Assembly: GCF_037975245.1 (NCBI RefSeq)
Contig: NC_092561.1
Location: 3,455,001 to 3,519,000 of the forward strand
DNA from: Apostichopus japonicus
Taxonomy: Eukaryota > Echinodermata > Holothuroidea > Aspidochirotida > Stichopodidae
Direction of reading: 5' to 3'
Length of the DNA: 64,000 nt
The translations under genes were made by a program, and so were the position numbers. Below, in pieces: positions 1 through 64,000 of this stretch (position 1 is the first letter of the stretch; each line of letters begins with the position of its first letter). The notes under the pieces were generated by a model that was not told the DNA's origin, searched no databases, and worked only from the letters and a program-made list of their open reading frames with translations.

Positions 1-507
1 TGCTGAACGTCTGTTTCGAAACATGGCGGTGAAATATTGAAACTTTTGTAACATAACGAAATACTAGAATCGTTATCAGTTACAATATGTAGCAGCTGCC
101 GGCAGATATGACACGAAAACGAAAGGGAAAAAAATAAATGGGTTGTCCATTTTCAACCTTCAAAAATCGCTTTGGCTACGACTTTAAACGCAATGGACAC
201 TGAACATCATACCCAGAAATTTCTTTATTTCTTAGTCAAACATAGCAATATTCTTTTAGCTATTTGACGGGACATGCTATCATAAATATCTCATCCCTAA
301 GATAACGACGAAAGTAGGCTCACGGCAGTAGTATTCATGATAAGGTAACTGCACGACAAGACAACATTTACAAGCACTAGACTATGGAAACAGAATACTG
401 TTATTAAGACAACTAACACTGTCCCCAATTCACATATATATCACAGCCCCTGGTTTATATATCTTCTCTTCCTCCTTCCCATATCCTACGCACGATTCTA
501 TCCTAAT
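1..507. other. No recognisable feature
   Basis: I see no exon, RNA gene or clear repeat in this left edge. It ends at the four-base ATAT target duplication of the first palindromic element. Confidence 0.5.
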
Positions 508-511
508 ATAT

Positions 512-3500
512 GGGTCATTCCATATCAAATCACCAAATTTTGGAGAATGCTGTAGTTCGACATCTTTTAATAAAATTCCCAAATTTATTGTATCATTGGA
601 ACACCATGATATAAGCATATTCTGCAAATTTCATTTGCATTGCTCCAAAATTGGCCGATTTATCATACTTTGATGCGAATATAGTCTATCCCATAGAACA
701 GGAAAGTAACAAATTAGGCTACAAAAACATTGTCTTGTGGTGTTAAGTTAACTTAAAAGTGTCAAAATATTAGATTTTGGTATTTTTCACTAAAAAATGT
801 GCTATTTTTAGTAATTAATTGCTCCTAAACCATTGCTTTAGGGTACTTGACTCTTTCAGAGGTTATTATGTCTAGTACAAACAATACAAAATAATGATTA
901 CAATGCTTTCCTATAGGGTCATTCCATATCAAATCACCAAATTTTGGGGTATGTTGTAGTTCGACATCTTTGCAAAATTCCCAAATTAATTGTATGAGTG
1001 GACCACCATAAAATAAGCATATTCTGAAAATTTCAGTTGCATTGCTTTACTATTGGCCGATTTAAAATTATTTGAAATTCCGCAATTTGTCGCCACCATG
1101 GCATTTTGGCATTTTCTTGACTTTTGAGGTCTCATTTCTCAGCAATTGAACATTCTACTACCTTTCTATTACAGATGCCTATAGAGTCTAACCCATAGAA
1201 CAGGAAAAGAAAAAATTAGGCTACAAAATATATTGTCTTGTGGAGTTAGGTCAACTTAAAAGTGCCAAAATATTTGATTTTTGTACTTTTCACTAAAAAA
1301 TGTGCTATTTTTAGTGATGAATTGCTCCTAAACCAATGCTTCAGGGTACTTGATTCTTTCAGAGGTTATTATGTCTAGTACAAACATTACAAAATAATGA
1401 TTACAACACTTTCCTATCATATGTTTGCAAGTTGTGCAACTCTAAAGTTGCTATATCATGCTGCGATTCAGCATGAGGTTTGGGTTTTGATGCCAATTCT
1501 TTACCAAAGTAACCATGTTAGAGCTGTCAGGGTTTATACTTTATTAATGAGTATAAAGTTCTTACACATTAACAAATTTCAGGGTTCTAGCTGTTCTCAA
1601 TATTAATTTATGAAGTTGTTAAGTTGCTCCGATGTTAAAAAGAGGTCGTTTTTGACGGCCAATAACTCAAAACACGTCAAATTAAAAAAAAATTGATATT
1701 TTTTTCTGCAAAAGATATAGTACCACCCTGTTTGTACAAAAAAATTCAGGAGGGTGTTTTGCCTTATTTTGAAATGAAAAATCCTTGGGATTTTTACAAA
1801 AAACGTTTTGCCTGTTTTGATGTTCCATGTGTTTTGAGCCTGGGTATTGTACTATACTTCAAGGTCATTCATTTCAATACTGTGCAGTTTTTAATTTCAT
1901 ATAAAAAAAAATACTATTTGCAATGTACTTGTCAGCTCCTGGTTGAATTTATTTCATAAGAAGACTTATAAAATGAACTTCAACCAGTACACACCTATGT
2001 ATGTACAGTGTGTACAGTACATACACTGTACTGGGTGTATATGTACGGAGTGCCATGAGTGCCAAAAGACTATGTTTAAACTAACACTAATATACACACT
2101 GTACATATACAATTGGTTGAATTAGAAGACTTTACTATAGAATTAATTTCAACCAGTACATAGATGTATATACAGTACAAAACTGTCCTGGGTGTACATG
2201 TACAGTGTGTTAGTGTGTTGTTCAAACATAGTCTTCTGGCACTCATGGCACTCCGTACATATACACTCAGTACAGTGTATGTACTGTACACACTGTAGAT
2301 ACATGTACTGGTTGAAATTCATTTTATAAGTCTTCTAATTAAATGAATTCAACCAGGAGCAGACAAGTACATTGCAAATAGAATTTTTTTATATGAAATA
2401 AAAAAATGCACAGTATTGAACTGAATGACCTTGAAGTGCAGTACAATACCTCAATACAGTACAATAGGCTCAAAACACATGGAACATCAAAACAGGCAAA
2501 AACGTTTTTTGTAAAAATCCCAAACTTTGAGGATTTTTCATTTCAAAATAAGGCAAAACACCCTCCTGAAATTTTTTGTACAAACAGGGTGGTACTATAT
2601 CTCTTCCAGAAAAAAAATATCAATTTTTTTTAATATGACGCGTTTTGAGTTATTGGCCGTCAAAAACGACCTATTTTGTACATCGGAGCAACTTAACAAC
2701 TTCATAAATTAATATTGAGAACAGCTAGAACCCTGAAATTTGTTAATGTGTAAGAACTTTATACTCATTAATAAAGTATAAACCCTGACAGCTCTAACAT
2801 GGTTACTTTGATAAAAAATTGGCATCAAAACCCCTACCTCATGCTGAATCGCAGCATGAAATAGCAACTTTAGAGTTGCACAACTTGCAAACATATTATA
2901 GAAAAGCAGTGTAATCATTATTTTGTAATAGTTGTAGTAGACATAATAACCTCTGAAAGAATCAAGTACCATGAAACAATGGTTTAGGAGCAATTCATCA
3001 CTAAAAATAGCACATTTTTTAGTGAAAAGTACAAAAATCAAATATTTTGGCACTTTTAAGTTGACCCTAACTCCACAAGACAATATATTTTGTAGCCTAA
3101 TGTGTTCTTTTCCTGTTCTATGGGTTAGACGCTATAGGCATCTATAATAGAAAGGTAGTAGAATGTTCAATTGCTGAGAAATGAGACCTCAAAAGTCAAG
3201 AAAATGCCAACATGCCATGGTGGCGACAAATTGCGGAATTTCAAAGTATGATAAATCGGCCAATTGTAAAGCAATGCAACTGAAATTTTCAGAATATGCT
3301 TATTTTATGGTGGTCCAATCATAAAATAAATTTGGGAATTTTTGGAAAGGGTGCAGCAACAGCCATCCGTGATTTGACACGGAATGACCCTATAACATAT
3401 TTGCAAGTTGTGCAGCTCTAAAGTTGCTATTTCATGATGCGATTCAGCATGAGAAAGGGTTTTTGATGCCAAATTTTGACCAAAGTAACCATGTTAGAGC

Positions 3501-4113
3501 TGTCAAGGCTTATACTTTAATTATATTCTCAATATTAATGTATGAATTTGTTAAGTTGCTCCAATGTACAAAAGAGGTCGTATTTGATAGCCAATAATTC
3601 AACATGTGTCATGTTAAAAAATCATATTCCTTTTTTCTGACAGAGATTTCAGGAGGGTGTTTTGCCTTACTTTGAAATAAAAAATCCTCAAAGTTTGGGA
3701 TTTATACAAAACAACGTTTTTGCCTGCTTTGATGTTCCACATGTTTTGAGCCTGGGTATTGTACTTCAAGGTCATTCAATTCAATACTGTGCAGTTTTAA
3801 ATGTCATATAATCAATAACTAGTAATAATATTAACATAAATTAATATTGAGAAAAGCTAGAACCATGGCATTAATTATAAAGATAGAAGGATTTTTACTT
3901 GCTGAGAAATGAGAGCTCAAAATTCAAGAAAATGCCAAAATTCCAGTGGCGAAAAATTGCAGAATTTCAAAGTGTTATAATTCGACCAATTGGGAAGCAA
4001 TGCAACTGAAATTTTCAGAATATACTTATTTCATGGTGTTCTAATCATACAAAAATATGAATGTTTGGAGAGGTTGCAGCAACAGCCATCCGTAATTTGA
4101 TATGCAATGACCC
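512..4113. mobile_element. Outer palindromic DNA transposon (non-autonomous), interrupted by an inner relative
   Basis: The left end reads GGGTCATTCCATATCAAATC and the right end is its degraded reverse complement, ending AATGACCC. The element is flanked by ATAT at 508-511 and ATAT at 4114-4117, a four-base target duplication. Its own sequence is 512-911 plus 3395-4113. The middle is replaced by a full relative inserted at TATA. No transposase-like reading frame is present. The small open frames inside are by-products of the inverted arms. The superfamily is unresolved: the non-TTAA four-base duplication argues against piggyBac and Kolobok. I infer it is an old, internally deleted member of the same family as the inner copy. 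Confidence 0.7.
916..3390. mobile_element. Inner palindromic (foldback) DNA transposon, 2475 bp
   Basis: The element starts GGGTCATTCCATATCAAATC and ends with the matching inverted sequence GGAATGACCC. TATA at 912-915 and 3391-3394 forms a four-base target duplication. The two arms, about 1.1 to 1.2 kb each, are inverted copies of each other almost to the centre near 2110-2195, so the whole element can fold into one hairpin. Examples of arm pairs are the CATGAGTGCC region near 2052 against GGCACTCATG near 2238, and the start near 1080 against about 3230. No transposase is visible. The outer element shows what the empty site looked like, which confirms the four-base duplication. Confidence 0.8.
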
Positions 4114-4117
4114 ATAT

Positions 4118-4990
4118 GCCTAACGTTAAACTGCATTGGTTACGGAGTGAGTGCAGGGGCATTGGAGGTGTTCATGAAAAATTTAGCAACATTGCCTTCT
4201 CTCCAAAGTCGTCGATTCTTTGTCATGAAATACTATAGAATCACGTAAATATAGGTAGCATATGGAAGGTCAGGTTGAGGCACATGTCGACGGTTGTGAT
4301 ACTCACAAAACAATGAATGAAGCTTATAACACATTGTACAAAATACGTATTTAATAGCGCCATATTGTTATACTTAGCCATATTGAGGCGTTTCCTTTGT
4401 TGTTAACTGCGTCATAACATTCGAACTTACCAGTTCCTGATTACTGCCTTCCTAATGAATTATTATTGATTTAATCTCCAGCGATATTCTGAAATGCGAA
4501 ATGTAGCCATTCCATTCCCAGTAACATCTTGATCTGGTTACTGAATTATGAAAAATTAACGTTGATAAAATGGCGACAATAACAGTGACATTACTCACTG
4601 CCGCGTTGAAGATCACGTGAGTCATGTGTAACCTCAGCATTATGATATCAAATGGCTTGTACATGTACTACAAACGTGCCAAGAACGGAAATCCTACCTA
4701 CTTCGGAATGGTACGAGCTGAGGTTTATCTCATGTTCATCGTGAGATATTTTGTCCTGTACCCTGATTACCTACAGTTAAGTCATGTCACGAATGGCAAG
4801 GCACTCAAGTGTGACGTTTCAGAGTTGAACCTGACAGCAAGTTTACAAAATGTTTAATGGGAACAATTATACAGACCATTATATGCAGGGGTAAAATATT
4901 CTTACATGTTCCTGATACTTCACTCAGATCCAATGCACAGCATATTATTTGCCCTTGGAGTTGACCTTAGAATTGAAGCTGTCTTCAAAG
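4118..4990. other. Intergenic, no supported gene
   Basis: Short open frames on both strands here have no recognisable domains and no convincing splice context. I see nothing to annotate. Confidence 0.4.
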
Positions 4991-4997
4991 CCGTTAT

Positions 4998-5178
4998 CCA
5001 ATCAGGACTATGCAATATTTCAAAATACGGAAGTCACACCAGCACGAGAAGTAAATTAATGTGCAAAACGTGACCTTTACCCTAAATACAATATGTATTG
5101 AAAGCCTTCATCCAATCAGAAGGCCTATGACATATTGCGAAATAGGGGAGTCACACCAGCACAAGAACAGTATAAAGG
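4998..5178 (+). promoter_or_regulatory. Candidate promoter of the DED-GTPase gene (CCAAT and TATA boxes)
   Basis: CCAATCAG occurs at 4998-5005 and again at 5112-5119, each followed about 40 to 50 bases later by GTCACACCAGCAC, so the unit is imperfectly duplicated. TATAAAGG follows at 5171-5178, 52 bases after the second CCAAT box. A GTGAGT donor-like site lies 100 bases downstream. The layout suits a TATA promoter feeding a short non-coding exon. Assignment to the downstream GTPase gene is inference from strand and distance only. Confidence 0.35.
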
Positions 5179-5204
5179 CATTTACAACTAGGTTACGAAA
5201 CGGT

Positions 5205-5280
5205 CTTTTTACACTAGCTTAGACCTACTTTCCATCATGAACGTTACTAACATATTCATCAATAAAGGCATGACATACTT
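5205..5280 (+). other. Candidate 5' untranslated exon with upstream ORF
   Basis: The start is guessed at about 30 bases after the TATA box. The end is set by the donor GTGAGT at 5281. If it is joined to the acceptor at 7120, an upstream ATG at 5237 opens a frame that closes with TAA directly before the main ATG (TTTTAAATGG across the junction). This is a hypothetical splice with no transcript evidence. Confidence 0.25.
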
Positions 5281-5744
5281 GTGAGTCTCATTTTTATTAA
5301 ATTTGCTTTTGGAGCAATGTTATAGTTTGCAGTGGTAGCGTAGTTCTCTATTTTTAACCCGCATTAAACATTTTGAATTGTAAATTTGTATTGACACTAC
5401 ATGCTGTAGGCATATAGGTCTAGCGTGCACACGCAATTACAGTGATATGTCACAGCGGAACGGGTTACGTTCTAGGCTAGTAGCCCATGCGAGAGTCTGT
5501 GCGTGGTAGAATGAAACTAGACAATTTTGGTAAGTGGCTTTATAAATATAGGTGTTACTATTATAGTCTATACTCATTAAACTTGAGTTATGATATATAT
5601 ACGAATTCGAGTCATTAGTAAGCTGGCTCTGGCAATAATATAAGGGTAGTATAATTGATATACAAGCTATATTCTTGGACATTTTGCACACGTGATCGTG
5701 CTTCCGGTGTAGTAACCATGTTTTAACGGCCACGATGGCTTAGA

Positions 5745-6084
5745 CCTACGGCCCGCCAGTACTCTTTTGGCGGGCCCGTGAGATGTCCAAAGAATCTATT
5801 TCTATTTTACATCATCACAAAAAACGAGCTAGCTGCTAATAACTTATCGTCACTAGCGATGCTGTCAGGTAGGCCTATTTTCCCCATTAATTATCAACTG
5901 CATACTGTATTGACTTTATGTTTTTGTGAATACAGATTTAAGTATACAAACCTATTGCTTGAACGTCCTCGGAATCAAAGGTTTGAATTCAACAGCAGGT
6001 CGTTGGTTATAGGTGCGGCCCAGTCAATGTTTCACTTCTTATATCTGGCCCATTCATTCAAAGGTTGCCCACCCTTGTCTTAGA
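5745..6084. mobile_element. hAT-like non-autonomous element remnant
   Basis: The right end in reverse complement reads CAAGGGTGGGCAACCTTTGA, the type of terminus seen in Charlie/Buster-like hAT elements. The left part holds the hairpin GCCCGCCA...TGGCGGGC at 5751-5776. CTTAGAC occurs just outside both sides and may be a degraded target duplication. The left terminal repeat is not visible, so this is probably a truncated copy. It lies in the presumed first intron of the GTPase gene. Confidence 0.35.
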
Positions 6085-6170
6085 CTAAATGTACGAGAGA
6101 AATTGTTGGTGGAAGCAAAGTCGGGGAAAACTTTAAGTTAATTTCTCTACCGTGTTATGGAAAGTTAAGG

Positions 6171-6626
6171 TTGAATGATTACAGCCTTGTATTAAGCCTT
6201 TACACTAATTTCGATAATAACAAGACTTGCATCAGCGTCTTCCTTGACCTGGTCAAAGCATTCGACACAATTAACCACTCCATTTTATTATCCAAACTAT
6301 CTTTCTACGGAATCAGAGGAACAACCCTAAATTGGATAGACAGTTATGTCACAAATAGGTTACAATATACTACATAAAAGAATTCAAATTCTGGACTTTG
6401 TGAAATCGCCTGTGGTGTGCCTCAGGGTTCTGTTTTAGGTCCTTTGTTGTTTATTATATACGCAAATGATATCTGCCATGTCTCCAACATTGCTCATACA
6501 GTCTTATTTGCCGATGACTCCAATCTTTTCTTTCACTCGAGGAACGTGTATTCACTCCAAAGTACTGTCTCTTGTGAACTAGATAAGTTCTGTGATTGGT
6601 TCGCAGCAAAACAAATTAAGTATTAA
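6171..6626 (+). pseudogene. Non-LTR retrotransposon reverse transcriptase fragment
   Basis: The frame encodes reverse transcriptase core motifs in order. These are motif A (FLDLVKAFDTINH, catalytic Asp), motif B (GVPQGSVLGPLLF) and motif C (LFADDSNLF, catalytic Asp pair). One in-frame TAA at 6375-6377 breaks it between motifs A and B, and the frame ends at a TAA soon after motif C. No endonuclease or 3' end is recognisable around it. The motif wording suits the CR1/L2/Jockey group. It is a dead, truncated LINE piece. Confidence 0.8.
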
Positions 6627-6629
6627 TAT

Positions 6630-7120
6630 TGACAAGATTTTTTAGATTTCATCCTTATGTTTATACTGTATTTTGGAAAGTCCAACACTTTCTCGCATAC
6701 CTTTCAGATCGATAGATAACTATTTTGCTATTTTCATATGAAGATAAATTACTGTTCAACTCATTTGCCAACAAAAAGGCTATTACCAGATGTGTTCATT
6801 GAACTTACAAACAATTTTCCTCAAATGAAATCATAGCGAGACATGAATTTGAATTTCAAAACATTTAGTGAACGGCGAAAGATATAACAAGATCAAATGG
6901 AAATGTCCATGACTTTCCGAATGAACGTTCTTATCTATAATTACACATAGAAAGCCAATTGAATGAATTATTGTACTTACGATTTAATAAATTTATCAGT
7001 ATTCAGCCATATACAATGCAATCATAGACGTATCAGGGAAGAAAATGGAAGTTAGCTGAGGTAAAAGGGTTACTTTACTGAAACTAAAGCAAATAATAGT
7101 ATGATTTTGTTTTTATACAG
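6630..7120 (+). other. Intronic sequence, nothing recognised
   Basis: No repeat or exon is recognised until the pyrimidine-rich acceptor ending TTTTTATACAG at 7120. Confidence 0.4.
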
Positions 7121-7124
7121 TTAA

Positions 7125-7191
7125 ATGGCGGATCCGGATGAAATTCGTACGAAGCGTCAGAAAACAATCCATGACGAAGATACAGAAAAGG
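7125..7191 (+). CDS. DED-GTPase candidate coding exon 1
   Basis: It follows an acceptor ending at 7120. The start context is TTAAATGGCGG and it encodes 22 residues beginning MADPDEIRTK, then one base. The donor GTCAGA at 7192 is weak. Its phase matches the exon at 9940, which begins with two bases before an ATG. No other exon tests this join. Confidence 0.45.
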
Positions 7192-10100
7192 GTCAGAATT
7201 GTTCTTATTTTATTGGTGTTACATATACTTGACCCTTTTCCTATTTCCTTTTATATTGATTATAGTTTTGGCTAAGTCAATACTTCTGATAGGTCTGGTA
7301 TGCATTGTCGTGAATATCGATCTATATGGGGCTATCATTACGATCATGGCGCGACAGTAGAAACGTCCATGTTTTCGATTATCTGCAAGTCACGTGCTCT
7401 CTTGCCATCGGTTACTCAGGGTATATTTCAACCTTTCACCATTGTTTGTTGTGTAAATAGTAATAAGAGTCAACAAGGGCTGAAGTTTAACGTGTACGGA
7501 AAGCTAACGATTTATAGTATAGATTAGCGTGAATCTCTGTAAGAAGTATTTTATTTTGTAAGAACGCGGGGTAATATGTCGCTATATGCACTGCCACTAA
7601 TGCGCTATCATGTCTACAGGCACGTAAACAACAATAAAATACTGCATTTTAGTTGTCTTTACCATTTGAATACTTTAAGAAGCAAAACACTACCTTGGAT
7701 CATAAATGCCAGTTATACTATGAACAAATATGTTTTGAATGTTTGAGGAATGCATTGATGGTAATATACTAGTGTATCCATCAACTGGCAGTGGTAAATT
7801 GTAAGTCGTACAAACGTAATAGCATTTATGATAAAGGTTGTTAAAGGTTTATCATCTGTGCAGTTACTCTTTCTTTTGTTTTAAACAAATTTTGGCTTAG
7901 GTTTTTGTTTCTATAATAGCCCCCTACTCCAGCAGTCTACTAAGAGCAGGGTGCCCTGTAAGAAGCGAAAACATATCTATCTATTTTAAACACCTCCACG
8001 TTGTATGTGTAGTGGTAAAGGGTGTTCTGAGGTCAAGAGAGACTTAATCTTAAAAACGCTCTATCAAAAAGCCGTACCATGGACACAATATTTTGTGAAT
8101 GCATTGACGAATGCATTCATGGCATTAGTGTCTCAATTAGATGGCAGTGAATAACTTTAACAAAGAACTTTAATAAAGAAGATGTCCAAACGTGATCACA
8201 TTTAAAGATCAACTTTACAAGGTTTATCATAAGTGCAGTTACATACAATGCGACTGGCGGGTTGGTCGGCGCCATAAAACCGAGCGGGGCCCATGGGTTG
8301 GGTTTGGGAGCAGTCTGCATGGCGAAATTGTCGTTGATGTTCTAAGGTTTCTACGGTATTGAAGGCATGCAGCAGCACCAGCAGTAGGTGTACGTGTAGT
8401 AAAGGGCGGTTGTACGTGATAGTATGTTCCGGCCAGCTGCATCCGTAGCGGAGTGACGTCCCAGCGGATTATTAGTCTATAATTCTCTTGTACATACACA
8501 AGAGAATGCCGACGGTTCTTTGAGGACTATAGCAAAACAGCAGCAGCAGCAGTTACCCAATCGTACTTTTTAGAAACAAATCTTAGCTAAGAATTACGCT
8601 AATATCATAGCCAGCGGCTGCCTTAACCGACTGCGAGTTTTTTTTATGCAGGTAGGTTCGTACCATTGTGTATATTGAATAGCCAATCACAGCCAAGTTC
8701 ATTTTGACGTCATCAAATATGCACGTGTCACTCGCTCTAAAGCAGTAAGATTTGTAAACAATGTCAAGCTGATGCTGTATGAGCATTGTGAGTTCGAATC
8801 TCACATCTGCCGAAAATTTTTGTTGTTGTCATTAGCTCGTTTTTATCTTTTATTTTCTCCCAAACCAAGCATTTTTTGTTCAGAAATCTTTTTCATTTCT
8901 TCGCATTTTTATAACTTCCCAAGTGCAACCTTTACTGTGAACTCAATACAAATACAGTATTGTCTTCAACACATCACATACAACAAGAAAAAATGTTCCT
9001 CTGATTCTTTTTTAGATAAATGCTAGATCTTTTGTAATGTGTGTCACTGAAGCTGTGAAGGCAAAACTTAGAATAATGATTATTAGGCCTAACCTAGTAG
9101 CCTTTTAATGATACAATTTGTAGGTCTGTTATTATTTCAATTTTCAATGACTAAGTAATAATACTTTGTGTCAACTGCAAATTTCGCAAAACTACTCCCT
9201 GAACAATTCGTATGCACAAAGATACGTTAAGAAGATCACTAAGATAGGAAATTTGTGGCAAAGAATTCTTACCAGGTTTCCAAAATTTGGAAAGAACACA
9301 GATTTCATATTAAAAAACTAAAAATTTAGTCGGTGTATGGCTAAAGCTAAAGGAATAGCTTCGCTAGAGATTACTGCAGCATTGTTGTTGCATCAGGCTA
9401 GCTTGTCAGGTTGAACTTATCGACTTTAAATATTAAGTGTTTCATGCTCAGGCTAGCACGTCAGGTTGAACTTATCGACTTTAAATATTAAGTGTTTCAT
9501 GCTTTCCTTGTCATATTTGATGACGTCAAAATGAACTTGGCTGTGATTGGCTATTCAATATACACAATAGTACGAACCTACCTGCATAAAAAAAACTCGC
9601 TAACCGACTGAGAACACGGTATCACATACCGGAAATAAGTGCAAGTGAAGGCTACGATTTTGTCGTAGCTCTGGGCAAGTAACATTTGGATCAGAATTAA
9701 GGTATTAATGGAAATGAAACAAGTCTTCTGGATATTGCAATATACTATCGGTCTTTTGTATATCTATCTAATGGCATATATATATAAGATTTAATCTAAA
9801 CAAGGGGACATTGTTTAAAGAAATTTCCACCTTGTACACACTATTTTTTTCATTCCTATCCCAATTATACGCCCCACCCCCATTGTGACTATGGTGCTAA
9901 CAATGCCTACGAATTGTGTTGATATTCTAATGATTTCAGATATGCATGTTCAGATGAATCAAATTAAAATTGGGTATCGGAATGTCAATAGTAACATGAT
10001 CATTCCATTTCATTCGACAGATACACATTACAGGAGAATGCTTTACAAAGTAGGACAATGTTTAGTCAAGGAGGATGTTAGAAAACTGGCTATGATAGCT

Positions 10101-13100
10101 CATTTATCACCGAATGCTACTTCTGTAATATTGCAAGGAGACGAGGGTCACCCAGAAAAGTTGTTCACTACGCTCGAGAGGAAACTAACAATAGATTCAA
10201 CAAATGTCACGTGGTTAGAAGACAATTTACTAGAAATAGAAAACGAGAATGCTTTGGCACATGTGAAAGAGTATTTGTCTTCACTGATCGGTAAGACATG
10301 CGATCTTCTCACATATTTGTTCTTTATTGGAATATACTCTGAAATGTGGGTACTTATTATCTAACCTATTTGCTATTTGAGTTAAGTTTTGCCACATAAC
10401 ATAACTGTCGACAGTTTTAGCAGTTTTTTTGCCGATAAGGTGGTACATTAGTCAAGAGTATATTTCTTTCATTCAAATTTATACTCAACGTTGGCTAGAT
10501 ACACACGTAAATAGTGTTGGTTGAATATTTGACCAACTGAGGTGTATATATACACAAGTTTCTTCCCTCTGTTCGATAACAACCAACAATGAGACGAATT
10601 ATGTCATGAAAATCGTATTAGATACAGAACCAGGCACAATAATAATGTTTAAGTACTTATAAGACTCATTCGAAAGAAAGAATATTGCACTTTTGCACGA
10701 ACGAAAATCCTTTCACTTCGGGTTCAGGTCTGGTTTGGTCGATTGGTCTCTCACAACTTATAAACATAGCTATACTATTTTGGAATCGTTGCTGGGGTGT
10801 GTAGTATATAGTTTTTATTTTAATTTGATATCATTTTCAAACTAGCACATACACAATTTAAACAAAGGCATTGGCTTTTCATATGCCACAATTCACAGAG
10901 TTGCCTGTTATACTTCGGGATACTCAGATGAAACAATCTACCACATTCTGAATCACTATACATACAATGTACTGGGAATAACATGACACCCCTGGTAAAG
11001 CTATCGATGCTCAAGAAAGACTCAACGAATAGTGTCACGATTGTTTTCGAAAATTGTTGACATTCAAAATGCTTGAACATTTTCCCAAAAAAATCCAATG
11101 CCTATCGCGTAAAATCAATTGTACAAATATGGTGCTGCTTAATGTTAGCTATAGACAAGAAGGACTCAACGAATGTGTTTATTCAAAAGTTTTCTCCCTT
11201 TAGTTTTGCATTTGATAAAATCTGAATAACCAGCGTCATGTTAGTTATCGGTAACATTGCACATTTAAATTGGAGCCCCACATTCGAACCAATATGCTCA
11301 CATTAATTGCAGGCCCCAGACCACTTTCACAGATTAATTACTCGCGACATGATTGACCATGATGCAAAACATACGTATTAATATATATTAATAACCGCAA
11401 TATCATGCATTAACTTAAGGAGATGCCGGGGTGTGGGGAAGAGGGTGCATGTAAATATAACATTGGACGTCTATGACGGTTGGTGTTTGCATTTCTGTCA
11501 TACTTCACATATTTTTTTATCTTTTATAAAACTGCAAAAGTGAGCTATTGTTGTTTGGATTGTGAGGTCAATAAAGGAGATGCATATAGAAAAAAAAGTT
11601 AACGAATGCCGCGACTTTTGTTATTAAATGATTTATTGTTCTTTATTCCTTAACAGAAAAAGTTAATGATCTACCAAGTGAGCCTGACACTGATAGCAGT
11701 GATGAAAGTGACCTGAGAGTAAGCACTTTCAATGGCTTACTCAAGGACTTTGGCTTGGAAAAGAAGTTTCCTGGAAAATTGAACCTGAACGCTTTTCTGA
11801 AGGTAAAGTGCAAAGTTGATCCAACTCAGTCGGTTGATTTTTTCTGGCAGAAACTAACATCATTAGATTACCGAGCTGGTTTTCCACAGAACTATGCTGC
11901 AAATTCATTCAGTATGAGAGATTTTGTTTTTTCAGTATTACACTGTGCTGATGATTTTCTGCGGCAAGATATACTTGAAAAAATGGCTGCATGTCAGCTG
12001 GCGGTCCCGGTTATCCTTCAAGGTATCGAGGGAACCAAACCGCAATTCTTACTGTGGGCTTTGCGACGAATCATAAAGAAGTGGAAAGGCAACCGTGACT
12101 CATATGCCTCCGAGCAACTGATAGCCACTTATCCTATATTTACTGTTTCTGTCCTTCGGATAGGAGACGTAAGGGTATCAAAATCAAGCCTACTAAATAC
12201 GATGTTGGGATACAGTCAGGGAAACTCATTGCATTCGTTCTTTTTATCGATGGAAAAAGATATTGTTAAGCCGCATTTTTCTGTTGGTTCGATAGAATGT
12301 GTGTGGTTTTTGCCACAGTATGGTAATGACGACGAAATTTTTCAAGAAGTCACTGCGTTCTTTAATCTGCGAGGTGATTGTACTAAGCATCGAGTTCAAA
12401 CGGAGTTTGCCTGTAAGGCAGCAGACTTAACGATTGTACTAATTTCAACTGGGAAACGCGACAAATATATCGATGTCATTAAGAAAATTAAGATAAACGC
12501 AAGCAAAACGCTTTTTGTTGCCATTAAAGAAGAAGACAAACATATGCGAACACAACAAAAGGTCTACAACCCTCAATTCAAGGACGGGTGGCTCTTTGTA
12601 AAAGTGCTTCAAGTTGACGTTCTAAGTCGTCATATTTGCAAGCATATTTCTTTAACAAATCCAAATCCAAATCAATACCGAAGCTTAGAATCATTAGCAA
12701 ATATATGTAGAGATGATATCGATATTGATGAAAATAAGTGGATGTGCAAAAATGCCAAGAAAAGTGTTCATGACATCTTTGAGTCTGTAAGCTTAGACAA
12801 CATAATTGAGTTTAAAAAAGTTACTTTCCCTTTACAAGATTATTGGCTCAATTTGGTTCAGTTGGATGAAGAACCATCCCTGTCAGATGGAGAGGGAGAA
12901 TCTTTAGAAGATCAGAGAAAAGCGGCACAAATAAAAAAAGTAACAGTTAGAGAAGAACAGATGCACGCAAGTCTCTCAGAACCAATTAAACGTTACCATT
13001 CTATTGTAAGTTCTAATAAAAATAATTCAAAAATGTTGAAATACATTTTTGGGTATTTACAAGATTTCATATACCGGATGGTCAACAAGAGCACGCAAAA

Positions 13101-16100
13101 TGACTTTGAGAAGATGTTAGATTTAGAAGAACAAATACAAAGTTACAAGAGGGGTAAGCGCAAAGGAGACACAAAGAAATTTTCGGAAGAAATAAGTAAT
13201 TCGAAACATGGCAGCACTGCTGAAAGTGCTTGTGAAAGCCAGCAATGTGCCCTCAAGTATTTGACTAAACAGTGTAAAGCAAAAAATTTAGGTTGCGAGC
13301 ATTTCCTCCGAGAGTTAGGGCAACGCTTTGAAGCATATAAAGAGGCTAAAGTCCAGGAACCATGCGAACCTAACATGGCTGACTTGAGTTTACTACCTGC
13401 TTTGGCTGCTCGACTTGTTACTGAAATGCATTCATTGGAACTTATGGATGGAGATGCAGGGAGCGTTCCTTTGGTATGGATAACAAATGTTCTTGACACA
13501 CTAACACATACTTTAGGTGATCCTAAAGTATTTGTTATCAGCGCAATTGGCGTACAAAGTAGCGGTAAGTCCACATTGCTGAATAGCATGTTTGGTCTTA
13601 AATTCCCAGTGCGTGCAGGCCGTTGCACTCGTGGACTGTTCATCCGCTTGATACAACTCGAAGAATCCCTTGTAGATGAGCTAGGGTTACAATATTTACT
13701 GATAGTGGACACTGAAGGAGTCCGATCTGTTGAGCATGAAGGTCGAAGATTTGACAATGAACTAGTGACTCTTGCATTGGGCATTGCCAATTTCACCATT
13801 TTTAACATCGAGGGAGAGAACATAGGTCCAGACATGACTGGAATATTGCAGATCGCTGCGCACGCACTCATGAGAATGAAAGAGGTCGACATTGAATGTC
13901 AGTGCAGGATTGTTCAACAACGGGTTTCGGATTTAACTGCAGCTGACAGGAACAAAGCAAATAACGATATAATCCTGGAGACCTTGGATGAAGCAACAAA
14001 ACTTGCTGCGGAAGAGGAAGGATTGAAAGGGCGATATCAACGGTTCTGTCATGTGGTCAATCTTCATGTTGACCAGGGGTTGCAATACATACCGTGTCTT
14101 TGGTCAGGAGGGATGACTCCTCCAAATCAAATGTACAGTGAAATTGTGACAAAAATAAAAGCAAAGCTCATTCAGGATATCCGAGATAAAGTTATCATAC
14201 CTGATATGACAATGTCCACATTTACAGATCGAGTACGAGATGTGTGGCAGGCGGTAAAAAAAGAACATTTCATCTTTAATTTTCAGGACAGTGTTAAGGC
14301 AGTTGACTATAATAGGCTTTGCCTTAAATATAACGACTGGATTCTACACATGCGGCATCAGATGATGCTTGCCACAGAAAGCTGCTATGCTGTTCTGGAT
14401 GGACAAATAGATAAAGTATTAACTATACAATTGACAGATGAACATAATGTTGAATCAACTAAAGACGACGATGAAACCAAGGCAGTAGATATCGAAGAAA
14501 TGAAGGCAGTTCTAAATAAGGAAGCTGTAAGTCAAGAACAGCAGTTAATTCGATCAATTGAAGACTACATTGAAAAACATCCACGTAAGAATACCGTGTT
14601 GAGATACAAGGAAGGGTTTATAAACGATTTAACTCTAGTCGTGCGAGATGTTGAAAACCAAGCATCAGCATCGGTGCAGGATGAATACGAACTGACTAAA
14701 ATACGATATGATATACCAAAATTTCGAAGCGAATGGCGATTTAAACTTTCTTATGAAGCTAAAATGTTAGCAAGTTCGGTTTCCGATGACTCTGAAGATC
14801 GCTCAATTTTGTTTGATGAAAACTGGAACGTTTGGATGACCTCCGTTGCGAACAGTAGTAAGCTCCTGAAGACAAATGTTTCGTTGGATTCTTTGCAAGG
14901 AATTTGCGAAAAGCTCCTTTTGAGGATTACCAGGGGAATGGCAGTCGGGAGTGAAGTGAAACACCTAATGACGGAGGAGGGTGGTATTGACAAACATTGG
15001 GAGCTCTGTGACTGTCGTCGTTACATCCATGACAAATTTGTGAGAGCGTGGTTAATGCAAAGTATGGATGAGAAAAAACCGAGAGCTGATTTCTTCGAGA
15101 TTGAAAGGAAACAAGCTCTTCTCTATGTTCAAGAAGTCATCGACAGAAATCACAGACAGATGATTGATGGGAATCGTGGCAAGTCATTCGATGTAAATAC
15201 ATTCCAGCTTATGCTACAACGGGCATTGAAAGAGCTCACTGGGGGACCCAAGTTCAAACTCCCTAATGCTCTTATTGCCAAGGGTCTCCTACATTTGTCA
15301 AACAAAGCTTTCAAATCTTTACAACTGACTGAAGACGGCTCTCAGTGTGAAAGCACATTTCTTTTGCAAGTCGAGAAAGATGCTATATTTGACGATTTTT
15401 TAGCATTTATACATAAGGACAATACGGAGATTGCTACTAGAGCTGCCGAATCAATTTACTATTTCATTGAACCTATTTACAAACAGAAGACTGTTCAAAC
15501 CTTAACAAGTGTAAAGGAAGAATTTGTCCGTCAAAATGATTTAATTGATAAATTAAGAATATGTCGGCCTTGGGATATTCTTCGTTGGATAGTTGAAAGA
15601 GAAGGTCATAATTTTGGTTATTTAATTGGACTTTTAGGAAGCAAGCTCCTCTATGATGTTGTACTTGAAGAGAAGTTCCAGAAAATCCGCCAGAAATTCA
15701 GCAGTATATTACACTCAAAAATACAAGAAATCGTTAATCTTCTAATTGAAATGATTAATGACATTGACTCGACTTCCAAACCAGGCCCTTTTCTGAAGTG
15801 GCTATGTAAATTAAGTACCACAACAGATTGCTTGGCTCTCCAAACACTAGACTCTTTATATGAAATAGAGAATGTCGATGAGGTTTCTGATATCTTAAAA
15901 AGCATAATAAAAGAACGTCTGTTTGAATCATTGTTACAAAGCATAGAGGAATCAATATATCTTAGTTTTTTCTTACATGGATATAGCTTGAATTTCGGCA
16001 ACATTTGCGATGAAACGTGCCCATTGTGCGGAGTGCCATGTGATAACCCCTTTATTCTCCACATTGAGCATTCATCATTCCTACACCGTCCGAGGGGTTA

Positions 16101-16473
16101 CAAAGGTGAAACTTACCCCGAAACGAAAAAGCTCATAATTGAAGACTGTACAGCTTCTGTGGCTTCAAAAACAGCCACATTTATATGTAACGACAAATAT
16201 ATTCCTTGTCAAGCGTATCAAAGTGTTCATCCAAATTGGCACATAAAACCTACCTCCACGAATTACGGTCTGAAATTCTGGCAATGGTCAATGGCACGAG
16301 GCAATGACTTACTAGCAGTAAACTTCAAGTGCGAGAAAGCAGACATTCCATTAGCATGGTACAGTATTGATAAAAAATTGGCGCTTCAAAGCCTGGATTT
16401 GGACCAAGAAGCAAAAGTCAATGGTCGCCAAAAGTTAAGTAATACCAACTTTTCAGACATTGATCTCTCATAA
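7125..16473 (+). CDS. Death-effector-domain-containing very large GTPase (GVIN/VLIG-like), three coding exons
   Basis: The model joins 7125-7191, 9940-10290 and 11657-16473. The joins keep phase (1 then 1) and give 5235 nt, or 1744 aa. Residues about 52-135 read as a death effector domain. Residues about 300-430 resemble the degenerate N-terminal region of URGCP/GVIN proteins. The G domain has the P-loop GVQSSGKST at 771-779, GRCTRG after it, and DTEG at 824-827. The C-terminus has a CxxxCxxCxxxC cluster starting at C1590 followed by HRPRGYKG, typical of the family. VLIG-family proteins are large cytosolic GTPases induced by interferon in vertebrates, so an innate-immune role is inferred. Coding of nearly everything in one giant exon is usual for this family. 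The first exon is the least certain. Confidence 0.85.
7192..7740 (+). other. Intron 1 of the GTPase gene, unremarkable part
   Basis: I see no domain-bearing frame or repeat here. A 75-codon open frame at 7300-7527 has no recognisable similarity. Confidence 0.35.
7741..8430 (+). repeat. Diverged direct duplication of roughly 350 bp
   Basis: Segments near 7741-7880 and 8105-8245 share GAATGCATT, TAGTGT, GGCAGTG and AAGGTTTATCAT..GTGCAGTTAC in the same order. A second match pairs about 7990-8030 with 8380-8420. The copies are well diverged, so the boundaries are approximate. Confidence 0.4.
8720..8812 (+). pseudogene. Degenerate tRNA-like sequence (type II, Leu-like)
   Basis: The 3' half is tRNA-like. 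A T arm GTGAG-TTCGAAT-CTCAC occupies 8788-8804, followed by a seven-base acceptor strand ATCTGCC and discriminator G. A possible long variable arm TGCTGTATGAGCA precedes it, as in tRNA-Leu and tRNA-Ser. A TTTT run follows shortly after. The 5' acceptor strand (GGCAGAT expected) and a proper D arm are absent, so this is not a working tRNA gene. Confidence 0.5.
9394..9503 (+). repeat. 55-bp tandem duplication
   Basis: Units 9394-9448 and 9449-9503 are almost identical. Both run from CAGGCTAGC to TTTCATGCT. It lies inside the 968-bp element beside its right terminal repeat. Confidence 0.85.
9940..10290 (+). CDS. DED-GTPase coding exon 2 (death effector domain)
   Basis: The acceptor is TTCTAATGATTTCAG ending at 9939. 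The donor is GTAAGA at 10291. The exon encodes residues 23-139. The block starting YRRMLYKVGQCLVKEDVRKL and continuing to HVKEYL follows the six-helix death effector domain pattern seen in caspase-8. The helix-6 RxDL motif of many DEDs is replaced by ENENAL. An alternative is that translation starts at the ATG at 9942. Confidence 0.75.
10291..11656 (+). other. Intron 2 of the GTPase gene
   Basis: It is bounded by GTAAGA and TTCCTTAACAG. A 92-codon frame on the minus strand (10820-11098) has no recognisable domain and is not annotated. No transposon is recognised. Confidence 0.7.
11657..16473 (+). CDS. DED-GTPase coding exon 3 (giant exon, VLIG-type G domain)
   Basis: The exon starts after TTAACAG at 11656 and stays open for 1604 codons to a TAA. 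It begins with an acidic linker (SEPDTDSSDESDLR). The degenerate P-loop-like GDVRVSKSSLL, the linker with LSDGEGE, the intact G domain and the Cys/His-rich C-terminus follow in order. The completeness of the frame argues for a working gene. Confidence 0.92.
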
Positions 16474-19400
16474 GGAGTTCAACCTGCACTAGATGCAATT
16501 AATTGATTGTACTCTATCAGTTACAAGCAGAATACCATATATAAAGTTCCTATAAGTTATATTCCTATAAGTTCCTATAAGTTTTATTTTTGGAGTGGCT
16601 ATTAACTGTTAGAGAAGAAGACATTACAATACATATTGAGAAAATAACCATAATTACGTTTCTTTCCCAAAGAAAAACCTGCAGCTGAAAGTTTGGTAGC
16701 TATAAAACGTTGTTACTTTACTTTATCTGGTTGGTAATAAGTATAATAATGTTAATGTGTGACCAAAGCAAAAGGAAATATTTTCACGTATTTTTTTTTG
16801 TTTTTTTTTTGACATTTTACAATAAGATGGACCTTTACCAGATTGCAACACCGAGAGGAATAATAGGCTCTGTGCACAATCACGGAAAATATATATGTCC
16901 TAAAACTTATGCAAATTTCTACTAAACGTCTACTCTCAAATTATAGTGATCAAAATTTGGAGAGAGAAAAAAGACAGAACAGTAGAGAAAAGTGGGTAAA
17001 TAGCGAGCAATCTGACGGAGAATAGACCAAAACAAATAACGCTAATCAAATTCTCCGTCCATAAACTTAACATTGTTCATTTCACGTGAAGGTACACATT
17101 ATATGCGAAGCTAGATCAGTGGATGTTTTGCAAAAACGGAAAAGTTGTCTGTTCTTTGATAACAACGGTGCAAATACTTAAAAAAATTATCGATATTATG
17201 AAGTATAACCTTATTGATATCTAACAAGTTACTTTAACTCTTTTTTTTTCTAGATGTTAGATATTTCTTATGATACTTTGTGATGATCTTAGTTTTACTC
17301 TGTATGACCAATGAATGCTAAGGAACATGATCGAAACGGGGTCCGTTCTTCAACAGTTTCCACATTTTTGTCTTGTTGATTACCCAATACGTTGTGATGC
17401 ATATTGTAAATATTTGTATGAGTGTTAATTGAAGATTTAAATGTTGTATTACCTATTTTGTACTGGTTTAAAGATGATAATGATTATGAAAAAACGAAAC
17501 GAAGTCCGTGTTTCAAAAGGTTCGTTTCATTATATAGCCATGTCAATTCGCCAAATGGCTTGTGACGCATTTTGTAAAGTTTTGTCAAGCTTTAAAAAGG
17601 ATACAACTGTTTGCTTGTTTTTACATTTTCATATTTATTATCTTCAGATTGTATCATACTTAGAAACTGGTTTTAATGAAATACAAAAGGCGTTTGGCCG
17701 CAGATATCATAATGGTGTCGTTTGCACTGGCGTTGACAGAAACTTTTAAAGAATTCCCTTAATTATCAAATTCTTATCTCGCCATCAACCATGTTAAATA
17801 TCATCTCGTTAGTGATACATCAAACTTATACCACCATTAAAAATTATGTTAAGTGGTATTTCTCCTTGGGTTTACTGTTGGGTGTGAATATTCATAATAA
17901 ATGCGAGAAAAATGAACACTTATGACACTAAGTTGTAGACTCCAATTTGTTGCAGACAAAGAAGCCAGATCTTTAACACGTAACATTGCTTTCTTAGTTG
18001 AAGTTAGTAAAAGTTCACCTAGTATTTTCCCGCTTACGAAGATAGCCAATGGTTGTTATTTTTTAAATGCATATATGAGGCATTTTGTCCTGAGAAATAT
18101 GTCTAATTTGCACTATACAATATATCTGTGAATAATTTGAAAAACAGGATCTCCGGAAACTACTTTTCAAAAACTTGAACAAATGTTAGTACATTGGTGA
18201 CCTTGTAGGTCATTTTAGTCGATTAACATAATTATAACGATCTCATCCGAAATACAAAGTTATCGTAGGATTAACATATGATATATGAATATAATGGAAT
18301 TCATGCACACTTTTTGAAGCTATCACATCTTTTTCGCAATGTGACTTCAGAATCAAAAGGCATTCTATTGACATGTTCACTAAATGGTAAATATGATGAG
18401 CATTAATCAAATTTAATTTACTGTACGCGTTTCGTCACATTGATGTATTATTTACTCCTATGGCATAAGATATATGAAAGATAAATTATATTTTGGAGTT
18501 TATATTAATGTTCTATATATAGGAAACACTGAGTTGTTTTATTGCATCAGCTAGTTTCAAGCCTGCGTTTCTATCTGTCAATTATTAACAAATTGAAATA
18601 TACATATATAACATATAATTCATTTGTTTGGTTTTTCTCCTGAATTGCTGTTACAACGGTATAGATTCCTCACCGAGACAACGTGCTTATGCATTTGTTA
18701 CTTTATGTATATCTACCAATCTGGTGTGGAGTTAAATATTTGTGATGGGTTATAAGAGGGACAAAGGTGAAGTATACAAATATACGAACTCCATCGTCAC
18801 TTATAGTATCTGTAAGACATGAGGCAGAAAAGTCGATTGAGCATTTTGTGTACGCCACATTTGGCTGAAGCTAGACACAATGTTGTACTTTACCGTGTGA
18901 AATATGCGCATGGTAATTGCACATGAATATACACTTGGAAATGATGTCTTTACTACTACATCACTATCCAGATAGACAGCCTTGGTATAACTTGCGCAAC
19001 GTACGCTGTTACGCTTACGGTGTCAATTGATATAGATTCATCAATGCTTTAAGTGTATCTTGCCCTCTTTTCAATGTTATACGTATAAAATGCCCTCTAC
19101 AACGTCTGTTTTCGTTGCTTCTGATACACATAATGCAGCTGCAACGCACGTTTTCTGGGGTGCCGTCCCATATGTTGATCTTTTAAAAGGTCAATTCAGA
19201 GGGTTTTCATACTAATAATAATTTCAAAAATATAAAAGTTCAAATTTAAATCTACGGTTTTGGTTTGGTCGTAAATTTATGATATAGCTTACCTTTTCTA
19301 CACCTTTGCTAAACCAAATTATTCTAGAACGAACCTTAAATTTGGGTGTTTAATGATGTCACTTATAACATGCTCTCTTGACATACTGATAAAGACAAAA

Positions 19401-20370
19401 TCTCTTAGCTATTGAATCTGATAAACCATTGCCATGGACTTTCACAATCCTATGTTAACATTTTACATTGTTTCTAAGTTCTTCACATTACTTAAACTAG
19501 ACCATATATGTCCTGCCTATCATACCATATAGCTGATGACTTGGTTGTTCTTGACAATCACAGAATCTTTACATAGCTATCATTATCATTCAGTCCCATT
19601 TATGTACACGCTCTTTAACACACAAACACGAAAAAATGTGATGGAGTTCTGAAAATTTGCCAGAAGAATCACTGCATTGAGTCATTTTGTTCAATTTTAC
19701 CTTTTAATTACCCATGTAATTACCTTTTAATTTTACGAATGAAGACCTACTCTACTGTTAATTAATACCTGTAAGCACTACGCTCTAATACAAAGCAAAT
19801 TGGAAATGAATATTCCTTTCCAAAATATTCCTTTTGTAACTTGGCTAGTGCATGCTGTATTAATCTAATTATAATTATCTAACTATAATTAATCCAAATG
19901 CGAGTAAAATCTGTTCTTTACAAATGACATGGTAGACAAATGGTACAATTATTCGACTCAACAACATAAGTAATGACTTTGGAATACATTTGTTTATGTA
20001 ATACCCGCAATGACCGGATAAATGCGTTCGTGTAATATTTGTTCAACTGAGCTCAAGCCTAGAGAAGCACGTAGGGCTTGTTCAGCTTTCTAGCGCTATA
20101 GACAACGTTCATGGTAATAGAAAGATAATTACAATACCACTTCTGTCCCGGGACGCCATGAAGCTCGAATCCAGGGGGAGGGGGGGGGGGTAAGGTACAC
20201 CGCCATTTCTACTTTACTCAAAATTCAAAAGCATTTGTTAGAACAAGCTTTTGTTTATACCTATTTAAAGTCCTACGTTCTAATCTAAATATGCCACAGA
20301 ATGCACATGCCATTTGATATCTAAGTACACGTTATGTTCCCTTAAATGTATGTATTCCATGTGTGTATGT
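16474..20370. other. Intergenic, no supported gene
   Basis: Presumed 3' untranslated and intergenic DNA. AATAAA occurs at 17897-17902, but nothing ties it to the GTPase transcript. A 102-codon frame at 17441-17749 has no recognisable domain. Two segments near 17330-17430 and 17500-17600 resemble each other weakly. Confidence 0.45.
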
Positions 20371-20432
20371 ATGTATGAATTTTAGATCCTCCTGCTAGTA
20401 GGAACTCGCGAAGAAGCTTCATTGGCTGAACA
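20371..20432 (-). mobile_element. tRNA-SINE, 3' fragment
   Basis: It contains the reverse complement of the 3' end of the SINE family seen elsewhere in the window: GTATGTATGTAT tail, then TTTTAGATCCTCCTGC, AACTCGCGAAGAAGC and ATTGGC. The tRNA head and body are missing. Confidence 0.75.
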
Positions 20433-20439
20433 TTATATG

Positions 20440-22740
20440 AACATATAGACTTCAACGACCCAAGGTTTACCACCGTCTGTTTTCCAAATCTTTTCCCAAA
20501 TATAAATCAGTGGGAGAATTTAGAGCCCAAGCCCTCTCGCCGTTGATATGCTGTAAACGTCCGCCACTGTTAAAGCAGCGTAGACACAAGGAGCGGCAAT
20601 TTAACCATGCAGAATCATCGTGTGTAGCGCAACTGGTGGGTAGACCCGGAGTAGTCCTTGTTACTTCACATGCAGTCACCGGTAGAGATACATGGTATAC
20701 TTTTTATACAACAGCTCTCTTTCTTGCGATTCTAAGCAGCCTTCTTGCATATCACATAAAATGACATTTCATGAGAAAGTAATAAATCATGAAATCCAGT
20801 CGATTATAAAACTTCCATCCCTCAGATTCTGTTATATATCAGCATTTGTCGTTTGTACAAACCATGCTTACTGCAAACATTTCTTCCTGTTTTATTTGAA
20901 ATAAAACGCCGCAGGCTATATTAAGGAATTTCATTCCAATGGGACCTCTTAATAATACTGAATGTGCAAATTTATTCACAAACCTGATCAAGGTGCTGCT
21001 TTACTTTCATTATTGGTGTACAATGCGCAGGACAGTAAATCATATGTAGGGCAAATATATTGTCCCTATAATACACGTGGGCTATACTTACCATCGACGA
21101 AGAGCTGACCACCTCCTTAATGAAGATACCCTATTGTTTAAATCTATTGAATAAAACAATACATACACGGATAAAAAAAAAACAGTTATTCATCAAGGGT
21201 AATTTATTTCCTGTAGCTTGTGTTACACAATTATATGGTGTCAGTGTTACTAATCCTGTGTTTTTTTTATAGAGACTCTTTGATGAAATATTCGTTTAGT
21301 TTCCACTCCGCATTTGCAAATCATATCTACAATATTGTATGTGATTACCAGTTTGTGTATATAACCATATAATTCGATTTACAACTCATGTAGGGATTGT
21401 ACTGACACAAGTATTGTTAAGACATTTACAGAACAACGCTGACACTGCAAAATTTTACAACCGTTTGTAGGATGATTTGAGCTCCATCGAAAGATATCAA
21501 ACAGACTTTGTCATTGTTTGTACAATTAATACAATCCTCCTATACGTATGGAATACAATACTTACTGTTACTGTCTCAGTAAGTTACAATGATACAGTAC
21601 GTCAACTGTGCCAGTTAATTAAGCCCCTATTCTGCCCCATTGCCAAGCTCAATTCGTCATTATTCTCACATCTTTCACATACAGCAAATTAATATGCCGT
21701 TTGCATTTTTATTAAAATTCTACATACAGAGAACCTTGAGAGTCAGGTATATATTCTTCTCGAGGTTCATTTCAAACTCATTTAATGGCCAAAAACCTAA
21801 TATTGACCTCCGTTTGGTGTCTATTTGTTACTATACTTTTGTAACTCTGTCATATTTATTGGCTATCCTAACGATATATGGAACGAAACCACTATATCTC
21901 TAATGGCATTTACCCACCGCCCCTCCCCAGACCAAAATTCATGGGGGCATAATCCTCCATGAAGACAGACAGAATATAAAAAGGTCCACGTAAACGGTTA
22001 AAAATCATTTTATCATTTTGTTTTGCAACGTTTAAATATCATAAACCCTCTCAACCCTATATGGTTTGACGCCATCACAGGTATTGTCAGCTCTCATTTT
22101 AGATTAAAGATTACGAAACTTGAAAGTAGGATACATTATTCAGCAAGGTAAATCTTGTGAAATAAACAAATCTCATTGGAAGTAGGAAACAGGTACACTT
22201 GTCGTGAAATTTCTAAAACATTTGTGAGGACATTTTGCACACCAAGTATACCTTACTCTAGAACCCAGAACTATATACAATTTTTTAAACGTTTAGCCAT
22301 GCATGGGGACTAAATTAGTACGGTATATAAGTTAGTAAGTTATGTAACTACATAGAACCGTTACTTGTACAAATTGACCGTGACGAAATTTTGTAACAAA
22401 TGCGTTACGTTTTTTTAGCATTGAGTGTGAACAAAGTTACAAGCCTCAAGAGAGATGATTTTCACTATCTCAAGGTACCTCTAAGTTCAAGCAAATTGTG
22501 TATTTGAATGATTCTTATCTTGTATCCTTTTCTTTTGTTTATTTTCAGATACAAACTACACTTACTGTATTATATGCCTTTTGAACGTCTTATACTTCAT
22601 TGCGTTTTACATGGATATACACTTATTACATGAAGAGGGACTATTACTGAGATTATCTTAAGTTTTTTGGATGTTGTGTCGATGCTCTACCTTGTTTCAC
22701 TTAAATCGTACATTTCTTCCGATCCGGTTACATTGGATAG
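20440..22740. other. Intergenic, no supported gene
   Basis: I see no exon with recognisable coding content. The open frames are short and lack domains. A poly-G run lies slightly to the left, near 20175. Confidence 0.45.
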
Positions 22741-22749
22741 ATGCATATC

Positions 22750-22755
22750 TTTAAT
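22750..22755 (-). terminator. Candidate polyadenylation signal of the SLC5 gene
   Basis: ATTAAA on the minus strand, about 155 bases after the stop codon. It is a common variant signal, but a six-base match alone is weak. Confidence 0.3.
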
Positions 22756-22909
22756 ATAAATCACAATATATAAGTCTCCAGTTCAACATCATTCAACAAA
22801 TATGATTTCAAATTTCACCCAATGCATATAAAACGTTCGCAACACGTTGATTTTCAACAGTAGTAATAATTTCTTCTATACGCTTTGCTAAAACTTGAAC
22901 AAATATAGC

Positions 22910-24133
22910 TCAAAGCTTGAGTTGCTCTAAGGAAACATACTCTTGTTTCTTGTCTATAGAAGTATTATTATCGTTCACATTGTTACCCTTTGTATAATAC
23001 CGTGCTATTATTGGTGCGAGATACTTCGGGTCAGCTAATCGTCGATGTCTCCGGGATGTTACGTAGCTAACGATCAAACCCAGTACGACACAGGTACATC
23101 CTGTAATTAACGATATGTACATGTAACTGATGTGGAAAAAGGAGTCATTTTCGGGCTTGTAAGGAGCATACATGTCTGAAGATGATGTTGTTAGTTCGGT
23201 AATTTTTGTCATCTCACTTCCTGCGAAATTGTCTATGTAGTCACTCACATTAACATTAGTAATGAAGGACGATACATTACATCCTGACGTAGACATTGGC
23301 GGGAGGTGTTCATCTGGTGGGGAGATTCTAGATCCTACATATTTGATCAAGCCAATTAAAGACCCGCCAATCAATCCTACCAGCACACCAGATGAATTTG
23401 CTCTGGGGAAAAACAAGCCTAAAATAAATACACCCAAAATAGGACCTCCCAGTATTCCCCCTATTGCGATTGAGGTTTGTAAAACATCTCCCAGCACGGA
23501 CGCAAGAAATGCTAAAACAATTGTTAAGATACCGTAAATGGCGGAGATGATTTTGACCAGCATAGAATACTTCATATCGGACATGTCTGGCCATATTGTC
23601 TTGATAATGTCCTGACCAGTCGCGGCAGCCAACCCATTCAATACTGAGGACATTGATGAGAGAGAAGCACAGAATGCTCCCCCTATCAGGATCCCAGGTA
23701 CCCCTGGGTAAGAATGGAAGACATCCATCATAAAGTAAGGTACGATTTGATCGGGACGACTTATCTCTCCTGAAGTTAGTGGATCGCAATCGTAGTAATA
23801 GGCGTACACGGTCATTCCAGTAATCACTGCTAACAATTCGATCACTCCCATTCCAATCATACCGAACCAGGCGGCTCGCTTAGCATCTCGTTCAGTTGCA
23901 CAGGAATTGTATCTCTGTATGACACTTTGCTTTGTTCCACCAATCATGGTCCACAAAATGGAACCACCGATCATTATGTTCCAGAATGAAATTCGAACAG
24001 TCGGATCTATGTTGAAATCTACAAGCTTTCCGCGTCCTCCTTCCTCCGCTCTTCGCCAACCTTCGCTGGGTCCACCTATCGATACTGTACCAACCACAAT
24101 CATAACGGTGGCTCCCAGAATCATGGAGACAGC
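22910..24133 (-). CDS. SLC5 transporter exon 2
   Basis: The acceptor reads TTTTCATATTACAG on the minus strand, just above 24133. The exon encodes 407 residues from AVSMILGATV to EQLKL and the stop. It carries most of the membrane helices, the loop with potential glycosylation sites and a hydrophilic cytoplasmic tail. Confidence 0.92.
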   Translation of the reverse strand, partial: AVSMILGATVMIVVGTVSIGGPSEGWRRAEEGGRGKLVDFNIDPTVRISFWNIMIGGSILWTMIGGTKQSVIQRYNSCATERDAKRAAWFGMIGMGVIELLAVITGMTVYAYYYDCDPLTSGEISRPDQIVPYFMMDVFHSYPGVPGILIGGAFCASLSSMSSVLNGLAAATGQDIIKTIWPDMSDMKYSMLVKIISAIYGILTIVLAFLASVLGDVLQTSIAIGGILGGPILGVFILGLFFPRANSSGVLVGLIGGSLIGLIKYVGSRISPPDEHLPPMSTSGCNVSSFITNVNVSDYIDNFAGSEMTKITELTTSSSDMYAPYKPENDSFFHISYMYISLITGCTCVVLGLIVSYVTSRRHRRLADPKYLAPIIARYYTKGNNVNDNNTSIDKKQEYVSLEQLKL

Positions 24134-25194
24134 CTGTAATATGAAAAGAAACATTTTAATAATTGCGAGTGCAATTTGCATATTAATTCTGGTACAGTGA
24201 AATTCCTGGAACGAATGATGTTTCAAAGTTACATGTTAAGTCATTTCTTTTATGCTATAAATATTCCCTATTGTTTCCGATAATTTTTTCAATCGTCAAC
24301 ATCTTCCTGATAGTGATGCAATAGTCAATTTATGAAGATAAATATTATAGCTTGATCTAAATTCTAGTCATGGACTTTATTAAAATTCATTGAGACTAGC
24401 AGAATATGTTGAAATTGGCCAAGCCGATTGCATATCATTAGTTTCCTCATGGTTTTGTAATATAAAAGTTGACAAAATAGGTTAAAGATCGTTGTACAAG
24501 GAATAAGAGAATTGAAATTTCCATTTCGGATTCTGACAATTCTTCTTCCTATATGGTTTCTTATGTTAACCTCCCAGAAAGGAATCTCCTACAAAAGAAA
24601 ATATCTAATATATGTGCAGTGTATCATTACCTGGAATACATCCGTCCATATGACGGCTTTCATGCCTCCAATTGTTGTATAGAAGGTACAAATTATCCCA
24701 ATGGATAGTATGGAGAATGATAAATTTATCCCCGTCACGGTGCTCAGAGCCAAGGCCGGTGTGTAGACTACGATTCCCATGTATATAAAATCATTGATTC
24801 CAGTAATTGCTACCACTACAAATCTCACGGTATTGTTAAATCTCAACTCGAGATACTCAAACATCGTGGTCAGCTTCAGGCGATAAAAGACCGGTACAAA
24901 ACAATACATTATGATTAACGGTACGTGAGCACGCACCACGAACATCAGTCCATACTGAGGGCCATGAAGGTAAACCTCTGCTGGTGTCCCGAGGTAGGTT
25001 ATAGCAGACATGATAGTTGCTGCTAGAGATATTGCTACTGGTATAACGGACATCCCTCGATTACCAAGGAAGTAATCATTGGAAGATTGATGGCGTCCGG
25101 ATCGAACCCCAAAGAAGACACCTATGCCAGCCGAAACGGCCAACATCGCCACGATGATAATGTAATCGAAGATGGATAATACGAGAGTTTCCAT
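22910..25194 (-). CDS. SLC5-family sodium-coupled solute transporter (SMCT/SMVT-like), two exons
   Basis: The model joins 24631-25194 and 22910-24133 in phase 0 and gives 595 aa, the usual size for SLC5A5/6/8/12 proteins. The family moves substrates such as monocarboxylates, biotin/pantothenate or iodide with sodium across the plasma membrane, through about 13 membrane helices. Family hallmarks include LGTPAEVYLHGPQYG, the GGMKAVIWTDVFQ signature, QSVIQRY, and the Ser-rich helix LSSMSSVLNGLAA that contributes to the second sodium site. NxS/T sites in the loop around NVSSF and NVSDY suggest N-glycosylation. The substrate cannot be told from the sequence. SMCT (SLC5A8/12) looks closest. Confidence 0.93.
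24134..24630 (-). other. SLC5 intron (497 bp)
   Basis: It runs from GTAATG to ATTACAG on the minus strand. Nothing else is recognised in it. Confidence 0.9.
24631..25194 (-). CDS. SLC5 transporter exon 1
   Basis: It starts METLVLSIFDYIIIVAMLAV and ends TDVFQ at the donor CAG/GTAATG. It encodes 188 residues. The start fits the family, whose members begin a short way before the first membrane helix. Confidence 0.92.
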
Positions 25195-25920
25195 ATTTAT
25201 TTTGATTCGTGTGGTTGTCCTGTAGTAGACACTTTGGCAATAACTCTGTACAAAGGAAATTCGTATAATGACTCAGCAATTAAAATACTCATGTTCAGAC
25301 CTATAGACAACCTAAAAAAAGAAAACTTTTAAAATAGAAAAGTTGATTCAGTTTTCCCTAACATTGAAAGACAAGAACAATATAAAGTACCTTGTGTCCT
25401 ATATATAAAATTATCCTATATATTCTTAAGAAATGATTGGAAATAATACATAATTACTAGAGAGGGGGAGGGTGGGAGCACATTAAAGATCATTATTTAA
25501 GGGAGGACTTATTTGGGCAACCCTGCCAACCCAAGTATAGCATATATACACGCAACATTACTTGGATCTTAGTTTCTTTGAGACAAATAGACTTGTTAGG
25601 ACAAATGATAAGCTTGTTTTATCGAATAGCATAGTAAAAAGCTCAGAGTGCGTTTAGGACTCTAACATCAGTTTTCCTATGTTCTAGACTAAATGGAAAG
25701 TTTGCATGTCATCCTTGTGTTAGATTCTGGCTACGTGTCAGTTTCATGTTTACGATCTAAAGGCAGCATTTATAAGACTTCAAGTGATTGTAAAAACAAC
25801 GATTTGTCAACAACTGTAAAACTATAAAGACCTGATATTTTGGAGTACAATGACTTTGCGATTCGTTCATATTTGTTTATCATAGAATTATTGATAACTC
25901 GAGAATGTCTTTAATTGCTG
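25195..25920. other. Upstream region of the SLC5 gene, nothing recognised
   Basis: The promoter of the minus-strand transporter should lie here or beyond. No clear TATA or other element stands out. Confidence 0.35.
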
Positions 25921-25937
25921 TTCCTGTTTTTACAGCC

Positions 25938-26060
25938 CTGGTATATGGGCCTCAAACTGTCTGATGCCCTTCGAGAGGCCGAGGACAGGAAGAAGTGGAA
26001 AGAAATAGTTGGGAGGGCATCTGTGGCGCCCCTACGGTCTACCAGACTCCGGGATAGGTG
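25938..26060 (+). pseudogene. Possible LINE C-terminal remnant
   Basis: The frame encodes MGLKLSDALREAEDRKKWKE followed by IVGRASVAPLRSTRLRDR and a stop. A DR-x-x-W motif followed by V..AS.APLR..RLRDR resembles the extreme C-terminus of some non-LTR retrotransposon polyproteins. No other part of such an element is visible here. Treat it as tentative. Confidence 0.35.
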
Positions 26061-27970
26061 AGGTGAGGATATGGGACCCGAATTTTAAATCAGCGGACAA
26101 AATATATCGTAGGATACTCTTTCTTACTTTGGATTATGCCGATGTACATAACTCCCTTAAAAAAGGATTAGTAAATTTACGTGCCATTATCTTGTGCGAT
26201 ATTTTGTGCAGTGTCGCTGGTCGAACTTAGTTCGTTTTATACACTCTCGTTGAGTTGTCCAAGATGACCACTTTTTTTGTGTGAAACATGAGTATGTAAA
26301 ACCTATCGATTACTGATTACTGGTTTATGAAGTGCACAGTCCTTTAGACATTTATGTGATATGAGAAAAAAATGACATTTATATGCGAACAAACCTTGTT
26401 TGCATAAAGCAAGCTATAATATTCGACAATGAAAAGGTTAAAAATTGGACAAAAGACCCTTATTTCGTTTGAAGATGACTTGATTATCTGAAATTCAAAA
26501 CTAAGATATAACACATGTGGGAACGATAGGTGTTCGAATTTAGTAGTTGCTTCCCCCTGACTAAATGAAATATCTAAGGAGAGGTAAATTTTGTTAATTC
26601 GGTAGTATAATTTGGTAAGATAGTTACTATCCCTTCCCATTATCCTTAACATTACGATATTGCTCTGCTCTTGTTGACTTCTCAATAAGTAATGTGAATA
26701 AGAAACAACAGTTTATTAATATAAGCTAAAGTTTGTTATAGCACCGTACGTAACACGTGTTGGACCGGTCACCAGATGCTACAGTGAAACATTACTAACA
26801 TTACTCAACGGCTGTTTCAACTAACGGCTATAGTTAGGAGTCTAAACAACTATCGATATGTTTGACTAGTAAGTATACATTGTAATGAGGGTTTATATTG
26901 CAGATTTTGGGCGTTTTACAGTAAAGTGTTATCCACTTTCTGTTGAAATGTGGAAGAAGTTATAGGCGATAGTCTGGTTAGTCCAGGCAATTATTATGCA
27001 TAGATTGTGTGTCTAGTATTTCTGTTTGTAAATCCTCAGTGGCTACTGGTCATAAATTTAACACATTCAGGGATACTTACCTTTACCAGTTTTAACTGAG
27101 AAAACTTTGATAATCTGGGTGTATATAAACTGAATAACATTAATTCTTAGTTCCAAAAGTATATTAACTTACCACTAATGAAGTGATGTATCCGTTCTCA
27201 GGATGTCTGTTGAGTTGTTAATATCAAACCTATAGAGGGATGATCTCAAAGCTGTAGAGAATTGCAACGTTTACGATGCTTACAATGTTATTCGGCATGA
27301 AAGAATAAAGCAGTTCGGGGATCCCAAACTGTATTTGAACTTCATCAATTCTTACTAACCACTACAAGTACTTGATTTTTTCAACTTAGATATTTGAGCG
27401 CTACCGTTTATTGGGGTCCACTTAATATAACTAATATAACCAATCTCTATAGATAATCATATCAAGTTGTAAAATCATGTTTTTGCAATATAGTTGTTTG
27501 CACAACTTTGCACTATGTGCTGAGGATAGTGGAACAACAATTACCTGCTCCCATGGGAGGAAATACAAGCCCTCCGCAATTAGACAGTATTTCAAATACC
27601 TGCTAGGACCGTCATGTGGATAGAAGAGGATGGGATAGAGGATGGAAGGCTGGCAGATGTACCCTGAAATGAAAATAACATGGTTTCCGCTGAATGCGTT
27701 AAATAAAGTTTTCATAACTTGTATTTAGCTGCCGATAATTCTAAGTCACATAAGCAAAACTATAGTGCTGATTTTAGTTCCGACGTCAAACGAACCTAAA
27801 TCCGTCTACCATATGCACCTGGGTATACATGTATGGGCGTGTCTTACAATGCCCTTTTGTGTTACTGTTATCAGATCGTCATGAGTAATACACATTCTTA
27901 TATAATCCCGACTCAGCCGATAAAACATTGTAGAACCACGGAAACGGTGATCGCTATGTCTTGATTTGTA
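26061..27970. other. Intergenic, nothing recognised
   Basis: There are short domain-free frames only. No repeat shared with the rest of the window was noticed. Confidence 0.4.
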
Positions 27971-27971
27971 T

Positions 27972-28191
27972 TGTATGTATGTATGTTTGTATGTATGTAT
28001 ATTAGATCCTCCTGCAAGCAGGAACTCGCGAAGAAGCCTCATTGGCTTATCAAGGCCGCGAGCTGACCGAAGTCAGTCTCTTACATTCATATTTAACGTC
28101 CATGATTATGAATTGTTAATTGTCAACAACTCTGTAACTGGACGGCATACATTAATATGGGAGTCACCCGAACCGGGGACCTTATGATTGA
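27972..28191 (-). mobile_element. tRNA-SINE, head-truncated copy
   Basis: In minus orientation it keeps the B box (CCGGTTCG), the conserved body (ACTGACTTCGGTCAGCT, AACTCGCGAAGAAGC reversed) and an (ATAC)n tail. The A-box part is missing, as the copy stops just before the middle of the tRNA-derived head. Confidence 0.85.
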
Positions 28192-28325
28192 AAACTACTA
28201 TGAATTTAGATGAAAATGAAAATATTATGAATGAAAATACTATGAAAATACTACTATGAAAATACTATGAATTAAGTAAAAAGAGAACAAATGAGTGTTA
28301 CACTAATATTTATATAGTTGTTACA

Positions 28326-28816
28326 GTTTCCAAGATATTTCCATGATATGTACATGTAACTAAATTGAAAGAATGAAGAATTTTCAGGTTTGTATTAAGG
28401 AATATCACTACCCGACGAGGATGTGGTTAGTTCGATATAGCGCGTAATTTCACTTCCCGTCAAATCTTCTATGTATATAGTCACTGTCATTGCCGCTAAC
28501 TGCATTAGAAATGAAAAATAACACAAAGCATCCTGACGTTGATATGGTGGCAGATGCTGACTTGTAGAGGGATGAATTTAGATCCTTCATGCTTTCTAAC
28601 ACCAATTATTAACCCGTCAATCAATCCTACAACTATATTCAACATGAATTTGCTCTGGGGAAAAACAAGCCCAAATTGAATACACCCAAAAATGGTCCCA
28701 ACAGTCTTCCTATCGAGAGAGCAGTTTGTAAGACATCTCCCAAAACGGACGCAAGAAGCGCTAAAACAATTGTTACGATAGCGTAAATGGCGGAGATGAT
28801 TTTGACCATCATGAAA
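28326..28816 (-). pseudogene. Partial SLC5 transporter duplicate, broken
   Basis: On the minus strand it encodes MMVKIISAIYAIVTIVLALL and onward to FFPRANSC then a stop. This closely follows the intact gene's MLVKIISAIYGILTIVLAFL block. Beyond the stop, DNA similarity to the intact gene continues through the region matching about 23105-23565, with small insertions and deletions. It lacks the rest of exon 2 and all of exon 1. It is a non-processed partial duplicate on the same strand. Confidence 0.85.
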
Positions 28817-31275
28817 AGAGGCTTTGATAGGTTAGTTTAAACTATAACTATGACAGGCAAGTCTTTACATTGTAGATCGATGCATGTTGTCTAGACACGA
28901 ACTTTCTGGTCAAATCTGCAGCCATATTGTTTTTTTCAACAGCCAAGGCTGCCTTAGACCATCATCCAGGTACTTATTAACGAAGTAAAGTGTTTCTTTC
29001 ACTAATGTTAAGGCTTATTCATAAGAAACCAGTTGCAGAAACACAAAAACGAATGTACTTGAAAGTAATACTGCTATATATAGAACAAGTTACGAGAGTG
29101 TCTGTCCTAATTTACATTGAACAAGATTTGGTGTTGCCGGGGACCTAACTGCAGTGCCACTATAATAAGATATGAAACCTCTCGATCACATTTCCTTTGG
29201 TTTATTTCTTTGCTCTTATTATATTTGCAATGTTTTTTAGGTAAACATCCAGGGGCGTAGGTAGACTTTCATGTTTTTAGGGGGCGGGCCTATAGCATAT
29301 TCGTTTGGGGACTTCAGGTTGGAATAACCCAACGGCGTCGAAGACCTCCGAATGCTTCCTGAGGACATGGGGACCAGGGGCCAGCCGTATGACCCGCGGT
29401 GGGGTCGACGGGCCACGCTCCAGTGGGAAACCCCCGGAAGATCTGGGTTACAAACTTGTGTGTATTAGAAAGAAGCATTTAACTATCTTTCAGATGGCGT
29501 TTGATGTGCACTTAATAGACCACAAAATTATGGTTGCATTTGTTTCTCTTTTAAGTAATGAAATCTGTATGAGCTTGAACTGCTTTTCATTTCCCTATTG
29601 TAGACATATGGACATTTATTTATGTCTGTGTAAGGACCAGGACGACTAAAGCATGTTAAAAATAATTGTCAGTTGGTGATCACTAGGCTGTGAAATAGGT
29701 AGATTAAATACGACCGTATTTTATTATGCTAAATTTCACCGCTTCTAGCTCAAAATCTGAAAGTTATAAGGCAAGTACCATAATATAGTCCAAACTTTTA
29801 GTTATCATATGGTGGGTAGGAATTGAAAACTTCTACTTATTGGCGACCTCGGAAATTTGTTAGTCAGTGGAGCAACCAATTCGTTGCAGGACACCATGCC
29901 TTCGTATATACAAGGTAAAATTAGCTGTCCATAACACTCAATCTATTTACAAAGGACCCCCTCTTCCCTGTGTCATGCTAGTTTGCATCATGGTTTCTTG
30001 AGCCGTTTGAGAGATTTCAGACACACCGTTCAAGGTATTAGTAACGAAACGTGCTTTAATGTAAAGCATCACAAAAGGGATATGTGGATTGCCGCTTTTC
30101 AAACACATTACACAATGTATTACTTTTCGCTTGAAGACAGTTACCTATTAATATTCTAGCTTATCGAATGACTTTTATTCTGGTCAGGAGATGCATTACC
30201 CCAGGGAATTTCCCAACCTATATGAAACTGACCAAAGACCTGCACATGTCAATACTAACCAATTTGTTACGGGACGGTATCGGTGTGATAATTAATACTT
30301 CCACTCTACAGTTTATACGCCCAGTTGGTTCGAGAAGAACAAACAACATCAAGACATCGATTTATACTGGTCAACTTAAACTGTAAGTTGAGATCGTATG
30401 GTATTTAGCGACACGTAGGTTAAAGTAAGACATGAATTATTACTGTAATACTTCTAATACTATGTGAGAAACAGGTCTAACTTAGACTAGGCCTAGGCAT
30501 ACAGTAGTTCTATGCTGTAGCCATAGTTATTCCATGGGTCTAGGCCTGGGCCTTCCTCAATAAGTCATGCTAGTGTTGTTGCGAGGAAGGCTAGGCTATA
30601 ATAAGTTATACGTAGGCCTCTGTGCCCAACTAGGCAAGGTGATATTAGCAAATGACACTGATGCAAGTTTAGGACCAGTGTTAGGAAGTCCTGTAACATA
30701 TAATTGTTGAATAGAAATCACCACTGAGGTCTGAGTCTAGATGTAGGCTACAGTACAGGTTTTAAATAATTTTCTAGGACTCTCTTTAATTGGGCCTAAA
30801 GTATTCATGAAATTTGGATACCATTTATAACCCTGCATATAATTAAGGCCAGAAATTTGTTCTAAATATTAACTACAAGAAAATAATTTTTAAGTTGCAA
30901 AGAACAACATGTACAGTACTGTACTGAGTTTTCAGGCATGCATTGAAAAGTTTCCATACATGATTGCAGAATTAGTTTTCATTGCTGTTGTGAACATTTT
31001 CAATCCATGACATGTGGATCTCTACTCTAGACAATGTTAATGCAGGTTGCCATATCCTGGCCAGGGCACAGGAGATTGTGCCTCCCCTGTTCCCATCCTG
31101 ATCTGTGTCACCACATTTGATGTGTACAAAGATTTCACAAAATATGAATATTATGACCCTCCTTAAATTGTTAGTGCCCCTTTCTTAATTGGTGATGCCC
31201 TCTAACACAGAAATCCTGGTTTTGGGCTGGACAACTACTGTACTGTATGTACTGAGGAAGCTACAGTACAGTATA
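28817..31275. other. Intergenic, mostly nothing recognised
   Basis: A GC-rich patch at about 29250-29460 contains GGGGCGTAGG and GGGGGCGGGCC and could be a repeat, but I see no ends. The motif TAGGCCT/AGGCCTA recurs around 30490-30620. No gene is supported. Confidence 0.4.
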
Positions 31276-31367
31276 CAAATAATGAATGGTTGTGAGTGCA
31301 ATAGTGCAAATATTTCAACGAATGAAATATTTGCACTATTGCACGAATGGCATCCATTCATTATTTG
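31276..31367. repeat. Strong 92-nt hairpin
   Basis: Inner arms 31297-31317 and 31323-31343 are perfect 21-bp inverted copies around a five-base loop. Outer arms 31276-31289 and 31354-31367 are a perfect 14-bp pair. Unpaired stretches of 7 and 10 bases separate them. It could be a small foldback element or a pre-miRNA-like hairpin; the tight loop argues against the latter. Confidence 0.75.
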
Positions 31368-31369
31368 TT

Positions 31370-32214
31370 TTATACAACATATTATATTAAGATGGGTAAA
31401 ATGCTCTCATGCAACAGATTGTTTTGAACAGACAGGTTTCTCTGCTCTCTTACTGTACCATTGAAAAAAGTGCTACCAAAAAAGTATAACCCATGGTTCT
31501 ACTTCATAGAGTGGAATAGAGCGAATTTTGCATGCAATCAACGAGCAATTGACCAATCAAATGACCAGAATACAATTAAGGTGTTGCATAATACGGTAAG
31601 ATATATTGCTACAGATTCTGTGGGGACAAATAGAGAAGCACTGCAGTAAAGTTAACTTGAAGTGGGAATATTATCATCCTAAGTCTAAATAATGATTTGA
31701 ATGTGCAATTTGCATGAAAAGAGGTTATCATGATATATATATAAACCTTTTCAATTTCTATCTATAGATGCAATTGAGTGGATAATTCTTACAGTCTTTG
31801 TGGCTGCTAGCAATCTAGCAGAATATTAAAGAAGTTATATTAACAGCATATTTTGATTGGTTCAACTTTCATCCAAGTAGAGGCTGGATATTTAACTTTC
31901 ATGACCAAACAGATAATCATGTACAGAGTTGGTGAATAACCAGTCATACAGTATGTAAACTTGACTTTGGATGGTAACCTCACATAAGAGTCAAGCAGAT
32001 TAAAACATTACTCTAAAGTGAGTCTGTACTCATTGGATGATACGTAGGTTCAAGAAATTCACACATGTGTATGTCTGTTAATTACAGTAGTTTATCTGTA
32101 CGGTGTCAAAACATGCACAGTCTTCATCTATAATGCTCCATAATGTAATGTATTAACCTGTACTTTATGTAAACTGGTTATTATGCTCATTGCTTGAATT
32201 TGTAGAAATTTGAA
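31370..32214. other. Intergenic, nothing recognised
   Basis: I see no gene or repeat that I can support here. Confidence 0.4.
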
Positions 32215-32447
32215 AGTATGTATTAAGATCCTCCTGTAAGCAGTAACTCGCGAACAAGCCTCTTTGGCATATCAAAGCTGCAAGCTGACCGAAGTCAGTC
32301 TCTTACATTCATATTTAACGTCCATGATTATGAATTGTCAACAAACTCTGTAACTGTCCGACATATATATTAATCTGGGAGTGACTCGAACCAGGGACCT
32401 TATGATTGAAATTAGGCATCGGCGTTAACCACTGAGCTAACACTCCT
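32215..32447 (-). mobile_element. tRNA-SINE, full-length copy
   Basis: In minus orientation it starts GGAGTGTTAGCTCAGTGG (A box) and continues through a B box (GGTTCGAGTCA), the conserved body with ACTGACTTCGGTCAG and the GGAGGATCT 3' end, to a short ATAC tail. It lies about 430 bases upstream of the reductase start codon. Confidence 0.88.
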
Positions 32448-32879
32448 AAATTAATTTAAAAAGTGTTTAGAAAGTAATTTAGAAAGTAAAAACTCAGTAA
32501 GAAACTACAGCCAAGGAATCAAGTATCATTCAAAAACATTGGATGTAACCAAATATTAAAAAGGAATCAAGCTCGTGATGATGGACAATTTGTTAAATTT
32601 ATCTGCTGTAAATACACTAATTATCTTGATACAGTACCATTGCCCACATTACATGGAAGAGATACTCTAGCACAATTAAAAGAGTGTATTGATCTGGCAG
32701 CTGTCATCTACTTTGATCCCTTGAACTTTTTAAATTAATCTCAGGGTGTTCCCCTGTAGATCTGAGAATATGTTTCTCTGGCAATCTGAGTCTGTTGAAT
32801 TCCTTTTCTTTCCAGATTTATTTACTTGAGATCTTTCCCTGTTGGATACCACCAGGTCAGCAGATAGCCACTGTCGAGG

Positions 32880-32957
32880 ATGGCTGCAGATAAAAATACT
32901 TACTCATTCCTGTCTGATCACACGAGGATACCAAACATTGGCCTAGGAACATGGAAG
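32880..32957 (+). CDS. AKR exon 1
   Basis: ATG in the context CGAGGATGGC begins [20 protein letters not shown] and the exon ends GTWK before donor GTAATG. It encodes 26 codons, phase 0. Confidence 0.93.
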
Positions 32958-35900
32958 GTAATGTTTAATTTATGCTAATACATTAACATTGTCATCATCG
33001 TCATCATACCATGTCCAGTTTGGAGGGAATGATAACTTACGATCATATATCGTCTGGAGAACTTAAATTGTTACATCGGTTGTTAGATAGATCTGTACTG
33101 CATCTTTTGTCTGTCTTCTGATTTAAAGATGGAGTTTGCAACAAACTTATAGTATATATACTTTTTGACGTATCCCTGGCCCAATGTGTGCCATTCACTC
33201 AGGTATGGTGGCAGTAGTGGGATTCTACATTGCTGTGGACAGATTCACCTGAAGTGTCTTGATATATCATATTTAATCCAAGTTACTCTATACTTTACAC
33301 AGGCGTGGATTGTTCATAGAAGTTGATATAAATTTCCTTAAAACGTGAAGATTGCCTTGGACACTATGTTTATTGATTTGTGAGCTCCATCACATAGAAG
33401 AATTCTGTTATACAAGTACCAATTTATCTGCTCTCTATCATTATGCCCTTTCTTGTATTGACTAAAGGCTATCAGGGATTTAGTATTGTTATTAATACTG
33501 CAAGCATACTGTAATAACATGGTGGCATCAGTGGGATTTTATAGAATACAAGGTTCCAATTTGGATCACACTGGAACATATTTGGACTTATAATTGTTTA
33601 AGTAGGTGTATGCCTATAGTGCATTGTTTAAGGTCAGATCACATGGCATTGTATGTTGTAATTCCTACACAGTTTACTTTGCCCAATAAAAGCCTGCTAA
33701 GTGGATACATCATCCTCCCATCCAAGATTAGTTTGTTTTTCCAATGATAACAAACCTGCTTTAAATGTAACCCTGACTACTTCCGTCACTCTTCGTATAA
33801 TTAATATTTTTTGCTCCATTTTGTTTTTTATTGAATATTCATATCAGTCTGCTAAAGGTGATGTGAAGAATGCTGTGATTGCTGCGATAGACGCCGGTTA
33901 CCGGCATCTAGACTGTGCATTCATTTACCAAAATGAAGAAGAGATCGGAGAGGCTCTGAAAGAGAAGATTAAGGATGGAACAATAGAGAGAGATGACATT
34001 TACATTACGACCAAGGTCAGTTGATGGATTGGTGGACAGGCAGCCTTTTGTAACTTGGTATAAAACCTGCCAGAATATCAAAACATAATCCAAACAATTG
34101 CTTTACTTTACATTGACTAGGGAGATGGTGATGTTTACATTACCACCATGGTGGGTTGATGAATGGTAGTTTAAGACCTGAGTAATTTGTAACTTTGGTA
34201 AACTTACCAGTCAGGTGAAAACATCTGCGTTGTGAGTTGCTAAAATGCCATATAATCATTGGAAACTGAGTGTTTAACATCTATTGCTTATATAACATTA
34301 ACTATTAACTACATTACTGCAGTTTTTGCATGGCTGAAACAACTTTTCTAAATTTGTTCAAATTGCCAGCTGAAACTAGGAATTCAGTATATGAGTATGC
34401 TTTAGCATAGACATAGGCAGCATTAACATTATAACTACCAATGTAGAGCTATGTTTTAGTAAAATTGTCTAGAAATTATCAGTGGAATGTAAACTTTGAT
34501 CAATGTCAGTTCCATGAACTTGCCAGGTCGCGACTAAAACGCATTTTTGTTATTGACTTTGGTCATTTTTATATTGCTTTTGGTAAGATACTATTCCAGT
34601 GCAGTCACATGTTCATGTACAGTATAGTGAGCAACAACTTGTTATAATCAAAGAACACAGACCTCAGTGTATTTTGTATCAAATTTGTGCATCTGTAGTT
34701 GTTTCAGTCAAGGCTTGCTTAAATATTTCACTGTATATTGTATAACACAGTGAACGTGTGTAAGTATTAACGTAGTACACAGATCAACCAGTGTCCTATA
34801 AATATTACCAGTGCCTGAATTTATCAACATGTCCATCTTACTATCCCCTCTATTAATGAGCGATTCCTGTTTTCATTATGCAGCTAATCTAAGTTTATTG
34901 CATCAGACACTTTACAGATTGATGGGTAAAACCTAGGCTTATATTTGAGTTCCTCTTGAGATGTCAACTGTTATCAATTTTAATTTCCTTCAAGATGCTG
35001 CGCAGATGATGATAACCTGCGTTACTATTGTGGTATTCGAAAGTCTTATTTCTGAACTCTCACGCAGTCAGGATCATAATTAGGGTCAGATCCTGTCCTG
35101 CATCAACAGCTACTGTACATTACCAAAGCAATAGTGCCTAATGTGTGGTCATTAATTTACTAGTGCTGACCACTTCAGTACCAATGCATTAGTGCCTACA
35201 GTCTGGTCATTTATTTACTAGTGCTGACAGCATAGGCGTAGGAGGCGGGGGGCTGGGGGGGCTGCAGCCCCCCAACCATATTTTTTGGTGAAAATTCGGG
35301 CAATATGCTGAGAATTTTTCGGGCACCTACTGTACATGTACTGGAAAAAGAATAATTTGCAGTGTGTTTTTCTTTTTCTTTTTTGTGAAAATTCGGCAAT
35401 TTGCTGAGAATTTTTCGGGCATCTACTGAAAGAATAATAATTTGCAATGTGTTTTGTTCACATTTTTGGTGAAAATTTGGGCAATATGCTGAGAATTTTT
35501 CGAGCACCTTCTGAAAGAAGAATAATTTGCAATGTGTTTTTCAAGTTTTTTGGTGAAAATTTGGGCAATATGCTTAAAATTTTTCGGGCACCTACCAGTG
35601 GCGGAGCGTCCATACAGTCCCTGACGGACTCAAATGGACTGCTGGCGCCCTTTTCAGCTTTTTACCACTCTTTACTTATTTGCAATTATGGACTTCTTTA
35701 TTGCGCTCTCAAGTACAGTACCTATTGACATTTGTCACATTTTGTTGGTGCAATTTTCTGACAAATGGCGATGACACCTATTTATTCTTCGTTTATCTGC
35801 AAATTAGCAAGGCCAGGAAAGGGTCATTTCCGGCGATCTAGGGAGTATCTTTACTCAAAAAATTTCTGTACGCTCCGCGCCAACCTGTAGTGGCGCTCCG

Positions 35901-38900
35901 CTTAGATAGTGTCGAAAGCGCCCCTACAGACCATTCTCTCCCCCCTGACCTATACCCCTAGCTCCGCCACTGGCACCTACTGAAAGAAGAAGAATTTGCA
36001 ATGTGTTTTTCAATGGTTAAACTTATATTATTATTATCATTATTGTTGTAACGACTTCCCCAATAATTATAACCAATATGGAAGGGTAATAACACAGAAA
36101 ATGATTGTATGTTATTGGCATGCGATGTAAAAACCGATGCATGCCTATATGATATGAACATTAACATGTGGAACGCGTGCGGAGCGCGCAAAAAATTTTG
36201 GTTATATTTTTCGGGCAAGTAGTTACAGCCCCCCCCCATTATTGCATTATGGCCTAATGTGTGGTCATTTATTTACCGGTGCTGACCGCTACATTACCAA
36301 TGCATTAGTGCCTAATGTGTGGTCATTTTTTATTTACCAGTGCTGACCGCTACATTAACAATGCATTAGTGCCTAATGTTTGATCATTTATTTACTAGTG
36401 CTGACCGCTACATTACCAATGCATTAGTGCCTAATGTGTGGTCATTTATTTACTAGTGCTGACCGCTACATTACCAATGCATTATGGCCTAATGTGTGGT
36501 CATTTATTTACTAGTGCTGACCGTTACATCACCAATGCATTAGTGTCTAATGTGTGGTCATTTATTTAGTAGTGCTGACCGCTACATAACCAATGCATTA
36601 GTGCCTAATATGCGGTCATTTATTTGCTAGTGCTGACCGCTACATTACCAATGCATTATTGCCTAATGTTTGATCATTTATTAACCAGTGCTGACCGCTA
36701 CATTACCAATGCATTAGTGCCTAATGTGTAGTCATTTATTTACCAGTGTTGACCGCTACATTACCAATGCATTAGTGCCTAATACTGTATGCGGTCATTT
36801 ATTTGCTAGTGCTGACCGCTACATTACCAATGCATTATTGCCTAATGTTTGATCATTTATTAACCAGTGCTGACCGCTACATTACCAATGCATTAGTGCC
36901 TATTATGTGTGGTCATTTATTCACTAGTGCTAACCGCTACATCACCAATGCATGACTGCCTAATGTGTGGTCATTTATTTACCAGTGTTGACCTGTTAAC
37001 CTGTCCTTCAAGGGGAGAAGTTTAGGTAGAAGTTTAGTCTTCATATGTTATATAGTTTAAGAAATAGTAGAATTTAGTGCCACTTATGTTTCCATGTCAG
37101 TATTAAGATATTATTCAACTTTGAAATAGTCTAAAAAATTGATAACTGCAGTAGGCTGAACATTTGGCCGACAACTGCACTGTATCCATGATGTAACTCA
37201 GCCGTGAACTACGATTACTTAAAAATGCATTCATGCTAGCTTGGACTATGGAAGCTCACTAAGCTCCGAAATCTGTTAGTAGAATAATCTGGAAAATTCC
37301 TGCAAGGAAACGAAGATTTACAGCCACCCACTGTTGTGTTGCAGGCCATAGCTTACAGTTGGCCACCTTAGACTTATACATTAATTACAATAATTACATT
37401 AATTAGTGTACCAGTTTTACCAAGGTAGAGACTAGTGAGAGGTTCATATAATCTTAGCTACTGTCACTGATAATTTGTTGCTTTTTTCTTATATCACTGA
37501 TCAGTTTATAATATTTTAATTTTTATTTATTTGATCTGCACAATATCAACATAAACGTAATCACAGACACTTTGTATAACACAAACAATAGTGTATGCAT
37601 ATTTTATGCACCATTTTGTTGGGTAATGTGGTGCCTGGAATGCAATTATATTGGAGAACCCATCTACCTGTACGACCCAAGGAGATCTATATGATTACGT
37701 ATTAGGCGTTCAGCAATGAACATGTTTAAAAGCTTTGTGGGGAAACCCCTCTAGGTTACAGTTTCCATGATGTCAGGAGGCCTTATTATTCCTATACTGT
37801 ACCTAAAATTGTGCATATATTGTACACACAAAAACACAGTATACAAATAGCTGGTTGTTTTGCAAAGTGTGAAATAGCATTTGTATTGAATGAATGCCTA
37901 TAACAGGTATACAAAAGCCAAACAGAAAACGTTTACAAACTAGGGTCTTTTGAATTTGCAGTACTTAGCTATTTGACCCCATCAAATTTTCAAGGCCAAC
38001 GGTTAACTTTTGCATAAAACACTGTCCTGAAATTGTGGGAAGACTCGCGCAAAAAGAAACGTCTAATGCCAGTAATCTGACCAAGTTTCAAATGAGGTGC
38101 AACAGAAGTGTTAGACACCACCATCGATCCCAGAAAATACACACACAGCTTGATACCGTCGGTAATTAGACACTAGTGTACAGTCAGTACATATAAAGCT
38201 GCGGTCAATACCCACAGCACAGTGTACAAACGATACAGCGATGGACATCTCAGGTCCAGCTAAAGATATTACAAGATATCACGTTTCTTTACTGTCTGCA
38301 TTTTGTAGCGACAAGAGAAAACCTTCACTTGCAAGCAACGGAAAGTTAACTTTTTAAAGATGGCAGCACGCTGTTTTGGGCGAGTCTTCAATGCATTTAA
38401 GTGCTGGACATTCATGTACGTGTCTGACGAGAGGTCATGCCAGATGGAGGGTATCTGCAGCAGTGCATTACCCAATTGTCTGGCCATGCTAGTGTCAACT
38501 CTTAAATTATGGTTGCCATGGGTAATAAACAGGTGCCATTATAAATTGCTATTCGATTTGGATTAAATATTTATGCAGAGTGCATTGCCTGGTCGTGTAC
38601 AGTGTTCCAAGACCAGAATAAATAGTTACCATGTTTAGTTCTACAAGTACCCCTTCAAATGTTCTACAGTACCCCTTCAATGTTCTAGCATACCCCTTCA
38701 ATGTTCTTTGGTAAAATTTCTTCCTTTTATATACAAATTCATGACTCTTAGCCACTGTTAGCACAAGACATACACCAAACCAGCAAGTTTAGTACAAATT
38801 AGTTACCAATATCAGAATGAATTGCTGTACATTAGTTTGCTAATTTATCAAAAGAAACTTCAGATGCAATAATAGTTGCAATAATTTTTCTACCCTGTTT

Positions 38901-41900
38901 GATTAGAGCATTGATATTTAAGTGAATTAGATAGGTTAGAATTGAGAAGTCTTATTCAACACACAGTGTATATTCTCATTGCAGTTGAGAAACAGTTCAA
39001 AATGGAAATTGTACTTGATGGAGTCTTTAGTCTAGAAATATTATAACATTGTCACTGACAAAATGAAACCATATTCAAGACTAATTAGATATATAAAGCG
39101 AAACAGAACCAGATCTACCACACATACTGAATTTGATGGAATGTCAAGAATAATAGCCGACTGTTGTCTGGTATTTTCTCTTAATATCTGGTTTCACTTT
39201 GTGGAAATATTTTGTGCAGCGTTATTCTGTATTGTTTAACTTTAGATATTGTACAGCCATCAGTTTGAAACATATGTTTGATTTTATTTCATCAGACTTT
39301 GACCAGAAGGTAGGACAAAATCAAACAATTAAATAGTATATTCTGTTTGCTTGAGATGTAAAGGTGTTGAAACTTTATGAAAGGCTTTAGATTACAATAG
39401 TAGAGTGTGCCTAGTAGTTGTTGGCATATCATTGCAGTATTTCAAAACCTAGTCATATTTAGCCAAGGACTGCACTAGTTACCTACATGTACACTACTGG
39501 TGCTAAAATGTATGGAAGCTAGTTTGGACTTTGGTTGTCTAGCAGCTGCTGCAAAATAAATAAACTGTTAGTTGATAAATGAATGTGTAGTAAGGTCCCT
39601 TGTGGAGGTGGACTTCAATACAGCATTACAGTATACCTGTACAGTCGTACGTAAATTATAGAAAGAATCATCCCGCTTCAAATGCTGCATCATATGTACA
39701 GGTCTGATCCTGGGGCAGACTGTGTGATAACGTGCTACTAGTAGCAGCTCAGTGATGCTGGGACCTTTGAAGCAAGAGAAATTGATGCTTAAGGCAGTGG
39801 TAGAGCGTCCATACAGTCAGGGGGGGCGGATGCCCCCCCTGATGGACTCAAATAGACTGCTGGCGCCCTTTCAGCTTTTAACCACTTTTTACTTATTCGC
39901 GACTATTTACTTTTTTATTGCGCTCTCATCTACCTATTGACATTTGTCACATTTTGTTGGCGATGACACCTATTTATTCTTCGTTTATTCGCAAATTAGC
40001 AAGGCCAGGAAAGGGTCATTTCCGGCGATCTAGGAAGTATCTTTACTCAAAAAATGTCTGTAAGCTCTGTGCTATCCTGTGGTGGCGCTCCACTTAGATA
40101 GTGTCAAAAGCTCCCCTACTGACCATTCTTGCCCCCCTTGACAAATACCCCTAGCTCTGCCACTGGCTTAAGGCACATGAAATTGGAATTGCCGCTATGA
40201 ACCAGCTGCAGATGGGTCGACTTTAGTGGAAATATCTGCACCGGACAGGGTTCTCAAAACTATGATTAATTTAGTTAGCAAGTATGCATGTACAGTATGT
40301 ACTGTACAATATGTATGTATTTTAGATCCTCCTGCAAGCAGGAACTTGCAAAGAAGCTAGCATTGGCTTATCAAAGCCGCAAGCTGACCGAAGTCAGTCT
40401 CTTACCTTCATATTTAACGTCCATGATTATGAATTGTCAATTGTCAAGAACTCACTTAACTGAACTACATACACTAATCGTGTAGTGACTCGAACTCGGG
40501 ACCTTATGATTGAAAGGCACCGGCATTTACTCCTGAGCTAACACTCCAGTGTTTAATTAACTAATTAACTAATTATGAATGGGAAGACGTTAGAGGGCAG
40601 GTCCAAGCTATTGTATCCCTAGAAGCCAAATTTCAAACTTTACTGAAGCACCCTAAATGTGGTGTCATGTTAAAGCTGAATTATTGAAGTTTCAGATTTT
40701 CATAATTTTTAAATTTTTTTTTGCCTATTCGAACAATTACAGCCAGCTAATTTGCATAAATTCAAGTTGCAGTGTGACGTACGGGACATTTGGAATCCTA
40801 TTTCGCTGCCAGCAATATGAACTTATTGAATATAAGTTATGTGGGACATGATACACCCTTCCTTCCAATAATTTTGACAAATTATGTTTGGGGGTTCATC
40901 AATTAAATATGCTAATTAGCCACTGTCCAAATACTGATGTCCCGTACGTCACAATTTTCAGCACTTTTTTTCAAGTTTTGATATGGACGAACAATTTTTT
41001 TTTGGTGATATTCTGTAAAGTTCTAATTAAGAACATTGTTCAACAAAATCCATCCCAAAAAAATTGAAGAAATATTCACAGCAAATATAATTATCAAAAT
41101 TAAAAATGTGACGTACGGGACAAAATGTGACGTACGGGACATAGTGTGGGGGAAACCCTGTATTTATACATAATAAACATGCATGGGCTCCAATGGGGAC
41201 CTCTACTGGAAACCTTCCAATGCTTACCAATTTATTTTGTTGAAAGATGGTAGTTGCAACTTACAATCCCTGCATGCCTGAAGAGCACAACATGGCTTCA
41301 AATAAACCATTGACTGATGACCACCAACAGCCCAGGTGTTGTTCAATATACTATTGGGAAGTCAATTGTTGTGTGTGTGTGGGATACAGAATCATCTACA
41401 ATGCTATTCAACATTGACATTGAATGAGGACGACTTCAAGAATGTTGAGTTTGCATTTCAACATTTCGTAGGCCTATTGTGAAGTGTGACTATCATGACT
41501 GTGCAACAATGTTCTTGTGTCCTGAACTTAGATAGTAGACATTGAGATTTTTAGTTACAAGTGTAGAGTTTTGCTCGCCCAATTTTTGCAGAGGACAATC
41601 ACTCATGAGTTTGTTCAATAATCAGTATTAGGTCTATAGAGTTGTACTAGTTTCATAGATGGACATTACATTGACGTTACTGTGGACATTTTGATATGTT
41701 TTGAATGGGATGGATCGTATTTCAACTTGAGGGTTAATAGTGGGGAGTATGATACAGTGTTGTACAGTATACAATATACCAAAACAGTTTTGCACCAAAA
41801 CTTTGCATCATGAATCATTTGTGGTCTAACAAAGCTAGAATTGATGTTATGACTATTTGGTCTGGTAACCAGTATTAGGTCTATAGAGTTTTCTTTGTTG

Positions 41901-44900
41901 TACTAGTTTCATAGATGGACATTATGTGGACGTTACTGTGGACATTTTGATATGTTTTGAATGGGATGGATCATATTTCAACTTGAGGGTCAATAGTGGG
42001 GAGTATGATACAGTGTTGTACAGTAAATACCAAAACAGTTTTGCACCAAAACTTTGCATCTTGAATCATTTGTGGTCTAACAAAGCTAGAATTGATGTTA
42101 TGACTATTTGGTCTGGTAACCATAGTTCTATAGAGTTTTCTTTGTTGTACTAGTTTCATAGATGGACATTACGTGGACGTTACCTCGGACATTTTGGTAT
42201 GTTTTGAATGGGATATGGATCATATTTCAACTTGAGGGTCAATAGTGGGGAGTATGATACAGTGTTGTACAGTATATACTGGAAACAGTTTTGCACCAAA
42301 ACTTGCATCTTGAATCATTTGTGGTCTAACAAAGCTAGAATTGATGTTATGATGAGTATATATTTGGTCTGGTAACCAGTATTAGGTCTATAGAGTTTTC
42401 TTTGTTGTACTAGTTTCATAGATGGACATTATGTGGATGTTACTGTGGAAATTTTGGTATGTAATGAATATGATGGATCATATTTCAACTTGAGGGTCAA
42501 TAGTGGGGAGTATGACACAGTGTTGTACAGTATATATACCAAAACAGTTTTGCATCAAAACTTTACATCTTGAATCATTTGTGGTCTAACAAAGCTAGAA
42601 TTGATGTTATGAGTATTTGGTCTGGTAACCAGTATTAGGTCTATAGAGTTTTCTTTGTTGTACTAGTTTCATAGATGGACATTATGTGGATGTTACTGTG
42701 GACATTTTGGTATGTCTTGAATGGGATGGATCATATTTCAACTTGAGGGTCAATAGTGGGGAGTATGATACAGTGTTGTACAGTAAATACCAAAACAGTT
42801 TTGCACCAAAACTTGCATCTTGGATCATTTGTGGTCTAACAAAGCTAAAATTGATGTTATGAGTATTTGATGAATGTGTAGAGTAGATTTATACTTTACG
42901 CATTCCATGTTTTATGTAGTGGAATGATCTCACAAGTACAGTCACTGCTCTTTTCGATCCCCGAAAGAAGGAAATATGGCATTAAATTACCAATGACATT
43001 GTTCTGACATATCCAAATTAATGTTTTTATGTAGAAATCAGCTTGTTATGGTATATTCAGGAATAAAAATATGAGCTTTCATAGTCAATTTTTATTTGGA
43101 CAAATTGTCCCGTACGTCACATGTCCCGTACGTCACAGGACAATTTTCATTTGTGTAATCACTGAACTGGAATGGCTTCATATTTTTTTCTAATATGTTA
43201 CAGCTTAGCCCTAAGAAGGTTAGGCTATTCATTAGTTATAACAGCCCGATCACTGCCCTCCTAATTTCAGAGGGATTTCAGCATTGCTCTTTAGCACAAA
43301 AAACACAAAATTCTCTGGTCCCGTACGTCACACTGTACATTAATTAAGATGGGACCTAATTAAAGCAAGTGTAGGAAATCTTCATGAGTTTTTAATAAAG
43401 TAGCAGCAATAACAAATATGAAAACCTTAAAAAGTTTCTGGAAAATAGATTTTTTATAACTTTTAGACACATTTAAGTCTCTGAAATGTCCCGTACGTCA
43501 CAGTGCAAATAGCTTGGACCTGCCCTAGAGGGACCTGGATACCCCAAAGCTCTTAAACTGTATATATATTCCATGCAACAGACAGTTGGAATAACTCAGC
43601 TTCTGCGCTTACCTGTCTCCCCTACCTCAACCTTCTGGCACAATGCATAGAACGACAGAGCTAGTGTTCACTGATTTAACAGAGTTTTATAATCTCTGCC
43701 ATGATCAGATATACACCCAATGAACAGTTGGCAAACGATACTAATTTATTCAAATAATACTCTTAATTAACTCAAAACTAACATAGATATATGCCATTAA
43801 TGTCATAGCTTAATTGATGGCCCACTTCTCTTGATCAAGTACTTGCAGGTGGAGGTGAAATCTGCAATTAACTTTTTAAGCTGACTGGAGCTACAGTATT
43901 AGCATTTATAAGTTATACTCACAATTCTGTTCATTTGTGACACGCAAATTAATGCATGTTTTCTGAATTGATTATATACTTTATTGAAATTTAATTACAT
44001 CAAGCCACAGAACTACCAAATAGGAGAATAATGTACTTTGTCATGTCCATCGGCATGATCATATACAGTAATACTACTGTACAGACAATATCTTTACAGT
44101 TTAAGACCTGGAAGTTTCTATATGTCTCAGTACAAAATAGACACTGTAGGCTTTGCCATATTTTTCCTTTGGTTTTTTGCCTCAGGTGTGTTTAGTCTGC
44201 AGTGTGTTATCTGTGATAAATACAACTTTTTTACAACTCTGATATAATTAATTAATATTTAAAGAGTTACTTATTACCATAAACATCTTGAACATTGATG
44301 AGCAGTTAATAAGGTGAAGGACCTCTATTAATTTTAGTGATAACAGTTTTATGACATCCAACAGTTTTTGCTTTTCATTTCTCCATTTTTATCAATCATT
44401 GAATCAGAAACTACAATATATTAGTTTATATTTTGAAACCTTTCGTGTAACATATTTAACTGATCAATGGTAAGCATTTTCCTATGTCCTTCATACACAC
44501 TGATTTTTACTAACAAATATATCACAAGCTCTCGGTGCACAAAGGTTTGAATATACAGTAGTTAAATTATTGAACTACACAAACATGTGTTTTATGGTCG
44601 CTTTCAACCAGTTTGTATTTATATGAATAGACAGTCTGCATCCTTTGTAGAGAATAGTAAGCAGATTTATGTCAACAGATTTTTGCCTTTATATTTTATA
44701 GCCTCCAGAAAGCTTTGACTAAACTCCCACAATGAATGCAGTGGATAAGGTTGACTAGAAAGGTTTCGTTCCAAATAAAGTCATAAAAAATATTGCATCA
44801 AAATTTATTGGAGATGTGATTGCTACAGTACAGTATGTAGAGACACCTGAATGATCAGATTATAGCAGATATGCTAGAAAGTCTGATAATGGTCACCCAT

Positions 44901-47900
44901 GCTATAACGTCAAGAAGCATTTCATTGTCCGTCTAAAAGAAATTATCCACAATGAGATATTTAATTGTTTTACCTTTATTTTAATTATCCTCAATGACTG
45001 GTACTCATTTGGAGGATCAGAGCCTCTAGGATAGTAAAAGTTTGAAGATGGGGCAAGGAGGGTAAAGGGTGGAGAAGGGGAGCAAAGAGGTGAAAGAGAC
45101 CTGTAGCAGATGTGTGGAACCCAGGACAGACACTACCATGTCAATATACAGTAGTTTAAAGATGAGGCAAGGAGGGGAGATGGGTAAGGAGGGTAAATGG
45201 GTGGGAAGGGGAGCAAAGGGGTGAAAGAGACCTGTAGCAGATGTGTGGAATCCAGAACAAACACAGCCACGTCAGTGTAGTTTAAAGATGAGGCAAGGAG
45301 GGGAGATGGGCAAGGAGGGTAACTGGGTGGAGAAGGGGAGCAAAGAGGTCAAAGAGACCTGTACATAGCAGAAGCAGATGTGTGGAACCCAGAACAAACA
45401 CAACCATGTCAATATAGTTAAAAGATGAGGCAAGGAGGGGGAAATGGATAGGAAGGGGTGGGGAGGAATGGAAAGGGACCTGTAGCAGAAGCAGATGTGT
45501 AGAACCCAGAATAGACACAACCATGTTAGTTTACAGTAGTTTAAAGATGAGGCAAGGATGGGAAATGGGTGAGAAGGGGGGGGGGAGAGAGGTGAAAGGG
45601 ATGGAAAGGAACCTGCATTAAACAGAGGCAGATGTGTGGAACCCAGAACAGACACAACCATGTCAGTGTCGTAAGAAGAGATGAGGCAAGGAGGGGATAT
45701 GGGTGGGGAGGGGAGTAAAATGGGTGAAAGGAACATATAGCAGAAGCAGATGTGTGGAACTCAGAACAAAGACAACCACATCAGTCTACAAATAAGTACA
45801 AACTTAAGCTGCTTACTGTCATTCAAAAGGCAAACAGCTCCTTTGATACATGTTTAAGAGGCAAAGAGGGGAAATTGGAAGGGTGGAGGGGGGAGGGGGT
45901 TGGAGGGAGGGAGAGCTAAGGAGGGTTTGAGAGATATTGATAGGAAGGGAGAAGGAGGAGAAGATAAGGGAAGAACGAGAGAGAAAAGTGACGAGAGGGG
46001 AACGTACTGAATGCAAACCCAGAGACTGTTTAAAAATATGTGAGAAATAATCACCACAGTAGATCGAAAACAATTTAATATTGACAATATTGACAATATT
46101 TTATTACTGTAGGTCAGGGAAAATTCATCCAGGTATATAATTACCAAATGGAATTGCACACAGTACATTTATTGTCTGTTTTTTGGTTTTGTTTCTGACA
46201 ACAGCTTTGGGGAACACATCACAGTCCCTCACGTGTTGAACAAGGCATAAAGATGAGCCTAACTCCATTACAACTGGACTACGTTGACCTATATCTGATG
46301 CACTCACCTTGTGGCAGGAAGGTGAGCTAAACGTAAAGTCAAGAATATTTACAAACCATGCTAATTTAGATATGATGTTTTCTTAGTGTTGCATTTCATA
46401 GATGATCAAATGTATAATGTCGGCATATATAGATAAGTACACACAATGTGTAAACTCTACAATGTGCCATAAATTGGTCACCCTTGAATGTTCTACTAAA
46501 CCAAGCTCATTATTATGTATGTATGTATGTATTTTAGATCCTCCTGCAAGCAGGAACTCGCGAAGAAGCCTCATTGGCTGATCAAAGTTGCAAGCTGACT
46601 GAAGTCAGTCTCTTAGATTCATATTTAACGTCCATGATTATGAATTGTTAATTGTCAACAACTCTGTAACTGGGCGACATACATTAATCTTGGAGTGACT
46701 CGAACCGGGGACCTAATGATTGGAAGGCACCGGCGTTAACCACTGAGCTAACACTCCATTATCACTTGATAGAATTTAATTCCAACAGAAAGGTTCTTTA
46801 CTGTAGCCTATCTAGAACAGGGATGCATTGAATGTCTTACCAGTAAAAACTATGAACCATTGGATCTGGAAGGAAAAGGAATAAGGGAATAATTAATCTT
46901 TTAATATAAACCTTCTGTAAAATATAATTAGTATCCAGCATTCACCTACAGGTTTCTTTTGCATGTGATTTTTTTCGTGGAATGGTTAGTTAAATTTTAA
47001 ACTTTTCCTTCGGTTTAGTTGATGTGTTACGTAGAATACAGTTAATCAAAACTGGACAAGTCTGTTTTTCTAGAATGTATGAATTTTTAAATTTGGGTAA
47101 AGATAATTGTTTTATCAGTGATTAATATGTTGGAAAAAAAATTACCTATACCCATCATGTGTTCTGCTCTTTGTGGTTAAATTACTATTTCATATTGTCT
47201 TTTGTCAGTACTGATGTTCTCACTCTGATGTTTAGTTTTATCTTAGATAAATCTATTTTTTATTGATTGATTAAAATCACATTGAAATTAAGAAAAAGGA
47301 ATTGTTTTTATTAAACACAAGAAATATTTAAAGAGAATTTGTCATATACGCCTTTTGACCTGACCAAAACCTAAGCTACAGTATGAAGTACTTCTATATA
47401 TATTGAAGAGTTCTTTGAACATTAAGGTTTTTTGTTTAATAAATTCTTTCCTGTTACAGTTCATCGATGACAAGACCTTCTTCCCAAAGGATGAGAATGA
47501 CAAGAATGCTTATGATGATGTCCATTATGTCGAAACTTGGAAGGTAATCACAGGATGATGTTCTTATTAAGATTATAAATGCTGAAATTTATGCTTTAAC
47601 TGCTGCATCTTGCTGAAATGGTTTGTCTCGATGTGATAATAGTGGATACTTCACCATTCAAGGTAACACAATCTAGCTATGATATGATAGGTCAGTGTAC
47701 ATAGTGCAGCTATTTATGCTTCAGAGAGGGGGAAGAGAGGGGAGGGAGAGGGAGGGAGGGGGATCACATATGCTGGAACCATTTCTCGTTAGTTGATTGG
47801 TCACTGCAGCTGTAGTGTTTGTGCTAGTACTGTAAGTATCTTCTTTCACACTAATAGCTTCCTGTCGTGCAAGGATTTAGATCATTAGTCAGCTTTTGAA

Positions 47901-50900
47901 TGACTTGAGGATATTAACTCCTAAATCCATTTACCTTTTTTGAAGTCATATTTAATTATGATGATGTTGGGGTAGTTAAAGTCCAAGTCAAGGTTTATGG
48001 AAGCCTCTAGCTTTCTGGCAAGCTGATCAATATTAATTAGTAGCCAATGCTAACGTATATAAACCACCTGTCCCCCTGCAAATGGTTCAACCACCCTTCC
48101 TTCCCACAAAAAGCCAGTAGCCAAACGGAATTTCTTAGGCCCAAAATGATTTCAAGAGCGACAATTGCCAGAGAGAATAATTTAATATTACATTCTCCAT
48201 CTGGTACCTTTGAGATGGGTTGAATTTTACTTATTGTCAAATTCAGAGAAAACCATCAATTGTGTGAATTAGGGAATTGCTGCATTTTGTTTTTCAGGCC
48301 GTTTGCTCATTTTGAATGATATTTAATACTTAAGTGATTCCCTGAGCCATGAAAGTTTTATTTCAGTTACTTTAACTTTATTTCCTTCATCTACACAGGC
48401 TATGGAAAAGTTGGTAGAGAAGGGTCTTGCTATCTCCATTGGGGTTTCTAATTTCAATGTATCACAGATGGAAGAGATTGTCACTGCTGCTCAAGTTCCC
48501 TGCGTAATGAATCAGGTATAATAACCTCACACAAAGGACACAGATTTTGTGGAATTAATAAAAGAGAAGGAATTCCTCAGCAGGAGGACTTCCTTGTTTG
48601 AGAAGAAAGTTTTTATAAAGCTGTGATGGAAAATTGAAACAGGATTTGGCATTTTGCAGAAGTTCAGCTGATAAGTGGTGTGTTGAGTAATGCTTCTAGC
48701 AAAGATTGATAGTGATAAGTTACTTAGTTGGTGTTATTTTTACTGTATAAAGCTGAAAAGTAGTTGAGCTGTATGCTTCCCTGCTTGGGGAGTTTAATTG
48801 TGAGTTATAATAAAAAGCCCTCGAGGCATTAAACTTTGACAGATGCTGTATAAATAATGCTAGGTTAGAATAGAATAGATTCTACTCATTCTGTCCGTAC
48901 AAGGGATTTAAAGCACGATCTGAAAGTACAATTTATGAACAAAAAAGTTGACCAAGTCAGTGATTTAACCTTTGGTCGTAAGGTGTGATAACTACCTTGT
49001 AATTACTGACTAGTAACTTCGTGTAAAACATTGATGTTTCAATTCCATATGGGTACAAACAGAATTATTAATCCCAGTTAGAACAGCTTTTCAAGAAGAG
49101 TTTCAAGTTATTCATATTCTTGATTCTATTCAATATTAAATTCTCATCCTTAATTATGTCATTCATTAGCTTGTCTGGCTAACTGTATTCCAAATAATGA
49201 ACTTAATAGAAAATTATGAATTAACTTTGATATGTTATAAATACTAATATGACTTAGTAGTGTTAAAGTAATGAGAATAACTAGAATACTTTATTACTGG
49301 CTCGTTAACCTACATTTGATAAAAATACTGGAGGGCGCCAGATAGTTTGTTCTTTTTCATCCTTATTTTGAGTATTTAACTGATTTTACATTTGGCGAAA
49401 TTTTGAAATATGAAATCAAAACAACAGCTATTTATAATGAACAGTGTGATGAGATCTTAGACAGTTTGTATTTTATTATTTGCCAAGAATGATTTTTTTA
49501 TCCATTTTTTCTATTTTGTAATTTTACTTCTAGATTGAAATCCACCCAGCCATTGACCAATCTGACATTATTACCTATTGTAAAGCCAAAAGCATTGCCT
49601 TGACGGCATACAGTCCATTCGGCTCCCCAGACAGACCTTGGTGAGTATTCTTTGGTGAAACTGTTCTAATCCATAAAGCATGTGCTTCACTGTGGCCATG
49701 TCATTGATGTAGTACATGTTTGATAACTATCTGTGGACCTTGAGGAATAATGATCTCATTTTCCAAATCATTTTTTCTTGAATGACAACATTGTAATGTG
49801 ATGTGTTACATAACATTATGTTAAAACGTGATGTGTACATGTTATTCGGATAGACCAATCAGAAGTCTCCAACTATTGATATATATATTCAGTACACACC
49901 TAACCAACTTACAAACAAATAAATAGACAAATATTGGCGGACGACCAAAACCGCGTCCAAAACAGATGCGATTCAATCATTAAAACACGAAACATTTTTG
50001 GAAAAAAATTAAAAAACATCATAAACCCCATTACAACCCCAAACACAGGTAATTCAGACCAAGGCCTTAGAGATGACATAGGTAACCTGATTACAAAAAC
50101 TCAAGACCAAATAAAGATAATTGAATCATACTTTAAAAATATCTTCAATGGCCACCCATACGATAACAGATTCAAACAAGAAATAGACCGACCAATTATC
50201 AGAAATGCAACCAGCTTTATCCCCAACCCCTTAGGATATCTCAATGAAAACATCCCTCTACTAAAAAAAATAGATATAAACGATTGGTATAGTGCCACTT
50301 AAAAATGCAAAAATACCTCCTCCCCTGGTCTCGACAATATAAATTACCTAATGCTTAAAAAATCCCCACCAATATTCATCAACTCTCATATTATCCCTCT
50401 ATTTAACGAACTACTTAGACTGAGCTATCTCCCAACCCCACTGAAATACGCCAAAATGATTCTAATACCAAAACCAAATAAAGACCTCACCAAAATCCAA
50501 AACTACTGTCCAATCAGTCTCCTCCCAGCCTTTAGGCAAGATATTTGAAAGAATAATAGATAACCGCACCAGACTCACCTAGAACAAAATAATCACTTTT
50601 CCCCGTCTTAATCGGGTTTCGGAACACACAAATGCACAATGAACCAAACTCTTCGCCTTTCCGAAGAAATTCGCATCGGCTTAATAAAAAAACATGATAC
50701 CACTGCCCCCTTTCCTTGATGCCGAAAAGGCGTTCGACAAAACTTGGCACAACGGCATAAGAATTAAGCTACTAAACTTTAATCTACCCTCCAATTACAC
50801 CAGACTTCTTTCCTATTTCCTTAGTGATCGCAAAACAAAAATATACTACAAAAACCAACAATCAAAACCTATTCCACTTCGTGCAGGTATCCCACAGGGC

Positions 50901-53900
50901 GCTGTTCTCAGTCCCCTCCTCTACATCCTTTTTGTAAATGATCTAAACATACTCCCTCTCTCAAATTGCAACTATAGTCAGTACACTGACGACGTAGCCA
51001 TTTGGAGCACCAGTAAAAATATTCATATAACGGAATTAAATCTCAAAAAAGCAATTACATATCTCGAAAACTGGTGCTCGATGTGGAGAGTAAAAATAAA
51101 CCCCTCAAAATCTAACCTAGTCAATTTCTCCTTTATAATCTCAAAATACCATAACCATTTTTCCAAAATTAATCTTTTTAACACCTCAATCACTGCCTCT
51201 CCCAATACAACCTTCCTCGGTATCACTTTTGATAGTAAATTATCCTTTAACCTACACTGTAATAGAACTGCAGGAAGCTGCTGGTCCCACCTAATATCAA
51301 TTCAAATCCTCTCAAACTTGGTATAATTTCCCTCCGAAAACCACTATCCAAATCTACAAATCCAAAGTAAAACCAATTCTCAGTTATAGGAGCATCTCCT
51401 TGCTTACCATTTCAAATCCCAATAAACAAATTTTAAATAGAATCCACACCACAGCTTATCGACTTGCACTAAAAATCCCTTCATATATAGCTACTTCACA
51501 CTTTCTCCGCGCAGGAAACACAAAATCTTTTCTCACCCTACTTGAAGAATTTAACACCGTGCTTTTTACGTGCTAAGAAAAAACGGACACGGACCAAAGG
51601 TCAACAAAACCAAAAACAAACCCAGTCTGTAAAACAACAACTGAAACCCATCAATCTCTCACTAACACCAAATTATAGAAAAACAACCTCCAGAACAACC
51701 CATTGATTGAAGAACTCCTACTGAAATACAAAGTCGCAATAACTCACTTCCCAAATAACCAAAACCTTTCCGTATTCAAAACTGTCACTTAAAGCCTCAT
51801 TCTAATAGAAAATCCTTTTACTAAGTGGGTCTACCCCCCCCCCCCCCGACTCCAGGTGTACTTATATATAAATAACAAAACAAAAAATTCCGACAAAGAA
51901 GGAACCATTTCCGACCCAAACAATAGAAACCGCTCCGTCTCCAAAATCCTCATTACTTAGAAATTCCTCCCCTTTAGAGACCCCTCCCTAATTGGCTCTT
52001 TAGTTCCGACCTCGGGTGTATTTATGGCTGCAATACAATGTGATTACATAATAGTTCACTTACAGTACCAGCAACTTAGACAACTTTCCCAAGAAAAAAA
52101 AGAAAAAAGTGTCTATTCTATAAAAACAATGTTATTATTCCCCATAGGACCTCTCGCAGGGTCGATCAGGGGTTAAACTCCATTTTTGCCGTTGTTGTGC
52201 CTTCACTTCACACTTCACTTCAAGTACAAATTGATGGAAAGAAGCAATCCTGTTGATGAGTTATTAGGATGCTATGTTTTGAATTAACATTTTGTTAAAA
52301 GTAATTGATTATGACTTTCCTTGATTGTCATTATTTTAAAGGGCCTCAGACAAAGACCCTAATTTATTTGAAGATCCAGTCGTCAAGGAGATTGCTGAGT
52401 CTCGTGGATGTACTGCTGGTCAGGTTCTCCTGGCCTACCATCTCAATCAAGAGGTTGTTGTTGTTCCTAAAAGTGTAACACCTTCCAGAATCAAGGAAAA
52501 CTTTGAGGTTAGTTTCAACTTTTTTAATTGTAATGCCGGTTGCATTTTCTTGTACTATTTCAAAGAAAAATTTATACCTTGTATGTGATAATCTTCAATC
52601 TCATTACTGTTCAGGTATTCCCAGCAGTGACGGAAAAGGAAATGAAGAAAGTATAGGGGCTATGTAAATACTACAGTAGGTGGTTATTACACAGGACTGA
52701 ATGGGATTTTACAAACAATTTAGTGATTATTTATGAACAAATTTGTTGATAGGCTACTACACGTGTGGTTGTCTTCGTTGTATAACTTATAGATTACAGA
52801 AGCTGACCTTTAGGAGTTTATCATGTTTCAAAAGTTTGTCTTTATTAAACTAAATAACGCCTGTTCAGGAAAGAAACAGATGTGAATAGCTGTCCCAGAT
52901 CCCTAACCCAATCCCTGATCACTTCGTTCACTTCTAGTGATAAGTTGAATAAAGTATCAAAGGTTGCATGCTTGATGCTTGTAAAACTAGTCATATCTTT
53001 AGTAAACTAAACACTCTCAAACATAACTGTTCACTGGAACTAAGTTCTTCCTTTGCCCTCCTCTTTTAGCCCTGTTGAAGTATTGAACCATTGCCAAGAT
53101 ATGCTACACACCCCTTCTTAACTTGAGAAATGCTCCTCTATTCAACAGACTCTTTTTTGAATCAGAAGTCTTTTATCTTATCAATTTGATCAGTGCATTT
53201 CATTTGTTTTTATTCATCATTTTCTTTGCGCTACTTCATGTAGCAATAAATTACAAGATATGTTTACCTGCATGTATACCTCTGTCATTTACACTTCTGC
53301 AGGCCCTGAGTATTAAGTTGAAACCAGAGGAGATCACAAAACTTAAGGAACTCAATTCTACCAACTATCGAGCTTGTGCAATGAATATGTAAGTTCTTGC
53401 TCTTGTAAAGTTTATCAAGAACATTTCATTATCCTGTGTTTGAATTGCCATTTTTTGTATAAACTTTAGCAGTGAGTGCCTCATGTTGTAGCCCTTACTC
53501 ATCAAGCCTTTGACTGAAAGGAGCATATCATATATTAATCACATACCTGAATGGTACACATCTAAATTATATATTTGATATCCATCGACTAGCAAACATA
53601 GAGGAGCGAACTAGAAGACTAGTAAAACACTGCTTATTAACTGCAAAAAGCCTGTGCAGAAGAACTATATATAAACCTAACAGAGCTGCCTGACCTTTCA
53701 ATCCTAGCAGACACTTCTACAAAGTCCAACCAAGAATAAACATTTAATTTAGCTCAGTGCTAGCTCAGTGGTTAACGCCGGTGCCTTTCAATCATAAGGT
53801 CCCGAATTCAATCATAAGGTCCCCGGTTCGAGTCACTCCCAGATTAATGTATGTCGTCCAGTTACAGAGTTGTTGACAATTGACAATTCATGATCATAGA

Positions 53901-56071
53901 TGTTAAATATGAATGTAAGAGACTGACTTCAGTCAGCTTGCGGCTTTGATAAGCCAATGATGGCTTCTTTGCGAGTTCCTGTTTGCAGGAGGATCTAAGA
54001 CACATATATACATACAATTTTACCAAGTACAAATTTTGGGAGCTGGGATTGAGTCAAGATGTGTGGTAATAATGATTAAATAGAGAGGACTAAGGCTGCT
54101 GTGAAAGACATCAATGTACACTTTAGCTGCTCAAGAGTCTACAGGACAATCTAAGATTCTTACAACAATAAAGCATATCTACTCATTTAACTACATGAAA
54201 CACACATTGGAGACATGAATTAGTGTGTACACCAATTGACTATCATCCAGACTGGCCCTAGATTTCAAAATTCTAAGAATTATTAACATTTTTCGAAATG
54301 CTTCCCTTGAGTTTTGGACACTAAAGAGTGCTCAACTAGACAATTATGTGTCTCATAGAATAGACATTGCCTGATGGTAATAACAGAGTTCATCCAAGTG
54401 TGGGCACTAGAGAACATCATTAGAATATGACTGTGAAACTCACTGTTCTGCCAAACAAATATAAAAAAAGTTTTCATTATCAACAAAATTTAGAAGCAGG
54501 TTCATGAATCGCTTCACCATCAAGGACTTCTTGTTCTAGTGTTCTTCTGTGTACACCAGATGTGCTGTACTAGATACACAATGTTGTATTTGTACACCTG
54601 ACATGCTACTAAAAGTTAACACAATTGTTTTTCTTTGTGAACCTGATATGCTACTCTGATTAACACTAGTGTTCTTCCTTGTACACCTGAAATGCTGCTG
54701 AAATTTACACTAGTATTTTTCTTTTTACACTTGACTTGCTGCTGAAAATACACTAGTGTTGCATTTGTACACCTGAAATGCTACTTAAAATAATGCTAGT
54801 GTTCTTCCTTGTACACCTGACGTGCTGCTGAAATTAACACTAGTGTTATTCTTCGTACACCTGACATTCTGCTGAAATTAACATTAGTGTTGTATTTGTA
54901 CACCTGACATGCTGCTGAAGTTAACACTAGGTTATTCTTTGTTCACCTGACATGCTGCTAAAAGTAACACTAGTGTTGTATTATACACATGACATGCTAC
55001 TAAAATAACACTAGTATTGTATTGTACACCTGACATGCTACTTAAAAATTACACTAGTGTTCTTCTTTGTAAAACTTGACGTTCTGCTGAAATTAGCACT
55101 AGTGTTCTTCTGTGTACACCTGACGTGCTGCTGACATTAACACTAGTGTTCTTCTTCGTACACCTAATGTGCTGCTGAAACTAACACTAGTGTTGTATTT
55201 TTAAACCTGACATGCTGCTGAAATTAACACTAGGTTATTCTTTGTACACCTGACATGCTGCTGAAATTAACACTAGTGTTGCATTTGTACACCTCATGTG
55301 CTGCTGACATTAACAGTAGTGTTGCATTTGTACACCTGACATGCTACTTAAAATAACACTAGTGTTCTTCCTTGTACACTTTACATGCTGCTGAAATTAA
55401 CACTAGTGTTGTATTTGTAACACTGATAGAATGTTATGAATCATTAGAATTGAATAAAATTCACAGAAAAGAAATATTTGCAGTATTCAGCCAGCCTTGT
55501 AGTACCCAAATCATTTCAACTATGCTTTTATTCAGACAAGCTTTGCAGATACTGACAAACACATACAACATAACCTCCAAACTCACATAAGACCAACAAT
55601 AAACTGACGTGGACATTTTTTTACAAATTCGAAAAGAGCAAAGGAATGTTTGACTAGAACATGATAAAAAACAGTGACAGTCTTCTAGTCCTGTGGTCAA
55701 TGGTGTGTCACCCCGATGTAACCAAAAATATGTTGGTTTCTTTCAAATATCTTTTTTTTCTTTCAAATGTGATATTAAAACATTTAATATGTTGGTGTTG
55801 AAGTAGAGTGTGGTCTGTAAAGAAGAGAAGACGCATATATAGTTGATGCAAACAGTTGGTTTGATATGTAAACATATTGACGAAAGAGAGACACCATTTT
55901 AAAGGCAATTTTACAACAACAAAATTACCAAAACATTGTGGTGTTTGCAAAATAGATTTATAGTAAAGAAATAGCTGTATGTAACCATGTATAGCCAATG
56001 TGTTATTAGTTATTTTTCTCTCTTTTCTTGTCTGCAGGTTGAAGGACCATCCATACTTTCCATTCAAATAG
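32880..56071 (+). CDS. Aldo-keto reductase (AKR1-like), nine exons, 318 aa
   Basis: The coding exons join in frame to 318 residues, the normal AKR1 length, and fold as a TIM barrel. The enzyme family reduces carbonyl groups of aldehydes, ketones or sugars with NADPH in the cytosol. The catalytic tetrad is present: D48, Y53, K82 and H115 (contexts HLDCA, IYQNE, ITTK, LMHSP). The NADPH phosphate-binding stretch [15 protein letters not shown] and the [10 protein letters not shown] segment are typical. The C-terminus is [11 protein letters not shown] replaces the common HWP after the catalytic histidine. The specific substrate cannot be inferred. Introns are large and full of repeats. Confidence 0.95.
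32958..33847 (+). other. AKR intron 1
   Basis: No repeat or exon is recognised inside. Confidence 0.8.
33848..34015 (+). CDS. AKR exon 2
   Basis: 56 codons from [10 protein letters not shown] to DDIYITTK, bounded by ATATCAG and GTCAGT. It carries three catalytic residues: D48, Y53 and K82. Confidence 0.95.
34016..35110 (+). other. AKR intron 2, first part
   Basis: This is the start of a 12.2-kb intron. Nothing is recognised before the 58-bp repeat array. Confidence 0.6.
35229..36236. mobile_element. Insertion with GC-rich ends and internal 85-100 bp tandem repeats
   Basis: The insert begins with AGGCGTAGGAGGCGGGG and a C/G-rich palindrome and ends at a run of C before the 58-bp array resumes. 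Its interior repeats a unit containing AAATTCGGGCAATATGCTGA, GAATTTTTCGGGCACCTACTG and AATTTGCAATGTGTTTTTC about four to five times. One unit is split by a hAT MITE. No coding sequence is present and the superfamily is unknown. Confidence 0.65.
35596..35972. mobile_element. hAT MITE, copy 1 (377 bp)
   Basis: The ends are CAGTGGCGGAGC and GCTCCGCCACTG. The 8-bp target duplication GCACCTAC is at 35588-35595 and 35973-35980. An eight-base duplication and a CAGTGG-type terminus are hAT hallmarks. There is no coding capacity. Confidence 0.9.
37000..38635 (+). other. AKR intron 2, nothing recognised
   Basis: No exon or repeat is supported between the 58-bp array and the small 22-bp repeat. Confidence 0.45.
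38641..38711 (+). repeat. 22-bp tandem repeat, three copies
   Basis: The unit ACCCCTTCAATGTTCTA is repeated three times with small changes. Confidence 0.85.
38712..39786 (+). other. AKR intron 2, nothing recognised
   Basis: I see no gene-like or repeat structure that I can support. Confidence 0.4.
39795..40165. mobile_element. hAT MITE, copy 2 (371 bp)
   Basis: Same family as the copy at 35596. The ends are CAGTGGTAGAGC and GCTCTGCCACTG. The perfect 8-bp target duplication GCTTAAGG is at 39787-39794 and 40166-40173. It carries an extra C/G-rich stretch near its left end that copy 1 lacks. Confidence 0.92.
40309..40547 (-). mobile_element. tRNA-SINE, full-length copy
   Basis: In minus orientation it has a head with an A-box remnant and B box, the conserved body (GAGACTGACTTCGGTCAGCT), the GGAGGATCTAAAA end and an (ATAC) tail. 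It lies in AKR intron 2, opposite to the gene, 47 bases left of the 2.9-kb element. Confidence 0.88.
40774..41141. repeat. Left-arm GTGACGTACGGGACA motifs (four copies)
   Basis: The copies are at 40774-40788 (+), 40938-40952 (reverse), 41108-41122 (+) and 41127-41141 (+). The core contains the palindrome CGTACG overlapping TGACGTA, which resembles a CRE half-site. Repeated subterminal motifs in DNA transposons commonly bind the transposase, so that role is inferred. Confidence 0.85.
41622..42870 (+). repeat. Tandem array of five ~250-bp units
   Basis: The anchor TCTATAGAG recurs near 41633, 41878, 42127, 42387 and 42638, giving periods of 245 to 260 bp. Units share GGACATTATGTGGACGTTAC and TTTGTGGTCTAACAAAGCTA. 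The apparent open frames inside are incidental. Confidence 0.92.
43106..43501. repeat. Right-arm GTGACGTACGGGACA motifs (four copies)
   Basis: The reverse-orientation copies are at 43106-43120, 43122-43136, 43318-43332 and 43487-43501. They mirror the left arm, so most motifs point toward the centre of the element. Confidence 0.85.
43530..45035 (+). other. AKR intron 2, nothing recognised
   Basis: AT-rich sequence without a supported feature. Confidence 0.4.
45040..45785 (+). repeat. Purine-rich tandem repeat, six units of ~117-137 bp
   Basis: GATG(A/G)GGCAAGGAGGG recurs at about 45046, 45161, 45287, 45424, 45546 and 45680. Each unit ends with GCAGATGTGTGGAACCCAGA and a CACAACCATGTCAGT-like stretch. 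Long minus-strand open frames rich in Pro, Ser and Leu are artefacts of this composition. Confidence 0.9.
45855..46005 (+). repeat. Low-complexity A/G tract
   Basis: An almost pure purine strand (GGGTGGAGGGGGGAGGGGG and GAGAAGGAGGAG-type text). It may be the decayed end of the neighbouring purine-rich repeat. Confidence 0.7.
46205..46321 (+). CDS. AKR exon 3
   Basis: 39 codons from [10 protein letters not shown] to LMHSPCGRK, bounded by TGACAACAG and GTGAGC. It carries the catalytic H115. Confidence 0.95.
46515..46757 (-). mobile_element. tRNA-SINE, full-length copy
   Basis: A clear copy in minus orientation with GGAGTGTTAGCTCAGTGG and CCGGTTCGAGTCACTCC in the head, the conserved body and an (ATAC)n tail. 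CATTAT flanks both ends (46508-46513 and 46757-46762) and may be the target duplication. It lies in AKR intron 3. Confidence 0.9.
46763..47459 (+). other. AKR intron 3, remainder
   Basis: Nothing recognised. It ends with the acceptor TTTCCTGTTACAG. Confidence 0.7.
47460..47543 (+). CDS. AKR exon 4
   Basis: 28 codons from [10 protein letters not shown] to HYVETWK, bounded by GTTACAG and GTAATC. Confidence 0.93.
47544..48398 (+). other. AKR intron 4
   Basis: It contains a short G/A-rich run near 47725-47762. No other feature. Confidence 0.75.
48399..48515 (+). CDS. AKR exon 5
   Basis: 39 codons from [10 protein letters not shown] to PCVMNQ. They include the GVSNFN motif typical of the family. 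Confidence 0.95.
48516..49533 (+). other. AKR intron 5
   Basis: Nothing recognised. It ends with a pyrimidine-rich acceptor TTTTACTTCTAG. Confidence 0.75.
49534..49640 (+). CDS. AKR exon 6
   Basis: Encodes [20 protein letters not shown] through [10 protein letters not shown], leaving two bases (phase 2) at donor GTGAGT. Confidence 0.95.
49860..52050 (+). pseudogene. Degenerate non-LTR retrotransposon (LINE) in AKR intron 6
   Basis: Pieces of one polyprotein appear in order: an upstream linker (49934-50302), [20 protein letters not shown] (50351-50548), then [33 protein letters not shown] and QYTDDVAIW (50694-51326). These are the reverse transcriptase core motifs. The frame is broken by a TAA at 50300 and a frameshift near 50535, followed by several stops. 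The plus strand is A/C-rich, unlike its surroundings. A C homopolymer lies near 51834-51848. The endonuclease is not recognisable, so the copy is 5'-truncated. The ends are approximate. Confidence 0.85.
52342..52507 (+). CDS. AKR exon 7
   Basis: It completes W224 and encodes [20 protein letters not shown] through [11 protein letters not shown], bounded by TTTTAAAG and GTTAGT. It carries the NADPH phosphate-binding residues. Confidence 0.95.
52615..52656 (+). CDS. Candidate alternative terminal AKR exon
   Basis: An acceptor CATTACTGTTCAG at 52614 is followed in the correct phase by [13 protein letters not shown] and a stop. The text resembles the family's usual continuation after the ENF motif (VFDF-x-L-x-x-EEM-type), and exon 8 encodes the same structural segment. 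Using this exon would give a product ending near residue 292, without the C-terminal loop. It could equally be a decayed relic exon. Confidence 0.4.
   Translation, partial: VFPAVTEKEMKKV
52657..53302 (+). other. AKR intron 7, remainder
   Basis: Nothing recognised. It ends with the acceptor TTACACTTCTGCAG. Confidence 0.7.
53303..53388 (+). CDS. AKR exon 8
   Basis: 28 codons plus two bases, [20 protein letters not shown] to RACAMN, before donor GTAAGT. It replaces the usual VFDF-type text with ALSI but keeps the PEEITKL helix. Confidence 0.9.
53755..54016 (+). mobile_element. tRNA-SINE, full-length copy (sense to AKR)
   Basis: The head carries A box TAGCTCAGTGG and B box GGTTCGAGTCA. The body includes GAGACTGACTTCAGTCAGCT and GCGAGTTCCTG...GCAGGAGGATCTAA, and it ends in a short ATACATAC tail. 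A 22-bp piece of the head containing AATCATAAGGTCCC is duplicated inside this copy. It lies in AKR intron 8. Confidence 0.92.
54017..54530 (+). other. AKR intron 8, nothing recognised
   Basis: Plain sequence between the SINE and the minisatellite. Confidence 0.5.
54535..55425 (+). repeat. 44-bp minisatellite, about 20 units
   Basis: The unit reads approximately TTGTACACCTGACATGCTGC then TGAAATTAACACTAGTGTTC/GT. Copies vary by point changes and small gaps. It lies in AKR intron 8. Confidence 0.92.
55426..56037 (+). other. AKR intron 8, last part
   Basis: Nothing recognised. It ends with the strong acceptor TCTTTTCTTGTCTGCAG. Confidence 0.6.
56038..56071 (+). CDS. AKR exon 9 (last)
   Basis: One base completes the split ATG codon, followed by [10 protein letters not shown] and TAG. 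The DHPYFPF ending is characteristic of AKR1 proteins, which secures this tiny exon. Confidence 0.92.
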
Positions 56072-56863
56072 ATACCACCCTAAACCACTGCCACATTATT
56101 ATCCCTAAAGCTGCATATGGTGTAAATAATTCAAACTCAAGCTGCACTTTAATAGTATTTTGTTGCCGTAGTTCGGTTGCAGTTTGTTAATAGGCCTTAC
56201 AGGACTGATAAGGTAACTTGCAAGATTTAGAAGATTGTGTGAAATGAATTTATTATTTCTAACCTGTGAAACACAACTGTCAAAATGCCCTCTTTTTGGA
56301 ATACTCTGACATTTCTTTACAAATGAGAGATTCATTTGTATTCTGGAAAAATGTCACCAGCATATTTCTCAAGTTAAACATGCAACAATCTGCTGACAAT
56401 TTGGCCGTTGCCATCTCCAAAACATGAAAGAGTGTTACATTGGACCTTGAGATGTCTCATGAGGCAATGAGGGTGGTCATAGAAAGTGTTTCTTGACATT
56501 TGAATGCCGGTGACCCTTATTATTGACTTTGTAGCATATTTGGAAGCAAAACTGATGCCTTTTATAAACACTCTCATAGATTTGACTCCAAGCACTATAT
56601 GTAGTTTTACAGGACTTCTACTGAACTGAAATTAGCTTGACGGATTTTACATGCTTGAAAAAGATCAGCTATTTCATACCATCATTCAAGTTCATTCAGA
56701 TGCAATAATCAGTCCAACAGACACACCTAACTATTTAATTGTAATTTCTAACAATGTGTAATTTCTATTAATGAATACTGCCCTCTATTGAAGAGGTTCC
56801 GTTTTTATGCCCTTTAAATGAACCCATTCTTTCTAAAGTCAGTTTGTGGTGACCATTGAAATG

Positions 56864-56869
56864 AATAAA
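56864..56869 (+). terminator. Candidate polyadenylation signal of the AKR gene
   Basis: AATAAA about 790 bases after the stop codon on the same strand. The long 3' untranslated region between them shows no other feature. Confidence 0.4.
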
Positions 56870-56899
56870 TAATATCTATATAATACAGTATTTCATATG

Positions 56900-59800
56900 C
56901 CAATATCTTTGGAGTAAAGCAGGACAGAGAGCAGGCAGATATATACTTAATCTCATACAGAAGAAACCATCTCAATGTTTCAATTTTTAATTAACCAGAA
57001 AGTTTTAGTGACATGAACTTGGATTACCAAAATCTAAAGAGAAAAGAATGAACTTATTTGAAAAGGATTTTGATACTGCAAAGTGTCTGCTCTATCCAAA
57101 ACCAAACAATGTGGAGAATAAGCTGTCTTTAGCACCTTATTTCTGTCTTATCCTGTGAAAAGTTTTGTGTTAACAGCACCAAGAATTTGGATTAATTACC
57201 TTTGAAAAAATTAAATAATATATCTCTTTTTGTTTGAAAGGAGAAGTACAAACAGCTTGCTGCTTGTCTATTTCAGTTAGGAATGTTCTGTGAGGAAGTT
57301 TGAGATCTCTCAAAGTTCGCTCAAAACACATGAGGTATTTTATCTCTGTTCATTATTGGATACCTCAGATTGCCATCCAAGAAGACTGGAGTAAGAGCCC
57401 ACAGGACTTAGTGAAGATATTGCTATTTTGCCTACATTCTGGTATACCTGAAGTAAATGCCCCCCCCCCCCCAAGAAAAAAATTGTTACAAAAGGTATTT
57501 TCTCAGTTTAAATTTTGTTTTTCATAGTCACGTTTTTTTTCATATCATTCAAATTCAAATGCAATTATTTCTGTAATTTATGCAATAAAACGCAATACTA
57601 AAAATAACATGTACTGTAAATAATGAATTCATTGCAGTAGCAATTAGCAGATCTGCTAAGAAAAAATGAATAAATTTACATATGTGTATACGCAAGATAT
57701 TATATTATAGCTAACTTTATAACTCTAGTCACAAATAGCTTCTAAAATTGCTTTGAATCAACATTAAAATGAATTCAATTTTCATTTGAATCATCTTATT
57801 TTGTTTGACAAACATCCTGATAGGATATTAACAGATACTAGTTATGGTATTGCTATGTACTGGTTAGGTTTAAGTCATATAGACATACAGGTAGGTGGTT
57901 TGAAATGTCATTACTTGGTCAAATCATGTGTTGTAAGCAGCACTTAAAGTGGTTAACCAATTAACTTGTTCAACAATGATATGTGTTAATCATGTTGTGA
58001 AAGTTTGTGTGTAACAACATCTTTATATTACCACCCATAGAGTAGGATGCTCACCAAAGTTGGTTTATGGTAACCTAATTTGTCAACGGAGAAACTTTGG
58101 GGACAAAGTTCTGATGCAAAGGATGTGCTTTGAATGACTCTTGATGATGCCGTCCCATAGAATTGTTTGATCAGGCACAGTAAGAGAATGTGAAGTTAGT
58201 ACTTAATCTAGTCAAACCTGAACAATTACACACTTTGCACTGGTCTGTCTTCATCAATACAGCTTCCTGTTTGACCTTAGAAGTATTCCAAGTATTCCTT
58301 GTACATATTGCTCAAGTTGAAGGTCAAATACGTCACAAGTCATTTTTGTTATCAAATATACAGAGGAAGAAAAAAATTACCAATTTTCTGATTTGCTATT
58401 TTCAGTTGGTTTCTAATAATATGAACCAATTTTTGGGTGTTAAAATTTGTCTATGATTTCAATTCAGTCTGCAATTAGGTCTCGCATAACTCAAATCGCT
58501 ATAATATAACATTACATACATCCATGACTTGGATGACAATGAATATTGCAATCATTTAATTATTAAATACTCAGATATGTTTTTCATATTCTTTTTTTTC
58601 CCGTCCTTTTTTCATATTTTGCTTAAATATATATCAATGATCCAGTTGGAAGACTTTAAATTCCTACTTGTCTTTCCCAGCAATATGTAAAATTATTCAG
58701 AAGTAATTATACAACAAAATAATTATGCGACACAACAATTTTGAATGCTATATATATTAATGAATCATATATGTTATATTTTGTCAAATTTATAGATAAA
58801 TAAAAACTTTCCAATCCTTGATGAAATTCCACATCAGTAAGTCCAGATTTACATGATCAATAAATCAACAATGTGAAAAGGATATGATCAGTATATAATT
58901 CACTTTATTTTTCTAATTTTCTTTCCAAAATTTTATTCATCTACATGTCTCTTTATATAGATACCATTTTATAAATCGTACGAAATAACCTTCGTTTTGT
59001 TTCACCTGTGAAAAGTTTTCGAATTTAATAAAGAAAAACAATTGACAGTAATTTCTAAATCTGCTTTCAAATCAAAGTAATAGATTTCTCCTTTAAGCTT
59101 TTCATCATGGATGAAAGTTTGTGTCCAGAAATTATTGATTTCTCTAGCCCAGCTGAATATTCATGCAGTGCATTTAAATTAGTCACATGACATCTCAGTT
59201 CTGGTCACATCCTTCTTTCATAATTGTGTTTATTGCTGTTCAACACGTTTACATGTATTATTAACTTTTGTCAGATAAACAAGTGTAATAAATTCGTGCG
59301 AATTTAAGGGACTTTTTAAGAAAAGTCACACAGGAGAGAAACAAGGGCACAAAAAAACGAACCGACTGATCAGCTCTCAAAGCCAGTCCCCTTGCATCGA
59401 GACTGAATAGGCTTTTTGGGGCTTTTTTGTAAGATTTAACGAAAGGAATTGAATTTCAAGTAGTATGGCGAGTAAGACGGATTTATTCATTGCTATGTTT
59501 AATATATTCTAGAAATCTGAAATCTTCACTTGAGGCTTCTGTTTGTGAAATGAAAATTATATTTGAGAACTTTCAGTCATGGAATGGATTTTTTCAACCA
59601 TGACCTTCACTTCATGATGATAAATAAAACACTCCTAGATCCATCGAAATGTAATTATCTTTTTCTTTTTGTGTGTTACTTCCGTGCACCCTTATGTATG
59701 AAGACTATTATATCTAATTTGGTGTTTAGCTGTCGCACCACAATTAATTGCTCCATTGACACGTCACTTTGCAAGGCCTAGCATATTATACCTGATGGTT

Positions 59801-62530
59801 TCGGATATAACAGTGCATTACGTTTTTGCCACCATGATCGTCTAGATTTTCATGCGCCTCAGAACTTCCGAACCTCTCTGCCAGCTCTCGCTGCGGAATC
59901 TGCCTGGTTCACCCAGGATTTTCTAGAAACGCCTTAAATTTCAATCCTCCAGATTTTTAGAACATTAGCATAAAGCATCAAAAAGAATAATAATTGAGAA
60001 AAAAAATGCCAAAGAAGTCATTTCAGCCTAGGTCCAGTATAGCACTATATACCGAGGATGGTTGACATTCAGGCGGGACGTACACAACAGTAGCTTGTGC
60101 TATGATACCTATATAGGGGATAAACAGAGCGTTTAATAATCCCAGCCCAGCAGGCTGTTGACTGATTATGAATAATCTGGTTCAGTGGATATTTGATATG
60201 TGGCGAAAGTATCTCTACATTTGTGGACCACACGTTTACGTTTGACTGAAGTTATCTCATAAATTGTGTTGAGAAATATGATGAGTAAATTAATCTTCGT
60301 AGATATCACTGAAAATAGTCAATATACCTACTGTAGGCCATATGCATTACTGACGTCATGCACCTGGGATCTCAAGGTTAACCGTGTGCTAAATTTGAAT
60401 ATAATCTAAACAACAGCTTCAGTTTTGCCAGATCGATATGGTAAATAAGTTTACAAGCCTAAGTAAGTCAGCTTATGCCCTTTTTGTCGAAGAATTAAAA
60501 TTCAAGTAGCCTAATCGTAAAGACAGTGTGAGTGGTGTCCATGGAAACCGCCGAGGAGTTAGGATAGGAATAATAAGGTAGTAAAGTGAACTGTTATCCA
60601 TAGACAACGTGGGAAGCCATACAGCCTATACAGGGACAAGGAAGTTGCTTACTTCGCACTGGTAGGCTATGTTTAAATTTCATGGAGTTGTATATGCCTA
60701 TACATACAACAAATTAACTATTTGATTAACGAGACAAGCCTTATAGACGCCATAACGTATCATTTTCGCTATTTGATTTGCTGTTGTCGATTTACGTCAC
60801 AGTTTTTTTTTTTACCTTTCTGTACTATTTATTTTGCGGTTCTATTTCACGTCTCAATCGGATGTGACGCTCACATAACACCATTTCACGCTGAGTTACA
60901 CATTGGTCATTCCCCTTAACCTCTGATTACAGACAGATCGTGCATACAGTGGGGGGTTATGTTATGATAAAGAAAATATCTTAATAAAATGGGAGTTTTC
61001 TTTTCATAATTTCATACAAAACAGCAGCTGCAGTGACTCAATTTGGAAGGATACCATTACGACTATAATCCCGGGAAATGACTTGATAAGCTCAGACAGC
61101 CTCCAGTGATTCATTGGTTGATTTAAACATGAAATATTTCAAAATCATATCTTTTTAGTAATTGTTTTACAACATTTTAAGTTATCATTATTAATTGTCC
61201 CTTTTACCAGTGGAAACGCATACTACTGTTTACAATTATTGTTTCAATCATCAACCGTTGAGAACAGCAAGCTATCTCCATATCAGCCTACCAGGCCTAG
61301 TTAAGGAGCGCCGTTTGCAGAAGTTTATATGATCAATGCCATGAAGTTTGACTAAAATGACTGCGTTACTTAGCGAACATATTTAGATCCATTGGGGCCT
61401 TGCTTGAACATTGGAAGCCGGGCAGCTTTTTCGGATTTGTGGTCAGCAATTACAAATCCGTTAATTATCATTCAAATCAATTAAATATGTACAAAATAAT
61501 AACAAAAAAAATTAAACCATAACTTTTGATTAAATATTCCATTCTATTTTAATATTTCATCGCGTTGTCACATTTTTCATAATAATATTAATCACAGTAA
61601 AATTTAAAAATGAACAATATTCGCTCAAATTCACATTTTAGAAGAAAAAAGGCTCGATTCAAGACGTTATAACTTTCACATAATAAGTATCACTGACTTA
61701 CAACTCTTCTTACAATAAACATGGTTATAATTTGATACGCAGTATTTAACAACATATGATGAGGAATTTTTGGTTTCAGGAGCAGATCATACTTCTACCA
61801 GTCCACTGATCCAATCAGTGAAGTTTGGGACCCTGAAAACAAATCGGCGCATTTGGCACCTCGGACGAAACTAGTATATTTCCCAATAAATAGGAAATCG
61901 ACGCCTTCATCACCTATACGTAAACCTGACTAAACTTCCGGGATCTCTTACCCAGCGGCGTACTTGTTCCACCCAGTGAGACCGGGTTCGTTTACACCGT
62001 ACGGTTGCACTTCCACTAAAAACGAAATTAACATACCACATATTATCATAACATAGAACTGATTACAAAATACATTGTGGTACTTCTCATTTATTTACCT
62101 AAAAAGGACCATTTCTGATTTATGAAAAGAGGCAGGTTATTTTACCAAAGCTATATATATGGGACATGTGTGCAGGACTGTATAACTGTAGTGCATATCT
62201 AGATACATTGGCAGAGAAATTTGAAAACGCTAGAATATAAACCCGATGTGAACACCAGAGGTTATCAGTGTCTATATACCACATATATAACAACAATACT
62301 TTTCACTGTATGATAACCAGACAGTCATACACTTATGACGTAATACCACATATGTTGTCACCCTGTATTTGACCAAAGTGTTGAAGGGTCCTTCCCACCT
62401 CTCTGTTTTCGTCTGGCTTCTTTACCTTCGAACTCTACCCCCCCCCCCCCTTTAGTGGGCATCTCAGTCACTTCCGCGGTCGCGTATAAGCTTATCATTG
62501 TAGGCGACACATTATCCTGGAGTGTGTCTT
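56900..62530. other. Intergenic, no supported gene
   Basis: Only short, domain-free frames on either strand, plus a C homopolymer near 57461. I found no exon, transposon end or repeat that I can defend. Confidence 0.4.
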
Positions 62531-62532
62531 AT

Positions 62533-62559
62533 CAGGGAGTTGTTATGGACAACTCCCTG
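62533..62559. repeat. Small perfect hairpin (11-bp stem)
   Basis: CAGGGAGTTGT, five-base loop, ACAACTCCCTG. It could be the tip of a decayed foldback element. Confidence 0.8.
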
Positions 62560-64000
62560 GTCTAATCCAGCAGTTAGTCAACCATATAGGGAAGAAAGAA
62601 ATTACAATGCCAAATATAAAGATATCATCACATGAATCTTGACTTTACTATAAGAAAAAAACTACGGAACAGAATTGAGAATGACGAGGCCAATTCCCTG
62701 TCGAATAAACTATGTTTCTGTTATGTAATTGTGGAGAGGCATGCAGTGATAATTGCCTTTACAAACCGACTTCGGTTTAATTTATAAATCTTGCAATTTC
62801 CTTAGCTATGATGTCATGATCACGTTTATTGTCGGTGCTATTAGTTGGTTTCGTTAGCTTTGTAAGCGCGCGTGTTACTGCCTTTATATTTTCTTAAATG
62901 CACAAAATATTAATATTATTCTAATACGGTAGCATATCCTGTGTGACGTGCTTTCATATCTCGCAGTCTGTACCGTTTCTTCTCTTAAATATTTCCACTT
63001 TGTGCATGTGTGTGGTCACCGAGGGGGGGGGAGTGGGTCTTTTAGTGACAAGTGCCAACCCCACACCCTCCCCGCCCACCCGAAAAAATTCCTTCTAAGT
63101 GTCTTACACTTTACACATGCGCGCACGCTAAGTCCGTCTTGCACAATGTCAACATTAAAACTTGAACCACACAGTTGTAATTAAAATTACGGATACGATA
63201 GCACCATTTTGCATCTGACCCGCCCACCCCATCGAATTCTTAAAGATGCGAGGACATCTTTTCATTTCGCACCATCCCTAGGACGGGCATGCGACAACAT
63301 CACCACCCCACCCCCCCCCCCCAAAAAATAGTAATAATCATAATCATAATAAAAATAATAGAACAGAAGTAAATTATAAGGCAGCAGCCTAATATGCCTT
63401 GATCATTATAATACAGAAGTGAACGCGTCGTTTACGACTGCTGATGTAGGTTACATTAAAATCTGATTTGAAGGACCTGTCATTTGTGTATATTAGTGTT
63501 TGTAAGTATACGTATACCAACCATATGTATGATACATACACGTAATAGGTGTACCAGGCTCAATTTGGTTTCCCTGACGTTTTCAAAATGCGTAATAAGT
63601 ATAAGTTCTCGTTGTCCTTTTATCATAGCAGTAAAGGTTATGTAAACAGGTAGATATCCAAACCGTATTTGATCATTTCCTTAACTCTGATTGTTTTGTC
63701 TGTATTATTTTCTTTTCATTCTTCTGACGTTTTGAAAGAAATTGTCGGTAGTTTTTTCCTCTTTTTCTAACCTTTCGAAAGGAAACCACAATAATGAATG
63801 ACATAAACATATTGACAAACAAATAGTAGTAAGAATGCACATGAATATGAACGCATCAAATATAATGAGATTTACGTATATACACCACCTACACACAAGG
63901 TGGGTTGGCTTCCTGCAATATGTTCCGGTTGGATTCAAACGTCAAAAAGGGAATTTCTTAGAATACAATGGAACACTAGTTGGTAAGTTAATCCATGTTA
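62560..64000. other. Intergenic, no supported gene
   Basis: Several G- or C-rich homopolymer runs (near 63022 and 63308) and a TAA/ATA-rich stretch near 63330. Nothing gene-like is seen. Confidence 0.4.

Follow-up and report, generated by a model that had tools for sequence, protein, structure and literature searches.

A predicted sea cucumber gene combining a death effector domain-like exon with a VLIG-type giant GTPase

Gene model and surroundings

The window (the whole stretch of 64,000 nucleotides that was analysed, with a G+C content of 36%) carries on its + strand a predicted gene of three exons, which encodes 1717 residues and whose giant last exon, 1604 codons long, continues the open frame. 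The exons and introns of this revised model are:

7125..7191, + strand: probably the first coding exon, with 22 codons and one further base, beginning with ATG; donor GG/gtcaga, rank 170 of 3675 GT sites
7192..10020, + strand: intron 1 of the revised model, placed by splice and codon scores; contains an inverted-repeat element
10021..10290, + strand: exon 2 as revised (9940-10290 in an earlier note), encoding the DED-like domain; placed by acceptor and codon scores
10291..11656, + strand: intron 2, with the donor ranked 51st among 3675 sites and the acceptor 36th among 3591
11657..16473, + strand: giant exon 3 including the stop codon, within the open reading frame (ORF) 11632-16473 of 1613 codons; acceptor rank 36 of 3591

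Splice sites were ranked by scoring all GT (3675) and all AG (3591) sites in the window against a generic consensus, and coding signal was followed with a codon score trained on exon 3. The earlier note had proposed exons 7125-7191, 9940-10290 and 11657-16473, which indeed join in phase and give 1744 residues with a terminal stop only. The in-phase join onto the giant exon was thus retained, but the acceptor at 9940 was probably placed 81 bases too early: it ranks 601 of 3591 AG sites and scores 2.6, versus 7.2 for the site opening an exon at 10021, the best-scoring acceptor within 9400-10100. The codon score amounts to -0.039 for 9942-10019 and +0.161 for 10023-10289, so the coding signal starts near 10021. 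Because of the stronger acceptor and these codon scores, exon 2 was redefined as 10021-10290 and the weaker site at 9940, which is followed by no codon signal over 9942-10019, was rejected. Both acceptors have the same phase (G/AT) and produce an identical junction codon. Exon 1 is the least certain exon of the predicted model; its unspliced frame meets a stop at 7230, and its donor must therefore precede this position.

The surroundings of the gene contain several repeats. Within intron 1, the element at 8633-9600 has inverted arms (8633-8721 and 9512-9600) of 89 nt that are 99% complementary and 790 nt apart, like those of a small DNA transposon; an ORF inside it (8679-9023, + strand) shows a weak Pfam match to CMC4 (E 0.0049, 17.6 bits, cut-off 28.9), which is probably due to chance. 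A 2.5 kb stretch at 912-3394 is 89% identical to its own reverse complement and forms a large palindrome-like repeat. Reverse transcriptase fragments, LINE-like by reading, lie just upstream of the gene (6084-6626) and at 50688-51326, and tandem-like repeat arrays were seen as offset self-matches at 36243-36998, 41619-42869, 45039-45790 and 54536-55426. On the - strand, two ORFs at 22910-25272 match the sodium:solute symporter family, and 28345-28812 resembles 23112-23563 (73% in DNA), perhaps as a tandem relative. Between 16474 and 22909 neither strand has a stop-to-stop ORF of at least 150 aa, and therefore no other large single-exon gene lies close downstream. A second copy of the gene in the window was rejected: besides the gene itself, tblastn returned nothing at E ≤1 and only three 15-residue alignments at E ≤10. 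Rfam at gathering thresholds and a tRNA scan found nothing.

Domains of the giant exon and of exon 2

The products of exons 2 and 3 were compared with profile collections, which gave the following domains and regions:

10029..10274, + strand: DED-like domain, residues 26-107 of 1717; PF01335, E 9.5e-7, 29.4 bits, profile positions 1-79 of 82
11914..12777, + strand: URGCP domain, residues 199-486; PF25496, E 9.9e-62
13234..14139, + strand: URGCP/VLIG-type GTPase domain, residues 639-940; PF25683, E 1.5e-86
14140..16470, + strand: C-terminal region of 777 aa that gave no Pfam match, with a cysteine cluster CPLCGVPC at 16018-16041

Both URGCP domains of the giant exon exceed their curated Pfam cut-offs, PF25496 (URGCP) with 209.4 bits against 27 and PF25683 (URGCP_GTPase) with 291.1 bits against 55, and weaker matches were obtained to the RHD3, GBP, dynamin and MMR_HSR1 GTPases. 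The G domain contains both a P-loop of the GxxxxGKS type (GVQSSGKST, 13549-13575) and a DxxG-type motif (DTEG, 13708-13719). From these matches and motifs the giant exon is therefore assigned by sequence to the VLIG/GVIN GTPases, in itself an ordinary member, and the VLIG/GVIN G domain claimed in the earlier note is confirmed far above the cut-offs. A further P-loop-like stretch within the URGCP domain, IGDVRVSKSS at 12160-12189, has SKS in place of GKS and is read as a degenerate site. The segment between the two domains (12778-13233) gave two sub-threshold Pfam matches, to URGCP_GTPase (E 0.038) and to Adeno_E1B_19K (E 0.11), the latter taken as chance. Other collections added little: phmmer of exon 3 against the PDB produced weak GTPase matches only (best E 0.084), its three NCBIfam matches are all far below cut-off, and PADLOC and PHROGs profile searches gave no match. 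Among non-animal contigs no relative of the giant exon was confirmed in the pattern-matching stretches (0 of 9 in viral_contigs, 0 of 6 in genome_contigs).

Death effector domains (DEDs) are modules that recruit death enzymes. Exon 2 is probably a divergent member of this group, judging from its sequence. Its match to PF01335 is significant and nearly full-length (79 of 82 positions) and was also obtained with the untrimmed exon of the earlier note (E 2.4e-6, 28.1 bits), yet the 29.4 bits stay below the curated gathering score of 35.9, and three human DEDs reached 74.7 to 90.2 bits in the same scan. Because this cut-off is missed, we call the domain DED-like and do not file it as a PF01335 member. 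Of the families that the earlier note had listed for a profile check (DED, CARD, PYRIN and DD), DED was matched below its cut-off and none of the others was; the trimmed exon hit no Pfam family besides DED at E up to 10, and a CARD, PYRIN or death domain was rejected as the alternative. When the 607 ORFs of at least 40 aa in the window were scored with an HMM built from four DEDs (three human proteins), that of exon 2 came first (E 3.6e-4); the runner-up had E 0.45, and no second DED-like ORF in the window scored better than that. None of 2000 shuffles of the exon reached its 17.8 bits in this HMM (best shuffle 11.7). An hhalign comparison with DED run by our own script gave a probability of 60.2, with no more than 6.2 in any of 100 shuffles, whereas only 22.2 (E 0.00095) came from the comparison tool when the profile served as query. 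In the PDB, phmmer retrieved three weak, unrelated matches for exon 2 and no DED, and NCBIfam had no match for it. A chance ORF was rejected for exon 2, its codon score being reached by 0 of 4024 non-coding windows, which overlap, were read in a single direction and come from regions also used as background.

The predicted interaction surface was inspected by alignment with human DEDs. Helix alpha1 reads HYRRMLYKVG and is close to both DEDs of caspase-8, its LY motif aligning with DED1 and DED2. The charge triad E/D-RxDL is usual in DEDs and not universal. Exon 2 has N-E-N-A at the RxDL positions, and caspase-8 DED2 likewise has no RxDL in the alignment, so its loss is no proof of inactivity. 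A tyrosine of exon 2 occupies the place of Tyr8, a residue of procaspase-8 that contacts FADD according to the available part of PMC4558505; the same text names a hydrophobic patch, rather than RxDL, as the surface through which FADD and cellular FLIP make contact, and describes RxDL as having mattered in a viral FLIP. In the alpha2/alpha5 patch a methionine stands at the place of FADD Phe25, next to an insertion of three residues, which leaves the alignment uncertain there. The surface thus appears in part caspase-8-like and in part unusual.

One gene or two, and the possible role of the fusion

We consider it likely that the DED-like exon and the VLIG GTPase belong to one gene. The profile matches and the exon phase uphold the earlier proposal of a DED-like domain on a VLIG-type GTPase, which is qualified by a DED score below the cut-off. 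In exon 3, 85 open codons precede the first methionine (11914), reaching back to a strong acceptor, and the donor of exon 2 is strong (rank 51 of 3675) and in the phase that matches exon 3; the splicing itself is predicted. An improbable alternative is an ordinary VLIG gene made of the giant exon, beginning at Met 11914 or using another upstream exon, with the DED-like exon part of another gene or a relic. This methionine coincides exactly with the start of the Pfam URGCP match, so a shorter VLIG could start there, and LINE-like and inverted-repeat elements occur in the region. The 85 open codons leading back to the strong acceptor, the well-ranked donor in matching phase and the codon score of exon 2, which no overlapping non-coding window matched (0 of 4024), speak against it. 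We think it very improbable that exon 2, though coding and spliced to the giant exon, encodes some other helical bundle with a chance resemblance to DEDs: such a reading would fit the sub-threshold Pfam score, the lack of a PDB match and the weak hhalign result in one setting, but not the shuffle and ORF controls or the near-full coverage of the profile.

As for function, we lean with moderate confidence towards a GVIN/VLIG-type giant GTPase with a divergent N-terminal DED that, clustered by assembly, would recruit DED partners. By analogy with GBPs and with modelled human GVIN1, GTP binding and hydrolysis would drive dimerisation of the GTPase part and higher-order assembly; for GBP1, dimerisation upon GTP binding and hydrolysis, and polymerisation of the dimers, are described in the accessible text of PMC11974893. 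Assembly would gather many DEDs, and these could seed binding to further DED proteins, of which a FADD or caspase-8-like partner is the most plausible; a coat or scaffold would in this way be converted into a death or inflammatory signal. We infer the link to caspase-8-type proteins. Evidence from the sequence that weighs against GTP-driven DED signalling comprises the sub-cut-off DED score, the absence of a DED among the PDB matches, N-E-N-A at the RxDL positions, the methionine aligned with FADD Phe25 and the hhalign probability of 22.2. A more specific scheme, in which a GVIN-type coat laid onto an invader in a nucleotide-driven manner concentrates the DEDs and recruits a caspase-8-type protease within a single chain and through no adaptor, seems doubtful to us; if true, it would merge a GBP-style coat and a death-inducing complex in one protein.

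The main rival to recruitment by clustered DEDs accepts the fusion but assigns the DED an inhibitory or non-death adaptor role, similar to PEA-15 or FLIP, in which it would cap or compete with DED chains and restrain killing by the GTPase. We regard this role as unlikely. It would agree with the changes at the RxDL positions and, apparently, in a portion of the alpha2 patch, and a single DED that comes with no caspase domain is also found in PEA-15, DEDD and DEDD2 (PMC4558505, as far as available); however, caspase-8 DED2 also has no RxDL in the alignment, and the precedent of zebrafish Gbp4 is an activating one.

Comparison with known systems

No description of a DED-VLIG fusion was present among the open-access matches listed, a scope outside which most subscription journals fall, and the available parts of PMC5094078 and of the GBP review PMC9005921 do not mention VLIG. 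It is plausible that this pairing of known immune parts is new; the architecture may already stand in a domain database. The function of VLIG/GVIN proteins is little known; in 2025, human GVIN1 was reported to form an antimicrobial coat (PMC11974893, PMC12133148). A natural fusion with a death-fold domain would be a genetic hint that VLIG/GVIN assembly feeds into death or inflammatory signalling, in line with what the CARD-bearing Gbp4 suggests for GBPs, and it makes a direct test of this connection possible.

One of the most similar known systems is human GVIN1/VLIG of the URGCP group, with which the model has both its URGCP domain and its VLIG-type GTPase domain in common. Two large-GTPase domains are predicted for GVIN1, which forms coats on bacteria (PMC11974893, text available in part), and this pair is paralleled here by two P-loop-like sites; unlike in our model, the N-terminal domain that this part of the paper describes is not named as a DED.

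The pairing extends a known theme, represented by zebrafish Gbp4 with its CARD and by DED-TRADD-N proteins fused to GBP GTPases. Like the model, Gbp4 combines a large immune GTPase with a death-fold domain, and its link to caspase activation resembles the one proposed here; in contrast, it is of the GBP and not the VLIG type, its CARD is at the C-terminus and it requires Asc. In the available text of PMC4932187, caspase-1 activation by Gbp4 needs GTPase activity and acts through Asc, and the GTPase activity is dispensable for Asc oligomerisation. Because an adaptor was needed and oligomerisation proceeded independently of GTPase activity, recruitment may not as a rule be direct and GTP-driven. 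In invertebrates, some TRADD-N proteins of the DEDD2 clade, which usually carry a DED, are fused to AIG or GBP GTPases (PMC8195603, in the portion available). They too bring a death-like domain together with an immune GTPase, whereas the model has a GTPase of VLIG type and no TRADD-N match: the segment following the DED (11659-11913) matched none of the Pfam families at E ≤10, with HMMER filters that drop most weak matches. DED-NACHT proteins, which are reported from amphioxus, sea urchin and Nematostella (PMC2575513, in its available part), also place a DED on an NTPase switch, which in their case is a NACHT and not a VLIG GTPase; if the pairing proves conserved, VLIG would be a further NTPase switch to which animals have fused a DED.
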